From contig CP160630.1 in assembly GCA_038993745.2 (NCBI GenBank), positions 992,001 through 1,056,000 of the forward strand: DNA of 64,000 bases. The letters run 5' to 3'. The notes under the pieces were generated by a model, which was not told where the DNA came from, made no database searches, and saw only the letters and a program-made list of their open reading frames with translations. Position numbers and translations under genes: made by a program. Below, in pieces: positions 1-64,000 of this stretch. This DNA comes from Aliivibrio fischeri (GTDB taxonomy: Bacteria; Pseudomonadota; Gammaproteobacteria; Enterobacterales; Vibrionaceae). Positions within the stretch are counted from its first letter, which is position 1; each line of letters starts with the position of its first letter.

Positions 1-54
1 TTTAGCAGTAGCTCTATAGTTAATCGTAATTTCACGATTGATATACGAGTAAAC
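1..54 (+). promoter_or_regulatory. arsR upstream region with operator-like dyad
   Basis: A perfect inverted repeat, AATCGT (22-27) and ACGATT (34-39) with a 6-base spacer, lies just ahead of the arsR start at 55. ArsR-family repressors bind imperfect dyads next to their own promoter, so this is the likely autoregulatory operator. Related half-sites recur between arsR and acr3. The promoter itself may lie off the left edge. Confidence 0.45.
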
Positions 55-396
55 ATGACAGTTGAATGTAAAGCGACAAATAAAAGTTCTTTTTCAACAT
101 CAGAACAAGAACTACAGTTAGAAACACACTTTGCATCATTAGCAAAAGCACTCGCTCACCCTGCTCGAGTTCGAATTTTAAAAATTCTATCAAACTTAGA
201 AAAAGCAGGAGGTTGTTTAAATAGCGATCTAGTTTCTGAACTTGGACTTGCTCAATCAACCGTATCTGAACACTTAAGAGTATTAAAACAGGCTGGATTC
301 ATCACAGCAGAATCCATCCCACCTAAAATGTGTTATCGAATAAACCGCGAATGTATTTCATCATTTGATCAGTTAACTCGCTCTATCTTGATGTAA
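55..396 (+). CDS. arsR: ArsR-family metalloregulator of an arsenic operon
   Basis: A 113-residue winged-helix repressor. The core runs from about residue 25 (LAKALAHPARVRIL) through a recognition helix (LAQSTVSEHLRVLKQAGFI) to a beta wing, as in the SmtB/ArsR family. Cysteines near residue 54 (GGCLNSD), in KMCYR and in RECISS could bind As(III); which ones do cannot be told from sequence. An ACR3-type efflux gene follows on the same strand, which supports an arsenic-responsive repressor rather than a Zn or Cd sensor. A dyad lies just upstream. Length is normal for the family. Confidence 0.85.
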   Translation: MTVECKATNKSSFSTSEQELQLETHFASLAKALAHPARVRILKILSNLEKAGGCLNSDLVSELGLAQSTVSEHLRVLKQAGFITAESIPPKMCYRINRECISSFDQLTRSILM

Positions 397-404
397 TACG
401 AATA

Positions 405-432
405 ACGCCGTTTAGATAATGGCGTATTTTTT
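405..432 (+). terminator. Hairpin with T-run between arsR and acr3
   Basis: ACGCC (405-409) pairs with GGCGT (421-425), followed by ATTTTTT. The stem is short, so it may act as a leaky terminator that lowers efflux-gene expression relative to the regulator. Confidence 0.5.
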
Positions 433-441
433 GATATTCTC

Positions 442-466
442 AATCGCAATTCGACGATGTACGATT
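442..466 (+). promoter_or_regulatory. Second ArsR operator-like element
   Basis: AATCG at 442-446 and ACGATT at 461-466 repeat the half-sites of the dyad ahead of arsR, with an extra CGAT at 455-458 between them. It lies 20 bases before the acr3 start. Operator function is inferred from similarity and position. Confidence 0.35.
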
Positions 467-486
467 CAATAAAATAAGGAACCACC

Positions 487-1526
487 ATGCAACCTAAACT
501 TAGCTTCTTAGATAGATATCTTACACTCTGGATTTTCCTAGCCATGGCCATTGGTGTATTGCTTGGAGTTCAGTTTCCACAAATTGCTGAATGGAATGAA
601 TCCATGTCAGTTGGTAGTACCAATATTCCCTAGCTATTGGTTTAATACTTATGATGTATCCACCATTAGCTAAAGTGAATTACAACCTACTTGGTACCGT
701 TGTAAAAGATAAACAAGCCGTTACTCTTTCTCTTATCATGAACTGGATTGTTGGTCCTATTCTAATGTTTGCTCTTGCCTTAATCTTTTTAGGCGATCAT
801 CCAGGTTATATGGTTGGGATCATTCTGATTGGTTTGGCTCGTTGTATTGCAATGGTATTAGTTTGGAACGATATTGGTGGTGGTAATAAAGAGTATGGTG
901 CAGCCTTAGTAGCTATTAACTCAGCATTCCAAATTGTAACTTATAGCTTTATGGCGTGGTTATTTATCAGTGTTTTACCTCCTGTATTCGGTTACGAAAG
1001 CATGGTTGTAGACATTTCTATGATGGACATCGCCCACAGTGTTTTAATTTATTTAGGTATTCCATTTTTAGCTGGTTTTTTAAGTCGTAAAATCTTGGTT
1101 TCAGCAAAAGGGGAAGAATGGTACAACACTGTTTTCATCCCGAAAATTTCACCAATTACACTTATCGCATTACTTGGTACTATCGTTCTAATGTTTAGTT
1201 TAAAAGGTGAAATGATCCTTGAACTACCAATGGATGTAGTACGTATTGCGATTCCATTGACTATTTACTTTGTTTTAATGTTTTTCTCTAGCTTCTTTAT
1301 TGGTAAAAAGATGGGGATCCCTTATGACAAGAATGCTTCAATTGCTTTTACTGCGACAGGTAATAACTTTGAATTAGCCATTGCCGTTTCAATCGCTGTA
1401 TTTGGTTTAAACTCAGACCAAGCATTTGCTGGTGTTATTGGCCCTCTTATCGAAGTACCAGTACTTATTGCATTAGTAAACGTTGCATTAAGAATGAAAG
1501 ATAAGAAAACAGAAAAAGCGGCTTAA
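487..1526 (+). pseudogene. acr3: ACR3-family arsenite efflux permease, frameshifted near the N-terminus
   Basis: The protein is a 10-helix arsenite exporter of the ACR3 (BART) type. Translation from ATG 487 gives MQPKLSFLDRYLTLWIF and then stops at TAG 631-633. The next frame resumes at once with [16 protein letters not shown] and runs to 1526, so one base is missing near 628-633. Downstream, family hallmarks are intact: the substrate-binding cysteine in [13 protein letters not shown] and the conserved [14 protein letters not shown] helix. An internal ATG at 651 could only give a protein lacking the first helix. If the lesion is real, arsenite efflux from this locus is lost; if it is a base-calling error, the arsR-acr3 operon is intact. 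Confidence 0.8.
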
Positions 1527-1542
1527 ATATATCCTTTAATCA

Positions 1543-1579
1543 AAAATAGCCTTTAGCTTTCACTAAAGGCTATTTTTTT
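1543..1579. terminator. Strong convergent terminator
   Basis: AAAATAGCCTTTAG (1543-1556) pairs with CTAAAGGCTATTTT around a 6-base loop and is followed by a T-run; the A-run on the left makes it work in both directions. It ends the ars transcript and, on the minus strand, the chemoreceptor transcript. Confidence 0.85.
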
Positions 1580-1597
1580 ATCGTCTCATAAAGATAA

Positions 1598-1843
1598 TCA
1601 ATTCATCTTAAAGAAATCGAGTTCGGTTTTTTGTGCTACCGCTAATTTCGATAACTCATCCGCAGCTTGCTGAGTTTGATTAATCGCTGATACATTTTGT
1701 GTAACCAAATCAAATGTTCTTGTCGTATTTTTAGCGATATCTTCCGTTACACTAAATTGCTCTTGTGAAGCTGTTGCGACTAACGTGTTGATATCGGAAA
1801 TCGATTGAACTGAGCTGACAATATCATTAAATGATGTTTTCAC
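1598..1843 (-). pseudogene. C-terminal fragment of a methyl-accepting chemotaxis protein cut by prophage 1
   Basis: These 81 codons read VKTSFNDIVSSVQ...TASQEQFSVTEDIAKN...FFKMN, the last stretch of an MCP signalling domain. The N-terminal part lies at 34975-36608 on the same strand. Removing the prophage and one copy of the 5-bp duplication restores a continuous frame (HLIES-VKTSFNDIV). The fragment has no start of its own; an apparent longer reading frame to 2020 is phage-end sequence. Confidence 0.9.
1839..1843. repeat. Target-site duplication, left copy (TTCAC)
   Basis: TTCAC immediately precedes the phage end TGTATAG and is repeated at 34975-34979 immediately after the other end GCTACA. 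A 5-bp duplication is the Mu hallmark. Confidence 0.93.
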
Positions 1844-2103
1844 TGTATAGACTCTATTAATATGAACAATTAAAGAAGATATAGGGATTTGGCGAGAATT
1901 TAAGGGATTAGGTGGGATTAAAACCTCATGAAACCATATAGAATAAGGGCTGACGGTTTTTTTAAAATCGCAGCCCTTAATGGTATTTATGGATTGAGCA
2001 AAAATTTGCAAAATGAGCAATTTCTCTAAGATGGTAAAAATACGCTAATAAATTGAGCACTATCAAGATGGGTAGAATTAGTGTTTAAACTGAATTTAAA
2101 CTT
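1844..2103. repeat. P1 left end: transposase-binding region
   Basis: The 5' end TGTA is followed after 13 bases by TATGAACAAT (1861-1870), the counterpart of L1. Related TGAGCA cores appear in GATTGAGCAAAAA near 1994, AATGAGCAATTT near 2011 and AATTGAGCAC near 2052, and probably form L2 and L3. An 8-bp dyad AAGGGCTG/CAGCCCTT (about 1945-1978) with an A/T-rich centre may end the minus-strand repressor transcript. TTTAAAC occurs three times (2083-2090, 2095-2101, 2103-2109) beside the repressor stop. No gene is evident. Confidence 0.75.
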
Positions 2104-2787
2104 TTAAACATCTTTCGAAATGTGTACAACTTGACCTATTACCTCAAACTGGTTTTGTTCTTCTTTAGTTATATCTATTACACTATATAGTTGGTTATCG
2201 CTAATTAATCTCCACGCACTTGGCATGCTCTGATACCTTTTTACAAAAACCTCATCACCGTGTCTAAAAATATAAAGATGCCCATCCTTAAGAGTGTTTT
2301 TATTCATATTGACGACAATAGTATCATTGTTATGTATTGTTGGCTCCATACTGTCACCTTTTACCCATACAACTGTTAAATCACTATCTTTAAATCCTCT
2401 ATATTTCAGCCACTTACGACGAAAAGCTAAGTATCTTGTTGGTGTAATATTGTCTTCATTGATAACTCCATTTCCTGCCGAAACTTGGACGTTATAACCT
2501 GGAATTAAAGCAAAATCATTAAGAAAGTTTGTATTATCAAGGTTGTCATTATCTTCTATATAACCCGTACAAAGCCATTCAAAAGAAACATTTGCTGCTT
2601 CAGCAATAATTATCAATTTATCTAATGATGGATAAGTTGTTCCAGATAAATATTTTCTTAAACCAGACTCTGAGTGCCCGCACTTTTGTGCGAATTCGCG
2701 CACAGAAATATCACCTATAGATTCCCTAAGCCTCTCAGGAAAGCGCATTATTGTGTTTTTATCAAAAAAGTGTTTCGCCTTTTTCAT
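2104..2787 (-). CDS. P1 lysogeny repressor: XRE-type HTH plus S24 (LexA/CI) domain
   Basis: A 227-residue repressor. Residues 15-65 form a helix-turn-helix (ISVREFAQKCGHSESGLRKYLSG). The C-terminal half is an S24 autoprotease, with catalytic Ser in VKGDSMEPTI, Lys in EVFVKRYQ, and an Ala-Gly cleavage site in YNVQVSAGNG. RecA-stimulated self-cleavage, and so SOS induction, is expected; this differs from the ClpXP-controlled Mu c repressor. It is transcribed away from ner and the transposase. Its own coding DNA holds a perfect palindrome CGCAC-TTTT-GTGCG (2679-2692) like the operators upstream. It has no detectable N-terminal homology to the P2 repressor. Confidence 0.9.
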   Translation of the reverse strand: MKKAKHFFDKNTIMRFPERLRESIGDISVREFAQKCGHSESGLRKYLSGTTYPSLDKLIIIAEAANVSFEWLCTGYIEDNDNLDNTNFLNDFALIPGYNVQVSAGNGVINEDNITPTRYLAFRRKWLKYRGFKDSDLTVVWVKGDSMEPTIHNNDTIVVNMNKNTLKDGHLYIFRHGDEVFVKRYQSMPSAWRLISDNQLYSVIDITKEEQNQFEVIGQVVHISKDV

Positions 2788-2863
2788 TAGTAAATCGCTC
2801 TTTTGTTGTTAACCTATTGTTTTTTAACTAAATGGTCGCACGCAAGTAAAGTTACGCACAACA

Positions 2864-2931
2864 ACACAAAAAAGCGCAAAACTATTGACATGCGCACTTT
2901 TGTGATCAATCATGTGTTACACAAGAGCGCA
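2864..2931. promoter_or_regulatory. P1 early promoter and operator array
   Basis: Three copies of a GCGC-N2-TTTTGTG-like element lie between the repressor and ner: CACAAAAAAGCGC (2865-2877), CGCACTTTTGTG (2893-2904) and CACAAGAGCGC (about 2920-2930). A rightward promoter fits: TTGACA at 2885-2890, 17-bp spacer, AATCAT at 2908-2913. The middle operator lies in its spacer, so repressor binding would block it. A fourth copy lies inside the repressor gene (2679-2692). Assignment rests on pattern and position. Confidence 0.65.
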
Positions 2932-2971
2932 GCATATTAGTGTAGCGCGTTAGTGTTTAGCGGAGAATATC

Positions 2972-3199
2972 ATGATGAGTGACTTAGATCGAGATTGGCA
3001 TGTGGCAGACATAAGAGCTGCAATAGCAAAAACAGATATAAATTTTGAACAATTAGCAAAAGAAAATGGAATTGCGGGAGCGACACTTAGAAATGCTCTG
3101 AGATTTAAATATCCAAAAGCAGAACGAATCATTGCAGAACGCATAGGTGTTTCACCAGAAGAAATCTGGCCATCTCGTTATATTAATAAATGTGCATAG
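2972..3199 (+). CDS. ner: Ner-like negative regulator of early transcription
   Basis: A 75-residue HTH protein of the Ner/Nlp (SfsB) family, with the signature order WHVADIRAAI, LAKENGIAGATLRNAL, ERIIAERIGVSPEEIWPSRY. In Mu, Ner turns down early and repressor transcription at the start of lytic growth. A GGAG lies about 10 bases before ATGATG; the second ATG is equally possible. It is the first gene rightward from the operators, 8 bases before the likely transposase start. The P2 homologue keeps the family motifs but is diverged, as expected if it recognises different operator DNA. Confidence 0.85.
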   Translation: MMSDLDRDWHVADIRAAIAKTDINFEQLAKENGIAGATLRNALRFKYPKAERIIAERIGVSPEEIWPSRYINKCA

Positions 3200-3207
3200 G
3201 TGGGCTT

Positions 3208-5199
3208 ATGTGGGTAACCGTAAAAGAATGTCTTGGTGTCGGCGGAATGCCAACTGATGCTAGTAATGTCAGAAAGCGTTTAAATGATTTATCAAATGAA
3301 AACACAAGACGTAAAAGGAAAGGAACTAAATCATTTGAGTATGACACAAGAATTTTATCTCCAGTAATTATCACCGCCCTGATGAAAAAACAGGGAAAAG
3401 TAAACGTCGGTGGACAAGAAATCGTACTACCGAAACCAAAAGAAAAAACCTCTTATTGCAGTGAAGCACTTTGGGCTCGTTGGAATAAAGCAGGTGCAAA
3501 AGCGCAAGACAAAGCAAAGAAAACGCTTAAAGCCGTTCAGGCCGTACAGCAGTTAGTGAACCACCAGGTTCCAAAAATGGACGCTTATCAATCTGTTTCT
3601 GACGAGTTCGGAATTCCAGTGGCAAGCCTTCGTAGATATTGCGCACAAGTAAAACGAATAGACATTGCTGATTGGGCTCCTGCTCTTCTACCGAAACATA
3701 AAGAAGCAGCGCAACTAGCAAGAAAGAAACACTTTGCAGAGATAGACGACCAAGCATGGGACTTTATCAAAGCTGATTATCTATCAAACGAAGAGCCAAC
3801 CCTCACCGTTTGTTATGAAAGATTAAAAGATGCAGCGTCACACAACGGATGGAAAATCCCAAGTTACGACAGCATTAGAAGAAGAATGGCGTTTGAAGTT
3901 CCTGTAGAGCAGCGCGTCATGTTACGCAAAGGTGAGCACGCATTATTAATGATGTACCCACCGCAAGAACGCAGCGTCGCAGACTTGTACGCAATGCAAT
4001 GGATAAACGGAGATGGTTACCAACACAACGTCTTTGTTAAATGGTTTAACGGCGAAATCCTAAGACCAAAAACATGGTTCTGGCAAGACATATACAGTCG
4101 CAAGATCATCGGATGGCGAACCGACATAAGCGAAAACACAGACAGCATTCGATTATCAATGATGGATGTGTTCGACAAGTTCGGAATACCAAAAGAAATA
4201 ACGATCGATAACACCAGAGCAGCAGCAAACAAATGGATGACGGGCGGAGTACCAAACCGATACCGATTCAAAGTAAAAGAAGATGACCCACTAGGCATCA
4301 TCCCAATGATGGGAATAAAGCTGCACTGGTCAAGCGTCATATTAGGAAAAGGTCATGGTCAAGCCAAGCCGATAGAACGAGCGTTTGGTGTTGGTGGTTT
4401 AGATGAATACATCGACAAACACCCATTAAACAGAGGTGCTTATACAGGCCCTAACCCAATGGCAAAACCAGACAACTACGGCAGCACCGCGATAGACGCA
4501 GAAGTGTTTCTTCAGTCGGTAGCGAAAGGAGTAGAAATGTTCAACGCAAAAGAGAACCGAAGTTCGGAAGCGTGCCAAGGTTTCATGAGTTACAACCAAG
4601 CATTTAATGCCAGTTACGAAAGCTCAGCAATACGCAAAGCAACACCAGAGCAATTGCAACTAATGATGCTGCAAGCAGAAGCAACAAGAGTATCGCAGCA
4701 CGGAACAATTACCTTGTCAGCGGGGGGAAGTTTACAAGGTCGTAAGAACCGTTATCACCATGAAACGCTGACCAACTTTATAGGACAAAAACTAGTAGCA
4801 AGATTCGACCCACTAGCGCTGCATGAATCAGTAGAAATCTACACCCTTCAAGGTGTTCGAATTTGTACCGCAGCATGTTTAGACAAAGTAGGTTTTGGCG
4901 ATACGCAAGCAGCAAGAGAGCATACACGCAAGCGTACACAATTTGGAAAAGCAAACAAGATAGCCGCAAAAGCGCAGCATGAAATGACCGCACTTGAAGC
5001 AGCAGCATTAATGAAACCTTTGGAAGAAGAAGTAGTACCAGAGACGAAAATAGTAGAACCATTTAGACCAGTTTCAATCGGCAGTAATGCAGTGAAAGCA
5101 CAGCCGAAATATGAAGAAGATGCGGAAGAAGAATATGAGGAAAATTTCGCAGCAAGTATAGCTAAATGGCGTAGCACTAAAAATTCAAACAGCATTTAA
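3208..5199 (+). CDS. A: MuA-like DDE transposase
   Basis: A 663-residue transposase (MuA is 663) that pairs the phage ends and joins them to target DNA. Start 3208 (MWVTVKE) is preferred to 3190 because AGGTGGG precedes it. An N-terminal Mu-type HTH (residues 1-60) should bind the internal enhancer; Ibeta/Igamma domains follow. The catalytic triad is D269 (INGDGYQHN), D334 (ITIDNTRAAA) and E390 (GQAKPIERAFG), matching MuA D269, D336, E392. A C-terminal domain for MuB and ClpX contact follows. From codon ~57 (ALMKKQGKV) onward it is nearly identical to the P2 copy, while the first domain is unrelated in detail. Confidence 0.97.
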   Translation: MWVTVKECLGVGGMPTDASNVRKRLNDLSNENTRRKRKGTKSFEYDTRILSPVIITALMKKQGKVNVGGQEIVLPKPKEKTSYCSEALWARWNKAGAKAQDKAKKTLKAVQAVQQLVNHQVPKMDAYQSVSDEFGIPVASLRRYCAQVKRIDIADWAPALLPKHKEAAQLARKKHFAEIDDQAWDFIKADYLSNEEPTLTVCYERLKDAASHNGWKIPSYDSIRRRMAFEVPVEQRVMLRKGEHALLMMYPPQERSVADLYAMQWINGDGYQHNVFVKWFNGEILRPKTWFWQDIYSRKIIGWRTDISENTDSIRLSMMDVFDKFGIPKEITIDNTRAAANKWMTGGVPNRYRFKVKEDDPLGIIPMMGIKLHWSSVILGKGHGQAKPIERAFGVGGLDEYIDKHPLNRGAYTGPNPMAKPDNYGSTAIDAEVFLQSVAKGVEMFNAKENRSSEACQGFMSYNQAFNASYESSAIRKATPEQLQLMMLQAEATRVSQHGTITLSAGGSLQGRKNRYHHETLTNFIGQKLVARFDPLALHESVEIYTLQGVRICTAACLDKVGFGDTQAAREHTRKRTQFGKANKIAAKAQHEMTALEAAALMKPLEEEVVPETKIVEPFRPVSIGSNAVKAQPKYEEDAEEEYEENFAASIAKWRSTKNSNSI

Positions 5200-5224
5200 A
5201 CATTAGGTAAATGGAGTATAAAAA

Positions 5225-6172
5225 ATGACAAACGTAACAGCGATTTCACAAGCGCAAGAATCAAAAAGTGTAGACACACTAATGCGCATTCGCACCATCT
5301 TAGATAGCAAAGAAGTCAGTGCTTCACAGCTTGCAAAAGAGATGAGTGTTTCTCCTGCAACTATTAGCCAAATTTTGAAAGGAAGCTACAAAGCAGACAC
5401 CACAAAAATCATTGAAAAAATGGCGAAATGGCTAACGCTTCGTGAGCAAAAAAACAACGCGCCAATCACTAACCCAGGCTTTGTTATGACAACCACAGCA
5501 AAGCAAATTATCAACGACATGACGTATGCACAAATCAGTGAATCTATCGTCGTTATCTATGGTGCTTCAGGGGTTGGTAAATCAGAAGCAATTCGTGAAT
5601 ACAAACGTACCAACAACAACGTTTGGCACATTACAGCTAGCCCTAGTCGCTCAAGTTTAACCGAGTGTCTTTATGAACTAGCAATGGAACTAGGAATGGA
5701 CGACGCACCACGTCGTAAAGGGTCACTTTCTCGCGTTATCCGAAACCGACTACAAGGCTCTGAAGGTTTAGTTGTGATCGACGAAGCAGATCACCTAGAT
5801 TACCCAACACTAGAAGAGCTTCGCATCATGCAAGAAGAGACAGGAATAGGAATGGTTCTTGTCGGTAACAACAAAGTGTATACGCAGCTAACTGGCGGCC
5901 GTCGTAACGAAGACTTTGCACGCTTGTTTTCACGCATTGCAAAGAAACGTGGCATCCACAAAACAAAACAAGCTGATGTAAAAGCCATTGCTGAAGCATG
6001 GGGAATTCATCAAGAAGCTGAGCGTAAAACAATGATCAACATTAGTGAGCGACCAGGTGGTTTGCGACTGCTAAGTAAGACACTAAAACTGGCCGCAATG
6101 TTTGCCAATGGTTCAACCATTACCGACAAAACATTACGTGCCGCTTTCCAAGAATTAGAAACGAACGAGTAA
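5225..6172 (+). CDS. B: MuB-like target DNA activator, AAA+ ATPase
   Basis: A 315-residue protein (MuB is 312). An N-terminal lambda-Cro-type HTH (VSASQLAKEMSVSPATISQIL, about residues 31-51) is followed by a AAA+ core with Walker A GASGVGKSE near residue 112 and Walker B GLVVIDEAD. A C-terminal helical domain ends the protein. MuB polymerises on DNA, delivers target to MuA and gives target immunity. It lies 25 bases after A in the same transcript. The P2 copy is essentially identical. Confidence 0.96.
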   Translation: MTNVTAISQAQESKSVDTLMRIRTILDSKEVSASQLAKEMSVSPATISQILKGSYKADTTKIIEKMAKWLTLREQKNNAPITNPGFVMTTTAKQIINDMTYAQISESIVVIYGASGVGKSEAIREYKRTNNNVWHITASPSRSSLTECLYELAMELGMDDAPRRKGSLSRVIRNRLQGSEGLVVIDEADHLDYPTLEELRIMQEETGIGMVLVGNNKVYTQLTGGRRNEDFARLFSRIAKKRGIHKTKQADVKAIAEAWGIHQEAERKTMINISERPGGLRLLSKTLKLAAMFANGSTITDKTLRAAFQELETNE

Positions 6173-6183
6173 GGAATAAAACG

Positions 6184-6408
6184 ATGACATTTAAAGCAAT
6201 GGTTCGCTGTGATGCGGAAGGATGTTGTGAGGAGTCGGAACTTGAATGTTTTGACCCTGCGGATGCAGAAGATGCGATTTTTGAATTATCAGATTGGTTC
6301 ACCGCAGCTGGAAAACATTATTGCCCTGCTCATGCAGAAGCCGCAAAACAAAAATGGGAAGAAGAAAATCCAAGAAGAAATGGCATTTACCAAACCATGG
6401 TTGGATAA
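6184..6408 (+). CDS. Small Cys-rich early protein, P1-specific
   Basis: A 74-residue acidic protein with CDAEGCC near the start and KHYCPAHAEAAK near the end, so a small zinc-binding fold is plausible. An AAGGAATAAAACG leader gives a usable ribosome site. It lies directly after B, where P2 carries an unrelated 115-residue gene (57224-57571), which marks the position as a cargo slot. Function is unknown. Confidence 0.6.
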   Translation: MTFKAMVRCDAEGCCEESELECFDPADAEDAIFELSDWFTAAGKHYCPAHAEAAKQKWEEENPRRNGIYQTMVG

Positions 6409-6419
6409 GGAAGAAACCA

Positions 6420-6734
6420 ATGACACCGATGAATGAAAAGCGTCGCGCAGCCAAGAACGTCATTGAGCTGCTAGAGCGAAAAGGAATGGATGTTCATACC
6501 ATCAACCTAAATTTTAATCGCCCAGTAATCACCATCTCAAACCCAAGCGGCGAGCTGATGATGCAAAGTTCATTGATTAAAAGTACGCACCAAAACGAGC
6601 AGAAATTAATAAGAAGCTCCAGATACAAAGGATGCATTGTCAACTGGAAAACAGACGAAACCAAAGAAGCAATGTTCCAATTCGCACTAACGTTGAAAGA
6701 CATTTTTATTAAGCCAACACCGATTTTAAATTAA
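6420..6734 (+). CDS. Conserved early protein of unknown function
   Basis: A 104-residue basic protein (MTPMNEKRRAAKNVIELL...). ATG 6420 is chosen because the P2 copy begins at the same codon and AAGGAAG precedes it; longer frames upstream overlap the previous gene. It shows an alpha/beta pattern (VHTINLNFNRPVITISNP) and no catalytic motif. Two or three substitutions separate it from P2. I do not recognise the family. Confidence 0.65.
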   Translation: MTPMNEKRRAAKNVIELLERKGMDVHTINLNFNRPVITISNPSGELMMQSSLIKSTHQNEQKLIRSSRYKGCIVNWKTDETKEAMFQFALTLKDIFIKPTPILN

Positions 6735-6746
6735 GAGAGAAACATC

Positions 6747-6953
6747 ATGAAAAATGCAACCGTAATTAGTAAGAAAGTTTATATGAGCGTTTTAGACCAA
6801 CAAAAAGAAACGCTTGAGAAGAAATTGGAAAACGCTCAAGCCGATTTGAACGCGCTACTAAAAGCAATCTCAGAACTAGAAAAAGAAGACTTTAATGAAG
6901 TTAAAGTTACTGACGAAAACGGCTCTTACACTTTTTCAATCATCAAGGAATAA
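6747..6953 (+). CDS. Small coiled-coil early protein
   Basis: 68 residues. The middle (LDQQKETLEKKLENAQADLNALLK split over residues 17-40) is a clear heptad coiled coil, and the tail is a short beta segment (GSYTFSIIKE). GAGAGAAAC precedes the start. The P2 copy (57904-58110) is identical in protein sequence, so it is under selection or was recently exchanged. Function is unknown. Confidence 0.65.
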   Translation: MKNATVISKKVYMSVLDQQKETLEKKLENAQADLNALLKAISELEKEDFNEVKVTDENGSYTFSIIKE

Positions 6954-6956
6954 GAC

Positions 6957-7574
6957 ATGAAAACTTCAATCTATCCACCGCAAGGCTACCGTAACAACGC
7001 ACTAGGTCACCTAGTACCAGAAACGCAAATCAAAGAAATCGACAAGCTGCGTGATGATGTCGTTAACAGCATCGTAGAAAAAGCATTAAAAGTTCAAGCA
7101 ACCGTTTCAGAGTTTAAGCAATCAGCAATGTCAGAAGTGGCTGATTTCGTAGACCTAAGCGCAGAAGAATACGGCGTTAATTACGGTGGAACAAAAGGAA
7201 ACGTAACCCTACTTTCTTTTGATGGCCTGTACAAAGTTCAACGCTCAGTTGGCGAGCATCGTGTTTTTGATGAGCGCATCCAAGCAGCCAAAGCAAAAAT
7301 CGATGAATGCATCATGCGCTGGTCAGAAGGGTCAAGCGACCAAATCAAATCACTAGTTGATCATGCGTTCCGCGTAAGCAAGCAAGGACACATCGACGTA
7401 AACCAAGTACTTAGTCTTCGTCAGTTAAATATTGATGATGCAGATTGGATAGAAGCAATGGAAGCTATCGCAGATTCAATCCAAGTGACAGGAACCTGTG
7501 CATATCTAAGAGTGTATAAACGCGATTTAAACGGTAAGTACAACCAAATCTCATTAGATGTAAGCAAGCTATAG
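6957..7574 (+). CDS. DUF3164-like early phage protein
   Basis: A 205-residue protein (YPPQGYRNNALGHLVPETQIKEID...) matching what I know of the DUF3164 family, which is usual in the early region of Mu-like phages. It is helix-rich, with a central LLSFDGLYKVQRSV strand pair and a C-terminal YLRVYKRDLNGKY segment. It occupies the region where Mu carries gam, but shows no Gam resemblance. It starts 3 bases after the preceding stop. Biochemical function is unknown. Confidence 0.75.
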   Translation: MKTSIYPPQGYRNNALGHLVPETQIKEIDKLRDDVVNSIVEKALKVQATVSEFKQSAMSEVADFVDLSAEEYGVNYGGTKGNVTLLSFDGLYKVQRSVGEHRVFDERIQAAKAKIDECIMRWSEGSSDQIKSLVDHAFRVSKQGHIDVNQVLSLRQLNIDDADWIEAMEAIADSIQVTGTCAYLRVYKRDLNGKYNQISLDVSKL

Positions 7575-7584
7575 CGAGGTGTAA

Positions 7585-7848
7585 ATGCTCATCCAAACCC
7601 GATACGGAAAAATCAGGGTTTCTTACCACGCAATAGAGCGTTGGAAAGAGCGAACAGGACGCAGTGAGCAGCAACTAAAAACGGCGGTGGAAACATCCCA
7701 CCGCCCAACCAAACGCCAACTGCGAATAATCATGAAGCGCGAGCAAGGCTTTAAACCAAAACGAATACTCGAATGCCAGCACGCCTACTTCATTATCAAA
7801 AACCACAACATCGTCACGGTGTACCAAAAAGAAAGGCAATGGATATGA
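7585..7848 (+). CDS. Small basic protein with a DUF4258/BrnT-like pattern
   Basis: 87 residues. The order is a short strand, YHAIERWKERTGRSEQQLKTAV, then YFIIKNHNIVTVYQ. That H-A-x-x-R-x-x-x-R helix followed by two terminal strands resembles DUF4258 and other RelE/BrnT-fold proteins, some of which are RNase toxins. The assignment is by pattern only. Its stop overlaps the start of the next small gene, a pairing that invites a toxin/partner reading, but no antitoxin is recognised. GCGAGGTG precedes the start. It is conserved in P2. Confidence 0.55.
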   Translation: MLIQTRYGKIRVSYHAIERWKERTGRSEQQLKTAVETSHRPTKRQLRIIMKREQGFKPKRILECQHAYFIIKNHNIVTVYQKERQWI

Positions 7849-8039
7849 AAAAAGAAACATGCACCTACAAACATCACGCAAACATGGCAGCTCGCGCAGA
7901 GCGTCAAGGTTTATACGGAATAGCAAAAGACGCATGGTGGCAAGCGTCGCTAAGCACCTCAAGCGAAAACCTAAGATGGTCAATTGCTCGTGCTGAGTTT
8001 TGTGACTCACGCTTCGCAAGAGGAGAACAACATGGGTAA
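7845..8039 (+). CDS. ANR/PerC-like small regulator candidate
   Basis: 64 residues from ATG 7845 (AAAGG lies 8 bases upstream; ATG 7839 is also possible). The core NMAARAERQGLYGIAKDAWW...LRWSIARAEFC fits the ANR (AraC negative regulator)/PerC pattern of A-x-x-A-E-R-x-G-x-Y-x-x-A-x-x-x-W followed by W-x-x-x-R-A-E-F-C. Proteins of this type modulate host virulence regulators in enteric bacteria. In P2 the first 12 residues and the central linker differ while the motif is kept. The function here is inferred. Confidence 0.5.
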   Translation: MKKETCTYKHHANMAARAERQGLYGIAKDAWWQASLSTSSENLRWSIARAEFCDSRFARGEQHG

Positions 8040-8262
8040 CGAACTGCAACGCTCATTCACCACCGCTCACTCATACAGTGCCATAGAGCGAGAAATAGAA
8101 ATGGCACAAGTGCTGATAGATGAAGAAGGAACCGCTTTTCCAGACAGCAGCTTTGAAGAAGGTTACATCGCAGCAATGCAGTTCATCCTAACCAGACAAG
8201 GCTCAAACGTAAGAGAAGAATACGAAGCGTTAATGGATGAGCAAGATGGCCTCAAAGAGTAG
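8032..8262 (+). CDS. Conserved acidic early protein
   Basis: 76 residues starting at ATG 8032, with AGGAG 8 bases upstream; it overlaps the preceding gene by 8 bases. It is acidic and mostly helical (YSAIEREIEMAQVLIDEEG...FEEGYIAAMQFILTRQ). The P2 copy is identical. Family unknown. Confidence 0.65.
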   Translation: MGNELQRSFTTAHSYSAIEREIEMAQVLIDEEGTAFPDSSFEEGYIAAMQFILTRQGSNVREEYEALMDEQDGLKE

Positions 8263-8422
8263 CAAAGAATTAATCGCCTACATTCAAACGTTCAACAGAT
8301 GCAACAAAGAAGAAGCAGAACAGTGGGCAGATAAACATTGTGGCGATTGGAGAAATACCCCACTACCAAAAGCCAAAACCATAATCAAAAAAGTAACAGA
8401 TAAGGAAGATGAAGATGAGTAA
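8237..8422 (+). CDS. Small conserved early protein
   Basis: 61 residues overlapping the preceding gene by 26 bases (translation may start at ATG 8237 or 8246). It has the look of a short helical domain (AYIQTFNRCNKEEAEQWADKHCGDW) with an acidic tail. Overlaps of this kind are usual in this early operon. The protein is identical in P2. Function is unknown. Confidence 0.6.
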   Translation: MSKMASKSSKELIAYIQTFNRCNKEEAEQWADKHCGDWRNTPLPKAKTIIKKVTDKEDEDE

Positions 8423-8867
8423 ATCAATAAGTAAAGAAATGTGGAAAAAGCTAGAAGAAGAAATGTCATGTGGTTGGGTTGCGATAACGTTCTCTTATAA
8501 AGGTCATGAAATATCAGTAAATCGTGTAAGAGAGTCAGAATCTAAAACCTGTCTTCAAGTTTACATCGACGGTTTTATTAAAGGTGAATGGATACAGTTT
8601 GATGGTGGATTTCATTTCAGTAAAAACGCACCAAAGATTCTTGATGAAGTATGGCGCAGAAAAAGCAAATCAAAATACTCACCATCGCGTAAAAAAGAAC
8701 TTCAAGAAATATACGGTAAACGAAGATTTAAACAACGTTTCCCAGATGCAGACGATAAGTATTTTTTCTATGTGCCTGATTTTTCTAAAGCATCCGTTCT
8801 CTGTCGTCAGTACAAAAAATTAGAAGGCATCGAGCTAGTAAAAGCCGATTGCATGGGAGACGAATAA
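8415..8867 (+). CDS. Early protein with exchanged central domain, P1 allele
   Basis: 150 residues from ATG 8415 (AAGGAAGATGAAG precedes it). The first 18 residues and the last 30 (FSKASVLCRQYKKLEGIELV...) are identical to the P2 copy, while the middle shares only scattered residues such as ESKTCL-x2-YID and KYSPSR/HYSPSR. Recombination between conserved termini seems to swap alleles of the core. Predicted fold alpha/beta; function unknown. Confidence 0.6.
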   Translation: MSKSISKEMWKKLEEEMSCGWVAITFSYKGHEISVNRVRESESKTCLQVYIDGFIKGEWIQFDGGFHFSKNAPKILDEVWRRKSKSKYSPSRKKELQEIYGKRRFKQRFPDADDKYFFYVPDFSKASVLCRQYKKLEGIELVKADCMGDE

Positions 8868-9402
8868 TGAAACTAACACGCTGCCCATGCTGCCATGCCA
8901 ACATTCATTTAGATGCTCTGATTCAAGATGATGCAGGAAGAGAACTACTGGCAACCATGGCAACACTACCCGATTTTGTAGCGCGACCATTGCTTAACTA
9001 CCTTGGTTTATTTCGCCCAGCAAAATCCGATTTATCAAACACCAGAGCATTACGATTACTCAAAGAAGTGGTTGATGAATACATAGCAGATCATGTTCTT
9101 GCTTCGGCCCTAGTTGAGTGCGTTAACAAACTAAGAGAAAAGCGATTGCAGTTTAATGATTCAAAACCATTAGCCAATCACAACTACTTAAAACAGGTTT
9201 ACCAAACCGTAGCGGTAAAAAACAACGTAAGCCCAGAGAGACGCAAGAACAACAAAGAGCCAGAGACCCAGTGCAACAAGACAACAGCGCATGGTACATA
9301 GAGCAAGCCGAAAAGATGATCAAGCATGGTCTAGACCCATTAGGTCCACAAAGCGCCATAGCCAAAAAGCTAAAAGAAATGAATTGGAGTCCAAAACAAT
9401 AA
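8867..9402 (+). pseudogene. Zinc-ribbon early protein, frameshifted in P1
   Basis: The N-terminus TRCPCCHANIHLDALIQDD has a CxxC knuckle followed by a helical domain (LLNYLGLFRPAKSDLSNTRALRLLKEVV), a type common in transposable phages. P1 reads GACCCAGTG at 9265-9273 where P2 reads AACCCCAGTG; the lost C shifts the frame and ends translation at 9301 with a scrambled tail. The intact frame continues to 9402 (AIAKKLKEMNWSPKQ), as in the 178-residue P2 protein. ATG overlaps the preceding stop by one base. The truncated protein keeps the zinc ribbon and may still work. Confidence 0.75.
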
Positions 9403-9408
9403 AGCGAA

Positions 9409-9455
9409 ACAACTAAGGTTCGCGCCTTAGTTGTCTGCCTAGAGTGGTTTCTAGG
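9409..9455 (+). other. Tandem perfect stem-loops between early genes
   Basis: ACAACTAAGG (9409-9418) and CCTTAGTTGT (9425-9434) form a perfect 10-bp stem with loop TTCGCG; three bases later CCTAGA (9438-9443) and TCTAGG (9450-9455) form a second stem. There is no T-run, so simple termination is unlikely. Both stems are conserved exactly in P2 (60564-60610). An mRNA processing or stability element, or a DNA-level protein site, is possible. Confidence 0.6.
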
Positions 9456-9490
9456 TACTGATGAGCAGCCACAAGCTAAAGGAGGGTTTT

Positions 9491-9733
9491 ATGTTTGGCG
9501 AATACACACCATTGATGAAACCGGGAATATTAAAACGCAGACTCGCAAATGGTAAATCAAGAATAGATACGCTGTTAGGGTTAGAAAAGTACTGTCCCAA
9601 TTGCCAAGAATACTGGCCTCAAGACACATTATTCTGGAGCCTACGCAGTTGTAATCAACATGATGGATTACAAACTTGGTGCAAAGCGTGCCAGAGCGAA
9701 AGCAAAACCAAATCAAGAGCGAGTCATGCATAA
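9491..9733 (+). CDS. Four-cysteine zinc-finger early protein
   Basis: 80 residues from ATG 9491, with a perfect AAAGGAGGG ribosome site. YCPNCQEYWPQD and WCKACQSESK supply two CxxC knuckles about 30 residues apart, so one zinc site is likely. The stretch between (DTLFWSLRSCNQHDGLQTW) resembles HNH-associated zinc domains, but the HNH catalytic residues are not present. It is conserved in P2. Possibly a nucleic-acid binder. Confidence 0.65.
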   Translation: MFGEYTPLMKPGILKRRLANGKSRIDTLLGLEKYCPNCQEYWPQDTLFWSLRSCNQHDGLQTWCKACQSESKTKSRASHA

Positions 9734-9742
9734 GGAGGATTT

Positions 9743-10303
9743 ATGTCTAACAACCTCAAGCTAGTTCAAATCGCAAAGCGAGACTTGAACATGGACGACG
9801 ATATTTACCGAGATTTATTAGAGCGCATTACAGGCCAAAGAAGCTGCAAAGGGTTAAGTGATTTCGCACTATCAAAAGTCGTCACCGAAATGAAGCGCAA
9901 AGGCTTTAAGCCAAAGCAAAGTAAAAAAATCAAGTTGTCACCGCCAAGTTCTGACAAAGTAAGAGCATCAGAAACGTTAAAAATCAGAGCAATATGGATA
10001 ACCATGTATAAGCATGGCTTTGTAAGAAACCGCTCAGAAACAGCATTAGATGCTTACGTAAAGCGAATGACAAATAACAGCAATGGCAAAGGCGTAGCAA
10101 AAGCCGCATGGTTAAACAGCACCCAAGCCTACAACGTATTAGAAGCACTAAAGAAATGGCATTACCGCCTAATGGCAGAATCCATTATTAAACAAGGTGG
10201 ACGCATTCCACTAAACAACGATTTAACATGCCCAGCAGGTTACGACTTGTTGAAAGAACATTTTGAAGATGGTTATTTGCAGAATAAAGAATCGGTGAGA
10301 TAG
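9743..10303 (+). CDS. gemA: GemA/Mu gp16-like regulator
   Basis: 186 residues of the gp16/GemA type (DUF1018): SNNLKLVQIAKRDLNMDDDIYRDLLERITGQRSCKGLSDF at the N-terminus, split by a basic linker from a helical C-domain (AYNVLEALKKWHYRLMAESI). In Mu, GemA affects host gene expression and DNA topology and lies in the same position before Mor. AAGGAGG precedes the start. It is nearly identical in P2. Confidence 0.88.
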   Translation: MSNNLKLVQIAKRDLNMDDDIYRDLLERITGQRSCKGLSDFALSKVVTEMKRKGFKPKQSKKIKLSPPSSDKVRASETLKIRAIWITMYKHGFVRNRSETALDAYVKRMTNNSNGKGVAKAAWLNSTQAYNVLEALKKWHYRLMAESIIKQGGRIPLNNDLTCPAGYDLLKEHFEDGYLQNKESVR

Positions 10304-10498
10304 ATGAAAAAAGTATTAGTAACGAAAGAATGGCGAGAACGAGCAATGAAAGCTATTGAATCAGAAAATTCTTGCGTCGCATTCATTGAAGGTCTTCGTT
10401 TTTTTATTGCTACCAAGTTAACACCAGAGCAGCAAAATGAATTAGAAATAGAAATTCAAAGTTGGATGGATGCATTTAATATGGAAAAGGAAAGATAG
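10304..10498 (+). CDS. Small conserved protein after GemA
   Basis: 64 residues, starting at the base after the gemA stop, which suggests translational coupling. A helical acidic protein (FIEGLRFFIATKLTPEQQNELEIEIQSW). P2 has the same gene with a few substitutions and a different C-terminus, the point at which the two phages diverge again. Function unknown. Confidence 0.6.
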   Translation: MKKVLVTKEWRERAMKAIESENSCVAFIEGLRFFIATKLTPEQQNELEIEIQSWMDAFNMEKER

Positions 10499-10500
10499 AT

Positions 10501-10941
10501 ATGGCGCATTGGACTAGGAAGCGTTCAAGCAAATGGACGGAAATTTATAAAGAATTTAGCTATCACTATGATACTGCTTATGAGTTGGGATGGATGGTAG
10601 CAGAGTCAAAATCTGGAATGCCAAACCCATACGATCCACAAAATACTGATTACGATGATTTCAATGAAGGAAGGTATGATTACAGACAAAAAAACAAACT
10701 GGAAACAGGAATGAATGATAATTTACACGTGACGCCGCTTGGTAAAATTCTTCGAACTATTCGAATTAAAGAGTGTTTAACGTTGAGAGATATGGCGGTA
10801 TCTATCGGAATTGGTTCTGCCCATCTTTCTTCAATTGAGTACGGAAAGAGAATAGATTCTAATGTTGTAGAGAAAATTAAAACTGTATACAAGTTAAATT
10901 CTACTCAGATTTCAGCACTAAACAACCAGTCAGTAAACTAA
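10501..10941 (+). CDS. In-frame fusion: RMF-like N-domain and XRE regulator
   Basis: 146 residues. Residues 1-70 (YELGWMVAESKSGMPNPYDPQ...FNEGRYDYR) resemble the ribosome modulation factor-like small proteins of phages. Residues 71-146, from MNDNLHVTPLGKILRTIR, are an XRE helix-turn-helix (LRDMAVSIGIGSAHLSSIEYG). In P2 the HTH protein is free-standing (61983-62213) behind an unrelated gene, so in P1 a cargo gene has replaced the intergenic stop. The HTH may still start separately at ATG 10711, though its ribosome site is poor. Likely a late or host-gene regulator; RMF similarity is weak. Confidence 0.6.
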   Translation: MAHWTRKRSSKWTEIYKEFSYHYDTAYELGWMVAESKSGMPNPYDPQNTDYDDFNEGRYDYRQKNKLETGMNDNLHVTPLGKILRTIRIKECLTLRDMAVSIGIGSAHLSSIEYGKRIDSNVVEKIKTVYKLNSTQISALNNQSVN

Positions 10942-10976
10942 AAACCATCCCACCACTCAACACCTCAAGGTAAAAT

Positions 10977-11006
10977 AAAACCACCCAATCAAACGGGTGG
11001 TTTTTT
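10977..11006 (+). terminator. Early-operon terminator before mor
   Basis: AACCACCC pairs with GGGTGGTT around AATCAAAC and is followed by six T, ending at 11006. It sits immediately ahead of the mor ribosome site and would limit read-through of early transcripts into mor, as in Mu. The P2 copy is at 62249-62280. Confidence 0.85.
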
Positions 11007-11020
11007 ATTTGGAGGTAATC

Positions 11021-11437
11021 ATGAAACCCACAACCCAAAGTGCAGAGCACAATCAAGACCTGTTTGGATTTACAGAAGTCACAGCAGAAGATATCGACAA
11101 CATGGTCGATGAAGAAGAGAAAGTAAGATGGCCAGAAGACATGCGCCAAATGTACGACTTACTCGCAACCGATTTAGAAAAAGCAGGCATAGACAAATCA
11201 CTTGCCATTACTCAGTTAAATTCTATTTGCAAAACCTTTGGTGGAATGCAATTCTACCTACCACGCGGCGAAGCACTCAGTAACATGATCTTAAAGTTTA
11301 GCGTCTGGAACGATTTTAAAGGCGACAACGTTAGAGAACTAACCCGAAAATACGACATGAGCGAAAACCATGTTTATCGAATAGTAAAGATGATGCGAGC
11401 AAGAGAAATAAAACGCCGTCAACCTAGTTTGTTTTAA
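11021..11437 (+). CDS. mor: Mor-family activator of middle/late transcription
   Basis: 138 residues (Mu Mor 129). A dimerisation half (WPEDMRQMYDLLATDLEKAG, LNSICKTFGGMQFYLPRG) is followed by a C-terminal HTH (VRELTRKYDMSENHVYRIVKMMRARE). Mor-family proteins activate sigma-70 polymerase at promoters lacking a good -35. Start 11021 has GGAGG 5-9 bases upstream. No separate C gene was found, so this may serve both middle and late steps. It follows the early terminator. The P2 protein differs by very few residues. Confidence 0.9.
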   Translation: MKPTTQSAEHNQDLFGFTEVTAEDIDNMVDEEEKVRWPEDMRQMYDLLATDLEKAGIDKSLAITQLNSICKTFGGMQFYLPRGEALSNMILKFSVWNDFKGDNVRELTRKYDMSENHVYRIVKMMRAREIKRRQPSLF

Positions 11438-11447
11438 GGATAGAATA

Positions 11448-11909
11448 ATGAAATATTTATTAATCGCTATGTCGGTACTTGCTTTTTCAATGCCATCTTT
11501 AGCTAAAGAACTACCAAATGTAGATTTAATGGTAAGTAGGATTAATGACAGTGGGTTTACTAAATCCAATGAATGGAAAGGTATCGGAGATAGCAAAAGT
11601 CAATCAGTAAAAAATGGGGTTATTTTTGTTAGTAAAAATAATGTATCATCTATGATGACAATTGCTGGAGAAAGTGAAGCTGAGATAATGCTTTCTTATT
11701 CTTTTGCTAATCTTCATTGTGTTACCACTTCATTGTCTGCTATAAACATGCTTCAAAATGAAACGCTAAAAAAGTCAATGATGGAGAGCTTCACATCTGC
11801 GCTTGGTGCTTATGAAAATAAAACAAGCACACTAGTATGGGGCTACTATTTTAAAACCAAATTAACAAAAACAAAGCTAGGATTAATAGCTTCTTGCTCA
11901 CTTGAGTAA
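11448..11909 (+). CDS. Small exported protein of unknown function
   Basis: 153 residues with an apparent signal peptide (MKYLLIAMSVLAFSMPSLAKE, cut after SLA). The mature part has two cysteines (NLHCVTT and ASCSLE), possibly a disulfide, and ends in a beta-rich segment. It lies between mor and the lysis genes in both prophages. Its codon use looks more AT-rich than neighbours, which fits a moron. Candidates are periplasmic lysis helper or superinfection exclusion factor; neither is shown by sequence. Confidence 0.65.
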   Translation: MKYLLIAMSVLAFSMPSLAKELPNVDLMVSRINDSGFTKSNEWKGIGDSKSQSVKNGVIFVSKNNVSSMMTIAGESEAEIMLSYSFANLHCVTTSLSAINMLQNETLKKSMMESFTSALGAYENKTSTLVWGYYFKTKLTKTKLGLIASCSLE

Positions 11910-11916
11910 CATCACC

Positions 11917-11994
11917 GAAGGTTAATTTATCCCACCTCCAAACATAAAGCACAATCTATAAAAATTAACTTCCGTTGATGTTTATAGGTTGTGC
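11917..11994 (+). promoter_or_regulatory. Interleaved dyads ahead of the lysis genes
   Basis: Two inverted repeats interleave. GAAGGTTAATTT (11917-11928) faces AAATTAACTTCC (11962-11973), 10 of 12 matching; GCACAATCTATAAA (11949-11962) faces TTTATAGGTTGTGC (11981-11994), 13 of 14. The last arm overlaps the ribosome site of the next gene. As RNA these would be a pseudoknot or alternative hairpins; as DNA they could be Mor-type activator sites. P2 keeps both (63191-63268). Confidence 0.55.
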
Positions 11995-11995
11995 A

Positions 11996-12418
11996 ATGAA
12001 AACACTAACTCTCCACCGAAATTATTTCCAACATGGCACGTTCTCCATTCTTTGCGATGAGAACGGCAACCCAATACTAAAAACCGTCGAGCGTGAATGG
12101 GCTAATAACACGCCTAATATATCGTGCATTCCTGAAGGTGTTTATGATGTAACACCGCACGATTCACCACGCTTTGGTAAATGTTTAGCACTATCAGCAC
12201 CATCACTTGGTGTCACTATTTACGGTCCATCACTTCGTACACACTGTCTAATCCATGCCGCAAACAAACCATCACAGCTTCAAGGTTGTATTGCACCAGG
12301 TCTAGATTTTGGTGTGGTTGATAACGAGTGGGCAGTATTAAGCTCTCGTGATGCACTTCTTGAGTTGATGAAATACATCGACCACAAGCCTGCAAAACTA
12401 ATTATTCGCAAGGCATAA
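11996..12418 (+). CDS. DUF5675-like protein, lysis enzyme candidate
   Basis: 140 residues from ATG 11996. The pattern TLHRNYFQHGTFSILCDENG...WANNTPNISCIPEGVYDV...SPRFGKCL...THCLIHAANKPSQLQGCIAPG fits the DUF5675 family found beside phage holins. The I-H-x(10)-GC-I segment recalls the His/Cys pair of L,D-transpeptidases, so a peptidoglycan role is possible. No other endolysin is recognisable in P1 and a holin follows within 250 bases. Catalysis is inference only. The P2 copy differs at a few residues. Confidence 0.65.
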   Translation: MKTLTLHRNYFQHGTFSILCDENGNPILKTVEREWANNTPNISCIPEGVYDVTPHDSPRFGKCLALSAPSLGVTIYGPSLRTHCLIHAANKPSQLQGCIAPGLDFGVVDNEWAVLSSRDALLELMKYIDHKPAKLIIRKA

Positions 12419-12420
12419 CC

Positions 12421-12687
12421 ATGGGCGCGAATTGGGAATACTCAAAAACCAAAGGGCGTGAAATGCGCTTAGAAGCAGAGTTACGCTTTGCTACCACTGG
12501 TGAGCCAGTCCCAACGGCACCCCCTTTATTCAGTCACGATGCCACCATGCAAAGCCTATTTTCAAAAGCATGGAACCGTGTCACCCCTGTTGATATTCGA
12601 GTCCATTGTCAAAAGGATGTGCCAATACAACCCAAAGGGGATCGATTATCAAAACTTAGGAGTTTACGAAAATGTCACTTTCATTAA
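12421..12687 (+). CDS. Unrecognised lysis-cassette protein
   Basis: 88 residues starting 2 bases after the previous stop and overlapping the holin start by 16 bases. Basic C-terminus (GDRLSKLRSLRKCHFH) and no signal or membrane segment. I do not recognise the family. Position between a lysis candidate and a holin, and conservation in P2, suggest a lysis role. Confidence 0.6.
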   Translation: MGANWEYSKTKGREMRLEAELRFATTGEPVPTAPPLFSHDATMQSLFSKAWNRVTPVDIRVHCQKDVPIQPKGDRLSKLRSLRKCHFH

Positions 12688-13211
12688 TGGCATCCGTCGC
12701 TTCACTAGCGGTAAAGCTAGGGCCAACGGTAATACGTGGTGTGTCCAGTTTATTTGGTGGCTCAGACACCGCAGACAAAGTAGCAAACATTGTTGAAGTA
12801 GCCGACAAGCTAACCGACCAATCAGATAAAGAAAATCTGATTATGAAAGAGCTTGGAAACCTACCACCAGAATCCCTTGCTCAACTTGAAGAGTTAAAAA
12901 TAGCGCTTGAAAAAGAAAACACGCGCCGTTTAGAAATTGCAGCACAAGATGCACAAGCCGAGCACGAACAAGCGCAAGCCACAATCAGAAACGGTGATGT
13001 ATCTGGTGACCCTGTTGTTCGACGCTCTCGACCACGTATTGCCTTTTGGAGTTTTATTGCTACTGCTATTTACGTTATCTCAATGTCAGTCGCCAATGCT
13101 TACTCACATGGAACAGGTCCAGACATGGCCGTAGCAGGTTTATTAATGTCTCCTTGCGTGGCTTACCTTGGTTTGCGTCACCGTGAAAAAACAGTAGGAA
13201 CTGCATCATGA
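12672..13211 (+). CDS. Holin-like membrane protein (3TM type)
   Basis: 179 residues. An N-terminal amphipathic segment (MASVASLAVKLGPTVIRGVSSLFGG split) is followed by a charged helical middle and two C-terminal membrane helices (IAFWSFIATAIYVISMSV and MAVAGLLMSPCVAYLGL). RRSRPRIAFWSF before the first helix is typical of 3TM holins of gene-transfer and Mu-like phages. GGAG lies 9 bases before the start. Confidence 0.75.
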   Translation: MSLSLMASVASLAVKLGPTVIRGVSSLFGGSDTADKVANIVEVADKLTDQSDKENLIMKELGNLPPESLAQLEELKIALEKENTRRLEIAAQDAQAEHEQAQATIRNGDVSGDPVVRRSRPRIAFWSFIATAIYVISMSVANAYSHGTGPDMAVAGLLMSPCVAYLGLRHREKTVGTAS

Positions 13212-13423
13212 CAGACCAATTTGATAGAGCTCAAGAAAATGACGAACGCTTTCAAAGCAATAGCCTAAAGCGCCATCAAGAAAATCGAATTACAGAAACA
13301 CCGGATGAAGATGAGCACGGCCGATATTGTTTAACGTGTGGCAATCTCATTTCGCAAGAACGCCTTAATGCAAACCCTAGTGCAGTGCGTTGTGTTCCTT
13401 GTCAATCAAAACAGGAATCGTAA
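13208..13423 (+). CDS. TraR/DksA-type C4 zinc-finger protein
   Basis: 71 residues. YCLTCGNLISQERLNANPSAVRC and CVPCQ carry the four-cysteine DksA/TraR zinc finger; the N-terminal half (FDRAQENDERFQSNSLKR) resembles the short TraR helix that enters the RNA polymerase secondary channel. Such proteins alter host rRNA and amino-acid promoters without ppGpp. ATG overlaps the holin stop by 4 bases. A homologue is common at this place in Mu-like phages. Confidence 0.8.
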   Translation: MTDQFDRAQENDERFQSNSLKRHQENRITETPDEDEHGRYCLTCGNLISQERLNANPSAVRCVPCQSKQES

Positions 13424-13723
13424 ATGGAAGTACTCAAATCATGGTGGCCGATGATTTGGGCGTTGGTTCTAACGCTCGTTCAAATCATCCAAATTCTTTT
13501 AGCCAAAACTTACGCTCGACGTGAGGAACTAGAAAAGGTGAACAAGAACGTGGCAGATTTAACCGAGCAAATAAAGCATCTACCTTCTCATCAAGATGTG
13601 CAAAATCTAAGGCTAGAGCTTTCAGAAACTCGCGGAGAGCTGCGAGAGCTAAAAGCGGAAATAAAACCAATCAACCATTTGGCACAATTGCTATTAGAGC
13701 AACAGCTAAAACAAGATAAATGA
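13424..13723 (+). CDS. DUF2730-like membrane/coiled-coil protein
   Basis: 99 residues: one N-terminal membrane helix (WWPMIWALVLTLVQIIQILLA) and a long coiled coil (REELEKVNKNVADLTEQIKH...LSETRGELRELKAEIK). Matches Mu gp25-like DUF2730 proteins found between lysis and terminase genes. A spanin role has been suggested for this shape in other phages; no lipobox or partner is seen here. Adjacent to the previous stop. Confidence 0.75.
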   Translation: MEVLKSWWPMIWALVLTLVQIIQILLAKTYARREELEKVNKNVADLTEQIKHLPSHQDVQNLRLELSETRGELRELKAEIKPINHLAQLLLEQQLKQDK

Positions 13724-13730
13724 GGTTCAA

Positions 13731-14021
13731 ATGAGCTTTAAAGAACTTTTAAAACAAGACCAACACTTGGTCATTTTGCGATCATTGCTTGAAATGCCAT
13801 CTTACGAAGCAAACGAATCTATTCTTGATTCATGCTTAGATTGTTACGGCCACAATGTAAGCCGTGATACGGTTCGCACTCGTATCAGTTGGTTAGAAGA
13901 GCAAGAGTTAGTGACCACTCGTGAGTTAGCAGGTTGCATGATTGCTAAGTTAACTAGCCGTGGTGAAGATGTGGCAACAGGTCAAGCCGTTGTCCCTGGC
14001 GTAAAACGCCCACGAGCATAG
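13731..14021 (+). CDS. Mu gp26-like small winged-helix protein
   Basis: 96 residues: LVILRSLLEMPSYEANESILDSCLDCYG then VSRDTVRTRISWLEEQELVTTREL, a winged-helix pattern. This is the usual gene before the small terminase in Mu-like phages. AGGTTC precedes the start. It may bind DNA at the packaging step; the role is not established. Confidence 0.75.
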   Translation: MSFKELLKQDQHLVILRSLLEMPSYEANESILDSCLDCYGHNVSRDTVRTRISWLEEQELVTTRELAGCMIAKLTSRGEDVATGQAVVPGVKRPRA

Positions 14022-14030
14022 GAGCAACCA

Positions 14031-14615
14031 ATGTCGATTACCGCCCCTGCAAACCGAAAGTCTAAAATCTCGCTATTACCAGAAGAGATAAAGCAGCAAT
14101 TAAACGTGCTTATTCGCTCTGGAAACATGATGCAAAAAGACATACTTGCTGCCGTAAATGAAATGATTGATGAAGCCGGGTTAGGCGAAGAAGCAAAACC
14201 AAGCCGTTCAAGCTTCAACCGTTACGCCAAGCGAATGGAAGATGTGGGTTTGCGTATTCGACAAGCAAGAGAAACCGCAGAAGTGTGGACAACAAAGCTT
14301 GGAGAAGCGCCTACCTCAGAGTTGGGTAAGTTACTGCAAGAGTTCGTCCGAACCATGGCGTTTGAAACATCAACCCACATGATGGAGCAATCAGAAGAGA
14401 AGCAAGAGCCAATTCCACCAAAGGCATTAGCACAATTAGCATTGGTTATTCAACGTATCGAGCAATCATCAATGGTGTCTCATAAAGTTGAGAAAGAAAT
14501 TCGTAAAGCCTTTGCTCAAGAAATGGCAGATAAAGCAGAGAAAATTGTTAAAACAGCAGGCGTAAGTGCCGAAACCATTCAAGACATTAAGAACGGAATA
14601 TTGGGGATTGCATAA
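14031..14615 (+). CDS. Mu gp27-like small terminase subunit (DUF3486)
   Basis: 194 residues. An N-terminal HTH (LLPEEIKQQLNVLIRSGNMMQKDILAAVN, SRSSFNRYAKRME) precedes a helical oligomerisation region and C-terminal KAEKIVKTAGVSAETIQDIKNGILGI, as in Mu gp27 family. It should recognise the phage left end for headful packaging, with the large subunit encoded 330 bases downstream. GGAGCAACC precedes the start. Confidence 0.85.
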   Translation: MSITAPANRKSKISLLPEEIKQQLNVLIRSGNMMQKDILAAVNEMIDEAGLGEEAKPSRSSFNRYAKRMEDVGLRIRQARETAEVWTTKLGEAPTSELGKLLQEFVRTMAFETSTHMMEQSEEKQEPIPPKALAQLALVIQRIEQSSMVSHKVEKEIRKAFAQEMADKAEKIVKTAGVSAETIQDIKNGILGIA

Positions 14616-14743
14616 TGGAAGAGCTAATGTGGGGACTAGGTGGATTAGGTATCATGCTTCTTATGTTTGTTGGTTTACCTTGCTGGCTTGCTAAGACAAC
14701 CCCTTACAAACCAACCAAAACCAAGAGTGATAATGATGATTAA
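14615..14743 (+). CDS. Short membrane protein
   Basis: 42 residues beginning on the last base of the preceding stop (TAATGG). It has one membrane helix (MWGLGGLGIMLLMFVGLPCWL) and a basic tail. The coupled start and the uninterrupted frame support it. It overlaps the following small gene by 11 bases. Function unknown; a packaging-module moron. Confidence 0.5.
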   Translation: MEELMWGLGGLGIMLLMFVGLPCWLAKTTPYKPTKTKSDNDD

Positions 14744-14936
14744 AAATAAAGCACCTACAATACTTAAGCATTTTAATTTTCAATATTTGCCTGACCATTT
14801 AAAAAAGGTTAGCCAACCATTTAGCGATGTAGCTAACAACGTTGTACTTTTGCTTCCTGATAATGAAGAGCGAGAAATTGCATTACGCAAGCTATTGGAA
14901 GCTAAAGACTGCGCCGTTCGTGCAATTCTTGGATAA
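14733..14936 (+). CDS. Small helical protein, possible Acb2/Tad1-type nucleotide sponge
   Basis: 67 residues from ATG 14733 (or 14736). The pattern is FQYLPDHLKKVSQPFSDVAN, a short LLPDNEERE turn, then ALRKLLEAKDCAVRAIL. This two-helix layout is common in small phage proteins, and the last segment resembles the ALTKLEEAxxxAxxAI helix of proteins annotated as Acb2/Tad1 hairpin domain, which bind cyclic nucleotides and defeat CBASS or Thoeris. It sits between the two terminase genes, away from any structural need. The anti-defence reading is inference; the residues known to contact nucleotide in Acb2 cannot be placed with confidence. Confidence 0.4.
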   Translation: MMIKNKAPTILKHFNFQYLPDHLKKVSQPFSDVANNVVLLLPDNEEREIALRKLLEAKDCAVRAILG

Positions 14937-14941
14937 CGCTG

Positions 14942-16537
14942 ATGGAAAATAAAACCACATCACAAAGCCGAAGTGCGATCTTGTCTGGTGAGTTTGATAA
15001 GAACGACGTTTTACTTCCATATCAAAAACGGTGGATAGCGGACAACTCTCAATTAAAGATTGCAGAGAAAAGCCGACGAACAGGCGTAACATGGGCAGAA
15101 GCGGCAGACTCAGCATTGAGTGCTGCCGCCTCTGCTAATGCAGGCGGTGAAGATGTCTTTTATGTAGGTTCAACAAAAGACATGGCGCGTGAGTTTATTG
15201 ATGCAGTGTCAATGTGGGCTAAAGCTTATAACTGCGCGTGTGGTGATGTGAGTGAAGAAGTCTTCGATAATGAAGACAAAGATATTCTTACTTATGTGAT
15301 CAACTTTGCGTCAGGTTTTAAAGTAAAAGCCTTATCAAGTAATCCGTCTAACCTTCGTGGTATGCAAGGCACCGTAATCATAGACGAAGCCGCCTTCCAT
15401 GAGAGATTAGCTGAAGTGCTAAAAGCTGCACTAGCATTGACCATGTGGGGCTCAAAGGTTCGATTAATCAGTACTCATAATGGGGTCGAGAATTTATTCA
15501 ATACTCTAATTCAAGACAGCCTAGCAGGTAAAAAACGCTACTCTATTCATACCATAACCCTTGATGATGCGTGTGAACAAGGTTTATATAAGCGTATCTG
15601 CCAAGTTAAAAAAACGCCTTGGACTAAAGAATTAGAAGAAGAATGGAAAGCAAACCTACTTAGTGACACCGCAACTGAAGAAGATGCATTAGAAGAATAT
15701 CAGTGTATACCAAAGAACGGCGGCGGTGCTTATATTAGTCGCGGATTACGTGAACGAGCTGCACGCTTAACTGATGCACCAGTTTTATCCTTTACAGGAT
15801 CGTCAGAGTTTAACCAAGCTAAAGAGCACATTCGTGAAGCCGAGATGAAAGAATGGCTAGATGAACACGTTCAGCCAGAGCTTGATAAGTTGGATCCTAA
15901 ACTTCGTCATTCACTAGGGGAAGATTTCGCGCGTTCTGGAGACTTAACTGTTTACGCACCAATAGCGGTTCATAATGACACAACGCGAGAAGTTCCATTT
16001 TTATTAGAGCTTGGTAACGTGCCATTCAAACAGCAAGAACAAGCCCTCTATTATATATGTGATCAACTGCCTCGCCGTGATGGTATTTATCTCGATGCAC
16101 GTGGTAACGGCCAATACTTAGCCGAGCAAGCAAGATACAAATACGGTGAAGAAGTAGTGGAAGTCATGTTGTCTGTGTCTTACTACCGTGAAAATATGCC
16201 ATCGTTTAAAGCCGCTTTTGAAGACGACGAACTACTGCTACCAAAGCATGAAGACGTCATTACCGACTTGGGACAAATACAAATCAAGGCCGGAGTGCCA
16301 AGTATTGATTCAAGCAGAACCAAAGGCGAAAACGGAAACAAACGACACGGCGATAGTGCTATCGCTATTTGGTTTGCCTACTTAGCATCAAAGGCTGACA
16401 TCACCCGTTACGGTCTACATACCATTAAAGCCGTTGGTGATGAAACAACGCGATCCTTTTATGGAACAGCAGAAGACAACAACAGATTTGAAGATATGCC
16501 GCATCAAGACTTGCGCGGTAAAGGAATTAGACTATGA
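14942..16537 (+). CDS. Mu gp28-like large terminase subunit
   Basis: 531 residues (Mu gp28 551). ATPase: Walker-A-like KSRRTGVTW near residue 41 and Walker B GTVIIDEAAF near residue 145. C-terminal RNase-H-type nuclease acids appear in GEDFARSGDLTVY, YLDARGNGQ and HGDSAIAIWF. It cuts phage DNA and pumps it into proheads, with host DNA attached at the ends. It overlaps the portal gene by 4 bases. Confidence 0.93.
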   Translation: MENKTTSQSRSAILSGEFDKNDVLLPYQKRWIADNSQLKIAEKSRRTGVTWAEAADSALSAAASANAGGEDVFYVGSTKDMAREFIDAVSMWAKAYNCACGDVSEEVFDNEDKDILTYVINFASGFKVKALSSNPSNLRGMQGTVIIDEAAFHERLAEVLKAALALTMWGSKVRLISTHNGVENLFNTLIQDSLAGKKRYSIHTITLDDACEQGLYKRICQVKKTPWTKELEEEWKANLLSDTATEEDALEEYQCIPKNGGGAYISRGLRERAARLTDAPVLSFTGSSEFNQAKEHIREAEMKEWLDEHVQPELDKLDPKLRHSLGEDFARSGDLTVYAPIAVHNDTTREVPFLLELGNVPFKQQEQALYYICDQLPRRDGIYLDARGNGQYLAEQARYKYGEEVVEVMLSVSYYRENMPSFKAAFEDDELLLPKHEDVITDLGQIQIKAGVPSIDSSRTKGENGNKRHGDSAIAIWFAYLASKADITRYGLHTIKAVGDETTRSFYGTAEDNNRFEDMPHQDLRGKGIRL

Positions 16538-18087
16538 CCGGAATTTTAGACGCACAAGGTAAACCAATAAAAGCAGATAAAGCAATGCTGTCTGAAGATA
16601 TTGCTAAAGCCTACACCACCAGTGTAAGAAACCCACGCCCTTCAAGTGTGGCATCAACGGTTACTCCTCAACGTTTGGCCGGATTACTTCGTGCAGTGAT
16701 TGATGGTAACGATCCAGAAGCGTTCATGACATTAGCTGAAGAAATGGAAGAGCGTGATCTACATTACGCTGCTCAACTTCGTACCCGTAAATTAGCTGTT
16801 GCTGCTATTTCTCCAAGTGTAGAGCCATGCAGTGAAAGCGAACAAGACATGCTAATGGCAGAGCGCGTTCGTGAAGTGATGAATGATGATCAAATTCCAG
16901 AGTTGTTTTTTGATTTGCTCGACGGCCTTGGTAAAGGATTAGCTGTTGTTCAAATTCTTTGGAATACACAAAAGTCACCGTGGAAACCAAAAGATTACAC
17001 ATGGGTAGACCCAAGATATCTTCGTCAAGATAAAGATACGTTATCTAAAATTTTACTTATTAGTAATAACGCTCCAAGTGGAGAACCACTAGAGCCTTAT
17101 AAATTTATGGTTCATACCCCACGCTCGAAATCTGGCAGCGTATGGCGCAATGGCCTAGCTCGATTAGTTGCTGTGATGTACATGCTAAAGTCATTCACCA
17201 TTCGTGATTGGTGGGCGTTTGCTGAAGTGTTCGGCATTCCAATTCGTGTGGGTAAGTATGGCGCGAACGCAAGTCCAGATGACATCAATACGCTAGTCAA
17301 TGCCATTGGTCGTATTGCCAGTGATGCAGGTGCAGTTATTCCAGAGTCCATGAAACTGGAGCTAATTGAAACCGCAAAAGGCAACGGCGGTAATACCCTG
17401 TTTGAAAATATGGCGCGTTGGTGTGATGAACAAATAAGTAAAGCCGTTCTTGGTCAAACCATGACAGCCGACAATGGCAGCTCACAATCTCAAGCTACCG
17501 TTCATAACGAAGTGCGTTTAGACATTGCAAAATGGGATGCAAGACAACTAGAAGCGTGCGTTAACGAATACCTGGTTAAGCCTTACATTATTCTTAATTG
17601 GGGTGTACAAGACTGTTATCCAAAAGTGCGCATCAAAGTTCATGAGCCAGAAGATCTAAAAGTCTTTGTTGACTCTTTAACACCAATGATTGATCGCGGC
17701 GTTCGTGTGACTGAAGATTCAATTTTAAACAAGTTTGGATTAAAAGCGGCAGAAGATAGCGAACGAGTACTTCACCCCGTTAACCAAGTTCAAACACTAA
17801 CCCCAACAGAGTTAGGATTAAACCGTCGCCTTGCTATTAACCAAGTAAGCAAAACGGTAGATAAAGAAATTGAAGACATGACAAACGAAGCCATGAACGA
17901 TTGGGTAGAAACCGCAGAGGATTTCATGAACCCGATCTTATCATTGGCAAATTCTGTCGATACCTTTGAAGAGTTCAACGCCAAGTTACCGCAACTTCAA
18001 GAAGAACTAGGTGCAGACGCGTTCGTCGCAGCGATGACGGAGTACATGTTTAAAGCAAGAGGATTGGGAGACGCGAAAGATGCCTAA
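16534..18087 (+). CDS. Mu gp29-like portal protein (DUF935)
   Basis: 517 residues (Mu gp29 512). DUF935 hallmarks include EEMEERDLHYAAQLRTRKLAV, WKPKDYTWVDPRYLR, FTIRDWWAFAEVFGIPIRVGKY and VLGQTMTADNGSSQSQATVH. It forms the dodecameric portal at one prohead vertex. It overlaps both neighbours, as expected for a coupled head operon. Confidence 0.94.
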   Translation: MTGILDAQGKPIKADKAMLSEDIAKAYTTSVRNPRPSSVASTVTPQRLAGLLRAVIDGNDPEAFMTLAEEMEERDLHYAAQLRTRKLAVAAISPSVEPCSESEQDMLMAERVREVMNDDQIPELFFDLLDGLGKGLAVVQILWNTQKSPWKPKDYTWVDPRYLRQDKDTLSKILLISNNAPSGEPLEPYKFMVHTPRSKSGSVWRNGLARLVAVMYMLKSFTIRDWWAFAEVFGIPIRVGKYGANASPDDINTLVNAIGRIASDAGAVIPESMKLELIETAKGNGGNTLFENMARWCDEQISKAVLGQTMTADNGSSQSQATVHNEVRLDIAKWDARQLEACVNEYLVKPYIILNWGVQDCYPKVRIKVHEPEDLKVFVDSLTPMIDRGVRVTEDSILNKFGLKAAEDSERVLHPVNQVQTLTPTELGLNRRLAINQVSKTVDKEIEDMTNEAMNDWVETAEDFMNPILSLANSVDTFEEFNAKLPQLQEELGADAFVAAMTEYMFKARGLGDAKDA

Positions 18088-18861
18088 TGAAAGCGTGATC
18101 TCAAAAGAAGCATTAGCATGGTTTAAAAAGAAAGGCATAGAGCCTTCTTTTGATTACCGTGACGTGTGGGAAGAAGAGCACGCAAACGCCTTCACCGTGG
18201 CAAAAATGCTCAATGCTGATTTGCTTGTCGAAGTAAAAGGGTTAATCGATGAAGCCATAGAGCAAGGCCAAACCTTTGTACAGTTCCGAGACATACTAAA
18301 ACCACTGTTAGTAAAATCCGGTTGGTGGGGAATTCAAGAAATGGATGACCCAACCACCAAAGAAACAAAGCTCGTTCAATTAGGCAGTGAAGGCCGTATA
18401 AAAACCATTTACAAAACCAACATGAGAACAGCAAGAGCAGCCGGGCAATGGGAACGAATAGAGCGAACAAAACGAGCTATGCCCTATTTGCTTTATCAGC
18501 TAGGTCCATCTCTTGAACATAGACTAGAGCATGTTAAGTGGAATGGAATATTGCTTCCAGTGGGCGATGAGTTTTGGATTAACCACATGCCACCAAATGG
18601 ATGGGGGTGTAACTGTTGGATAAGGCAGGTATCAAAGTTTGAAGCCGATAAACTTATCCAGGATAAAAAAGTAACAACCACTGCACCACCAGATAAAACT
18701 AAAAAGTGGTAAACAAAAGAACAGGAGAAGAAACCACCTTACCAGTAGGAATTGATCCAGGTTGGAACTACAACCCTGGTAAAGAGCGAGAAAAAGCCCT
18801 TTCTCTAGACCTAGTTCAAAAAGAGACGCTAATGCGTCAAACGCTCTCTAAGGGCGTTTAA
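18080..18861 (+). pseudogene. Minor head protein (Mu F/gp30 family), frameshifted near the C-terminus
   Basis: A phage head morphogenesis protein of the Mu F/SPP1 gp7 type, with RIKTIYKTNMRTARAAGQW, HRLEHVKWNGILLPVGDEFW and HMPPNGWGCNCWIRQVSK. The frame stops at 18710-18712 (DKTKKW-stop), but the next frame continues with VNKRTGEETTLPVGIDPGWN and YNPGKEREKALSL to TAA 18859-18861; that GIDPGW-x-YNPG segment is the conserved family C-terminus. One base, probably a G in TGG(G)TAAAC, is missing near 18708. If real, about 50 residues are lost from an essential head protein. Confidence 0.85.
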
Positions 18862-18893
18862 AATGAAATTAAGATAATCACGAGATAAAAAAA

Positions 18894-18931
18894 GTTTAAA
18901 CACGCTCAGTTAAATTTAAACAGTGTTTAAA
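18894..18931. other. TTTAAAC repeat cluster in the mid-genome non-coding region
   Basis: The 310-base interval 18862-19171 holds no gene. Its first part has GTTTAAAC (18894-18901), TTTAAAC (18915-18921) and GTTTAAA (18925-18931). The same heptamer triplet lies at the 3' end of the repressor genes of P1 (2083-2109) and P2 (53088-53113). The interval is 0.5-0.8 kb from the exact centre of P1 and lies between the minor head and protease genes, close to where Mu carries its central strong gyrase site and a late promoter. A gyrase or regulator role is inference. Confidence 0.45.
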
Positions 18932-18951
18932 TGCGGTTTTATAATGTATTT

Positions 18952-18990
18952 AGGTTAGCAGTTGTCTTTCAGCTTGCTAACCTGATTTTT
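18952..18990 (+). terminator. Terminator between minor head and protease operons
   Basis: AGGTTAGCA (18952-18960) pairs with TGCTAACCT (18975-18983), followed by GATTTTT. It would separate the packaging transcript from the protease/major head transcript, which then needs its own promoter in 18991-19171; no convincing -10/-35 pair was recognised there, as expected for an activator-dependent late promoter. AAGGAGG occurs at 19133-19139 but no reading frame follows it. Confidence 0.7.
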
Positions 18991-19171
18991 ATCTGTAATC
19001 TATAAAGCCTTCCCCTTCGCAATACCTAATCCCAAACTCACCTATTTTAATCAATCGACGTTATTCACAATGTCTTCGCTCGTCGGTGCATTATGAACTC
19101 CTACCAAGAAACATATCAATCAACCAACCACAAGGAGGTTGCTATGTAACGGTCAATTTATGGAGTAAGTA

Positions 19172-20140
19172 ATGAGTCGCAAATTATATACCGCCCTTTG
19201 CTTTAGTCTTTCCAATACGGTTTCACCAGAAGGTCTTTGGCTTCCTATGATTCCTGCTGGAAATTTTTCAGGTATTGATAAGCGTTCTTGGACAAACTCA
19301 AACCCTGATGCCGTTGTCGCTGCGTTTCAAAAAAAGTTGCCTTTTGATATCGAGCACTCAACACATATCAAAGCACCAAACGGTGACCCTGCGCCTGCTG
19401 TCGGTTGGATTGTAGAGTTACAAAACCGTAATGGCGAAGTGTATGGAAAAGTTGAATGGAACAGCGAAGGCCACGAGTTAATTGAAGAAAAGAAATACGC
19501 TTATTATTCGCCATCGTTCACTTACGATGAAAATGGAACTGTCATCGAGTTGGCAAGTTCTGGTTTAACTAACAGCCCTAATTTAAATGTACCAGCCTTA
19601 AATCGAATAGAGGACGAAGACATGAAGTTTTCTCAAGCAATCGTTGCGGCCCTGTCGCTATCAGCAGAAGCAACAGAAGATCAAGTGTTGACTGCTATCA
19701 ACTCCCTTAAGTCAGAAAAGCAAGTCGCATTAAACAGTGCGCAGCATCCAGATTTAACCAAGTTTGTTCCAGTTGAAACACATAACGTTGCGCTTAACCG
19801 TGCTGAAACCGCCGAAGGTAAATTAAAAGCAGTTGAAGATGCTGAGATTGAAGCATTAGTTGATAGTGCGATTGCCGACGGAAAAGTAGCGCCTGCAAAT
19901 AAAGATATGTTTGTTGGTATGTGTCGTTCTGAAGGTGGTAAAGAGCAATTCGCCAAGTTCGTAGCTACTGCGTCTGCGGTTGTCTCTGATAAAGAAGACA
20001 AAAAACCAAACCTTGCAACTAACAGCAAGTTGAATAAAGAAGAGCTTGCGTTATGCCGCAAGATGAATTTAACCGAAGATGAATTCCTAAAATCAAAGGA
20101 AAGCATCGCGGCTTACAATGAACAGAATAAGGACGCGTAA
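19172..20140 (+). CDS. Mu I-like prohead protease with internal scaffold start
   Basis: 322 residues (Mu gpI 361). The N-terminal protease domain (GLWLPMIPAGNFSGIDKRSW, LPFDIEHSTH, GWIVELQNRNGEVYGKVEW, YYSPSFTYDENGTVIEL) is followed by a helical scaffold. An in-frame ATG at 19622 (MKFSQAIVAAL) preceded by GAGGACGAAGAC could give a separate scaffold product, the Z-type product in Mu. GGAGTAAGTA precedes the first ATG. Confidence 0.9.
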   Translation: MSRKLYTALCFSLSNTVSPEGLWLPMIPAGNFSGIDKRSWTNSNPDAVVAAFQKKLPFDIEHSTHIKAPNGDPAPAVGWIVELQNRNGEVYGKVEWNSEGHELIEEKKYAYYSPSFTYDENGTVIELASSGLTNSPNLNVPALNRIEDEDMKFSQAIVAALSLSAEATEDQVLTAINSLKSEKQVALNSAQHPDLTKFVPVETHNVALNRAETAEGKLKAVEDAEIEALVDSAIADGKVAPANKDMFVGMCRSEGGKEQFAKFVATASAVVSDKEDKKPNLATNSKLNKEELALCRKMNLTEDEFLKSKESIAAYNEQNKDA

Positions 20141-20142
20141 TC

Positions 20143-21039
20143 ATGGCGACTGAAGCTCAAATTATTGAAGCACTATTTGTATCTATGAACGCTGCATATG
20201 TGAAAGGTGTTTCACGTGCACAGCCTCAATGGGACAAAATCGCAACCGAAGTTCCATCATCGGGTGCATCAAACTTTTACGGTTGGCTAAAAGACTTACC
20301 AGAGATTAAAGAATGGGTTGGCGATCGTCAGCTTGCTGATGTGGGTAAACATGGTTATGCCATCACTAACAAAACGTTTGAAAGTTCTATCTCTATCAGT
20401 CGTGAAAATGTTGAAGACGACCAAATCGGTCAGTACTCAGTATTAGCCGAGCGTTTTGGTGACCAAGTTACCATGTTCCCTGATAAGTTAGCGTACCCAC
20501 TATTGGTAGCTGGCTTCACCACATTGTGTTACGACGGCCAAAACTACTTTGATACGGACCACCCATTAGATACTACACCAGCATCGACGTTCTCAAACGT
20601 AGTCGGCGACCCATCTACGGATACAGGTTCACCTTGGTTCTTGATTGATAACTCTCAAACGCTAAAGCCGATTGTGTATCAAAACCGTCGTCCATTCGTG
20701 TTTAAGAATATGAACCCGACAGAAGAATACACCTGGTTCAACAACAAATTTGCAGCAGGTACAGATGGCCGCTGTGAAGTTGGTTTCTCATTCCCTCAAT
20801 TAGCGATTGGTTCTAAAGCTGCGCTAACTGAAGCGAACTATGAGCTTGCGGTTAAACAACTTGGTGGCATGAAGCGTGCGGATGGTACACCACTTGGCGT
20901 GCGACCAACGACATTAGTGGTTGGTTACGCTAACCGTGCAGCGGCTAAGAAGTTAATCGATCGAATGCTGATTGAAGGTGGCGATACCAATATCTACTAC
21001 CAAGATGTGGAAGTTGTGGTTTCACCATTCATCGCATAA
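20143..21039 (+). CDS. Mu T-like major head subunit
   Basis: 298 residues (Mu gpT 305). Family motifs: ALFVSMNAAYVKGVSRAQPQW, FYGWLKDLPEIKEWVGDRQL, FESSISISRENVEDDQIGQY, FDTDHPL and GVRPTTLVVGYANRAAAKKL. HK97-type capsid fold. It starts two bases after the protease stop. It should be the most abundant late product. Confidence 0.94.
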   Translation: MATEAQIIEALFVSMNAAYVKGVSRAQPQWDKIATEVPSSGASNFYGWLKDLPEIKEWVGDRQLADVGKHGYAITNKTFESSISISRENVEDDQIGQYSVLAERFGDQVTMFPDKLAYPLLVAGFTTLCYDGQNYFDTDHPLDTTPASTFSNVVGDPSTDTGSPWFLIDNSQTLKPIVYQNRRPFVFKNMNPTEEYTWFNNKFAAGTDGRCEVGFSFPQLAIGSKAALTEANYELAVKQLGGMKRADGTPLGVRPTTLVVGYANRAAAKKLIDRMLIEGGDTNIYYQDVEVVVSPFIA

Positions 21040-21089
21040 TCAACTCATTATGGCGGTCTCAGTTCCGCCATATTTAAAGGAACAAGCCC

Positions 21090-21338
21090 ATGACAAAAAG
21101 AGTATCGCTTAACCCAAATACATGGACTCTTATTTCTTCTGCGGCTGTTGGATACATGGATAACCAAGCAGGCAGCGTGGTTAAGTACCGAGTTGAAGAT
21201 GCAGCACCAGATGATGCCGAAATATGGGGGCATCAACTAAAGCTTGAAAAAGGCATCGGTTGGTCACGAGCAACGGCGAAAAACATCTACGGAAGAACAT
21301 CCAGTTCTAACGGTGACGTAATAGTAACGGAGGGCTAA
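21090..21338 (+). CDS. Small structural protein after the major head gene
   Basis: 82 residues, beta-rich (WTLISSAAVGYMDNQAGSVVKYRVEDAAP...). AAAGGAAC precedes the start. Position after the capsid gene and size suggest a head decoration or small virion protein; no family recognised. Confidence 0.65.
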   Translation: MTKRVSLNPNTWTLISSAAVGYMDNQAGSVVKYRVEDAAPDDAEIWGHQLKLEKGIGWSRATAKNIYGRTSSSNGDVIVTEG

Positions 21339-21340
21339 TC

Positions 21341-21898
21341 ATGTTTTTTGAAGGTCCACCGATTATCAGCCAAAGCGCAGCGCCAACACCTGCCTCTGTT
21401 CTTTTAATGAGATCGAGTTTTATTACTCAAGATGCAAACCCATTAAAGCAAACGCTCGCAGCAGATAACGTTCCAGAAACCGTTTTATTTAATGAAACTC
21501 AAATTGCATCACCAGATTTAACGGTTGATTTAGTTAATGGTGAAGTTACCGCAGTTAAAGAATTTAACGGGATGATAAGTGTTAACGCATTGGTATTGCG
21601 TGAAAGCTCTCCTTTTGCTTCGTCTGATTGGGGAATGTTTGCTGAAGTGTTTGTTAATGGCGCTTGGGTTGAGGTTGACGGAAGTCTTAGACCATTAACC
21701 CTTGGGTTTCAGTTTGATAATGAAAAACGACCTAATGATTTTACGGTATCGGTTTCATTAGAAGCAGGTCAAAAATTCAGATGGCGACATTATGTTACTG
21801 ATGCAAGCAGCCAAGTGTCACTGGTTTCATTCCCTTCTGAAAATGGTTTGCCATCAACAGCTGGGGTCATCATGAGTTTTTGGGGAATTAAACCCTGA
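21341..21898 (+). CDS. Beta-rich virion protein of unknown family
   Basis: 185 residues with alternating strands (FNGMISVNALVLRESSPFASSDW, MFAEVFVNGAWVEVDG, DFTVSVSLEAGQKFRWRHYV) suggesting a jelly-roll fold. Begins 2 bases after the preceding gene. A head decoration or head-fibre protein is a guess from location. Not part of the core Mu set as I know it. Confidence 0.6.
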   Translation: MFFEGPPIISQSAAPTPASVLLMRSSFITQDANPLKQTLAADNVPETVLFNETQIASPDLTVDLVNGEVTAVKEFNGMISVNALVLRESSPFASSDWGMFAEVFVNGAWVEVDGSLRPLTLGFQFDNEKRPNDFTVSVSLEAGQKFRWRHYVTDASSQVSLVSFPSENGLPSTAGVIMSFWGIKP

Positions 21899-21936
21899 TT
21901 AATCCCTCTTTATATTGTGTTTAAAAGGAGCTTACT

Positions 21937-22518
21937 GTGAGTGAAGCATCTAAAAAGAAAACCACAAATAAGTCTAAAGCGAAAAAGACAAAGGCTAGTG
22001 CAAGCACAAAGCCAGTTCAAGATGGTGATGCCATCAAAACAACGCAAGCCGAACAGAAGCAAACCAAGTCAGAAGTGGCTGCGTTAACGGGTCAATATCA
22101 AGCGCTAATCGCGCCAACAAATGGTTCTGTAGTTGAAAAAGGAAATAGTAAAGATGGTGATTTGGAAACTGGAAATGAAGTGGAAACACAATTGGTCAGC
22201 AATTCTGAAATCAATAATGATCTTTTGGGGATTCTTGATCGCAAAACCGATATCGAAGTGCTTGGCGCTATGGAAGTCAGCTCGCATTCAGACAATGGCT
22301 TCTGGCGCAGCGGTGTTCATTTTTCTCGCCTTGAGAAAACAGTGGTTATTGTTGTCAGCGATGATGACATTAAAAACCCTGAGTTATCTCAAAGTGGACT
22401 TGGTATTGAAAGCGCGTTTCCTGTGGTGTTTATGGCACCATCACAAGCGAAAAGAGTACACGATGAGACTCACTTAAATGTTGACGTTCTAGAACTTGAA
22501 TCCTTGATTGGAGAATAA
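21937..22518 (+). CDS. Mu gp35/HI1506-like protein
   Basis: 193 residues from GTG 21937 (AAAGGAGC upstream). A long Lys/Ala/Thr-rich disordered N-terminus (KKKTTNKSKAKKTKASAST) leads to a compact C-domain with GFWRSGVHFSRLEKTVVIVV and DVLELESL. Size, composition and position before gp36 match Mu gp35-like proteins, whose role is unclear. GTG is preferred because no ATG fits the ribosome site. Confidence 0.6.
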   Translation: MSEASKKKTTNKSKAKKTKASASTKPVQDGDAIKTTQAEQKQTKSEVAALTGQYQALIAPTNGSVVEKGNSKDGDLETGNEVETQLVSNSEINNDLLGILDRKTDIEVLGAMEVSSHSDNGFWRSGVHFSRLEKTVVIVVSDDDIKNPELSQSGLGIESAFPVVFMAPSQAKRVHDETHLNVDVLELESLIGE

Positions 22519-22520
22519 GC

Positions 22521-22955
22521 ATGGCTATCTACGCAACCAAGCAAGATTTAATAGATCGTGATGAACAAATGCTTTGGAATGTTGCGATTGATAGAGCAAC
22601 AGATCAATTGAATGACACTGCCATCGAGCAGGCGTTGGAGCAAGCAGATGAAGAGATCGATTCTTTTATCGGTCGTCGATATGTCCTTCCGCTTCCAACC
22701 GTGCCAGGCATGTTAAACAAAGTAGCAATGACTATCGCGTTCTACTGGTTATCAGACCGTGACCAACAAGCTACGGATCTAGTAGAAAAGCGTTATGAAA
22801 TGGCATTAACCACATTACGTGAAATTGCGAATGGTAAACGCGAGCTTGGCCTTCCAACGGTAGACACACCCGAAGAAGGAAGCGTAGGTAAAGTAGAGCT
22901 TGTTCAAACTAACGAGCGATTATTTACCCGAAACACATTGCGAGGCGTTCTGTAA
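22521..22955 (+). CDS. Mu gp36-like head-tail connector (DUF1320)
   Basis: 144 residues: YATKQDLIDRDEQMLWNVAI, EIDSFIGRRYVLPLPTVPGML, MTIAFYWLSDRDQQATDLVEKRYE, the standard DUF1320 order. Thought to be an adaptor at the head-tail joint. Overlaps the next start by one base. Confidence 0.9.
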   Translation: MAIYATKQDLIDRDEQMLWNVAIDRATDQLNDTAIEQALEQADEEIDSFIGRRYVLPLPTVPGMLNKVAMTIAFYWLSDRDQQATDLVEKRYEMALTTLREIANGKRELGLPTVDTPEEGSVGKVELVQTNERLFTRNTLRGVL

Positions 22956-23497
22956 TGGGTATTAGCGTTCAGGTTACTGGAGCAGAAGAGCTTGAGCGCT
23001 ATCAACGCTTGGTTGATACCTTATCTGATTCGAAGCATAAAGATGAATTACTCGATAGCCTTGGTGCCATCGTTGAAAGCCAAACAAGACGACGCATTGC
23101 GGATGAAAAAACCGCACCAGATGGTACTGCATGGCAAGCATGGTCAAGCGGTTATGAAAAGACCAGGCATGGTAATCAATCTTTACTGCAAGGTGAAGGC
23201 GATTTATTAGATTCAATTCAATACATCGTTGAGAAAAACCAAGTAAGAATTGGTTCACCTCTGCCCTATGCAGGCGTTCATCAAGATGGGTTTTCAGGTC
23301 AGGTTCAAGTTGATGCTCACACCAGACTCATTACTCAAGCGTTTGGTAAAGCGTTAGCGTTTCCTGTTTATCAATCCGTTGCAGCATTTAGCCGACAAAT
23401 GGAAATACTACAGCGTCAGTTCTTAGGGCTTAGTAGCGACAACCAAACCGAAGTCTTTGCGGTTATCGGTGACTTTTGGAAGGAAGTAATGGCATGA
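22955..23497 (+). CDS. Virion morphogenesis/tail completion protein (Mu G, gpS family)
   Basis: 180 residues of the phage tail S type: ELLDSLGAIVESQTRRRIADEKTAPDGTAWQAWSSGYEKT then GDLLDSIQYIV and PLPYAGVHQDG. In Mu the equivalent gene lies beside F; here it lies after gp36. It starts on the last base of the previous stop. Confidence 0.88.
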   Translation: MGISVQVTGAEELERYQRLVDTLSDSKHKDELLDSLGAIVESQTRRRIADEKTAPDGTAWQAWSSGYEKTRHGNQSLLQGEGDLLDSIQYIVEKNQVRIGSPLPYAGVHQDGFSGQVQVDAHTRLITQAFGKALAFPVYQSVAAFSRQMEILQRQFLGLSSDNQTEVFAVIGDFWKEVMA

Positions 23498-24108
23498 CAA
23501 CATCAAGACCCAGTTTACAAACGCTTGGTTCTACCGTATGGGCAAGCGAACAAGTGGTTTCTTATCTTAAGACCAAGCTTGAAGGTGGAAAGAACGACGT
23601 AGACAAAGTTCAAAGTGTTGAACGTCATATCGGAAAGTTCGATAAACCAGAAGAAGTAAAGCGTTGGATGGGAAATCGTGATGGTGGTATTCGTGTTGCG
23701 GCTGTTCGTATTCCAAAGATGGAGAACATCGGCTCAGAACTCATCGGAACCATTAACTTTGCAGCCTATGTGTTCATGACCGACATGTGGGGATATTCAA
23801 AAGACGTGCGTGCTGAAGTCGTCACGGCCAAAGTAGCTCAAGCAATCATGAGCCGAGGATGGCACAAAACCTACAACGCAAAATCAACGGCGTTAGATGT
23901 AAGAGCCGATAATTTATATAGCGGAAAAATTGATGAATTAGGCGTATCTATTTGGGTGGTGACATGGACACAAGATTGGCGTCTCGATGTAGAGATTAAT
24001 CTTGATGATCTAGACCCATTCCTAACGTTTGATTTTAAAGCCCCAATTGCTGATGGTGCACCAGTGCTAGAAGCAGAGATTCAATTACCACAGGATCCAC
24101 AACCATGA
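23494..24108 (+). CDS. Mu gp37-like protein (DUF1834 type)
   Basis: 204 residues from ATG 23494, overlapping the previous stop by 4 bases with AAGGAAG upstream. Features: RHIGKFDKPEEVKRWMGNRDGGIRVAAVRI and WVVTWTQDWRL, as in Mu gp37/gp68-family proteins of the neck or tail terminator region. Confidence 0.82.
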   Translation: MTTSRPSLQTLGSTVWASEQVVSYLKTKLEGGKNDVDKVQSVERHIGKFDKPEEVKRWMGNRDGGIRVAAVRIPKMENIGSELIGTINFAAYVFMTDMWGYSKDVRAEVVTAKVAQAIMSRGWHKTYNAKSTALDVRADNLYSGKIDELGVSIWVVTWTQDWRLDVEINLDDLDPFLTFDFKAPIADGAPVLEAEIQLPQDPQP

Positions 24109-24314
24109 TGATTACTGTAAAACCTAAAAAAGAAGACGTTCTTGTTCGTAAGCCTGACGGAACGCACCTAGACAAAAAAGGCGAAAAAGTAAAGCGCACT
24201 GCTTTTTGGGTTCGACGCATCAATGATGGTGATGTTATCCGCGTTGAAGCCGAAGAGCACAAAGCCAAAGAAGCGAAAGCGAAGGCAAGCACTAAAGATA
24301 AAGGAGACAAATAA
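24105..24314 (+). CDS. Mu gp38-like protein (DUF2635)
   Basis: 69 residues: LVRKPDGTHLDKKGEKVKRTAFWVRRINDGDVI, the DUF2635 core, with a Lys/Ala-rich tail. Lies directly before the sheath gene as in Mu. Role unknown. Confidence 0.85.
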   Translation: MMITVKPKKEDVLVRKPDGTHLDKKGEKVKRTAFWVRRINDGDVIRVEAEEHKAKEAKAKASTKDKGDK

Positions 24315-25792
24315 TGTCACTAGGTTCTATCCCCAATGATATTCGCGTTCCTCTGGTTTATATTGATATTGATAACAGCCAGGCACTAAGCGGAACGCCA
24401 GCGCAAGCACAAAAGATTTTGGTGATTGGTCAGCAATTATCAGGCGCAGCAGCAACGCCGTTAACCCTAGAGCGCATTACAACGAGCGAAAGCCGTTGGG
24501 ACGAGCTATATGGAAAAGGCTCAATGATGGCTCTTATGCTTAAAAAGCTGCGTAAGGCTAACTTCTCTACCGATGTTTACGCTCTTGGTGTTGCTGATTT
24601 AACCGCAGGAACGCAAGCAAAAGCAGAGTTAACTATTACGGCATCCAATGCAAAAGCAGGTGTGATCGCTTTATTAGTGGCTGGTCAATCGGTTCAAGTA
24701 GCAGTTAAAGACGATAACACCGCTGCTGAAATTGCTACTGCTGTTATCGCAAAGGTCACTGAGCTAACAAACCTTCCTGTTTCAGTTGCACTAAAATCAG
24801 GTGAAACAGAAGTCGTTGAGTTTACTTGTAAGCACAAAGGCTTAACGGGTAATGACTTAGATATTCGCTATAACTACTACGATGGTGAAGTGCTTCCTCA
24901 AGGTGTCACACTGGTTAAAACGGCATTTACAGGTGGTGCAGGCACACCAGATATGGCGTCCATTGTTGCCGCTATTCCTGATGAATGGTACAACCACGTG
25001 GTCAACCCATACAACGACACTCAAAGCATGAACGACTTGCGAGATGAATTAGTCGAGCGTTGGGGTCCACTTAAAATGATTGAAGGTATTGCCTATACCG
25101 CTTTTCGTGGCACGTTTGCTGAATCGGGATCTTACGGCCAAGCACGTAATGATTTCTTATTTAGCTGTATGGGAACCAATGCCGCACCTAACCCAACATG
25201 GGAATGGGCAGCCAGTTATGCAGGTGTTGCCTCATACAACTTAGCGATTGACCCTGCGCGTCCGCTGCAAACGTTAATTTTGCCAAGTTTATTACCACCG
25301 CAAAAAGAAGTGGTTTGGGATTTAACCGAGCGCAACCTTCTACTTAAAGATGGCATTGCAACGTATACCGTCACACCGGGTGGACAAGTCGCCATTGAGC
25401 GTGAAATCTCAATGTACCGTGAAAACATTTACGGTGACCCAGACCCAAGCTATTTAGATATTACTACGCCTGCAACATTGGGCTACTTACGTTACTCGAT
25501 GCGTACCATGGTAACCAACCGTTACCCACGCCATAAGTTAGCTAATGATGATGTTCTGCCACAGTTAGACCCTGCTCAACCCGTGGTAACACCAAAGCTA
25601 ATGCGTTTAGCTATTTTAGACCTAGCTCAACAATGGGTAACGCAAGGTCTGATTGAAGATTACGATCTCTTTGCGGAAACCTTAGAAGTGTATCGTGATG
25701 CGAATGATAAGAACCGCTTGAACTGCGTAGCGCATCCAGACATCGTGAATCAGTTACGAATCTTTGCAGCACTGTTTCAATTTAAACTTTAG
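24314..25792 (+). CDS. Contractile tail sheath protein (Mu L)
   Basis: 492 residues (Mu gpL 495). Starts SIPNDIRVPLVYIDIDNSQAL, contains an inserted domain (residues ~95-205) and a conserved C-terminus from PQKEVVWDLTERNLLLKDGIATY through RLNCVAHPDIVNQLRIFAALFQF. The sheath drives injection by contraction. Overlaps the previous stop by one base. Confidence 0.95.
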   Translation: MSLGSIPNDIRVPLVYIDIDNSQALSGTPAQAQKILVIGQQLSGAAATPLTLERITTSESRWDELYGKGSMMALMLKKLRKANFSTDVYALGVADLTAGTQAKAELTITASNAKAGVIALLVAGQSVQVAVKDDNTAAEIATAVIAKVTELTNLPVSVALKSGETEVVEFTCKHKGLTGNDLDIRYNYYDGEVLPQGVTLVKTAFTGGAGTPDMASIVAAIPDEWYNHVVNPYNDTQSMNDLRDELVERWGPLKMIEGIAYTAFRGTFAESGSYGQARNDFLFSCMGTNAAPNPTWEWAASYAGVASYNLAIDPARPLQTLILPSLLPPQKEVVWDLTERNLLLKDGIATYTVTPGGQVAIEREISMYRENIYGDPDPSYLDITTPATLGYLRYSMRTMVTNRYPRHKLANDDVLPQLDPAQPVVTPKLMRLAILDLAQQWVTQGLIEDYDLFAETLEVYRDANDKNRLNCVAHPDIVNQLRIFAALFQFKL

Positions 25793-25805
25793 GAAGGAAT
25801 AAATT

Positions 25806-26159
25806 ATGGGAGCGATTCTTGGCGAAGTGGTTGTTCGTGCTAACGGCAAGCAATTCAAAACGAAGAAAGGTTCACAACTTAACCCAGGTGGTTACACGCG
25901 AACCCCACATGTTGGCCCTGGTCGTGTATGGGGTCAATCAAAAGAGTACACAGTACCAACCATTACGATGGTGATTGCGGCGGATGAAGATGTCGATGTA
26001 CTTGAAATTAATGCGATCGAATTTGCTACGTTAACGTGGGAAGGCGATAACGGCGTTGATTACATGATGACAGACGCAGCACCACAAGGACCAGCCACAT
26101 TGTCCGACTCAGGTGACATCAATGTCGTATTCCAAGGTAATAAAGTGAGTAAAACCTAA
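25806..26159 (+). CDS. Tail tube protein (Mu M)
   Basis: 117 residues (Mu gpM 118): ILGEVVVRANGKQFKTKKGS, GGYTRTPHVGPGRVWGQSKEY and VDVLEINAIEFATLTWEGDNG. Hcp-like tube fold expected. AGGAAGGAAT precedes the start. Confidence 0.92.
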   Translation: MGAILGEVVVRANGKQFKTKKGSQLNPGGYTRTPHVGPGRVWGQSKEYTVPTITMVIAADEDVDVLEINAIEFATLTWEGDNGVDYMMTDAAPQGPATLSDSGDINVVFQGNKVSKT

Positions 26160-26515
26160 TGGCATTAATGACGTTTGAACTAAAAGACGGCTTCAAGGTG
26201 GGTGATGATATCCACACTGAAGTGGGGTTAAAAGAGCTAAGCAGTGGTGATTTGATTGATGCTCAAATGGCTGCCGAAAAGATCATTATTCATGATGGAA
26301 CACCAGTCGCTTATACCTCTGATGTGCTTTACGGATTAGAAATGCTTGTTCGCCAAATTGAATACATCGGTAATGTTCAAGGTCCATTTCAAATCAAAGA
26401 GCTTCGTAAGTTATCACCAGGTGACTTGAATGAAATTCAAAAGCAATCAAGCAACCTAGATAAATTATTAATGAAGGAGTTTGAACAGCGGGGGCGATCT
26501 AACGGCGCTTCCTGA
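26159..26515 (+). CDS. Tail assembly chaperone, short form (Mu gp41)
   Basis: 118 residues in the unshifted frame (TFELKDGFKVGDDIHTEVGL...). Located between tube and tape measure, the position of the gpG chaperone of long-tailed phages. The frame ends at TGA 26513-26515, soon after a run of five G. Starts on the last base of the tube stop. Confidence 0.88.
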   Translation: MALMTFELKDGFKVGDDIHTEVGLKELSSGDLIDAQMAAEKIIIHDGTPVAYTSDVLYGLEMLVRQIEYIGNVQGPFQIKELRKLSPGDLNEIQKQSSNLDKLLMKEFEQRGRSNGAS

Positions 26516-26639
26516 TATTTGCCAAAATCTGCTGCTCGCCATGAGTGGCAGATTTCCAGTAAGTGCCTTATCTCCCCTTCCAATTCGTCGGTTATTGAAG
26601 TTGTATTATCAGCTTAAGGAACTAAAGAATGTCCAATAA
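26159..26639 (+). CDS. Tail assembly chaperone, long form made by predicted -2 frameshift
   Basis: At 26489-26497 the zero-frame codons are CGG GGG CGA. The GGG at 26492-26494 can slip back two bases onto GGG 26490-26492 with perfect pairing and continue GGC GAT CTA. That frame stays open for 48 codons (GDLTALPDICQNLLLAMSGR...LKELKNVQ) to TAA 26637-26639, and the tape measure ATG (26629) overlaps its end. The site is almost the GGGGGGCGA heard of for the -2 shift in Mu. Total length is about 160 residues. Confidence 0.8.
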
Positions 26640-28349
26640 ACTAGTTACCGATATTGTTCTTAATCTCGCTGGTAACCTTTCTCAAAAAGCAAAACAATAC
26701 GGCGCGAACATGTCGGAGTTCGCAAAGAAAAACGAACGCGCCATGAGTCTTGTCAAAAAATCATCCGAAGCCGCAGGTCGTGGTATTGACTCATTAGGTA
26801 ATCGTTATATGGGTCTTGCTAGTACGGTTGTTGCAGGAACGGCAGTCAAGAACGTTGCTGCATTTGAAGCACAAATTACTCGTATGGGTACTAACGCTAT
26901 GTTAAGCGCAGAGCAAGTCGATATGCTTACCGCTTCCATTCAAGAAATTTCAAATCAAAAAGATATTCGCATTGCAACCACAGATTTAACTTCTGGTGTT
27001 AATGAACTTTTAGGTAAGTCAGGTGATTTGGAGTTTGTAAATGACAACCTTGAAAACATGGGTTTGCTTATGCAGGCATTTGGTGTGGATGCTAAATCAA
27101 CAGGAGCGATCTTTTCTCAGTTTCGTGAGAAAGGGGTTAAATCTACATCTGAAGTAATGGACACTATTGATCAATTATACGGTCAGTTCGCTGTTGGTAG
27201 CGTTGGCGTAGAAGAATTAGCTGGCGTGTCAGAGCAATTATTCTCAATCTATCAAGGAAAAGGCCAAGATGCGATTATTCAAATGGGCGCATTGCTGCAA
27301 CTGTTTGCTAAAACAAAAGGAAGTGCAGATGAATCTGTAACAGCTATTGAAGCAGTATTTTCTGCATTCACTGATAAAAAGAATGTTGAATTTTTAGATC
27401 AAAAAGGTATTGAGGTATTCAAGAAAGGAACCAAAGAGCTAAGAGAGCCAGTTGAGTTATTAATGGAAATCTTAGATAAAGCTGAAAATGACCCAATGAA
27501 GTTGCGTGGAGTTTTTGATGGTACTGCCGTTAGTGGATTAGCTTCACTTTATTCAGAAGAAAACAAACAGCTATTAATTAAGATGACGTCAGGTACTGCC
27601 GAATTAGGCGCAACGCAAAAGGCAGCGGCTACTAACGCGGCCACGTTTAACAGTGCAATGGCATCAATGAATAACACCTTTAATAAAATAGCCAATGACA
27701 AGCTTGCTCAACCCATCCAAGACATTGCAGATGCGATAAACAGCGTAGACAGCGAAACCATTGATGATTGGCTTAAGTGGGGTGAAACCGCTGTCATCGC
27801 TATTGGTGGCATTATTGCAGCCAAAAAAGGAATGGACTTTGTAAATACCACTCGTGACTTTTTCGGCAAAGGTGGTAAAGGTGGCGGTTCAGGTGCCGGA
27901 GGTATGCAAGATTTAGGGGCAATGCCTGTTTATGTTGTGAACATGCCAGGTGGAGGTATGGGTGGTGATATTGTTACCACTGATTCAAACGGCAAAACAC
28001 CAAGGAATGAACGTTCAGGATTCAAAGGGGCCATTCAAAAAGGTTTAGTAAGTTTAGTTCAAGGTGGAACTGTAGCATATGCATCATCAATTGCTCCTGA
28101 ATTTAAATCTCCATTAATTTTAGACGAGCTAACACTGTCGATACTTCACAACTTCCTGAAAACTTTCCAGTATCAGCAGGGTTACTTGATGTGTTAGATG
28201 ATATCAAAGGATTCTTTGGAGGCTCATCATCGACGACTGGTGGTGCAAATATTGGTTTGGATATTAAAGTTTCTGATGATCGTATCCAAGTTACTCAATC
28301 TGCAAGTTCTCCAACCATTGCCATAAATCTTGATAATGGTCGAAATTAA
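26629..28349 (+). pseudogene. Tail tape measure protein, frameshifted near the C-terminus
   Basis: The gene determines tail length. The N-terminus (LVTDIVLNLAGNLSQKAKQYG) and TP901-type core are intact, with a Gly-rich linker (GKGGKGGGSGAGG). The frame derails after PLILDE near 28127 and ends at TAG 28195-28197. The adjacent frame continues with ANTVDTSQLPENFPVSAGLL and closes with SPTIAINLDNGRN at TAA 28347-28349, a typical tape-measure end. One A is probably missing (GA(A)GCT). Intact length would be about 573 residues versus 681 in Mu. Confidence 0.85.
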
Positions 28350-28360
28350 AGGAGCTTTAA

Positions 28361-29680
28361 ATGTCGTTTGAAACCCGTTTAATGGCCTCTATTCGTGGCA
28401 TTGAATTTAAACTTGAAGATGCAGACGGTAACTCTGGCCGTCGTGCAGTTCCTCATGCTTACCCAAAAAGAAACACAGGATGGACAGAAGACAACGGCGC
28501 AGTGCTTACCAATCAAACCATTACTGGAATTGTGGTTGGTGATAATTACGTTAAAGAATTAGTCGATATTCTTGCTGCATTAAATAAACCAGGGTCGTGT
28601 GAGTTAATCCACCCTTGGTTTGGGGTGCAGCAAGTTCAAGTGGGTAAAGTCAGCCATAAGCTTGTCAATAAAGAAGATGGTATTGCCACTTTTAGCTTTG
28701 AAGTGTTTGAAGCAGGGAAAGCATTATTCCCTGTTGCTGGTATTGATACGGTTCATGCAGTAAAAGCAGAATCAGCAGCCAGCCAAGAAGCCAGTAATAA
28801 AGAGTTTGAAAAGGAATGGAATAAAGACGCAGAGCAAGGCGCAGGCGATATGATTGATGCGTTCTTGGATGACTTGGAAGAGTTTACGCGAGGACTTCCT
28901 TCCCTTCCTTCTGAATTAAGAGAATGGACAGACCGATTAATTCGAGTAAAAGATTCTGTAGGAAAACTGCTTGCTTATCCTGGCGAATTAGCTCGTGAAG
29001 TAATGGGGTTATTAGAAGACATTAAAAGCGTGGTTAAGGATCCTATTCGTTCACTCGAAGTTTATGACCAAGTAAAAAACCGTTGGGATGGCGAACGAGC
29101 TGAGTTAGCTATTACGGGTGGTTTAACAAAAAACATTGTTACTGATGGCACTAACGCAAGCTCAGTACCAAACAGTGCAAACCCGATTACTCAAGCGAAT
29201 ATCATTCAAAACAGTGAAACTTTTAAAACACTAGTTCTTGAATCCGCTGTGGTATCTAAAGCATCCGCATTAGGCGACTCAATCATTATTCAAGATTTGT
29301 CCGCAAAAGTTGAAGTGATTACAGGTTTAACCGGTGCAGACAGTCAAGCCGTCCTTACTGGTCAGCAATTACGAAATATTGGTTATACGATAGCGGATGA
29401 ATTGGCAGAACGAGCAGCCATTGCGGTTGATGTTGGCAGTTCTTCAGTTTGGCGTCAGTTCAGAGTGCTACGTCAAGCTGTACTTAATGATACAAAAGAG
29501 CGTGCAGAGCTGTTGCCTCAACTTAGTATTTATACGCCTATTATAACGAACCCTGTTGCCTTGGTGGCTTGGAGAGAAACAGGCAATACCGAATTAAGAC
29601 AAAGCATAGTTCGTCGTAATGGAATTAAGAATCCATCATTTATTCAAGCGAATGAGCCTATCGAGGTAATTAATGGATAA
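28361..29680 (+). CDS. Mu N-like tail/DNA circularisation protein (gp43)
   Basis: 439 residues (Mu gpN 491). The DNA_circ_N-type N-terminus includes MASIRGIEFKLEDADGNSGRRAVPHAYPKR split over residues 8-37, and a coiled helical C-terminal half follows. Baseplate/tail-tip component in Mu. AAAGGAGC precedes ATG; overlaps the next gene by 8 bases. Confidence 0.88.
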   Translation: MSFETRLMASIRGIEFKLEDADGNSGRRAVPHAYPKRNTGWTEDNGAVLTNQTITGIVVGDNYVKELVDILAALNKPGSCELIHPWFGVQQVQVGKVSHKLVNKEDGIATFSFEVFEAGKALFPVAGIDTVHAVKAESAASQEASNKEFEKEWNKDAEQGAGDMIDAFLDDLEEFTRGLPSLPSELREWTDRLIRVKDSVGKLLAYPGELAREVMGLLEDIKSVVKDPIRSLEVYDQVKNRWDGERAELAITGGLTKNIVTDGTNASSVPNSANPITQANIIQNSETFKTLVLESAVVSKASALGDSIIIQDLSAKVEVITGLTGADSQAVLTGQQLRNIGYTIADELAERAAIAVDVGSSSVWRQFRVLRQAVLNDTKERAELLPQLSIYTPIITNPVALVAWRETGNTELRQSIVRRNGIKNPSFIQANEPIEVING

Positions 29681-30749
29681 GGTGTCTTTGAAAATCAATG
29701 GTGCGGTATATTCTGGATGGACTAATGTTCAAATCACAAGAGCGCTTGATGCTATGTCGGGAAGTTTTGAGTTAAGTCTAACTTGGGATTTAAAGAACGC
29801 CATTGATAAGCCAATTAATGAAGGCGATAGCTGCGTGGTTGAGTTAGGTACTGACCGAGTGATTACAGGCTTTATTGATGATTGGATCCCAAGCTATGAC
29901 GAATCTGAAGTCACCATCGCAGTAAGTGGCCGTGATAAAACGGGAGACTTGGTGGATTGCTCTGTGGTTGGTCACTCTCAGTTTCTTAATTTAACCTTAT
30001 CTCAAATCGCCATCGAAATATGCAAGCCCTTTAATATTAAAGTTGTGGTCGATGCAAATGTGGGTGAAGCGTTTAGTCGCGTTTCTGTAGAGCAAGGTGA
30101 AACATGTCACGAGCTGCTTACTCGCTTAGCAAAGCAACGTGGCATTATGCTAACCAGTGATGTTTACGGAAACTTAGTGCTGACTAAAGCAAGCAATGAA
30201 GTGCTACCAACTGCGCTTGTGTTAGGTGAAAACATCAAAGCAGCGCGTGGGCGATTCTCTCGACGTGATCGCTTTAGTAAGTTCATCGTTAAAGCGACGG
30301 GTTATGGTGGAGGTAATGAGTGGGACAGTACGGCAGTTACTTCAGTTGGTGGTCAAAAAGCTGAAATCACCGATAAACAGATTACTCGATACCGTCCTAA
30401 AATCATTATTAATGACGAAATATCAACAGCTGAAGGTGCGAGCAAGCGCGGACAGTGGGAACGTCAACGTAGCATTGGCGAGTCAAATACTTCTGAGATA
30501 ACCGTAACAGGTTGGAGAATGCAGGAAGGCGGTAAGCTTTGGGAAACCAATAAACTGGTTACGGTTAAAGATCCAATTCAAGGTCTTGATGGTAATTTAT
30601 TAATTAAGACGATCATGTTTAGTGAAGATGATTCTGGACGATTAACCGTGATAGGTGTTATTCCACGTGAAGCGATGGACATTCCTGTATCAATTGAAAA
30701 AGAAACACAAGTAGACGCTGGATGGTCTGGCGCAGTAATTGAACGTTAA
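29673..30749 (+). CDS. Baseplate hub protein (Mu P, gp44)
   Basis: 358 residues (Mu gpP 379). Contains MSGSFELSLTWDLKNAIDKPI, VISGRDKTGDLVDCS-like VAVSGRDKTGDLVDCSVV, and WRMQEGGKLWETNKLVTVKD, the gpD/gp27-type hub order. Forms the trimeric hub that carries the spike. Confidence 0.9.
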   Translation: MDKVSLKINGAVYSGWTNVQITRALDAMSGSFELSLTWDLKNAIDKPINEGDSCVVELGTDRVITGFIDDWIPSYDESEVTIAVSGRDKTGDLVDCSVVGHSQFLNLTLSQIAIEICKPFNIKVVVDANVGEAFSRVSVEQGETCHELLTRLAKQRGIMLTSDVYGNLVLTKASNEVLPTALVLGENIKAARGRFSRRDRFSKFIVKATGYGGGNEWDSTAVTSVGGQKAEITDKQITRYRPKIIINDEISTAEGASKRGQWERQRSIGESNTSEITVTGWRMQEGGKLWETNKLVTVKDPIQGLDGNLLIKTIMFSEDDSGRLTVIGVIPREAMDIPVSIEKETQVDAGWSGAVIER

Positions 30750-30757
30750 GGCTTATT

Positions 30758-31360
30758 ATGAACAATAGAATGATTGAAAAATTGTTGGCACCAATACGCC
30801 GTCGTTTAAGTTTAATGGTCGCACGAGGCATTGTAACGTTAGTTAATGATGGCACTAAACGACAAAACATTCAGGTTATCGGCTTTGCAGATGAAGTTGT
30901 CGATAATATGGAAAGGTTTCAGAACTACGGCCTAACCTCTGTACCACCAAAAAGCAGTGAAGTCGTTGCGGTGGCGACATCGGGATTGCGTTCTGGATTA
31001 GTTGCTGTTTCTGTAGAAGATAAAGAATGCAGACCTAAAAATCTGGAAGAGTTGGCCGTAATGCTTTACCATCTTGAAGGTCACGGCATCACTCTTTCCA
31101 AAGACGGTAAAATTCACATATCATCAACTGATGTTATTCTCGAAGCGTCAAACTCATTCACTATTATATCCCCAGAGACGTTAATTCAAGGCCCTCTGCA
31201 TGTTACTGGCGGCATATCAACTGATTTAGGTATGTTTGCAAATAGTGGAATTACTTCAAATGGGATTATTACTGGTTCTGATTTATCAGCAGGTAACTTT
31301 TCTTATCTTGGTCACTATCACAATGCAGGAGGGTCAAATACTTCACCACCGATTGGGTAG
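30758..31360 (+). CDS. Baseplate spike protein (Mu gp45)
   Basis: 200 residues (Mu gp45 197). An OB-fold N-domain (ARGIVTLVNDGTKRQNIQVIGFADEV) is followed by YHLEGHGITLSKDGKIHISS and a beta-helical C-tip ending GHYHNAGGSNTSPPIG; the HxH pattern fits the iron-binding apex of Mu gp45/P2 gpV spikes. It pierces the outer membrane. Confidence 0.92.
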   Translation: MNNRMIEKLLAPIRRRLSLMVARGIVTLVNDGTKRQNIQVIGFADEVVDNMERFQNYGLTSVPPKSSEVVAVATSGLRSGLVAVSVEDKECRPKNLEELAVMLYHLEGHGITLSKDGKIHISSTDVILEASNSFTIISPETLIQGPLHVTGGISTDLGMFANSGITSNGIITGSDLSAGNFSYLGHYHNAGGSNTSPPIG

Positions 31361-31367
31361 ATAGCAG

Positions 31368-31814
31368 ATGAGCGCACGCATCGTTTATGACAGCGCAGGT
31401 GTAATGATAGAGAGCGGAAGTGTTCAAGATGACTCACTTACCGCTCTTGTTTTTATCTCTATGTTTACCGATGCTAGAGCTGAAGATTCAGATGTATTAC
31501 CAGATAATTCTAACGACCGTCGCGGTTGGCCTGGCGATACATTTTATGACGAACCATGGGGCTCTCGCCTATGGCTTCTTTACCGCGAAAAACTCACCAC
31601 TGATGTTCGTAACCGTGCCGTTAAATACACTGAAGACTGTTTGTCTTGGATGCTTGTAGAGAGTGGTGATGGCGTTACTGCAAAATCAATTACAGTAACG
31701 GGTTCTATTCCTCAATATCAAGTTCTTGCCTTAACGGTGGTTATCACAAAACCAGATGATAGCGTCATTACACTGACTGTATCTAAACAATGGGATATTC
31801 AATATGCCTTATAG
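31368..31814 (+). CDS. Baseplate wedge protein (Mu gp46)
   Basis: 148 residues (Mu gp46 147): NDRRGWPGDTFYDEPWGSRLWLLYREKLT and KYTEDCLSWML, gpW/gp25-like wedge component. Overlaps the next gene by 11 bases. Confidence 0.9.
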   Translation: MSARIVYDSAGVMIESGSVQDDSLTALVFISMFTDARAEDSDVLPDNSNDRRGWPGDTFYDEPWGSRLWLLYREKLTTDVRNRAVKYTEDCLSWMLVESGDGVTAKSITVTGSIPQYQVLALTVVITKPDDSVITLTVSKQWDIQYAL

Positions 31815-32871
31815 TGTTCCTACTCTTAGACAGCTCATTGAAACGGGTTTAATTGATATTGAATCATCGTTAGATGAAGTGCTACCAAAGTTCGGAATTG
31901 AGCAAGCGCTTAATGTTTCTGTAAGCGGAAGTGTGCGTGATTTATACGACTACATTACCTTTGTTGTTCGACAAATTATTCCAACTACAGAGTCAGAAGA
32001 CCAAACGATTATTGATACCGCTCGTTATGAAGGTATTGTTCAAAAATTGGCAACTTATGCGGTTGGTCCTGTCACTTTAACTGGTAATACATCGGTTCCT
32101 ATTGGCACGAAATTAAGCCATCAAAACGGTCAAGTTTATACGGTTACTTTTGCTAATCCGCCATCAAGTGGAACGGTTGTTGTTACGGTTCAAGCCGATG
32201 AAGTTGGTGTTGATGGTAACTTGGTTTCAGGCGAAATATTAACCTTGGTTTCTGCGGTTCCTGGTATTCAAACAAATGGTATTTCAAACGGCATTATTGG
32301 TGGTGCAGAAGATGAGTCAATCGCCTCAGTTTTAGACCGATTATTGTTTAGAAAACGTAATCCGCCAATGGGTGGTGCTGTGTACGATTACGTTGCTTGG
32401 TGTCGTGAAGTTCCGGGCGTAAGTCGTGCATGGGCTGTAGACTTTTATCAAGGCGGTTCCACCGTTGGTTATGCGTTTGTTTTTGATGAAAGAGAGGATA
32501 TTTTACCAACCTATTCCGATTATGTAGCGATGAATAGTTACATATTTCGTCATCCTGACCCATCAACAGGATCTAACGTTGGTAGGCCAGCAGGAATTGA
32601 AGTAATAGCAATTCAATTAACGTTAAAAACTATCGATATTGATGTAATTATTTCTCCAGATACGCCCGATAATAGAACCGCTGTCGAGCGGAGTATTCGC
32701 TCTTTTACACAAACGTTAAGTCCAGGGCAAACTATGTATAAAAACAGTCTTGGAACCGCCATTGGTTCTACGCCTGGTATTGATAATTATACGATCGATT
32801 TAGCTGCTGATGTTCCTGCTCAAACTGAGGAATTAAACACAATAGGAGCCATCATATGGGGCACTCTATAG
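31804..32871 (+). CDS. Baseplate J-like protein (Mu gp47)
   Basis: 355 residues (Mu gp47 360): PTLRQLIETGLIDIES, YDYITFVVRQIIPTTESEDQ, VRQADEVGVDGNLVSGE-type linker and REVPGVSRAWAVDFYQGGSTVGY. Forms the baseplate wedge with gp46 and gp48. Confidence 0.93.
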   Translation: MPYSVPTLRQLIETGLIDIESSLDEVLPKFGIEQALNVSVSGSVRDLYDYITFVVRQIIPTTESEDQTIIDTARYEGIVQKLATYAVGPVTLTGNTSVPIGTKLSHQNGQVYTVTFANPPSSGTVVVTVQADEVGVDGNLVSGEILTLVSAVPGIQTNGISNGIIGGAEDESIASVLDRLLFRKRNPPMGGAVYDYVAWCREVPGVSRAWAVDFYQGGSTVGYAFVFDEREDILPTYSDYVAMNSYIFRHPDPSTGSNVGRPAGIEVIAIQLTLKTIDIDVIISPDTPDNRTAVERSIRSFTQTLSPGQTMYKNSLGTAIGSTPGIDNYTIDLAADVPAQTEELNTIGAIIWGTL

Positions 32872-33449
32872 CAGCATGGACAAGTGCGCTTCAACAGCAA
32901 ATGCCACGTGGTTTAGCTTGGCCTACGGATACGTCAGGAAACCTATATAAATATGTTTCTGGATACGCACCAAGACTGCAAAGAGTAGAAGAGAAAGCCA
33001 CGGGATTGCTTTCTGAAATGCGACCAGAAACCATGGTTGAATCACTCGAAGAATGGGAAGCATATTTAGGCCTTCCTGAGTGCTTTGTTCAGTATCGAAC
33101 GTTTGAAGATAGACGTAACGCAGTTATAGAAAAATACCATCGTAAAGGCGGCTTGCAAGCGTGGAACATTGAAGAACTGGCCGCTAAGTTAGGCTTTGAT
33201 ATTTCAGTTGATGAGGTGTATCCACATCATTGTCTACGTGATTGCACTTACCCACTTTATGAAGAGAGTTTAAGGCATGTAATTCAAATTACTGTATATG
33301 GAATTACTCAAACTTATTCGACGTGTTTGGATGATGTTTTAACACCAATAGCATCATCAAATAACGCCGCTATTCTTGAATGTACATTGAACAAATTCAA
33401 GTTAGCAGGCAAGTACTACAACTTTATTTATCCACAAGAGGACGCATAA
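32856..33449 (+). CDS. Mu gp48-like baseplate protein (DUF2313)
   Basis: 197 residues (Mu gp48 193): LQQQMPRGLAWPTDTSGNLYK, EMRPETMVESLEEWEAYLGLPEC, RRNAVIEKYHRKGGLQAW-like RRNAVIEKYHRKGG. P2 gpI-type protein linking wedge and fibres. Overlaps gp47 by 16 bases. Confidence 0.9.
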   Translation: MGHSIAAWTSALQQQMPRGLAWPTDTSGNLYKYVSGYAPRLQRVEEKATGLLSEMRPETMVESLEEWEAYLGLPECFVQYRTFEDRRNAVIEKYHRKGGLQAWNIEELAAKLGFDISVDEVYPHHCLRDCTYPLYEESLRHVIQITVYGITQTYSTCLDDVLTPIASSNNAAILECTLNKFKLAGKYYNFIYPQEDA

Positions 33450-34327
33450 TGCATTTTCTTCAAAATAATACTCAGGTTGCTGTAAAACCTCCTCTTAAGC
33501 CACGAACTGGTACTCCTGGTTTCTTTACTGAAAGTGGAGTAGATAACCGACCTTCGATACCGGGGCAAGATTGGTTTAACGCATGTATTGCTGAATTTCA
33601 AGGTGCTCTTGCTGCGAATGGTGTAGCGTTTGACCCTGAAAAGTTTGATCACCTTACTAAACTACTTGCAGGAAACGGTAGTCAGTTCGCCCCATACCGA
33701 GCCGATCGCGAATACGCAACAGGCGAAACTTGTACGACGGTAGACGCTACAACGGGTATGTTAAAAATCCATCAAATGTATGATGGACCAAACAAAACTT
33801 GCATAGGTAAAGACCCAGACGATCCTCTAAACCGTCGTGAAGGTTGGCCCGACTATCCAAAGCCATTCATTTGGATTGAATACACAGGCAAAGCACCAGG
33901 AGAGACGGTTTGGTGGGGTGGCGCAGACTTACCATCATTCGCACTACAAGAAATGAACCAAACAGTAAGCGCAGAGTTCTATTGGCGTTTAGCGCTAGCA
34001 CGACCTGAACTGGTTTCTGGTGGCGATATCAATTTACTAGACGCATCTGGCCGCTTCGTTCGTGCAGCAGATGGTACAGCGTATATTGCAGGTCAGACGC
34101 ATGAGGATGGAATTAGAGAAATTTCAGGGTCTATGAATTCTATCGTTAATCAAAACGGCCTTGGTACTGGTTCATTTGAAACGATAGTTAATTCGAGCTT
34201 AAACGTACCGAGTGGCTCTAGCTCTTGGAAAGATACAACAACAAACTTCAAAGCTTCTGATTCGACAAATGTAACCACTCAAGTTATGCCTGTTGGGTTA
34301 ATTGAAAATAAAGGAGTTATAATTTAA
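33449..34327 (+). CDS. Tail fibre protein
   Basis: 292 residues from ATG 33449 (AGAGGAC upstream, overlapping the preceding stop). The N-terminus (TPGFFTESGVDNRPSIPGQDWFNACIAEFQGALAANG) is the usual baseplate-attachment end of Vibrio phage fibres. A WPDYPKPFIWIEYTGKAPG segment and a short C-terminal domain follow. It is much shorter than Mu S (504) and there is no duplicate or invertible segment, so host range is fixed in this copy. Confidence 0.75.
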   Translation: MHFLQNNTQVAVKPPLKPRTGTPGFFTESGVDNRPSIPGQDWFNACIAEFQGALAANGVAFDPEKFDHLTKLLAGNGSQFAPYRADREYATGETCTTVDATTGMLKIHQMYDGPNKTCIGKDPDDPLNRREGWPDYPKPFIWIEYTGKAPGETVWWGGADLPSFALQEMNQTVSAEFYWRLALARPELVSGGDINLLDASGRFVRAADGTAYIAGQTHEDGIREISGSMNSIVNQNGLGTGSFETIVNSSLNVPSGSSSWKDTTTNFKASDSTNVTTQVMPVGLIENKGVII

Positions 34328-34893
34328 TGATTTACTTCAAGTACAACAAAGAAACATTAGTTGTTGAACACGGTCTAGTACGAGCAACTCAGCACGCGGT
34401 TGGACAATTTTCAATTCCAATAGATGCAATTACCGATGCATCAATAATTAAAACGCATAAAGAAGGTTTTAAAGTTATCGCCGCTGATATTGATGAAAAT
34501 GGAAAGCCGCACGCAACTGAGTACATTCGTAATTTAATAGGGAAAACCGTATACGCTAAATCAGATTGTAACAAATCAAAATGTATGGATAATCTTGGTG
34601 AGCCTGACTTCGAATGGACATTAGACAAACCTAAAACGCGCTTTGATGAATGGTTTGATGGTTTAGGGTGGGTTACTAATACTCAAAATAAATTTCAATC
34701 AGAAGTCCTTGATGTTGATTCTAAACGTCGTTATTTGTATTCGACTATTGTAGATCCTCTTCGTGCTGAATCCATTGACGAAGCGTTACAGGGTAATACT
34801 GAAAAAGCTAACGAGTTAGACAAGCAGCGTATCGAAGCAAGAAAGAAAATTAAATCTGAAAACCCATTCCCAGAATACCCAACCGACTTATGA
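34327..34893 (+). CDS. Fibre-associated protein, likely fibre assembly chaperone
   Basis: 188 residues directly coupled to the fibre gene (shared A of the stop). The C-terminal half (YLYSTIVDPLRAESIDEALQG, DKQRIEARKKIKSENPFPEYP) fits the end of tail fibre assembly proteins. The TGA stop lies in the first arm of the right-end hairpin, leaving about 80 bases to the phage end. Confidence 0.6.
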   Translation: MIYFKYNKETLVVEHGLVRATQHAVGQFSIPIDAITDASIIKTHKEGFKVIAADIDENGKPHATEYIRNLIGKTVYAKSDCNKSKCMDNLGEPDFEWTLDKPKTRFDEWFDGLGWVTNTQNKFQSEVLDVDSKRRYLYSTIVDPLRAESIDEALQGNTEKANELDKQRIEARKKIKSENPFPEYPTDL

Positions 34894-34974
34894 ACAATAA
34901 AGCTAGAGTATTGAGCAGTTTAAGCCGTGCTCATTTCTCTAGCTTTTATTGTTCATACTACGCGCCGCGCTACA
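34891..34974. repeat. P1 right end: transposase sites within a long hairpin
   Basis: TGAACAATAAAGCTAGAG (34891-34908) pairs with its complement at 34937-34955 with one bulged base, and inner TTGAGCA/TGCTCA (34911-34917, 34928-34933) extends it. ATTGTTCATA (34948-34957) stands 13 bases from the terminal TACA, mirroring the left end. The structure may be both the late-operon terminator and the R1/R2 transposase sites. Confidence 0.8.
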
Positions 34975-34979
34975 TTCAC
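34975..34979. repeat. Target-site duplication, right copy (TTCAC)
   Basis: Identical to 1839-1843 and directly abutting the TACA end. Confidence 0.93.
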
Positions 34980-36608
34980 ACTTTCGATAAGATGCACCGA
35001 TTCTTGAATAGATGTGACATTTTCCATCATATTTTTATTCGCATTTTCAGACTGAGCCTGTAGCTTGCTAATAATCTCCTGAATATTACTCGTAGATTCC
35101 TTTGTTTTAGCTGCTAGATTACGAACTTCATCAGCTACCACAGCAAAACCTCTTCCCGCTTCACCGGCACGTGCAGCCTCAATTGCTGCATTTAATGCAA
35201 GCAAGTTCGTTTGCTCTGAAATACTGCTGATAACGTCCGTCACTTCGCCAATATTAATTGCATCATCTCGTAATACAGAGATCATTTCTGCGGTTTGTTG
35301 TACAGATTCATTAATATCAACAGTCAATGCGATCGAATTATCAAGTGTATTATGTCCATTTGATACATTTGTTATTGCCTTTTGTGCTTCTTCTTCCGCC
35401 TGAGCAGCATTTGTTGTCACTTCTTTTGAAGTACTAGATAGCTCACTGATCGCGGTAGAAATTTCTTCAACTTGTGCCAATTCATGCTGAGAGTTCTTAG
35501 CCGTATCAGACATGACGACAGCCAGCTCTTCTGAAGCTGCTGATACACTATTTGAAATTGAATGACTCGACGTCACTATTTCTGACAGCTTCGAGCTTAA
35601 GGTAACAACTGAGCGGTATATACCTGTATCATTATCTGATGCCACTAATTGCTGAGATAAATCACCTTCCGAAATATTAGATAGAATTTCAGAGATGTTC
35701 TCTGGTTCTCCGCCAATCGGTTTATAGATTAAATAGATAACACCATAATAAACAATCGCTAATGAGATAATAAGAAGTGAAAAGAAGATGATAATTGAAT
35801 TCTTTAACATCACCATACTAGGCGCGTAAACGTCATCCTCGTATTCATACATGACAACCGTCCAATCATAACGAGATAAATTATCAGCACTTGCCAAAAC
35901 ATAATCATCGTGGTCGATGTCATAAAAACGAGTATTGCCAGAATCAAAATCAACGAGCGCAGGTTCAACATTTTTAATATTCTTACTAACGTCGTCAGGA
36001 TTTTTCGCTGCGATGATATAGCCTAAATTATTATAGGTAAATATCTGTCCTCGCTCTGTGAGCGTCCCAATAAACGCATTTAAAACATTCTGCTCAATCC
36101 CTATAGCCACAACAGCGACAACCTTACCATCACTTAAAATAGGTACTGCAAATGCAAATACATTTACTCCATCCGTATTTTGATACACATCAGTGATGAT
36201 CTCCTTTTCACCAGCAAAGCCACGTACAAACCATTCGCGTTTTACCTCCTTAGCATTAAAGTTAGGAATAAACTGGCCATTTTCAAAAGTAAGTCCTGAC
36301 TCAAATGCGATAAAGGCACTATTGGTATCATTATTTTCTGCTAATTTTCTCAAATCCTTTGTTGTGGTGACTTCATCTAGTCTACCATCAGGGTGATAAG
36401 ATATAGAAAATGTCCTCAATGATGAAAAGTAGCCATCAAGTTTTTCTCCTAACGATACCGATATTAATTTAGATCGATCTTCCGTCGATTTAGTTATCAG
36501 ATCTTTATTTATTTGACTGAATTCATTAAAACCATTCCAAGTTAAAGCACTCGCTATCGAAACCAATAACACGAATATAAATAATAATATTTTATTCTTT
36601 AACAACAT
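34975..36608 (-). pseudogene. N-terminal part of a methyl-accepting chemotaxis protein cut by prophage 1
   Basis: About 544 codons: an N-terminal membrane helix ([18 protein letters not shown]), a periplasmic dCache/PDC sensor ([45 protein letters not shown]), a second membrane helix ([20 protein letters not shown]), a HAMP region and the MA signalling domain with the hairpin tip [21 protein letters not shown]. The frame runs into the phage end after [11 protein letters not shown] and would add a few phage-coded residues. The missing 81 C-terminal residues lie at 1598-1843. The tip is present but the C-terminal bundle helix is not, so signalling is probably lost. Confidence 0.92.
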
Positions 36609-36684
36609 CCATTATCCTTTTTGTTCACTATTTTAATATAAAAACTCACCTTACATTAATTAACTAATATCAATACAAAACCAG

Positions 36685-36849
36685 TTATTGATAGCTTATA
36701 TCAATACCTCTCTCACAAAGTAGTTCATTATTAACATCTACAAAAAAATCAATACCAAAAATAGTGTTGATAAAATAAATTTCTTCCAATGTTAATTCAT
36801 TTATCACACTTATCATATGTATGCTTTCATTTGCATTATATATAATCAT
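36685..36849 (-). CDS. Possible 54-residue protein of unknown function
   Basis: From ATG 36849, with AAGTAAGG just upstream on the minus strand (spacing is short), to TAA at 36685. The protein (MIIYNANESIHMISVINELT...) is acidic with alternating hydrophobics. It is in a very AT-rich stretch where chance frames are short because of stops, which is modest support. No family recognised. Confidence 0.35.
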   Translation of the reverse strand: MIIYNANESIHMISVINELTLEEIYFINTIFGIDFFVDVNNELLCERGIDISYQ

Positions 36850-37111
36850 AGGCCTTACTTTCTGTTTGTTATATTTATTAGTCAATTCATATTCTTTACA
36901 CTTCGAATTATATAAAAATCAAGGAAAATAAACTAATAATGATGGATAATTTATATATAAAACCTTTAAAAACAACATTATATAAAATATAATCATCATA
37001 CATTCACAATATTAATTTATAATGACAATATTGTTAATTGTGATCAATGACTGATTTTTTATAAATTCTAAGTGTTATCTTTGCGATAAATCAAAAATAA
37101 TTTGTAACGTT
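36850..37111. other. AT-rich intergenic region before a ToxR-like regulator
   Basis: About 260 bases without a gene, strikingly A+T-rich with many short A/T runs. It likely carries divergent promoters for the small minus-strand frame and the regulator at 37112. A TTGTGATCAATGA at about 37034-37046 resembles half of a CRP/FNR-type site but is not convincing. High A+T content of this kind favours H-NS silencing; that is inference. Confidence 0.4.
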
Positions 37112-37594
37112 ATGAATTTAAAGTTTAAAAATTCCTTATTAATGCTAGAAGATAGGCCAAAAATTCTCATAAATAATAAAAGTTATGTGATAACCATTCC
37201 CGAAAGTAAGATTCTCAAATTACTTATCGAAAATAAAAATACATCAATAACTAAGACTGAACTCATTGTAACCGCATGGGGACACCCTGATTTTATAGGC
37301 CCTAACTCATTAGCTGTTGCTATATCTAACATCAGAAAAATAATTGAACATGATGGGTTAATATTAAAAAACATTCCTAAAGTTGGATATAAACTAATAA
37401 TAGATGAACCACTAAAACATCAAAACAGAACAGTAAACATTAACAATAGAGAGCGAGCACTTGATAATGTTACACTCGCTAAAAACAGTGCAATTATAAC
37501 GAAATTAACATCGTCACCTATTCAAATACTTATATTCTCAACCTTGACTTACTTTGTCTTATATTTGATTCACTCATGGGTCCTAATTAATTAA
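37112..37594 (+). CDS. ToxR/CadC-type membrane-anchored winged-helix regulator
   Basis: 160 residues. Residues 1-95 form an OmpR/ToxR-type winged helix: ESKILKLLIENKNTSITKTEL, the family WG (TAWGHPDFIGPNSLAVAISNIRK split) and IPKVGYKLII. A linker follows, then a single C-terminal membrane helix (IQILIFSTLTYFVLYLIHSW) with almost nothing beyond it. ToxR, TcpP and CadC have periplasmic sensor domains; this one lacks it. A small exported gene starts 2 bases after its stop, recalling ToxRS and TcpPH. Confidence 0.8.
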   Translation: MNLKFKNSLLMLEDRPKILINNKSYVITIPESKILKLLIENKNTSITKTELIVTAWGHPDFIGPNSLAVAISNIRKIIEHDGLILKNIPKVGYKLIIDEPLKHQNRTVNINNRERALDNVTLAKNSAIITKLTSSPIQILIFSTLTYFVLYLIHSWVLIN

Positions 37595-37596
37595 AA

Positions 37597-38055
37597 ATGA
37601 ACAAACTAAGCTTAATTAAAATAAATATTTTTATTGCCACTATAATGCTACTTCTGATTTCTATTTCTTTTGTTAACGGCACAGGTTGCAATTACAAGAT
37701 GAATCTTATTGATAGTAAGAATCCGAACTTTCAGATAAAAATGACCTGTTTTAAAGGGAACTACGTCGCTTTACAAACCTTAAAATATGGCGATAGCACT
37801 TCAAAATGGAAAATTACAGCACGGCAATTTAACTTGTTTAATCAAGTCATTTTATACATAAATAAAAGAAGCCCGTTGGTTAAGCCTACCTATAACAACA
37901 AATTAGACGACTACAACCAGTTAGTTTTTGATCAACGCTTACTATTTTATGCTTACAAAATAGACAAAAAGAAAAATATTATTACAGTATACGAAGATTT
38001 TCCCGAGAGGCGGGCTATTACAACAGAATTCACAGGAAAAATTAGTCAATGGTAA
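37597..38055 (+). CDS. Small membrane-anchored periplasmic partner protein
   Basis: 152 residues with an N-terminal membrane or signal segment (IFIATIMLLLISISFVNG) and a mostly beta periplasmic domain with two cysteines (GTGCNYKMN and MTCFKGNY). It is directly downstream of the ToxR-like gene. ToxS/TcpH-like function is inferred from arrangement; there is no clear sequence match to either. Confidence 0.6.
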   Translation: MNKLSLIKINIFIATIMLLLISISFVNGTGCNYKMNLIDSKNPNFQIKMTCFKGNYVALQTLKYGDSTSKWKITARQFNLFNQVILYINKRSPLVKPTYNNKLDDYNQLVFDQRLLFYAYKIDKKKNIITVYEDFPERRAITTEFTGKISQW

Positions 38056-38103
38056 TAAAATAACTGCCATGACATTACGTACGAAAGAGCTTATATGGTA
38101 ACA

Positions 38104-38122
38104 TGATGTAAATTTTACATCA
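38104..38122. promoter_or_regulatory. Palindrome ahead of norR, likely regulator site
   Basis: TGATGTAAATTTTACATCA is a perfect 19-base palindrome 20 bases before the norR start and includes the GT-N7-AC arrangement of NorR sites. A near-identical palindrome lies upstream of hcp (39693-39713). Autorepression by NorR is likely; an NsrR-type site is an alternative because its palindromes are also GATG-rich. Confidence 0.6.
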
Positions 38123-38142
38123 CATTAGGTTATATCAGTCTT

Positions 38143-39678
38143 ATGAAACCTTCTATGGAAAAAGTATTACTTCAAATAGCTTTGGATCTTAGCTCTAACT
38201 TATCCAGCGATTTACATTATCAACGTCTGATTAACTCGATTCATCAGGTATTTCCATGTGATGCTAGTGCCCTTTTTATTCTAGATAATGATCACTGCCT
38301 TAAGCCAGTCGCTGTTAAGGGGCTTTCTCAAGCAGTATTAGGACGTTGTTTTCCACCACAAGTCCATCCTAGGTTAGAGGCGATTTTACAAAGCAAACAT
38401 CCTGTTAGGTTTGAATCAAATTCAGACCTACCTGATCCGTTCGATGGATTATTACTCGTAGATGAAAGTATAAACATAGAAGTTCACGACTGTTTAGGCT
38501 GCAGTTTATATGTAGAAGATACGCTCGTTGGTGTACTCACGTTAGATGCCTTAGAAGTGGGTGCTTTTAAAAAGATAGATGACATTACAATTGAAACATT
38601 TGCAGCCCTCGCCGCTGCGACTTTACATAACAAAGCTCTGATCAAAACACTCCAAGACAGTAATCAGCAACAAAAGTCCATCAACCAAACCTTAATTCAG
38701 CAAGCTAGAATTAAAAAAGGCGAATTAATTGGTATTAGTCCTCAAATTACTCGCCTTAAATCAAACATAAGTACTGTTGCCCATTCAGATTATGCTGTTT
38801 TAATCAGCGGTGAAACAGGATCTGGCAAAGAGTTAGTCGCTCACTCTGTGCACGCACAATCACAACGAAATGAACTTCCAATGATTTATGTTAACTGTGC
38901 AGCACTGCCCGAATCATTGGCGGAGAGTGAGCTATTTGGACATGTCAAAGGTGCATTTACTGGTGCGAATAACCATCGAGCAGGTAAGTTTGAATTAGCC
39001 GATAAAGGAACTCTTTTTCTTGATGAGATCGGAGAGCTTCCTCTGTTAATTCAAGCAAAATTATTACGCGTTATTCAACAAGGTGAAGTTCAACGTGTAG
39101 GCTCAGATAAAAACGTGATGGTGAATGTGCGTATTATTGCTGCAACCAATCGTAACCTAGAAAAAGAAGTGGAAGAAGGTCGTTTTCGTGCCGATCTTTT
39201 TCACAGACTTAACGTATTTCCAATCCATGTTCCACCACTTCGTGAACGTGAAGGCGATATTTCTGTTTTATCCGGTTATCTACTCGATAAAGTTAGAACA
39301 CAGTTCAACGTACCAAATTTACATATCCACCCAAAAACACTCACTCATTTAGAATCGAGCCCTTGGCTTGGTAATGTTCGTGAACTTGAACATACACTAA
39401 TGCGCGCAGGATTAAGAGCCATTCAAGAAAATGCAAACAGTATTACATTAGCTCACTTTCTTGGCGATATAGAAAATACGGAAGATGTAAAAAACACATC
39501 ACACTTATTACCAAATAAAAGTCAACCTATGAGAGAGTTAGTAGAAAGCTATCAAAAACAATTAATTGAACATGCATTATCCGAATCTAATGGAATTTGG
39601 GCAAAAGCAGCTGAATTTTTGCAAATGGATCGTGGAAATCTCTATCGTATGGGAAAAAAATTAGGCATTTCAAATTGA
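38143..39678 (+). CDS. norR: NorR: nitric-oxide-responsive sigma-54 activator
   Basis: 511 residues (E. coli NorR 504). An N-terminal GAF domain (residues ~20-165) carries the mononuclear iron NO sensor. The AAA+ domain has [15 protein letters not shown] (Walker A), GAFTGA (sigma-54 contact) and [12 protein letters not shown] (Walker B). A C-terminal Fis-type HTH ends in [14 protein letters not shown]. It normally activates norVW; here the neighbour is hcp-hcr with a sigma-54 promoter and matching sites in between. Confidence 0.93.
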
Positions 39679-39692
39679 TACAAACAAACCAA

Positions 39693-39736
39693 ATGATGTA
39701 ATTATAACATCATACGCTGTAGTCATTAATACATCA
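39693..39736. promoter_or_regulatory. NorR-type enhancer sites upstream of hcp
   Basis: ATGATGTAATTATAACATCAT (39693-39713, one base off perfect) and a second GT-N7-AC element, GTCATTAATAC (39722-39732), lie 50-95 bases before the -24 element, the right distance for an enhancer-binding activator. Confidence 0.6.
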
Positions 39737-39785
39737 ATAAGCAAAAAATGAAACAATAAAGCCATTTAAATCAACAACTTAAAAA

Positions 39786-39801
39786 TGGCACACACTGTGC
39801 A
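39786..39801 (+). promoter_or_regulatory. Sigma-54 promoter of hcp
   Basis: TGGCACACACTGTGCA matches TGGCAC-N5-TTGCA at all but one of the key bases, with GG and GC at the proper -24/-12 spacing. It is 118 bases before the hcp start and downstream of the NorR sites. Confidence 0.75.
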
Positions 39802-39918
39802 ATAGATGGTTCATCAATGTCGATTCAAATCTCGACTGGTTCAACAATCTATTGCACAATAGAACGCATTGAACTGGCATGATTTGAACAATATGTATTA
39901 ATGACTGGAGTTCTAACT

Positions 39919-41580
39919 ATGTTCTGTATCCAATGTGAGCAAACGATCCAAACACCAACAACAAAAGGCTGTTCTTTTGCACAAGGTATGTGTGGTAAAA
40001 CCGCTGAAGTTTCTGACTTACAAGATATTTTAGTTTACGCATTACAAGGGGTTTCTTTTTGGGCTGAGCAAGGTCGTAAAGTAAACGTCATTCTTGATGA
40101 AATCGATCAGTGGGCACCAAAAGCTTTCTTTGCCACGCTGACCAATGTTAATTTCGATCCTGAACGTGTTATTGAGTTTGCACAACAAGCACAAGATTAC
40201 AAACAACAATTAGAAGAAACGGTACGTGCGGCAGCAACAGTTACTAACACTGAATTAGATGAATTATCGCCAGCTGCAAAATTCGAACTACCAACAGAAG
40301 CAGATCAAATCATTGCCTTAGCCCCACAAGCAGCCGTAAACCGTGGTCATGAAACACAACATGAAGACGTTATTGGCTTACGTTTGCTTTGCTTATATGG
40401 TCTAAAAGGTGCAGCAGCTTACATGGAGCATGCTCGTGTTCTTGGGCAAACAGACAAAGACGTTTTCACTGAATATCACCAAATCATGGCATGGTTAGGC
40501 ACTGATCCTACAGATCTCGGTGAATTACTAGATTGCTCAATGAAAATTGGCCTAATGAATTACCGTATCATGGAAATGTTAGATACTGGTGAAACAGATA
40601 CGTTTGGTCACCCAGAACCATCACAAGTAAACATTAAAACTATCGAAGGTAAATGTATTCTGATTTCAGGTCACGATTTACATGACTTAGAAAAGATCCT
40701 TCAACAAACAGAAGGTAAAGGCATCAATATTTACACTAACGGTGAAATGCTGCCTGCTCACTCTTATCCTGAACTAAAAAAATACCCTCATCTTGTAGGT
40801 AACTACGGCAGCGCATGGCAGAACCAGCAAAAAGAGTTTGCTAACTTCCCTGGCGCAATCGTAATGACGTCCAACTGCTTATTAAACCCAAATGTAGGTC
40901 AATATGCAGACCGCCTGTTTACTCGTAGTATTGTTGGTTGGCCGGGTGTTGCTCATATTGAAGGGGATGATTTCACAGCAGTTATTGATTGTGCACTAGC
41001 GCAAGAAGGTTTCAAGCACAACGAAATCGAACAAATGATCACGGTTGGATTTGGTCGTAACGCACTAATGGCTGCAGCTCCTGCAGTTGTTGAGCAAGTA
41101 AAAGAAGGCAACATTAGCCACTTCTTCCTTGTTGGCGGTTGTGATGGTGATAAATCAGAACGTAGCTACTACACAGACTTTACTGCTCAAGCTCCTGAAG
41201 ACTCCGTGATTCTGACATTAGCTTGCGGTAAATACCGTTTCAACAAAAATCAATTTGGCGATATTAATGGTATCCCGCGTTTATTGGATGTTGGTCAATG
41301 TAATGATGCATATTCAGCTATTCAACTCGCACTTGCACTAGCTAAAGAGTTTGATTGTGACATTAACGAACTTCCATTAACGCTGGTACTTTCTTGGTTT
41401 GAACAAAAAGCAATTGTTATCCTACTGACTCTATTTGCTCTTGGTGTTAAAGGCATTTACACAGGCCCAACAGCACCTGCGTTCTTAACAGATAACCTAC
41501 TTGCTATCATTCAAGAGAAGTTTGATATGCGCAGTATCGGTAATGTAGAAGACGATCTAAAAGCCATTTTAGCCGCGTAA
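39919..41580 (+). CDS. hcp: Hybrid cluster protein, hydroxylamine/NO reductase
   Basis: 553 residues from ATG 39919 (TGGAG upstream; MFCIQCEQT is the family start). N-terminal cysteines FCIQCEQT...[14 protein letters not shown] bind the 4Fe cubane; later [29 protein letters not shown] and GACGKYRF-type [11 protein letters not shown] hold the hybrid 4Fe-2S-2O cluster. It detoxifies NO or hydroxylamine in the cytoplasm under low oxygen and takes electrons from Hcr. Preceded by a sigma-54 promoter and NorR sites. Confidence 0.95.
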
Positions 41581-41605
41581 TCAAATCAAATAAATCCATC
41601 AAATT

Positions 41606-41631
41606 ATGCCTCAGTTATCTGGGGCATTTTT
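41606..41631 (+). terminator. Hairpin between hcp and hcr
   Basis: ATGCC-CAG faces CTG-GGCAT with a TTAT loop, followed by TTTTT. It probably attenuates transcription into hcr, so that less reductase than Hcp is made. Confidence 0.65.
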
Positions 41632-41674
41632 CGCTAGCGTGTATTCAACACAATCTGACCAATAGAGAATAAAC

Positions 41675-42706
41675 ATGACACAATTTATTTGGCCAACCAC
41701 TCCAGTTCAACTTCGTTGTGATAAAAAATGGCAAGAAACAGATGATACGATTAGCCTACAATTAATCAGTGAACACAAAGAAACCTTTGATTTTAAACCG
41801 GGTCAGTTTGTTAGTATCGGTATTGAAATTGAAGGAAAAATGGAATACCGTGCCTACTCTATCAGCTCAGTTCCAAATCAAGATTTTCTGCAACTAACCA
41901 TTAAACGCGTCGAAGGTGGTAAGGTATCAAACTACCTAATTGACCAATTGAATGAAGGCGATGAGGTTGCTGTTTTAGCACCAACAGGCCCTTTCAACTC
42001 TATTGATTGTAAACCAAGAAAAAAAGTGGCGTTACTAAGCGCTGGCTGTGGCATCACTCCTGTCATCTCGATGGCGAAATCGTGGATAACTCAAAATAAA
42101 GATATCGATATTACTTTTGTCCACATGGCAAAATCTCCAGAACACACCATTTATTTTGATGAACTTCAGTATCTAAATAAGCAACATGCTAATTTCAATC
42201 TCAAATTATTATTAAAAAACCCACAATTTACCGATTACCCACAAGGTCGATTAGATCAAGAGTGGTTAGTAACATTATGTCCAGACTTAGTCGAAAGAAC
42301 CGTATTTCTATGTGGCCCAACAAATTTCATGCAGGACATGAAAAAATATGTTGAAGCAATAGGCTTAGACATGGCTCACTTCTTTCAAGAAAGCTTTACT
42401 CCTATTGAACCTGAAATCACGGATACAGTTGAAAACTCGGGCGTTGTCCAATTTGATGTACCCGCTTTTGGTGTATCCAAAGAAATAGATAAAGGCGCAA
42501 CTCTTGCTGATGTATTAGAAGAAAGTGGCGTTCCGATCATCATAGCCTGTCGTAGTGGTATGTGCGGATCGTGTAAGTGTAAAGTAACCAAAGGCGACGT
42601 TTCTCGCACCAGCACAGAAACACTGAGTGAAGAAGATATTGCGCAAGGTTATACGTTAGCGTGTTCAAGCCAAGTTCAAAGTGATGTTGAAGTGAGTTTA
42701 GTTTAA
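41675..42706 (+). CDS. hcr: NADH oxidoreductase for hybrid cluster protein
   Basis: 343 residues. FAD-binding barrel with EYRAYSISSVP (RxYS) , an NAD domain (LLSAGCGITPVISMA, FLCGPTNFMQDM) and a C-terminal plant-type 2Fe-2S domain (CRSGMCGSCKCKVTKG, LACSSQ). Passes electrons from NADH to Hcp. Same strand, 94 bases after hcp. Confidence 0.93.
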   Translation: MTQFIWPTTPVQLRCDKKWQETDDTISLQLISEHKETFDFKPGQFVSIGIEIEGKMEYRAYSISSVPNQDFLQLTIKRVEGGKVSNYLIDQLNEGDEVAVLAPTGPFNSIDCKPRKKVALLSAGCGITPVISMAKSWITQNKDIDITFVHMAKSPEHTIYFDELQYLNKQHANFNLKLLLKNPQFTDYPQGRLDQEWLVTLCPDLVERTVFLCGPTNFMQDMKKYVEAIGLDMAHFFQESFTPIEPEITDTVENSGVVQFDVPAFGVSKEIDKGATLADVLEESGVPIIIACRSGMCGSCKCKVTKGDVSRTSTETLSEEDIAQGYTLACSSQVQSDVEVSLV

Positions 42707-42730
42707 TATCATTTTATTCATTCCCAAAAA

Positions 42731-42785
42731 ACCGATGACTCTTTTTATACTAATCATAGTAAGTAAGTGATCATCGGTCTTTTTA
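42731..42785. terminator. Bidirectional terminator between hcr and bcsC
   Basis: ACCGATGA (42731-42738) pairs with TCATCGGT (42771-42778); there is an A-run on the left and CTTTTT on the right, so it ends both converging transcripts. Confidence 0.8.
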
Positions 42786-42813
42786 TATCGTACTTATGCA
42801 ACAAATTGATAAA

Positions 42814-45800
42814 TCAATCAAAGTCACCATACAGAGTTAGTGGATTAACAGGCATAGCTATTGGTTGCCAACGATCGGTAAAGGTATATTTAGCATAGAA
42901 AAGTAAATGGTTTGGTTCATAGAAATCCGAACGCTGAATATCGACGGCGGCACCTAAATACCAACGCTTACTGATTCTTTGCTCTACTGCTGCCTCTAAA
43001 GAAAAACCAAAGCCACCACCACGACTTGAACCAAGCGTTGCCCCTTCAACATATGGAGCATCTTCTTTTGTCCAAGAGTTTGAAATTGATCCACTGACTA
43101 AATATGAAAGACTATTATTAATACGTTCATAATAATTGACAGGAATAGAAACAGAGAAATAATCCTGAGGGCTATAATAACCGCCATATCCGTAGGCATA
43201 TTCACTCAAATTCTTGTCATAATTTAGATACATCAAATTTAAGCCTAAACTTAACCGTTTATCGTTGTCGTTGATTATTTTCCAATATGTACCGCCCAAT
43301 AAGCCTAAACGAGTATTATCCTCTACTGATTTGCCTGTCATTTTATGAAATTGAGCACTTGCCCAATAACCAACATCACCACCTAAATCGTAACTACCAC
43401 CAAGCTTAATACCGGTTTTCATCACTCCGCCCCATTCCTCACCTTGATGATTTGAAACGGTATCAGGCACCGTCATACCTGCATAAGAAAGAGTGCTGCT
43501 TGTTTCTGAACGGCGAGATAATGTCGCTTTCCATCCAATGTCGCCTAGATCGCCAGAAAGATTCAAACCACCAACAATATTTTGTTGGTCAAACCCTATA
43601 GGTGTTGTTCCAATATCGGCACTCCATGAATCAGCTAACCACCCAATACCGAAGGCGGTACCAGTATCTTTCTCATTCATTCTTGTTGTTGGATTATAGT
43701 AATCAATATCGCCAGAATTCAGATGCACTACATCGGCTCTAAGTTGCAGATGCCCATCGTATTCAGGCATTGGAATAATTGCTTCCACTGGTATTTGAAC
43801 GGACTTGTTTGCTCCTTCACGAGCACTGTAATCAACACCAAAAGAAACATACCCTTGCTTGCGCGCATCAATATAATCAATATCTGATTTTACATTTCGA
43901 GTTAGCCAGTTATCATCAGCGTTATCATATAAATGTCGAAGCGGCATATCTTTAGGTTCGTCTTTATCCTTAATCTGAGCGTCATCTTGACCAACCGTCG
44001 GACCGCCTTGCGGGTCTAAAGCATCTTCAATAAGGGCCAATTTAGCCATATCTTTAGCTAAACCCCAATCTTGCTGAGTCATGGCTACAGACATTCCATC
44101 TCGATAATCAATAGCATCACTATCTTGTTTATTACTTAATCCTTTAACCAAAAGTGACGCTTCTTGTTGATGCCCATATCTTGATAGTATTCCTGCAAGT
44201 TCAACGCTATTACGACTAGATAACGCTTTTTCCTCACTGTACAAATGCAATGCTAAGGGAAGAACGGTCTCTTCTTTTCCTAAAGCTTCTCGAGTTTTAA
44301 TAACACCTAATAATGCATCATGCTGATACTGAGAATGCAATTGGCTTGCTAGAGAGTAATAATACTCGGCCTCTTCATACTGTTCATTTTTATAAGCGTA
44401 CTCTGCAAACAACAAATCTCGACGTATCGCTTGATCAATGGTTAGATTGTCATGAATTTCAGTATTGAGCGCTTGCTGCCAAGCTTCAAATTCAGAGTTT
44501 TGCTCAAATTTAAACAATAATTCACCATAATGAAGTTGAGTTTCCATCTCCCACTCATTAGTAGGATGTATCGTATCTAAACTTTTTACGGCTTTCTCAG
44601 AAAAACCAAGTTGATACTGAATATCAATCAGAGACATGGTTGCATCTGGGTTAGATGAATATTTTATTTTTAAACGTTCAATTTCTCGCTCGGCAGCATC
44701 AGGATCATCCTTAGCCAATACATACAGAGATCCGAATGTTTGACTCATCTCCAATCGGTTTAAATTAGATGTCATTGCATCACTGCGTTTTTCTTTTGAT
44801 ATTGCAGTAAGTTGGTTTATTGCTTCTGGGGTATTTCCATGTCTTGCAAGATATAGCGCATAAGCAAATTTCATTTCAGGAGTCGGCGTTTCTATCGACC
44901 AGGTTTGCATTTGCTTATCAGCACGCTGCTCTTGACCAATTAAATGAAGTGAATCTGCAATATCACTACGTAACCACGGTGATGTAGGAGGGTCTGAAAG
45001 CAATTTATCTACGATAGTATTAGCCGTTACTGTATCACCGCGCTTCATGGCTTGATTTAATTCAGCCATCTGCATCGATATTTCAACTTCATGAAAGCGT
45101 TCTGCTAATACTTTTTGAGCATTTTTTGGTAATTTACGTCCACTTACTAACGCCTGCTTTTCGCCATAAAGTGCGATATTTACATTAAACCAACCTCGTA
45201 ATGCGGTTTCATCAAGACTATTTTTACTCAGCGCTATTTTATAATAACGAAGGGCTTCTTCATTATTGTGTTGAACTATAGCTAACTCGGCTAAATAGTT
45301 ATAAGCATAAGGGTCATCTGGCTCAAATTTAACCGCTTGGTGATATTTTCGATTTGCACCATCAAAATCCCCTCTCTTCATTTTTTTCTCACCTATCTCA
45401 AGGTAAGACCAATAACTAGAAGAGCTAATCAGTCCATTCCATTTATCTACATTTCGAAGATCTTTATCGTATTTTTTAGCTTTTTGAAAATAAGATAATG
45501 CTGCCTCTTGCTGACCTAAACGCAAATAAGTCATGCCTAGCGCACCTAAAATTTCAGGATCATTCGGGCGTGCTTTTAACGCTATAAATAGTTTTTGCTG
45601 TGCATTTCGGTAATGACCACTTTCAAGCTCTTTTAAGCCATCTAATTTAGCCATATAACGTGGATCTTTTCTTAGTTCTTTTTCTTTAGCTAATCGTTCT
45701 TTTGCGTCTATCCATGCTTTTTTATACTTAGTATTTGATGGGAAATAGCTAGCTAAAATGGCATATTGCACAACGACATCATCGGTTATGTATGTATCAT

Positions 45801-46548
45801 CTAAACGAGATAACCATAATGTTCCAGCGCTATTACTTACAGAAGGCTCAAGAGAAAGGCGCTGTAATAGCTGCATTGCTTCAGGATTAGAAGGGTTTCC
45901 ACGTGAAATATGTTCAGCATACGCTAATTGGAAATCAGGTACACCTGGGTGTTCTTGATTTAGTTTTTTTAAGCCGAATAATACTTCTCGTTCATGCCCC
46001 TCAACTCCTGATTCAATTTTCAAATATTGAAGCTGAATCTCAGGTGTTGGCATACCATTCGGAAACAGTTTTTTTAACCCATTTAATGCCTGTTTATTTC
46101 GTCCAGATCGCGCTTGCAGCATAATTTGCTGATATGCAGCCTTGTTATCACCATAAAGCGAGAGTACATCGTTAAGCTGTCTAGTAACTTTTGATTTTGG
46201 GTGCTTTTTCTGTAATTTTTTTAAAATTAACGTCGCTTGATCAACTTGACCTGATTTGGCCAAGTATTGCGCCTGAAAACTTAACCCTTCTGCATTTTCA
46301 GGATCAATAGCAAATAACCGCTTCAACGTAGTTTGTGTAATATCAGGGCGATGAAGCAACTGTGCATAAGTTAATTGTTTAATTAACCATGCTTTAGATT
46401 GAACCTCTGATACATCTTGTTGAAATACAATTGGCTCATGGTTATTGATATCTCGATTCAATGATACAGCAGAAACTGGCGATGAATACATAGCCCCCAG
46501 CATAGCAAAAGAAACAAATTGTTTAAGGCGGTATTTGCTTACTGACAT
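42814..46548 (-). CDS. bcsC: BcsC: cellulose export TPR/outer-membrane porin
   Basis: 1244 residues. Signal peptide (FVSFAMLGAMYSSPVSA), about 850 residues of TPR repeats (for example NDPEILGALGMTYLRLGQQEAALSYFQKAK, split) that sit in the periplasm, and a C-terminal beta-barrel from about residue 920 (YVSFGVDYSAREGANKS) to YAKYTFTDRWQPI. It carries the glucan across the outer membrane. Last gene of the operon; start overlaps bcsZ by 10 bases. Confidence 0.93.
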   Translation of the reverse strand: MSVSKYRLKQFVSFAMLGAMYSSPVSAVSLNRDINNHEPIVFQQDVSEVQSKAWLIKQLTYAQLLHRPDITQTTLKRLFAIDPENAEGLSFQAQYLAKSGQVDQATLILKKLQKKHPKSKVTRQLNDVLSLYGDNKAAYQQIMLQARSGRNKQALNGLKKLFPNGMPTPEIQLQYLKIESGVEGHEREVLFGLKKLNQEHPGVPDFQLAYAEHISRGNPSNPEAMQLLQRLSLEPSVSNSAGTLWLSRLDDTYITDDVVVQYAILASYFPSNTKYKKAWIDAKERLAKEKELRKDPRYMAKLDGLKELESGHYRNAQQKLFIALKARPNDPEILGALGMTYLRLGQQEAALSYFQKAKKYDKDLRNVDKWNGLISSSSYWSYLEIGEKKMKRGDFDGANRKYHQAVKFEPDDPYAYNYLAELAIVQHNNEEALRYYKIALSKNSLDETALRGWFNVNIALYGEKQALVSGRKLPKNAQKVLAERFHEVEISMQMAELNQAMKRGDTVTANTIVDKLLSDPPTSPWLRSDIADSLHLIGQEQRADKQMQTWSIETPTPEMKFAYALYLARHGNTPEAINQLTAISKEKRSDAMTSNLNRLEMSQTFGSLYVLAKDDPDAAEREIERLKIKYSSNPDATMSLIDIQYQLGFSEKAVKSLDTIHPTNEWEMETQLHYGELLFKFEQNSEFEAWQQALNTEIHDNLTIDQAIRRDLLFAEYAYKNEQYEEAEYYYSLASQLHSQYQHDALLGVIKTREALGKEETVLPLALHLYSEEKALSSRNSVELAGILSRYGHQQEASLLVKGLSNKQDSDAIDYRDGMSVAMTQQDWGLAKDMAKLALIEDALDPQGGPTVGQDDAQIKDKDEPKDMPLRHLYDNADDNWLTRNVKSDIDYIDARKQGYVSFGVDYSAREGANKSVQIPVEAIIPMPEYDGHLQLRADVVHLNSGDIDYYNPTTRMNEKDTGTAFGIGWLADSWSADIGTTPIGFDQQNIVGGLNLSGDLGDIGWKATLSRRSETSSTLSYAGMTVPDTVSNHQGEEWGGVMKTGIKLGGSYDLGGDVGYWASAQFHKMTGKSVEDNTRLGLLGGTYWKIINDNDKRLSLGLNLMYLNYDKNLSEYAYGYGGYYSPQDYFSVSIPVNYYERINNSLSYLVSGSISNSWTKEDAPYVEGATLGSSRGGGFGFSLEAAVEQRISKRWYLGAAVDIQRSDFYEPNHLLFYAKYTFTDRWQPIAMPVNPLTLYGDFD

Positions 46549-47717
46549 ACATTAACCCACTTAGGAGTAACGCTGCCATCATCATTAAAAGAGTACAAAT
46601 CTTGATACCAGCCAAGGCCGAATAAAGTCAGCACACTGTTATAGTAATAATCACTTTCAATCTTCGACAATTCTGCTTGGATCTTTTTCTCATATTCAAC
46701 GGCATTTGTATTTGAATCTAACGAAGATAATAAAGGCAAAATAGCTGCGTTCATTCCGACGCCACCTTGATTTTTACCTTTTCCTGTTAGCACATTTATT
46801 GTCTCAGGCATGCCTTTATTTCTTTCTATAACACGAACTAATGGCTTCATTTTACCAAGTAACAATGCTTTATTAGGATCACTATCTGGTAGCATTCCTG
46901 CCCATAAATACACTCTAATCGCATTATAACTGCCAACACTTTGGGTCTTTGAATCTTTTTTAAATTGAGTTTTATCCCACTCAACCCAATCAGGACTATA
47001 GCCTTTTGGCATGGTTTCTTTTAGTAATTTTGCGCTTGATTGATATATTTCTTCCCATTGGTAACTAGGGAAAATCGTATTCATTCGAGTTAGCAACTGC
47101 AATGGAACGTAGCTTGGGTTTAATCGAACATGATTTTTACCCAATACAAATCCCACTTTTCCTGGCAATAATACCGTTCCAAGACCTGACACTTTGATGG
47201 TTTCGTCACGTAAAATTCGACTAGCCAGTAAATGTCCAAGAGATTGATAATAATGGTTATCCCACAATCTTCCGGCTTCGAGTAGACTATAAGCAATCCA
47301 TAAATCTGAGTCAGCTGCTGAGTTTGAGTCTAAAATACCTTGCGAGCCATCAGGTTGCGTTCCCCATAACCAAGCAGGGAGTTGTGCTGTTAGATCCCCC
47401 CCAGCTAAATGCAACTCAGTCCAACCAAGTAATTCATCAAATGTTTTTTTATCATTCGCAATTAATGCAAAAAATAAAGCATAGGATTGACCTTCTGATG
47501 TCGTTATTAAACGAGGATCACTGTTATCAACGACTCGACCATTCTCTATATAATGTTGTTTAAAGCTTTCCCATTGCCCCCATTCACACTGATTCTCTTT
47601 TGTTAGTGCGGCAGATGAAACGATTGGGGTTGTGTAATTTTCATCTTGAGCAATAGCTGAAGAAGAGCAAGTTAACGTGCCAATTAATAGACTCAATACC
47701 GTTAATTGCATTTTCAT
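46539..47717 (-). CDS. bcsZ: BcsZ: periplasmic endo-1,4-glucanase, GH8
   Basis: 392 residues (E. coli 368). Signal peptide to about residue 23. GH8 hallmarks: WESFKQHYIENGRVVD at the start, the acid/base region CEWGQWESF and the DSNSAADSDLWIAYSLLEAGRLW segment with the conserved aspartates; SYNAIRVYLWAGM follows. It trims nascent cellulose. Overlaps bcsB by one base. Confidence 0.93.
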   Translation of the reverse strand: MKMQLTVLSLLIGTLTCSSSAIAQDENYTTPIVSSAALTKENQCEWGQWESFKQHYIENGRVVDNSDPRLITTSEGQSYALFFALIANDKKTFDELLGWTELHLAGGDLTAQLPAWLWGTQPDGSQGILDSNSAADSDLWIAYSLLEAGRLWDNHYYQSLGHLLASRILRDETIKVSGLGTVLLPGKVGFVLGKNHVRLNPSYVPLQLLTRMNTIFPSYQWEEIYQSSAKLLKETMPKGYSPDWVEWDKTQFKKDSKTQSVGSYNAIRVYLWAGMLPDSDPNKALLLGKMKPLVRVIERNKGMPETINVLTGKGKNQGGVGMNAAILPLLSSLDSNTNAVEYEKKIQAELSKIESDYYYNSVLTLFGLGWYQDLYSFNDDGSVTPKWVNVCQ

Positions 47718-50011
47718 TATTCATCTTCCTCTGTGTTTAAACGATTTTTGGCGATACGGCGAAGTACTCTAAATAAAATAATTGTGACCATTACAACTAA
47801 TAAGGCGGCAAGCAAAGCCATCACTAACGGGTGTTTTGAAAAGTGGTACCAAATCAACTGAGAAATCGGTAATTCACCTACGTAGTAATGTTCTCCTACA
47901 TTAAAACTGGCTACCTCATCGTCTCGTAAGGTAATAACAGAACCAAACATAGCCGACACTTTACCGCTGTCATTTAATGCTTCATTGACCAATGCAAACG
48001 ATTCTGGTGTCTGTGCTAAAACGCTCACAATGGTACGTTGTGATGTATATGGTGACTCCATACTAGTGATAGCCGCAAAGTTACCTGTCGTATTAATACT
48101 TACTGAATCAGAAACCTGTTGGTTTTTACCTGACGAAGCTCCCCAATTTTGTCCTTTTTGAGTCTCATTCTTGCTTGGTAGCTGAACAATACGATTCGAT
48201 GCAACTAATTGAATATTTTCAATTTTCTCTTTATTAATAGACGCTAACTCTGGCGTCATTCCTATGGTTAAGATATCTTTATCTTCAAGGTCACTTTCAT
48301 TCCAATTATCAGTTAAAGCGACATTTAATACTGAGTAACCAGTATGAGAACCAAATACCCCCATCATATTAACGAAAGTCTGGATTTCTTCTGTACTTGG
48401 CTGCTTAGGTAATACAACAACCGTTTCAGATAAATCAGCCATTCGTGTAAATGGATAGCCCGAATTGGCAAAAGCACGCATATTCGGCATTTCGATATAA
48501 TGAGAGAAACCTGAAAAATCGATAGTCGAATCTGAATTGATTACCGCATAATTCTTACTTGGTTGCATGGTTTGACACTGATCTTTACCACCAATAGAGG
48601 AAGCGAAACCAAATTCAAATTTAACCTCATTTTTACTACCCACTTGGAAAGCAGGAATACGGACCACTTGGCCATTTCCTAATAAATCATCGTCTAACAA
48701 AGGAAGTCTCAAGTGAGTATTGTCATTCGATTCACCTGACGTATTTAAATTAAACGCTTTTACGAATTGATTGTTAACACTAAGACTCATTCTAGAGCCA
48801 GAGTGATCTCGTAGTGGTGGCGTATAACGATAATTTAAGTCAAATGGGATCCCGTTACTTTGCCAAGTAAATAAATCAGGCGGCAATCTAAAGTGAAGAG
48901 AAATAGGCGGTGGATTTTGCCCTTCCACTTGTAATGTCATGCCTTCCGTTAATAGCTCTGATAACGCAACAGGTCTGTCTGTATTTATCCAATTGGGCGC
49001 GTCATAAGGAATACGAGGAACTAATTGTTCTGCAGAATTAATTTTTGCCGACGGTCCTGTTAACAAATCTTGTCCTAGTGCCAACCCTTTTACTGCGGTA
49101 ATTAAATCTTCACTATTTCGTCCCATAATCAGCAATAATTTAACGTAAGGATCTGCTGGATGAGAAATCATTTGAATACGAGGGCCATCAGCGTCAGGGA
49201 AATCACGTAAGAAATCAGGTTTGCTATCATTAGTGATAAAAACAATCGCATCATTTTTTGGCAATTGATCATCTAATATTGGAAAACTTGCTCCACGCCA
49301 TTGAGCTAACGCACCAAAATAAGATGAAGCAATACCCGCAGCTTTAATTTCATTAAGATCAAGCTTCTCACCAAATACCATTGGTAAATTGACATGCTTC
49401 ATGTCTCTTGAATCAAAAAATGGCGCTGGTAATAAACTTAGATCATTATTAATTTTTGTTTTTTGAGTCGCTAATGTAATCGTACTTTGAGAGCTGATTT
49501 CAGTCCAAATACTGTTATCATTTGGATTACTACATGACATAGAGGCATTACCAACCAATTCAAATTTTAGTTGGTTAAAATCAGTGAACAAACGCGGATC
49601 GAGCTCAAGATCAACATCCCCTTTCTGACCTTGCATACCATCAGAAATAGCAACAACCCCAGCCAATTGGTTATTAAAATACACCTTTATATGTGAAACC
49701 ATAGAAAGCAATGCTGGTGATGGCGTAAAATCAAAATGAAGAGAAGCTTTAGACACAACCTCATCTAAACGTGAGCCAAAACCAATATAAGCAGTACTTT
49801 CACTCCCCTGCAATCGGATTGATTCTCCATAACCAAGATCACCAAAACTAAACGTTTTTTTCGTAATAATTGAGGATGCTTGTGATGTTTGTATTATTCC
49901 ATTTTGTAATGGAGCATTGTCACTATGAGCTGTAGCCACCGATGCATTTGCACCCGAGCTCATAAGACCTATTGCTACTGCAAAAACGCTTATTTTTGTT
50001 TTAATCGACAT
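47717..50011 (-). CDS. bcsB: BcsB: cyclic-di-GMP-binding cellulose synthase periplasmic subunit
   Basis: 764 residues from ATG 50011, which opens a clear signal peptide (KTKISVFAVAIGLMSSGANA); a GTG at 50068 would add 19 residues that spoil it. Periplasmic carbohydrate-binding and flavodoxin-like repeats, then a C-terminal membrane anchor (HPLVMALLAALLVVMVTIILF) that packs on BcsA. The start overlaps the bcsA stop by 11 bases. The name's c-di-GMP link is historical; binding is in BcsA. Confidence 0.93.
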   Translation of the reverse strand: MSIKTKISVFAVAIGLMSSGANASVATAHSDNAPLQNGIIQTSQASSIITKKTFSFGDLGYGESIRLQGSESTAYIGFGSRLDEVVSKASLHFDFTPSPALLSMVSHIKVYFNNQLAGVVAISDGMQGQKGDVDLELDPRLFTDFNQLKFELVGNASMSCSNPNDNSIWTEISSQSTITLATQKTKINNDLSLLPAPFFDSRDMKHVNLPMVFGEKLDLNEIKAAGIASSYFGALAQWRGASFPILDDQLPKNDAIVFITNDSKPDFLRDFPDADGPRIQMISHPADPYVKLLLIMGRNSEDLITAVKGLALGQDLLTGPSAKINSAEQLVPRIPYDAPNWINTDRPVALSELLTEGMTLQVEGQNPPPISLHFRLPPDLFTWQSNGIPFDLNYRYTPPLRDHSGSRMSLSVNNQFVKAFNLNTSGESNDNTHLRLPLLDDDLLGNGQVVRIPAFQVGSKNEVKFEFGFASSIGGKDQCQTMQPSKNYAVINSDSTIDFSGFSHYIEMPNMRAFANSGYPFTRMADLSETVVVLPKQPSTEEIQTFVNMMGVFGSHTGYSVLNVALTDNWNESDLEDKDILTIGMTPELASINKEKIENIQLVASNRIVQLPSKNETQKGQNWGASSGKNQQVSDSVSINTTGNFAAITSMESPYTSQRTIVSVLAQTPESFALVNEALNDSGKVSAMFGSVITLRDDEVASFNVGEHYYVGELPISQLIWYHFSKHPLVMALLAALLVVMVTIILFRVLRRIAKNRLNTEEDE

Positions 50012-52628
50012 AACTGATTGCACTCTGAAAATTGACTTTTTTTGGTTTAAATGTGAGTAAGAACTCACTTGTTATAGTTATTAGTTTTACGATAGCTCGC
50101 ACTGTTTTAGGGCTGTAAGCTATTGTATTTTTGTATCCTTTTGCCCCAATTTTAAATACGCTGAGCATGCTGGATAACGGTTTGTCACTTTGATAGCTTT
50201 TTTGCCATTTACTCCATACATCTGCACGGGCAAAAGTACATTGCACATAATCTATATTTTGTTGTTTTGTTAATGGCTCCAACTGCAGCCCTAATGCTTT
50301 ACCGTTGCTATAGCTTACTGTTGTAGGAAAAACAAAATGATGCTCACCTCTTTGCAACGCAATATTAAGTGAATGACCAGATGGCAAATCAAGTGAGACT
50401 GGTAATTCGACACGTAGTCCACCTAATGAAAAATCCTTAATGTCACAACGCACTTTATGCCCAGAAGATAAATGTATAGACATTGGAATATTTACGACCA
50501 CACGATGATCTTTTCTCACCTGCTTTGACTCTTCTGCAACCGCAACCGCACCACCAAGTATCAATAAATTATAAAAAACCCAAAGTAAGTTAACGACAAC
50601 ACTTCCAAGCTCATCATCAGGGCCCCAGCCTAGTCGATAGAGACCAAAGCCAATGCCTAAAACATTAAGAATAACAAGTAACCAATACGGCTTTGAAATG
50701 GACCAGTCGTAGTGCGTTTCTTCAATTAACCCACCTTTAGCTGTAACATTAAATGTCCCTTTATGCGGAGCAAACAGTGCTACAGTTGTTGGTCTTGCGA
50801 TATACCATGACAAAACGGTTTCATACACCTCCCCCCAAAAGGAATAACGATATTCCCCCTGCATTCGAGAGTTCGTCATACTTGCGTGAACCATGTGTGG
50901 TAACACATATAAAATAATCGCCAATGCTGGTGCATAAATAATATACGTATGCATAATTAGGAAAACTAACGGCGCAAGCAAAAAGATAATACGAGGAATA
51001 CCCGACAAGAAGTGGAGCATCGCATTGGCATAGCACAATCTCTGCTGCCATTTTAGACCTTTACCTAATAAAGGATTATCCACTCTAAAAATTTGAGCCA
51101 TGCCACGAGCCCAACGAATTCGTTGTCCAATGTGAGCAGATAAGGTTTCAGTCGCTAATCCTGCTGATAATGGCTTTCGCAAATAGGCTGAACGATAACC
51201 CAAACGATGCATTCTTAATGAAGTATGTGCATCTTCCGTTACCGTTTCTACTGCAATGCCTCCCACCTCTTCTAATGGTTCTCGGCGTAATACTGCACAT
51301 GACCCACAAAAGAAAGAGGCATCCCATAAATCATTACCATCTTGAATTAAGCCATAAAACAAGCTGCCTTCATTTGGTACAACACCAAAGTTTGATAGAT
51401 TTCTTTCAAAAGGATCAGGCGAAAAGAAGTGATGTGGAGTTTGAATTAATCCAAGCTTTTTATCTTTTAAAAACCATCCCATAGTCAGCTGAAAAAAAGC
51501 ACGGGTTGGTATGTGGTCACAATCAAAAATGGCAACAAACTCACCTGAAGTTTGTTTTAAAGCATAATTAATATTGCCCGCTTTAGCATGTTCATTTGTC
51601 GGTCTACGGATATAACCTACACCTACTTCTTTAGCGAATTCTTTAAATGAATCTCTTTTGCCATCATCAAGAATAAATATATTCAACTTTTCTTTAGGCC
51701 AATCAACACCTAAAGCTGAGTATACAGTTGCTCGAACTACATCTAGATCTTCATTATACGTAGGGATCATCATATCAATCGTTGGCCACGTTGATTGATC
51801 TTCAGGCAATGATGCAGGCTGTCGATTTAAAGGCCAAATGTTTTGAAAGTAGCCAAGAATAAGAACAATCCATGCATACGTTTCCGCTATTAAAAGTACA
51901 CAACCTAAAAACAGTGCTAGCGGATCATCCCAATTTAATGATGAGGTATATCGCCACCAAATATAACGGCATGAAACCGTTACTGACAACGTAATCAACA
52001 ATATAGTCGGAAACTTGCCTGGCATTCGTCGAAACATCATACCAAGAGACCATAATGCAAAAATGAAAAAAGCCTGTGCTGTTAAGCTAAAAGGAATCGT
52101 AAAACACAATAAAGCAAGCATACAAACAGCAACGCCTATAATCACATTAATCACACGTTCACTGACGATTGCACTACGTTTACTTACATTTTCCTTCTTT
52201 CTTATCTCACTATATTTAGAATAATTTTCTAACCATGCAACAACGGAAGTCAGCCCTTTTAACGGAAAGTAGAAAATACGATTTATTTGTCTCCAAACAT
52301 AGCTAATCCATTGAGTTAAAGAAATGTCTTGCGTTATTTTCTTAGGCTGAACAACAAGTATTATCCAAACTAATTGAATACACATACGTAATGGGTCTAA
52401 GAATTTTAGTTGTGAAAAATCAATTTGTGGAAATAAGTAATGTGGCAACTTCCAACTATCAACATTAAAAATGGTTGGCTTTAAAAAGCAAAAGCAAATA
52501 AAAAACCATAGTGATAACACCAACTGGCTAATACCTGTTGCCACTTTATCTTGAGTATAAAAGTTCAATTGCAACCGGAATTCTTTAACGAATCTCGGTT
52601 GAAATAAAAATGAAAGCCAGCCAAACAT
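50001..52628 (-). CDS. bcsA: BcsA: cellulose synthase catalytic subunit
   Basis: 875 residues, multi-pass membrane GT2 enzyme that polymerises UDP-glucose. Catalytic motifs: ILDDGKRDSF, FDCDHIP (DxD), VTEDAHTSLRMH (TED) and QRIRWARGMAQ (QxxRW). C-terminal PilZ domain with RKDHR and DFSLGGLRVE binds c-di-GMP and opens the gate. Intact, but cut off from upstream sequence by prophage 2 only 220 bases before its start. Confidence 0.96.
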   Translation of the reverse strand: MFGWLSFLFQPRFVKEFRLQLNFYTQDKVATGISQLVLSLWFFICFCFLKPTIFNVDSWKLPHYLFPQIDFSQLKFLDPLRMCIQLVWIILVVQPKKITQDISLTQWISYVWRQINRIFYFPLKGLTSVVAWLENYSKYSEIRKKENVSKRSAIVSERVINVIIGVAVCMLALLCFTIPFSLTAQAFFIFALWSLGMMFRRMPGKFPTILLITLSVTVSCRYIWWRYTSSLNWDDPLALFLGCVLLIAETYAWIVLILGYFQNIWPLNRQPASLPEDQSTWPTIDMMIPTYNEDLDVVRATVYSALGVDWPKEKLNIFILDDGKRDSFKEFAKEVGVGYIRRPTNEHAKAGNINYALKQTSGEFVAIFDCDHIPTRAFFQLTMGWFLKDKKLGLIQTPHHFFSPDPFERNLSNFGVVPNEGSLFYGLIQDGNDLWDASFFCGSCAVLRREPLEEVGGIAVETVTEDAHTSLRMHRLGYRSAYLRKPLSAGLATETLSAHIGQRIRWARGMAQIFRVDNPLLGKGLKWQQRLCYANAMLHFLSGIPRIIFLLAPLVFLIMHTYIIYAPALAIILYVLPHMVHASMTNSRMQGEYRYSFWGEVYETVLSWYIARPTTVALFAPHKGTFNVTAKGGLIEETHYDWSISKPYWLLVILNVLGIGFGLYRLGWGPDDELGSVVVNLLWVFYNLLILGGAVAVAEESKQVRKDHRVVVNIPMSIHLSSGHKVRCDIKDFSLGGLRVELPVSLDLPSGHSLNIALQRGEHHFVFPTTVSYSNGKALGLQLEPLTKQQNIDYVQCTFARADVWSKWQKSYQSDKPLSSMLSVFKIGAKGYKNTIAYSPKTVRAIVKLITITSEFLLTFKPKKVNFQSAISYVD

Positions 52629-52631
52629 AGA

Positions 52632-52849
52632 TTATTTACCCTCTACCTCTTTCGCCGAAAAATGAGTTAAAAGCCAAAACGATAATTCATTTATACCCTG
52701 AGATATTTGACTATGAGGAGCATAATTAAGTACTGGATTAAGCTGTGAACACGCATCTGGTACCGCAGTATCAAAATGTAAAAACATAGGTAAGCACTGC
52801 TTATCTAACTCATATTTAAGCACCAACGACAAATCGACACTATTATCGC
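52632..52849 (-). pseudogene. bcsQ: C-terminal fragment of a BcsQ-like ParA/MinD ATPase cut by prophage 2
   Basis: The last ~71 codons (NSVDLSLVLKYELDKQCLPMFLHFDTAVPD, split; NYAPHSQISQGINELSFWLL) fit the end of BcsQ/YhjQ, the pole-localising ATPase gene that comes before bcsA in related genomes. The frame runs straight into the phage end at 52850. The start and ATPase motifs must lie beyond P2, outside the window. Family assignment rests on the short fragment and context. Confidence 0.65.
52845..52849. repeat. Predicted target-site duplication of prophage 2, left copy (ATCGC)
   Basis: These five host bases abut the TGTA end of P2. The second copy should follow the TACA end beyond the window. 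Confidence 0.7.
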
Positions 52850-53122
52850 TGTATAGACTCTATTAATATGAACAATTAAAGAAGATATAGGGATTTGGCG
52901 AGAATTTAAGGGATTAGGTGGGATTAAAACCTCATGAAACCATATAGAATAAGGGCTGACGGTTTTTTAAAATCGCAGCCCTTAATGGTATTTAGGGATT
53001 GAGCAAAAATTTGCAAAATGATCAATTTCTCTAAGATGGTAAAAATACGCTAATGAATTGAGCACAAGCGCAAATCCTTGAATCGATGTTTAAACTAAAT
53101 TTAAACGTTTAAAATTCGGTTT
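52850..53122. repeat. P2 left end: transposase-binding region
   Basis: Nearly base-for-base the same as the P1 left end up to about 53062, including TATGAACAAT at 52867-52876 and the TGAGCA cores, with one T fewer in the AAGGGCTG/CAGCCCTT dyad. P1 transposase should therefore recognise it. After that the sequences diverge, but GTTTAAAC/TTTAAAC/GTTTAAA (53088-53113) is retained beside the repressor stop. Confidence 0.75.
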
Positions 53123-53806
53123 TTAAACTCTGGCTTTTCTAATCCTGGTCATAAGAACGCGAACCGCCTCACCAATTACTTCAATATCATTAAGATCATC
53201 CCCAGAAAAGAACATCTCATCGTACTCTTTGTTATCACTTTTAACTTTAAGTGTCTGTTTTATATGGTTGTATTGAATCCTTTTTATAAACAAATCATCT
53301 TTAAGACGAATAACATAGACCCCTTCATGCAAAAAGCTTTCTAAGTTAACCCTTTGTATTAGCACTAAATCATCCTCATACAGCGTAGGTTCCATAGAAT
53401 CACCTTTAACTGGAAGAATGAATAGCTCTCTACGGTTCGTAACGCCATAGAGCGATAGAAGCTCTTTCTGAATAGTTACATACTCGGTCGCTTGATCTTG
53501 TTCGTATGGAACGCAACCATGACCAGCTGAAACAGTAACATCATAGACAGGAATCTTAACAGAATCAGTAAGATATATTACTGATGGCTCTAGTATTTCA
53601 TTTGTAGTTATTTCTTCTAAAGCTGATTTTGGAAGGCTGCTTATATGATATTCAAAAGCAACTCCTTTAATTCCTGTTTTTTGTCGTTTCTTCCAGCCTT
53701 CTTTTGATGCTTTTCTTGTGACATTACTAGCCGTATTAGGCATTCCTTTAAGTAGTGAAATCTCATCTGATGAAAACCATTCTTTCATGATTTTAAAAAC
53801 CTCCAT
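53123..53806 (-). CDS. P2 lysogeny repressor: Mu-type HTH plus S24 domain
   Basis: 227 residues. The N-domain (EWFSSDEISLLKGMPNTASNV, GWKKRQKTGIKGVAFEYHISSLP) is a Mu-type HTH, the fold shared by Mu repressor and the MuA N-terminus, unlike the XRE domain of P1. The C-domain is an S24 autoprotease: Ala-Gly in YDVTVSAGHG, Ser in VKGDSMEPTL, Lys in DLFIKRIQ. Its N-domain resembles that of the P2 transposase, as expected if both read the same operator/enhancer DNA. SOS induction is likely. Confidence 0.9.
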   Translation of the reverse strand: MEVFKIMKEWFSSDEISLLKGMPNTASNVTRKASKEGWKKRQKTGIKGVAFEYHISSLPKSALEEITTNEILEPSVIYLTDSVKIPVYDVTVSAGHGCVPYEQDQATEYVTIQKELLSLYGVTNRRELFILPVKGDSMEPTLYEDDLVLIQRVNLESFLHEGVYVIRLKDDLFIKRIQYNHIKQTLKVKSDNKEYDEMFFSGDDLNDIEVIGEAVRVLMTRIRKARV

Positions 53807-53812
53807 TTGAAA

Positions 53813-53937
53813 TCAAAATGATTTCAAAAAAATTATTGATACGACCCAATAAAAACAAAGACTTAGCAAAAAGCCTTAAATTTTTATGAAATCTTTTTGA
53901 ATTCACTATTGATTTCAAAAAGAATCCAAATTATTAT
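53813..53937. promoter_or_regulatory. P2 early promoter and operator array
   Basis: The dyad GAAATC-N5-GATTTC near 53815-53831 and two further GATTTC/GAAATC-containing copies (about 53887-53905 and 53911-53927) lie between repressor and ner. A rightward promoter TTGATT (53909-53914), 17-bp spacer, TATTAT (53932-53937) has the third copy in its spacer. These share nothing with the P1 operators, so the prophages should be heteroimmune. Confidence 0.65.
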
Positions 53938-53950
53938 CTTTTTAACGCAT

Positions 53951-53972
53951 GAGCTACCGCACGAGGTAGCTC
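53951..53972. repeat. Perfect inverted repeat before P2 ner
   Basis: GAGCTACC (53951-53958) and GGTAGCTC (53965-53972) with loop GCACGA, downstream of the early promoter and 30 bases before ner. It may be the Ner site or a 5' mRNA hairpin. P1 has no counterpart. Confidence 0.5.
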
Positions 53973-54001
53973 AAAATAAATAAGAAAGAGGATCGCATGA
54001 T

Positions 54002-54232
54002 ATGAGCCTTAAGAAAAGAGATATGGCACGAGAAGATATTGTTGCTGAATTAAAGAAACGAAAAATCTCACTTCGTTCGTTAGGAATAGAAAATGGATTA
54101 TCTCCTCATACGTTAAAAAATGCTTTAGATAAATCGTACAGAAATGGCGAAATTATTATTGCAAAGGCAATTGGAATGAAGCCTGAAGATGTGTGGCCTT
54201 CTAGATATGACTCTTTTAATAATGCTGCGTAA
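54002..54232 (+). CDS. ner: Ner-like negative regulator, P2 type
   Basis: 76 residues: DIVAELKKRKISLRSLGIENGLSPHTLKNALDK (split) and IIIAKAIGMKPEDVWPSRY, the Ner/Nlp signature. It is clearly diverged from the P1 Ner. GAAAGAGG lies about 12 bases upstream; an overlapping ATG-ATA-TGA at 53997-54005 sits between and could modulate initiation. Confidence 0.83.
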   Translation: MSLKKRDMAREDIVAELKKRKISLRSLGIENGLSPHTLKNALDKSYRNGEIIIAKAIGMKPEDVWPSRYDSFNNAA

Positions 54233-54243
54233 TAGGAGGGGTT

Positions 54244-56240
54244 ATGACTAGTTGGTTTACAGCAAAAGAATTAGTAGGGCTTCCAGGATTACCCGAACAT
54301 TCTCAAACATATCAAGAATGGCTAAAAAAAACGGGTGGGAATTCAGAAGAAAAGAAGGAGTTAAAGGTGTTGCTTATGAATTCTCAATGAATTCACTACC
54401 AATACAAACCCAAACCGCCCTGATGAAAAAACAGGGAAAAGTAAACGTCGGTGGACAAGAAATCGTACTACCGAAACCAAAAGAAAAAACCTCTTATTGC
54501 AGTGAAGCACTTTGGGCTCGTTGAAATAAAGCAGGTGCAAAAGCGCAAGACAAAGCAAAGAAAACGCTTAAAGCCGTTCAGGCTGTACAGCAGTTAATGA
54601 ACCACCAGGTTCCAAAAATGGACGCTTATCAATCTGTTTCTGACGAGTTCGGAATTCCAGTGGCAAGCCTTCGTAGATATTGCGCACAAGTAAAACGAAT
54701 AGACATTGCTGATTGGGCTCCTGCTCTTCTACCGAAACATAAAGAAGCAGCTCAACTAGCAAGAAAGAAACACTTTGCAGAGATAGACGACCAAGCATGG
54801 GACTTTATCAAAGCTGATTATCTATCAAACGAAGAGCCAACCCTCACCGTTTGTTATGAAAGATTAAAAGATGCAGCGTCACACAACGGATGGAAGATCC
54901 CAAGTTACGACAGCATTAGAAGAAGAATGGCGTTTGAGGTTCCTGTAGAGCAGCGCGTCATGTTACGTAAAGGTGAGCACGCATTATTAATGATGTACCC
55001 ACCGCAAGAACGCAGCGTAGCAGACTTGCACGCAATGCAATGGATAAACGGAGATGGTTACCAACACAACGTCTTTGTTAAATGGTTTAACGGCGAAATC
55101 CTAAGACCAAAAACATGGTTCTGGCAAGACATATACAGTCGCAAGATCATCGGATGGCGAACCGACATAAGCGAAAACACAGACAGCATTCGATTATCAA
55201 TGATGGATGTGTTCGACAAGTTCGGAATACCAAAAGAAATAACGATCGATAACACCAGAGCAGCAGCAAACAAATGGATGACGGGCGGCGTACCAAACCG
55301 ATACCGATTCAAAGTAAAAGAAGATGACCCACTAGGCATCATCCCAATGATGGGAATAAAGCTGCACTGGTCAAGCGTCATATTAGGAAAAGGTCATGGT
55401 CAAGCCAAGCCGATAGAACGAGCGTTTGGTGTAGGTGGTTTAGATGAATACATCGATAAACACCCATTAAACCGAGGTGCTTATACAGGCCCTAACCCAA
55501 TGGCAAAACCAGACAACTACGGCAGCACCGCGATAGACGCAGAAGTGTTTCTACAGTCGGTAGCGAAAGGCGTAGAAATGTTCAACGCAAAAGAGAACCG
55601 AAGTTCGGAAGCGTGCCAAGGTTTCATGAGTTACAACCAAGCATTTAATGCGAGTTACGAAAGCTCAGCAATACGCAAAGCAACACCAGAGCAATTGCAA
55701 CTAATGATGCTGCAAGCAGAAGCAACAAGAGTATCGCAGCACGGAACAATTACCCTGTCAGCAGGGGGAAGTTTACAAGGTCGTAAGAACCGTTATCACC
55801 ATGAAACGCTGACCAACTTTATAGGGCAAAAACTAGTAGCAAGATTCGACCCACTAGCGCTGCATGAATCAGTAGAAATCTACACCCTTCAAGGTGTTCG
55901 AATTTGTACCGCAGCATGTTTAGACAAAGTAGGTTTTGGCGATACGCAAGCAGCAAGAGAGCATACACGCAAGCGTACACAATTTGGAAAAGCAAACAAG
56001 ATAGCCGCAAAAGCGCAGCATGAAATGACCGCACTTGAAGCAGCTGCATTAATGAAACCTTTGGAAGAAGAAGTAGTACCAGAGACGAAAATAGTAGAAC
56101 CATTTAGACCAGTTTCAATCGGCAGTAATGCAGTGAAAGCACAGCCGAAATATGAAGAAGATGCGGAAGAAGAATATGAAGAAAATTTCGCAGCAAGTAT
56201 CGCTAAATGGCGTAGCACTAAAAATTCAAACAGCATTTAA
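54244..56240 (+). pseudogene. A: MuA-like transposase with a frameshift and an in-frame stop
   Basis: GGAGG precedes ATG 54244 (MTSWFTAKELVGLPGLPEHS). After that the frame leaves the family and ends at 54390; the neighbouring frame supplies the expected SNISRMAKKNGWEFRRKEGV and KGVAYEFSMNSLP, so a base is missing near 54301-54303. In the restored frame TGG of P1 (LWARW) is TGA here at 54522-54524. From ATG 54597 the remaining 547 codons are intact and almost identical to P1, including the DDE triad. Such a protein would lack the enhancer- and part of the end-binding domain. Confidence 0.9.
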
Positions 56241-56265
56241 ACATTAGGTAACTGGAGTATAAAAA

Positions 56266-57213
56266 ATGACAAACGTAACAGCGATTTCACAAGCGCAAGA
56301 ATCAAAAAGTGTAGACACACTAATGCGCATTCGCACCATCTTAGATAGCAAAGAAGTCAGTGCTTCACAGCTTGCAAAAGAGATGAGTGTTTCTCCTGCA
56401 ACTATTAGCCAAATTTTGAAAGGAAGCTACAAAGCGGACACCACAAAAATCATTGAAAAAATGGCGAAATGGCTAACGCTTCGTGAGCAAAAAAACAACG
56501 CACCAATCACTAACCCAGGCTTTGTTATGACAACCACAGCAAAGCAAATTATCAACGACATGACGTATGCACAAATCAGTGAATCTATCGTCGTTATCTA
56601 TGGTGCTTCAGGGGTTGGTAAATCAGAAGCAATTCGTGAATACAAACGTACCAACAACAACGTTTGGCACATTACAGCTAGCCCTAGTCGATCAAGTTTA
56701 ACTGAGTGTCTTTATGAACTAGCAATGGAACTAGGAATGGACGACGCACCACGTCGTAAAGGGTCACTTTCTCGCGTTATCCGAAACCGACTACAAGGCT
56801 CTGAGGGGTTAGTCGTGATCGACGAAGCAGATCACCTAGATTACCCAACACTAGAAGAGCTTCGCATCATGCAAGAAGAGACAGGAATAGGAATGGTTCT
56901 TGTCGGTAACAACAAAGTGTATACGCAGCTAACGGGCGGCCGTCGTAACGAAGACTTTGCACGCTTGTTTTCACGCATTGCAAAGAAACGTGGCATCCAC
57001 AAAACAAAACAAGCTGATGTAAAAGCCATTGCTGAAGCATGGGGAATTCATCAAGAAGCTGAGCGTAAAACAATGATCAACATTAGTGAGCGCCCAGGTG
57101 GTTTGCGACTACTAAGTAAGACACTAAAACTGGCCGCAATGTTTGCCAATGGTTCAACCATTACCGACAAAACATTACGTGCCGCTTTCCAAGAATTAGA
57201 GACGAATGAGTAA
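56266..57213 (+). CDS. B: MuB-like target DNA activator, P2 copy
   Basis: 315 residues, identical in protein sequence to the P1 copy as far as I compared: HTH near residue 40, Walker A GASGVGKSE, Walker B GLVVIDEAD. Differences are synonymous bases. Functional by sequence. Confidence 0.95.
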   Translation: MTNVTAISQAQESKSVDTLMRIRTILDSKEVSASQLAKEMSVSPATISQILKGSYKADTTKIIEKMAKWLTLREQKNNAPITNPGFVMTTTAKQIINDMTYAQISESIVVIYGASGVGKSEAIREYKRTNNNVWHITASPSRSSLTECLYELAMELGMDDAPRRKGSLSRVIRNRLQGSEGLVVIDEADHLDYPTLEELRIMQEETGIGMVLVGNNKVYTQLTGGRRNEDFARLFSRIAKKRGIHKTKQADVKAIAEAWGIHQEAERKTMINISERPGGLRLLSKTLKLAAMFANGSTITDKTLRAAFQELETNE

Positions 57214-57223
57214 GGAATAAATT

Positions 57224-57571
57224 ATGTGTGATTATCAAGGTTATGAGTTTGGAGCTCCATATCCAGATGGGCAATGTGTGGATGGGTTTATGTGGGATTT
57301 AGACAGTGGAGGAACAGATGAAGATGGAAATAGTTATCTAGATGAAGGTGGTTATATTCCGTGTCCTAGATGTAATCAAAAAGCAAGAGTTAAATACCTT
57401 TCTGATGAAATTGAAGAACAAGGATATTCCTCACTAGACCATCCATTTACAACAAAGATGGTAAAGAATCAGTTTAGAAATATCCCATCAAATATGCGTC
57501 GAATGGCAATGCGTTATTGGAGAAGAGGACGAACTCTAGCAATTAAAGAAGCTAAATCTTACGGAGAATAA
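57224..57571 (+). CDS. P2-specific cargo protein with zinc knuckle
   Basis: 115 residues replacing the 74-residue P1 gene after B. An acidic N-half (YEFGAPYPDGQCVDGFMWDLD) and a CPRCNQKARVKYL knuckle precede a basic helical tail (MRRMAMRYWRRGRTLAIKEAK). DNA or RNA binding is plausible. AAGGAATAAATT precedes ATG; it is in the early operon. Function unknown. Confidence 0.6.
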   Translation: MCDYQGYEFGAPYPDGQCVDGFMWDLDSGGTDEDGNSYLDEGGYIPCPRCNQKARVKYLSDEIEEQGYSSLDHPFTTKMVKNQFRNIPSNMRRMAMRYWRRGRTLAIKEAKSYGE

Positions 57572-57576
57572 AAACA

Positions 57577-57891
57577 ATGACACCGATGAATGAAAAGCGT
57601 CGCGCAGCCAAGAACGTCATTGAGCTGCTAGAGCGAAAAGGAATGGATGTTCATACCATCAACCTAAATTTTAATCGACCAGTAATCACCATCTCAAACC
57701 CAAGCTGCGAGCTGATGATGCAAAGTTCATTGATTAAAAGTGCGCATCAAAACGAGCAGAAATTAATAAGAACCACCAGATACAAAGGATGCATTGTCAA
57801 CTGGAAAACAGACGAAACCAAAGAAGCAATGTTCCAATTCGCACTAACGTTGAAAGACATTTTTATTAAGCCAACACCGATTTTAAATTAA
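57577..57891 (+). CDS. Conserved early protein, P2 copy
   Basis: 104 residues, the counterpart of 6420-6734 with changes such as S to C in NPSCEL and RSS to RTT. Sequence homology to P1 resumes at exactly this gene, marking the right edge of the cargo slot. Confidence 0.65.
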   Translation: MTPMNEKRRAAKNVIELLERKGMDVHTINLNFNRPVITISNPSCELMMQSSLIKSAHQNEQKLIRTTRYKGCIVNWKTDETKEAMFQFALTLKDIFIKPTPILN

Positions 57892-57903
57892 GAGAGAAAC
57901 ATC

Positions 57904-58110
57904 ATGAAAAATGCAACCGTAATTAGTAAGAAAGTTTATATGAGCGTTTTAGACCAACAAAAAGAAACGCTTGAGAAGAAATTGGAAAACGCTCAAGCCG
58001 ATTTGAACGCGCTACTAAAAGCAATCTCAGAACTAGAAAAAGAAGACTTTAATGAAGTTAAAGTTACTGACGAAAACGGCTCTTACACTTTTTCAATCAT
58101 CAAGGAATAA
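57904..58110 (+). CDS. Small coiled-coil early protein, P2 copy
   Basis: 68 residues, identical to the P1 protein at 6747-6953. Confidence 0.65.
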   Translation: MKNATVISKKVYMSVLDQQKETLEKKLENAQADLNALLKAISELEKEDFNEVKVTDENGSYTFSIIKE

Positions 58111-58113
58111 GAC

Positions 58114-58731
58114 ATGAAAACTTCAATCTATCCACCACAAGGCTACCGTAACAACGCACTAGGTCACCTAGTACCAGAAACGCAAATTAAAGAAATCGAC
58201 AAGCTGCGTGATGATGTCGTTAACAGCATCGTAGAAAAAGCATTAAAAGTTCAAGCAACCGTTTCAGAGTTTAAGCAATCAGCAATGTCAGAAGTGGCTG
58301 ATTTCGTAGACCTAAGCGCAGAAGAATACGGCGTTAATTACGGTGGAACAAAAGGAAACGTAACCCTACTTTCTTTTGATGGCATGTACAAAGTTCAACG
58401 CTCAGTTGGAGAGCATCGTATCTTTGATGAGCGCATCCAAGCAGCCAAAGCAAAAATTGATGAATGCATCATGCGCTGGTCAGAAGGGTCAAGCGACCAA
58501 ATCAAATCACTAGTTGATCATGCGTTCCGCGTAAGCAAGCAAGGACACATCGACGTAAACCAAGTGCTTAGTCTTCGTCAGTTAAATATTGATGATGCAG
58601 ATTGGATAGAAGCAATGGAAGCTATCGCAGATTCAATCCAAGTGACAGGAACCTGTGCATATCTAAGAGTGTATAAACGCGATTTAAACGGTAAGTACAA
58701 CCAAATCTCATTAGATGTAAGCAAGCTATAG
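58114..58731 (+). CDS. DUF3164-like early protein, P2 copy
   Basis: 205 residues; differs from the P1 protein at a couple of positions only (SFDGMYK for SFDGLYK, HRIFDE for HRVFDE). Same spacing to its neighbours. Confidence 0.75.
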   Translation: MKTSIYPPQGYRNNALGHLVPETQIKEIDKLRDDVVNSIVEKALKVQATVSEFKQSAMSEVADFVDLSAEEYGVNYGGTKGNVTLLSFDGMYKVQRSVGEHRIFDERIQAAKAKIDECIMRWSEGSSDQIKSLVDHAFRVSKQGHIDVNQVLSLRQLNIDDADWIEAMEAIADSIQVTGTCAYLRVYKRDLNGKYNQISLDVSKL

Positions 58732-58741
58732 CGAGGTGTAA

Positions 58742-59005
58742 ATGCTCATCCAAACCCGATACGGAAAAATCAGGGTTTCTTACCACGCAATAGAGCGTTG
58801 GAAAGAGCGAACAGGACGCAGTGAGCAGCAACTAAAAACGGCGGTGGAAACATCCCACCGCCCAACCAAACGCCAACTGCGAATAATCATGAAGCGCGAG
58901 CAAGGCTTTAAACCAAAACGAATACTCGAATGCCAGCACGCATACTTCATTATCAAAAATCATAACATCGTCACGGTGTACCAAAAAGAAAGGCAATGGA
59001 TATGA
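58742..59005 (+). CDS. DUF4258/BrnT-like small basic protein, P2 copy
   Basis: 87 residues, identical to the P1 protein (YHAIERWKERTG...HNIVTVYQ), with the same 4-base overlap into the next start. Confidence 0.55.
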   Translation: MLIQTRYGKIRVSYHAIERWKERTGRSEQQLKTAVETSHRPTKRQLRIIMKREQGFKPKRILECQHAYFIIKNHNIVTVYQKERQWI

Positions 59006-59208
59006 AAAAAGAAATCTACCACTACCAGTACTACGCAAACATGGCAGCTCGCGCAGAGCGTCAAGGTTTATACGGAATAGCAAAAGACGCATGGTGGGAA
59101 GCCTCACTAAATACAGCGCTAGATACATCAAATAAAAACTTAAGATGGTCAATTGCTCGTGCTGAATTTTGTGACTCACGCTTCGCAAGAGGAGAACAAC
59201 ATGGGTAA
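59002..59208 (+). CDS. ANR/PerC-like small regulator candidate, P2 allele
   Basis: 68 residues from ATG 59002. Keeps NMAARAERQGLYGIAKDAWW and LRWSIARAEFCDSRFARG but differs at residues 4-11 and has a longer linker (TALDTSNKN). Conservation of only the motif residues supports the ANR-type reading. Confidence 0.5.
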   Translation: MKKEIYHYQYYANMAARAERQGLYGIAKDAWWEASLNTALDTSNKNLRWSIARAEFCDSRFARGEQHG

Positions 59209-59431
59209 CGAACTGCAACGCTCATTCACCACCGCTCACTCATACAGTGCCATAGAGCGAGAAATAGAAATGGCACAAGTGCTGATAGATGAAGAAGGCA
59301 CCGCTTTTCCAGACAGCAGCTTTGAAGAAGGTTACATCGCAGCAATGCAGTTCATCCTAACCAGACAAGGCTCAAACGTAAGAGAAGAATACGAAGCGTT
59401 AATGGATGAGCAAGATGGCCTCAAAGAGTAG
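59201..59431 (+). CDS. Conserved acidic early protein, P2 copy
   Basis: 76 residues, identical to the P1 protein at 8032-8262; AGGAG upstream. Confidence 0.65.
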   Translation: MGNELQRSFTTAHSYSAIEREIEMAQVLIDEEGTAFPDSSFEEGYIAAMQFILTRQGSNVREEYEALMDEQDGLKE

Positions 59432-59591
59432 CAAAGAATTAATCGCCTACATTCAAACGTTCAACAGATGCAACAAAGAAGAAGCAGAACAGTGGGCAGA
59501 TAAACATTGTGGCGATTGGAGAAACACCCCACTACCAAAAGCCAAAACCATAATCAAAAAAGTAACAGATAAGGAAGATGAAGATGAGTAA
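59406..59591 (+). CDS. Small conserved early protein, P2 copy
   Basis: 61 residues, identical to the P1 protein at 8237-8422, with the same overlap. Confidence 0.6.
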   Translation: MSKMASKSSKELIAYIQTFNRCNKEEAEQWADKHCGDWRNTPLPKAKTIIKKVTDKEDEDE

Positions 59592-60021
59592 ATCAATAAG
59601 TAAAGAAATGTGGAAAAAGCTAGAAGAAGAAATGTCGCACATGTTTGTGAATGTTGTATTCAGTTACCAAGGATATGAAATAACAGTAACACGTGTACGT
59701 GAAGGCGAATCAAAAACGTGTCTTGGTATTTATATTGATGACGTAATGAAAGGGGCTTGGCTTCTAGATAAAACAGAAGATAAACCATCAATCATGAAAG
59801 AAGTTTGTTGCACAAAACAACGTCATCATTATTCACCATCAAGGGCGAAAAAATTGATTAAACAATTTGGGAAAAGAAGAGTGTTAGAGATAGTTCCTGA
59901 TATTCACGACAAGTATGAATATCTTATGCCGTACTTCTCTAAAGCATCCGTTCTCTGTCGTCAGTACAAAAAATTAGAAGGCATCGAGCTAGTAAAAGCC
60001 GATTGCATGGGAGACGAATAA
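59584..60021 (+). CDS. Early protein with exchanged central domain, P2 allele
   Basis: 145 residues. Same ends as the P1 protein, but the middle (FVNVVFSYQGYEITVTRVREG...GKRRVLEIVPDIHDKYEYL) is a diverged allele. Shared positions ESKTCL, YID, YSPSR and GKRR suggest a common fold under diversifying pressure or allele exchange. Confidence 0.6.
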   Translation: MSKSISKEMWKKLEEEMSHMFVNVVFSYQGYEITVTRVREGESKTCLGIYIDDVMKGAWLLDKTEDKPSIMKEVCCTKQRHHYSPSRAKKLIKQFGKRRVLEIVPDIHDKYEYLMPYFSKASVLCRQYKKLEGIELVKADCMGDE

Positions 60022-60557
60022 TGAAACTAACACGCTGCCCATGCTGCCATGCCAACATTCATTTAGATGCTCTGATTCAAGATGATGCAGGAAGAGAACT
60101 ACTGGCAACTATGGCAACACTACCCGATTTTGTAGCGCGACCATTGCTTAACTACCTTGGTTTATTTCGCCCAGCAAAATCCGATTTATCAAACACCAGA
60201 GCATTACGATTACTCAAAGAAGTGGTTGATGAATACATAGCAGATCATGTTCTTGCTTCGGCCCTAGTTGAGTGTGTAAACAAACTAAGAGAAAAGCGAT
60301 TGCAGTTTAATGATTCAAAACCATTAGCCAATCACAACTACTTAAAACAGGTTTACCAAACCGTAGCGGTAAAAAACAACGTAAGCCCAGAGAGACGCAA
60401 GAACAACAAAGAGCCAGAAACCCCAGTGCAACAAGACAACAGCGCATGGTACATCGAGCAAGCAGAAAGAATGATCAAGGTTGGACAAGACCCATTCGGA
60501 GATAAAAGTCCAATAGCCAAAAAGCTAAAAGAAATGAATTGGAGCCCAAAACAATAA
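60021..60557 (+). CDS. Zinc-ribbon early protein, intact in P2
   Basis: 178 residues: CPCCHANIH zinc knuckle, helical middle and C-terminal AWYIEQAERMIKVGQDPFGD plus KKLKEMNWSPKQ. The intact counterpart of the broken P1 gene, and evidence for where P1 lost its base. Possibly a DNA-binding early factor; function unknown. Confidence 0.7.
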   Translation: MKLTRCPCCHANIHLDALIQDDAGRELLATMATLPDFVARPLLNYLGLFRPAKSDLSNTRALRLLKEVVDEYIADHVLASALVECVNKLREKRLQFNDSKPLANHNYLKQVYQTVAVKNNVSPERRKNNKEPETPVQQDNSAWYIEQAERMIKVGQDPFGDKSPIAKKLKEMNWSPKQ

Positions 60558-60563
60558 AGCGAA

Positions 60564-60610
60564 ACAACTAAGGTTCGCGCCTTAGTTGTCTGCCTAGAGT
60601 GGTTTCTAGG
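60564..60610 (+). other. Tandem stem-loops, P2 copy
   Basis: The same two perfect stems as P1 (ACAACTAAGG/CCTTAGTTGT and CCTAGA/TCTAGG) with identical loops and spacing. Confidence 0.6.
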
Positions 60611-60645
60611 TACTGATGAGCAGCCACAAGATAAAGGAGGGTTTT

Positions 60646-60888
60646 ATGTTTGGAGAATACACACCATTGATGAAACCAGGAATATTAAAACGCAGACTCG
60701 CAAATGGTAAATCAAGAATAGATACACTGCTAGGGTTAGAAAAGTACTGTCCCAATTGCCAAGAATACTGGCCTCAAGACACATTATTCTGGAGCCTACG
60801 CAGCTGTAATCAACATGATGGATTGCAAACTTGGTGCAAAGCGTGCCAAAGCGAAAGCAAAACCAAATCAAGAGCGAGTCATGCATAA
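60646..60888 (+). CDS. Four-cysteine zinc-finger early protein, P2 copy
   Basis: 80 residues with the same YCPNCQEYW and WCKACQSES knuckles and AAAGGAGGG ribosome site as the P1 gene; the proteins are identical from ATG 60646. Confidence 0.65.
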   Translation: MFGEYTPLMKPGILKRRLANGKSRIDTLLGLEKYCPNCQEYWPQDTLFWSLRSCNQHDGLQTWCKACQSESKTKSRASHA

Positions 60889-60897
60889 GGAGGATTT

Positions 60898-61458
60898 ATG
60901 TCTAACAACCTCAAGCTAGTTCAAATCGCAAAGCGAGACTTGAACATGGACGATGATATTTACCGAGATTTATTAGAGCGCATCACAGGCCAAAGAAGCT
61001 GCAAAGGGTTAAGTGATTTCGCACTATCAAAAGTCGTCAACGAAATGAAGCGCAAAGGCTTTAAGCCAAAGCAAAGTAAAAAAATTAAGTTGTCACCGCC
61101 CAGTTCTGACAAAGTAAGAGCAGCCGAAACGCTAAAAATCAGAGCAATATGGATAACCATGTATAAGCATGGCTTTGTAAGAAACCGCTCAGAAACAGCA
61201 TTAGACGCTTACGTAAAGCGAATGACAAATAACAGCAATGGCAAAGGCGTAGCAAAAGCCGCATGGTTAAACAGCACCCAAGCCTACAACGTATTAGAAG
61301 CACTAAAGAAATGGCATTACCGCCTAATGGCAGAATCCATTATTAAACAAGGTGGACGCATTCCACTAAATAACGATTTAACAGGCCCAGCAGGTTACGA
61401 CTTGTTGAAAGAACATTTTGAAGATGGTTATTTGCAGAATAAAGAATCGGTGAGATAG
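60898..61458 (+). CDS. gemA: GemA/Mu gp16-like regulator, P2 copy
   Basis: 186 residues; three or four substitutions relative to P1 (for example VVNEM for VVTEM, DLTGPAG for DLTCPAG). Confidence 0.88.
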   Translation: MSNNLKLVQIAKRDLNMDDDIYRDLLERITGQRSCKGLSDFALSKVVNEMKRKGFKPKQSKKIKLSPPSSDKVRAAETLKIRAIWITMYKHGFVRNRSETALDAYVKRMTNNSNGKGVAKAAWLNSTQAYNVLEALKKWHYRLMAESIIKQGGRIPLNNDLTGPAGYDLLKEHFEDGYLQNKESVR

Positions 61459-61653
61459 ATGAAAAAAGTATTAGTAACGAAAGAATGGCGAGAACGAGCA
61501 ATGAAAGCTATTGAATCAGAAAATTCTTGCTGCGCGTTCATTGAAGGTCTTCGTGTTTTTATTGCTACCAAGTTAACACCAGAGCAACAAAACGAATTAG
61601 AAATAGAAATTCAAAGTTGGATGGATGTATTTAATATGGAAAAGGTGAACTAA
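61459..61653 (+). CDS. Small conserved protein after GemA, P2 copy
   Basis: 64 residues, adjacent to the gemA stop. The final residues (NMEKVN versus NMEKER) differ because the following DNA is unrelated to P1. Confidence 0.6.
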   Translation: MKKVLVTKEWRERAMKAIESENSCCAFIEGLRVFIATKLTPEQQNELEIEIQSWMDVFNMEKVN

Positions 61654-61980
61654 ATGGTAGATATCGTTGACTTTACTAGAAAGCAACAATTCAAAATTGG
61701 TGAAAAGAAAGTTAGTGATTATCAATGCGCTCATAGTGAATTAACTATTGATGAAAAAAGGCGCTTAATTGTTTGTGACAATTGCGGTCAACATTTCGAT
61801 GCATTCGATTATGTAATGAAGATTGCAGAGAAAGAAATAAGAATTAGAAGCAATCTAAGATATTTAAGAGGTAAAACAAAACAATTAAGTGAAGAGATAG
61901 AAGATAAAAAACGCGAGTTAAGAAACATTAAAGCCCAAGTAAACAGAGCGAATAAACGCTCTACGCAAAAGGAAAAATAG
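61654..61980 (+). CDS. P2-specific zinc-ribbon/coiled-coil cargo protein
   Basis: 108 residues. An N-terminal zinc site (YQCAHSELTIDEKRRLIVCDNCGQHFD: C-x-H and CxxC) precedes a long coiled coil (LRYLRGKTKQLSEEIEDKKRE) and a basic tail. It replaces the RMF-like domain of P1 at this slot. It resembles small phage proteins with ribosomal-type zinc ribbons; function unknown. Confidence 0.6.
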   Translation: MVDIVDFTRKQQFKIGEKKVSDYQCAHSELTIDEKRRLIVCDNCGQHFDAFDYVMKIAEKEIRIRSNLRYLRGKTKQLSEEIEDKKRELRNIKAQVNRANKRSTQKEK

Positions 61981-61982
61981 AC

Positions 61983-62213
61983 ATGAATGATAATTTACAC
62001 GTGACGCCGCTTGGTAAAATTCTTCGAGCTATTCGAATTAAAGAGTGTTTAACGTTGAGAGATATGGCGGTATCTATCGGAATTGGTTCTGCCTATCTTT
62101 CTTCAATTGAGTACGGAAAGATAATAGATTCTAATGTTGTAGAGAAAATTAAAACTGTATACAAGTTAAATTCTACTCAGATTTCAGCACTAAACAACCA
62201 GTCAGAAAACTAA
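61983..62213 (+). CDS. Free-standing XRE-family regulator
   Basis: 76 residues, HTH LRDMAVSIGIGSAYLSSIEYG. In P1 the same domain is fused in frame to an upstream cargo domain. AAAGGAAAAATAGAC gives a ribosome site. Last gene before the early terminator. Confidence 0.75.
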   Translation: MNDNLHVTPLGKILRAIRIKECLTLRDMAVSIGIGSAYLSSIEYGKIIDSNVVEKIKTVYKLNSTQISALNNQSEN

Positions 62214-62248
62214 AAACCATCCCACCACCCAACACCTCAAGGTAAAAT

Positions 62249-62280
62249 AAAACCACCCAATCAAACGGGTGGTTTTTTTT
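62249..62280 (+). terminator. Early-operon terminator before mor, P2 copy
   Basis: AACCACCC/GGGTGGTT stem with eight T, two more than in P1. Confidence 0.85.
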
Positions 62281-62294
62281 ATTTGGAGGTAATC

Positions 62295-62711
62295 ATGAGA
62301 CCAGCAACCCAAAGTGCAGAGCACAATCAAGACCTGTTTGGATTTACAGAAGTCACAGCAGAAGATATCGACAACATGGTCGATGAAGAAGAGAAAGTAA
62401 GATGGCCAGAAGACATGCGCCAAATGTATGACTTACTTGCAACCGATTTAGAAAACGCAGGCATAGACAAATCACTTGCCATTACTCAGTTAAATTCTAT
62501 TTGCAAAACCTTCGGTGGGATGCAATTCTACCTCCCACGCGGCGAAGCACTCAGTAACATGATCTTAAAGTTTAGCGTCTGGAACGATTTTAAAGGCGAC
62601 AACGTTAGAGAACTAACCCGAAAATACGACATGAGCGAAAACCATGTTTATCGAATAGTCAAGATGATGCGAGCAAGAGAAATCAAACGCCGTCAACCTA
62701 GTTTGTTTTAA
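62295..62711 (+). CDS. mor: Mor-family activator, P2 copy
   Basis: 138 residues, differing from P1 at about three positions near the N-terminus and at LENAGID. HTH identical, so both should read the same promoters. Confidence 0.9.
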   Translation: MRPATQSAEHNQDLFGFTEVTAEDIDNMVDEEEKVRWPEDMRQMYDLLATDLENAGIDKSLAITQLNSICKTFGGMQFYLPRGEALSNMILKFSVWNDFKGDNVRELTRKYDMSENHVYRIVKMMRAREIKRRQPSLF

Positions 62712-62721
62712 GGATAGAATA

Positions 62722-63183
62722 ATGAAACATTTATTAATCGCTATGTTGGTACTTGCTTTTTCAATGCCATCTTTAGCTAAAGAACTACCAAATGTAGATT
62801 TAATGGTAAGCAGGATTAATGACAGTGGGTTTACAAAATCCAATGAATGGAAAGATATTGGAGATAGCAAAAGTCAATCAGTAAAAAATGGGGTTATTTT
62901 TGTTAGTAAAAATAATGTATCATCTATGATGACAATTGCTGGAGAAAGTGAAGCTGAGATAATGCTTTCTTATTCTTTTGCTAATCTTCATTGTGTTACC
63001 ACTTCATTGTCTGCTATAAACATGCTTCAAAATGAAACGCTAAAAAAGTCAATGATGGAGAGCTTCACATCTGCGCTTGGTGCTTATGAAAATAAAGTAA
63101 GCACACTAGTATGGGGCTACCATTTTAAAACGAAATTAACAAAAACAAAGCTAGGATTAATAGCTTCTTGCTCACTTGAGTAA
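62722..63183 (+). CDS. Small exported protein, P2 copy
   Basis: 153 residues with the same signal peptide and two cysteines as the P1 protein at 11448-11909; a few substitutions (HLLIAMLV, KDIGDS, ENKVS, GYHFK). Confidence 0.65.
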   Translation: MKHLLIAMLVLAFSMPSLAKELPNVDLMVSRINDSGFTKSNEWKDIGDSKSQSVKNGVIFVSKNNVSSMMTIAGESEAEIMLSYSFANLHCVTTSLSAINMLQNETLKKSMMESFTSALGAYENKVSTLVWGYHFKTKLTKTKLGLIASCSLE

Positions 63184-63190
63184 CATCACC

Positions 63191-63268
63191 GAAGGTTAAT
63201 TTATCCCACCTCCTAACATAAAGCACAATCTATAAAAATTAACTTCCGTTAATGTTTATAGGTTGTGC
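63191..63268 (+). promoter_or_regulatory. Interleaved dyads ahead of the lysis genes, P2 copy
   Basis: Both inverted repeats of P1 are retained; the differences from P1 (for example GTTGATG to GTTAATG) fall outside the paired arms, which supports selection on the pairing or on the sites. Confidence 0.55.
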
Positions 63269-63269
63269 A

Positions 63270-63692
63270 ATGAAAACACTAACTCTCCACCGAAATTATT
63301 TCACACATGGCACGTTCTCCATTCTTTGCGATGAGAACGGCAACCCAATGCTAAAAACCGTCGAGCGTGAATGGGCTAATAACACGCCTAATATCTCGTG
63401 CATTCCTGAAGGTGTTTATGATGTAACACCGCACGATTCACCACGCTTTGGTAAATGTTTAGCGCTATCAGCACCATCACTTGGTGTCACTATTTACGGT
63501 CCATCAATTCGTACACACTGCCTAATCCATGCCGCAAACAAACCATCACAGCTTCAAGGTTGTATTGCACCAGGTCTAGATTTTGGTGTGGTTGATAACG
63601 AGTGGGCAGTATTAAGCTCTCGTGATGCACTTCTTGAGTTGATGAACTACATCGACCACAAGCCTGCAAAATTAATTATTCGCAAGGCATAA
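63270..63692 (+). CDS. DUF5675-like lysis candidate, P2 copy
   Basis: 140 residues with the same THCLIHAANKPSQLQGCIAPG-type segment (HCLIHAANKPSQLQGC) as P1 and a handful of substitutions (TYFT-type FTHG for FQHG, NPML for NPIL). Confidence 0.65.
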   Translation: MKTLTLHRNYFTHGTFSILCDENGNPMLKTVEREWANNTPNISCIPEGVYDVTPHDSPRFGKCLALSAPSLGVTIYGPSIRTHCLIHAANKPSQLQGCIAPGLDFGVVDNEWAVLSSRDALLELMNYIDHKPAKLIIRKA

Positions 63693-63694
63693 CC

Positions 63695-63961
63695 ATGGGC
63701 GCGAATTGGGAATACTCAAAAACCAAAGGGCGTGAAATGCGCTTAGAAGCAGAGTTACGCTTTGCTACCACTGGTGAGCCAGTCCCAACCGCACCCCCTT
63801 TATTCAGTCACGATGCCACCATGCAAAGTCTATTTTCAAAAGCATGGAACCGTGTCACCCCTGTTGATATTCGAGTCCATTGTAAAAAGGATGTGCCAAT
63901 ACAACCCAAAGGGGATCGATTATCAAAACTTAGGAGTTTACGAAAATGTCACTTTCATTAA
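63695..63961 (+). CDS. Unrecognised lysis-cassette protein, P2 copy
   Basis: 88 residues, one substitution from P1 (VHCKKD for VHCQKD). Overlaps the holin start by 16 bases. Confidence 0.6.
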   Translation: MGANWEYSKTKGREMRLEAELRFATTGEPVPTAPPLFSHDATMQSLFSKAWNRVTPVDIRVHCKKDVPIQPKGDRLSKLRSLRKCHFH

Positions 63962-64000
63962 TGGCATCCGTCGCTTCACTGGCGGTAAAGCTAGGGCCAA
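63946..64000 (+). CDS. Holin-like membrane protein, partial at window edge
   Basis: The first 18 codons (MSLSLMASVASLAVKLGP) match the P1 holin; the gene continues off the right edge. Confidence 0.7.
   Translation, partial: MSLSLMASVASLAVKLGP

Follow-up and report, generated by a model that had tools for sequence, protein, structure and literature searches.

Coliphage D108 is heteroimmune to Mu, and in lambdoid phages the repressor, its operators and Cro are swapped as a block. According to a 1986 publication, the N-termini of the repressor and the transposase are reportedly alike in both Mu and D108. These two coliphages share a near-identical body of transposase A and a near-identical B, and their c repressors, control regions, Ner proteins and A N-termini are unrelated, an arrangement like that of the two prophages described here. 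In the Shigella phage SfMu, c and Ner were reported to match those of D108 at 89% and 98% and those of Mu at 24% and 47%, on a Mu backbone (PMC4406740), and in the D3112/MP22 group of Pseudomonas phages the repressor and Ner are described as highly variable, which was tied to a lack of cross-immunity (PMC4378225). The present study analyzed a 64,000-nt stretch of Aliivibrio fischeri DNA (hereafter the window), in which two prophages, P1 and P2, have the same backbone and an unrelated block whose edge lies within the N-terminal domain of A, as in Mu/D108.

P1 and P2 as Mu-like prophages and their exchanged block

Both prophages are full-length and Mu-like (Table 1), with ends reading TGTATA...CTACA (5'-TG...CA-3') and 5-bp target duplications at unrelated sites. 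Pfam DDE_2, HTH_Tnp_Mu_2 and Mu-transpos_C were matched in both transposases, and in each prophage a DDE transposase A with Ibeta/Igamma and catalytic domains is followed by the ATPase B, the frame of A being broken in P2, where two reading frames are needed ahead of the border and an in-frame TGA lies beyond it. P1 aligned with Mu records across A and B. The Ialpha part of its transposase spans approximately 3208-3424, with domain limits taken from the solved structures of MuA, and HTH_Tnp_Mu_1 scored 22.7 bits in P1 A, slightly below the cut-off of 23.3. The P1 repressor has the layout of lambda CI, i.e., an N-terminal HTH followed by a C-terminal S24 peptidase, and its DNA-binding domain (HTH_3) and that of the P2 repressor (Mu-type) belong to unrelated families. 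A second exact copy of CGCACTTTTGTG was detected within the P1 repressor gene (2679-2690). The ORFs flanking P1 resemble, by eye, pieces of one methyl-accepting chemotaxis gene.

Table 1. Features of prophages P1 and P2, in positions of the window
Feature	Position	Strand	Remarks
Prophage P1	1844..34974	+	33,131 bp; 5-bp duplication TTCAC on either side
P1 left terminal segment	1844..2056		98.6% identical to P2 over 213 nt
P1 exchanged immunity cassette	2057..3372		long form, whole repressor through Ialpha of A
P1 repressor, S24 peptidase part	2104..2490	-	Pfam Peptidase_S24, residues 100-221, E 3.4e-26
P1 repressor, DNA-binding part	2491..2787	-	HTH_3 (lambda CI/XRE-like) type; Pfam HTH_3, residues 21-72, E 4.8e-10
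P1 control region	2788..2971		operator-like repeats CGCACTTTTGTG, exact copy at 2893-2904
P1 ner	2972..3199	+	PHROG 769 (transcriptional repressor), E 9.1e-28; Pfam HTH_35
P1 transposase A	3208..5199	+	intact; Pfam DDE_2, HTH_Tnp_Mu_2; mechanical ORF starts at 3190
Right border in P1	3373..3376		A codon 56-57
Prophage P2	52850..64000	+	part in the window; 21,407 bases more past it; 5-bp duplication ATCGC
P2 exchanged cassette	53062..54413		
P2 repressor	53123..53806	-	HTH_Tnp_Mu_1, residues 19-66, E 3.3e-15; Peptidase_S24, residues 86-215, E 1.3e-18
P2 control region	53807..54001		TGATTTCAAAAA repeats, exact at 53819-53830 and 53910-53921
P2 ner	54002..54232	+	PHROG 769, E 2.1e-29; Pfam HTH_35
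P2 transposase gene A	54244..56240	+	broken; frame change in Ialpha part; in-frame TGA at 54523
Right border in P2	54414..54417		

The block that separates P1 from P2 is a genuine exchange. Comparison of the window with itself by BLAST gave matches at 1837-2108/52843-53113 (92.3%) and 3373-6180/54414-57221 (98.75%, gap-free), and no match between them. The identity profile (50 columns) showed a single step up to 50/50 at P1 3373 / P2 54414, and the maximum-likelihood change point fell 3 nt ahead of the Ala codon of ALMKKQ (P1 3376), with identity rising from 0.44 to 0.99, so that the right border is a one-codon step within transposase gene A. On the left side, the profile decayed across P1 2056-2108. 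These results bear out the proposal of the earlier note that P1 and P2 are unrelated inside a block and almost identical outside it, with the right border at the ALMKKQ junction inside the transposase, and the base-by-base alignment that it had called for revealed a sharp right breakpoint instead of gradual divergence. Its wording of near-identity on both sides holds on the right; on the left it applies to the terminal 213 nt, and four further differing segments exist outside the cassette (P1 6181-6413, 10491-10702, 14561-14990, and 21332-21860). Likewise, its right limit stands, while the left limit lies at about 2057, beyond the repressor gene, whose 3' end is at 2104, and not at 2104 itself. 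The expected recurrence in related phages was also found, with a right border of like kind in the Aliivibrio sibling L009 and in the Vibrio loci L003, L004, and L023.

Joint replacement of repressor, Ner, and Ialpha

Related phages were compared in a survey of 112 Mu-like loci, consisting of hits from genomes and phages and the best 80 of 275 viral-contig relatives; searching 369 genomes class-wide added just one new relative, a distant one. In all 32 parsed pairs with Ialpha identity below 70%, Ner was below 65% as well, indicating joint replacement. The C-terminal part of the repressor was retained in 20 of these 32 pairs, with the left border inside the repressor gene, close to where S24 begins (median distance from the C-terminus, 140 aa). 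Thus, the earlier idea that repressor, operators, Ner, and the N-terminal domain of A move as a unit is right for the block and too narrow as to its extent, since the S24 part often stays behind. The left border occurs in two places across the pairs: P1 carries the long form, and P2/L009 represents the short form, in which the repressor is cut between its DNA-binding and S24 parts, at a loosely defined position 120 aa from the C-terminus (range 118-150, searched within the repressor gene only). DNA-binding domains from unrelated families were found to alternate on one S24 domain. Among 70 phages, backbone similarity was correlated with the repressor C-part (partial r 0.53) and not with its N-part (0.01) or Ner (0.04), whereas Ialpha similarity was correlated with the repressor N-part (0.33) and Ner (0.27). 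The control region tracked the backbone (0.14) and Ialpha (0.15) about equally, and in the XRE class its partial correlation with Ialpha, after removal of the backbone, was 0.09 (p 0.106).

All 39 unique loci that encode a Mu-type repressor had an Ialpha of the matching class, and XRE-type repressors were paired with both Ialpha types (30 unique loci with type II and 4 with type I), in counts that rest on profiles whose seeds were picked by eye among these same loci, omit 31 of the 112 loci (28 of 101 unique) lacking a classifiable repressor, and treat L081 and L082 as Mu-type class II though both domain kinds occur in them. At the residue level, the repressor resembled the Ialpha of its own phage (0.447) more than that of others in its class (0.408, p = 1e-4), although its own Ialpha ranked first in just 6 of the 19 cassettes; P2, whose A is broken, was omitted from this comparison, and its cassette was represented by that of vibriophage martha (L004). 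In class-I Mu-type cassettes, the sharing was strongest along a run of neighboring positions, and in the column test for class II (nine cassettes), a single column out of all those tested reached p 0.02. The profile of the P1 repressor class did not match Ialpha (hhalign probability <1%).

P2, martha, and coliphage D108 have the pattern N-I/V-T/S-R and the repeat TGATTTCAAAAA in common. A special kinship of the P2 cassette to D108 at the whole-protein level was rejected, as the Ialpha of martha is 45% identical to that of D108 and 44% to that of Mu, compared with 52% to D108 in the A body; the likeness comes from Ner (P2/D108 62%; martha/Mu 55%), the repeat, and a small number of residues.

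It could be argued that the exchange is real and that Ialpha, lying next to ner at the start of A, is a passive rider which need not read the exchanged DNA, as suggested by the different family of the P1 repressor, by the occurrence of XRE-type repressors with both Ialpha types, and by the reported activity of MuA lacking Ialpha in an enhancer-free assay (PMC3362531). This is unlikely, because borders between ner and A should then be equally common, yet Ialpha changed together with Ner, because repressor and Ialpha residues match within a phage, and because Ialpha of Mu has been described to touch the enhancer sites O1-O2 (PMC3562280).

Recurrence of the right border on different backbones

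The exchange recurred widely in the survey. Among 51 near-identical transposase pairs compiled with no preselection on Ialpha, Ialpha identity was below 70% in 37, at 73-79% in 5, and at least 95% in 9. A step was located in 46 of the 51, four of which were local dips with a 5' side still 0.89-0.96 identical. With these four left out, 19 of 26 distinct steps, spread over 14 of 18 backbone lineages, fell at A residues 44-90, and the others at residues 216-228 (five events), 28 (one), and 280 (one); the survey pairs share members and are non-independent, and the uniform null used for breakpoints is crude.

A site-specific or programmed switch, with cassette swapping driven by a recombinase or a short target sequence at the border, would fit the recurrence of the right border in one stretch of A and the agreement of P1, P2, and L009 within 3 nt. 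Nevertheless, it is very unlikely: across 60 pairs, 58 of them picked by low Ialpha and high Ibeta/gamma identity, which pushes the break to the junction, border positions range over approximately 160 nt (-80 to +78 nt relative to the reference codon) with no fixed recombination site, and the left border lies in two places.

Two backbones and two cassettes were found in all four combinations. P2/L009 and L004/L023 each have a common backbone (0.97-0.99 in A past the junction) with control regions, ner genes, and Ialpha parts that are only 0.49-0.55 alike, whereas P2/L004 and L009/L023 have these three in common (0.77-0.89) on backbones that are 0.58 alike over the first 500 nt past the junction and 0.77-0.78 in the conserved catalytic part. 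Similarly, L026 and L054 carry cassettes 0.95-1.00 alike on backbones 0.62-0.76 alike. Divergence in place without transfer, with repressor, operators, Ner, and Ialpha evolving faster under immunity selection, might be read from the five pairs of intermediate Ialpha identity and from the repressor and Ner being reported among the least conserved core genes of the Pseudomonas Mu-like group (PMC4378225), but it deserves almost no credence in view of the one-codon steps, these recombined cassettes and backbones, and the unrelated DNA-binding domains alternating on one S24 domain.

Immunity specificity and comparison with known systems

The block is very probably an immunity-specificity cassette of Mu-like phages, traded by recombination and holding the parts that match operator and enhancer DNA, while the backbone keeps the operator-independent parts. 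On this reading, the cassette would take in the operator region and Ner along with the repressor's DNA-binding part and Ialpha, the domain through which the Mu transposase binds the enhancer located at the operators. To the right of the cassette, the backbone would keep B and the regions of A for end binding and catalysis; to the left, it would keep the phage end, joined in 20 of 32 pairs by the repressor's S24 part. With this partition, the borders lie close to the domain junctions of two proteins that are transcribed divergently. Judging from sequence, Ialpha may bind the repeat motifs CGCACTTTTGTG and TGATTTCAAAAA, P1 and P2 are predicted to be heteroimmune, and escape from immunity may select for exchange, such that swapping cassettes probably makes close relatives insensitive to one another's repressor. 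Retained S24 may keep induction under the SOS response; a correlation between mitomycin and S24 has been suggested for Mu-like phages, and the domain is reported to be absent from the Mu and D108 repressors (PMC8541194). From its domain content, the P1 repressor is a candidate for RecA-stimulated self-cleavage. The case for shared operators is at its weakest in P1, because its repressor class is unmatched to Ialpha and the XRE control region does not track Ialpha. The earlier claim that the transposase domain reads the operators suits the P2-type cassettes, in which repressor and Ialpha are of one family with residues in common, and not P1 with its unrelated HTH_3 repressor.

The earlier note overreached in presenting co-residence as a consequence of immunity: P1 and P2 do co-reside, but A of P2 is broken, and co-residence is not proof of heteroimmunity because same-type pairs co-reside in other genomes. 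A core query detected 98 places in 86 of 5,426 E. coli genomes (Mu type, 31 places in 26 genomes; D108 type, 44 in 44; third type, 15 in 14; fourth type, 1 in 1), and 11 genomes with at least two places covered all 12 extra places. After genome 12A was left out, its listed best match spanning only 4% of the query, 10 genomes were kept, comprising six with a same-type pair (Mu type twice in the laboratory or production strains ST18, S17-1, HBUT-L, hubt-sl, and KO11FL; third type twice in cS51a), three with different types (MIN10, Mu and third; 22KM0354, D108, Mu, and third; UMNF18, D108 and fourth), and JCKP02 with one D108-type and one untyped copy. Moreover, genome G108 contained two prophages with the same repressor, 99.4% identical over the compared loci, and the siblings L072 and L114, which have different cassettes, bear one IMG genome number in both contig names.

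It further appears somewhat likely that Mu-like phages of several genera share a pool of cassettes bounded inside two divergently encoded proteins. A single event would then swap the operators and Ner together with the DNA-reading parts of both repressor and transposase, and could even convert the repressor from XRE to Mu-type, sparing S24 and the transposase body. On the same reading, a short recognition-helix code common to repressor and transposase in Mu-type cassettes would foretell the operator and, through it, the immunity group in different genera. The residues in common could then serve as a code for predicting mutual exclusion among Mu-like phages, and natural pairs on one backbone are available for testing it.

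As in lambdoid immunity regions, the repressor of P1/P2 was exchanged together with its operators; however, the lambdoid border is not known to cut a replication enzyme in the way that A is cut here. Relative to Mu/D108, where the right step lies at residue 71 (P1 numbering), that of P1/P2 at residues 56-57 is about 14 residues away, at the end of the same domain. Both the Mu and D108 repressors belong to the Mu-type DNA-binding family, so the family is unchanged there, unlike in P1 versus P2, and the homology of repressor and transposase N-termini known from that couple was found in P2 (HTH_Tnp_Mu_1) and not in P1 (HTH_3). SfMu versus Mu likewise shows a different c and Ner on a Mu backbone, the available part of that report not discussing a border within the transposase (PMC4406740), and the D3112/MP22 group is described by whole genes in the available text, with domain-level borders unmentioned (PMC4378225). 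The present comparison turns the classical case of Mu/D108 into a general pattern and, unlike that case, adds a second border, at which the DNA-binding part of the repressor is exchanged and its S24 part is kept.

The exchanged block of P1 and P2

The window is part of the second contig (1.42 Mb) of a two-contig 4.35-Mb genome, in which a search for the A-B stretch shared by the Mu-like prophages P1 and P2 returned only these two copies, and Aliivibrio sp. S4MY1 was the sole relative among the named genome contigs searched. Judged by eye from ORFs, P1 sits within a methyl-accepting chemotaxis gene (window 1598-2020 and 34953-36608) and P2 adjoins a bcs-like cellulose-synthase cluster (window 50001-52832).

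Features of the prophages P1 and P2 in window coordinates
Feature	Coordinates	Length	Details
P1, whole Mu-like prophage	1844-34974	33,131 bp	5-bp target duplication TTCAC
P2, Mu-like prophage, left part in window	from 52850; end 21,407 bases past window	32,558 bp total	5-bp target duplication ATCGC
Exchanged block	P1 2057-3372 / P2 53062-54413		
P1 block contents			Repressor HTH_3 + S24; Ner; intact A
P2 block contents			Repressor Mu-type domain + S24; Ner; broken A gene
Lesions of the P2 A gene	54244-54525		Frame change in Ialpha part; in-frame TGA past border
Further segments replaced between P1 and P2	6181-6413 / 57222-57570; 10491-10702; 14561-14990; 21332-21860		

Comparison of the two prophages bore out the earlier note, which had described near-identical sequence on both sides of a diverged block with a border inside the transposase gene A: the 213 nt to the left were 98.6% identical, and P1 3373-6180 to the right matched P2 at 98.75% (BLAST). 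No BLAST match was obtained between P1 and P2 inside the block except for a fading left edge, and forced alignment gave mostly 40-60% identity per window. Divergence was sharp rather than gradual at the right step, which fell at codon 56-57 of A (identity 0.44 on one side and 0.99 on the other), equivalent by alignment to about MuA residue 59-60 and thus within the Ialpha piece whose structure is solved (residues 1-76); the left step lay past the 3' end of the repressor gene, in the stretch leading to the left end of the phage. The control regions carried the repeats CGCACTTTTGTG in P1 and TGATTTCAAAAA in P2. An exact copy of the operator-like P1 repeat also occurred within the repressor coding sequence (window 2679-2690).

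Four further segments differed between P1 and P2, making the immunity block one among several replacements. The last 150 nt were identical in both; owing to the two lesions in its A gene, P2 is perhaps unable to transpose by itself despite its intact ends, and may be a stranded prophage.

Recurrent borders and what travels between them

The survey covered 112 parsed Mu-like loci (101 distinct), and A was scanned from its 3' side in every distinct pair that reached 95% amino acid identity across residues 380-560 as well as 90% nucleotide identity across the final 500 nt scanned. Among the 51 pairs passing, in 18 backbone lineages, a step was present in 46 and absent in five, and Ialpha identity was below 70% in 37, 73-79% in five, and at least 95% in nine. 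The 46 steps reduced to 27 distinct lineage-by-position events, 20 of them at residues 44-90 (p 5e-17 under a uniform null, a descriptive value, as pairs share members and just the first 3'-side step is visible); without four steps having an unchanged 5' side, 19 of 26 events fell at 44-90 (14 lineages), five at 216-228, and one each at 28 and 280. In an analysis of 60 pairs the border scattered by about 160 nt, which speaks against a fixed recombination site. The second cluster, at residues 216-228 (lineages of L071-L114, L075-L080, and L069/L109), lies within Igamma by MuA numbering and is unlinked to immunity.

For the contents of the block, 53 sibling pairs sharing a near-identical A body were considered (the 51 plus P1/P2 and P2/L009), of which 41 had all genes parsed and 32 of those had Ialpha below 70%. 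Ner was below 65% in all 32. The repressor C-part was kept (at least 75%) in 20 pairs from eight lineages, with the border lying a median of 140 aa before the repressor C-terminus (interquartile range 135.5-140.75, range 117-177); the Pfam S24 peptidase domain starts 128 aa from the C-terminal end of the P1 repressor and 142 aa from that of the P2 repressor. In the other 12 pairs the C-part also differed (four lineages including P1/P2 and Mu/D108, with eight pairs from a single lineage). Hence, the proposal that repressor, operators, Ner, and transposase N-domain move as one unit holds for Ner, whereas in 20 of 32 pairs the repressor C-part is left behind; likewise, of the two breakpoints sought in related phages, the right one recurs at A residues 44-90, but the left one falls inside the repressor gene in those 20 pairs. 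The lineage comprising L071, L077, and L114 had one S24 part joined in turn to class II Mu-type, class I Mu-type, and XRE-type DNA-binding parts; the matches of L071 (Mu-type) and L114 (HTH_3) fell below Pfam cut-offs. The repressors at L081 1-999 and L082 1-969 (minus strand) carried an HTH_3 XRE-type and a Mu-type domain in tandem, followed by one S24, a possible intermediate in a switch of repressor family.

Across 70 phages, partial correlations with the backbone were 0.53 for the repressor C-part, 0.01 for its N-part, and 0.04 for Ner, and those with Ialpha were 0.33 for the N-part, 0.27 for Ner, and 0.15 for the control region (p 0.001 each). As the control region tracked the backbone (0.14) about as much as Ialpha, it is no clean passenger over all classes; its value against Ialpha within class was 0.61 in class I and 0.41 in class II.

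A third sibling, the locus L009 of Aliivibrio sp. S4MY1, had the same A body as P1/P2 (98%) and an intact A whose Ialpha was different again. L009 matched P2 in the left end and the repressor C-part (90.6% over P2 1-864), but the repressor DNA-binding part was just 0.70 identical and the control region, ner, and Ialpha 0.51-0.55, placing the P2/L009 left border inside the repressor gene. A second backbone was common to vibriophage martha (L004) and the Vibrionaceae locus L023; P2 and martha had one cassette and L009 and L023 another, so that each of the two cassettes occurred on each of the two backbones. In addition, L026 and L054 had cassettes 0.95-1.00 identical on backbones 0.62-0.76 identical. 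These combinations are taken as proof of exchange.

Correspondence of Ialpha, repressor, and operator repeats

For phage Mu, PMC3562280 and PMC3362531 describe Ialpha as binding the O1-O2 sites of the enhancer. Among unique loci, with classes seeded by eye, every class I Mu-type repressor (17 of 17) was paired with an Ialpha of type I and every class II repressor (22 of 22) with one of type II. Over 19 cassettes less than 80% alike, similarity of the repressor DNA-binding domain was 0.447 to the Ialpha of its own phage vs 0.408 to others of the class (p 1e-4), and the own Ialpha was the best match in just six. In class I (12 cassettes, including those of E. coli UMNF18 and cS51a), the excess similarity fell within the martha stretch SQNISR (at S, Q, N, S, and R) and on one later Val (column p values 0 to 0.0225 from 2000 shuffles each, uncorrected for column number). 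From Mu structures, we take this stretch to be the recognition helix. UMNF18 and cS51a represent two more cassettes on the Mu/D108 backbone, with the presumed recognition-helix residues alike in repressor and Ialpha.

The XRE profile did not match the Ialpha profile, and XRE repressors accompanied Ialpha of type II in 30 loci and of type I in 4, so the residue match is inapplicable to XRE-type phages such as P1. In XRE phages, the control region did not follow Ialpha similarity (0.09, p 0.106), whereas the repressor N-part (0.56) and Ner (0.33) did. Joint exchange in P1 would need Ialpha to read the exchanged enhancer by its own specificity.

With up to two mismatches, TGATTTCAAAAA occurred in the control regions of P2 (six copies), martha (five), and D108 (four), where shuffled sequences gave 0.2, 0.2, and 0.0 copies; the nine other loci listed had a single copy each. 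The motifs were picked after inspection of P1, P2, and L009, and control stretches above 500 nt were skipped. The P1 repeat CGCACTTTTGTG was found again in L013/L052, L042, and L056, and TTCTTTTAA was present in L009, L023/L041, and L028.

Co-residence and known systems

Siblings of different type shared a genome in P1/P2, L072/L114 (by contig name), and E. coli MIN10, 22KM0354, and UMNF18, with three Mu siblings, each of different type, in 22KM0354. The earlier suggestion that separate immunity lets both phages share a cell agrees with P1 and P2, but same-type pairs also co-reside (G108, cS51a, and five other E. coli strains of laboratory type); different immunity is therefore permissive for co-residence and not a requirement.

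Among the matches listed in a search of open literature (titles and abstract openings, with subscription journals mostly outside its scope), none described the second border inside the repressor gene or a repressor that switched its DNA-binding family while retaining S24, which is weak evidence of absence. The specificity of the D108 and Mu transposases has reportedly been the subject of classical work. The architecture of P1/P2 is already present in the Mu/D108 pair, the repressor and transposase N-termini are alike in both Mu and D108 according to the title of a 1986 publication cited in PMC3820752, and repressors combining HTH and S24 domains in Mu-like phages were already described in passages of PMC8541194.
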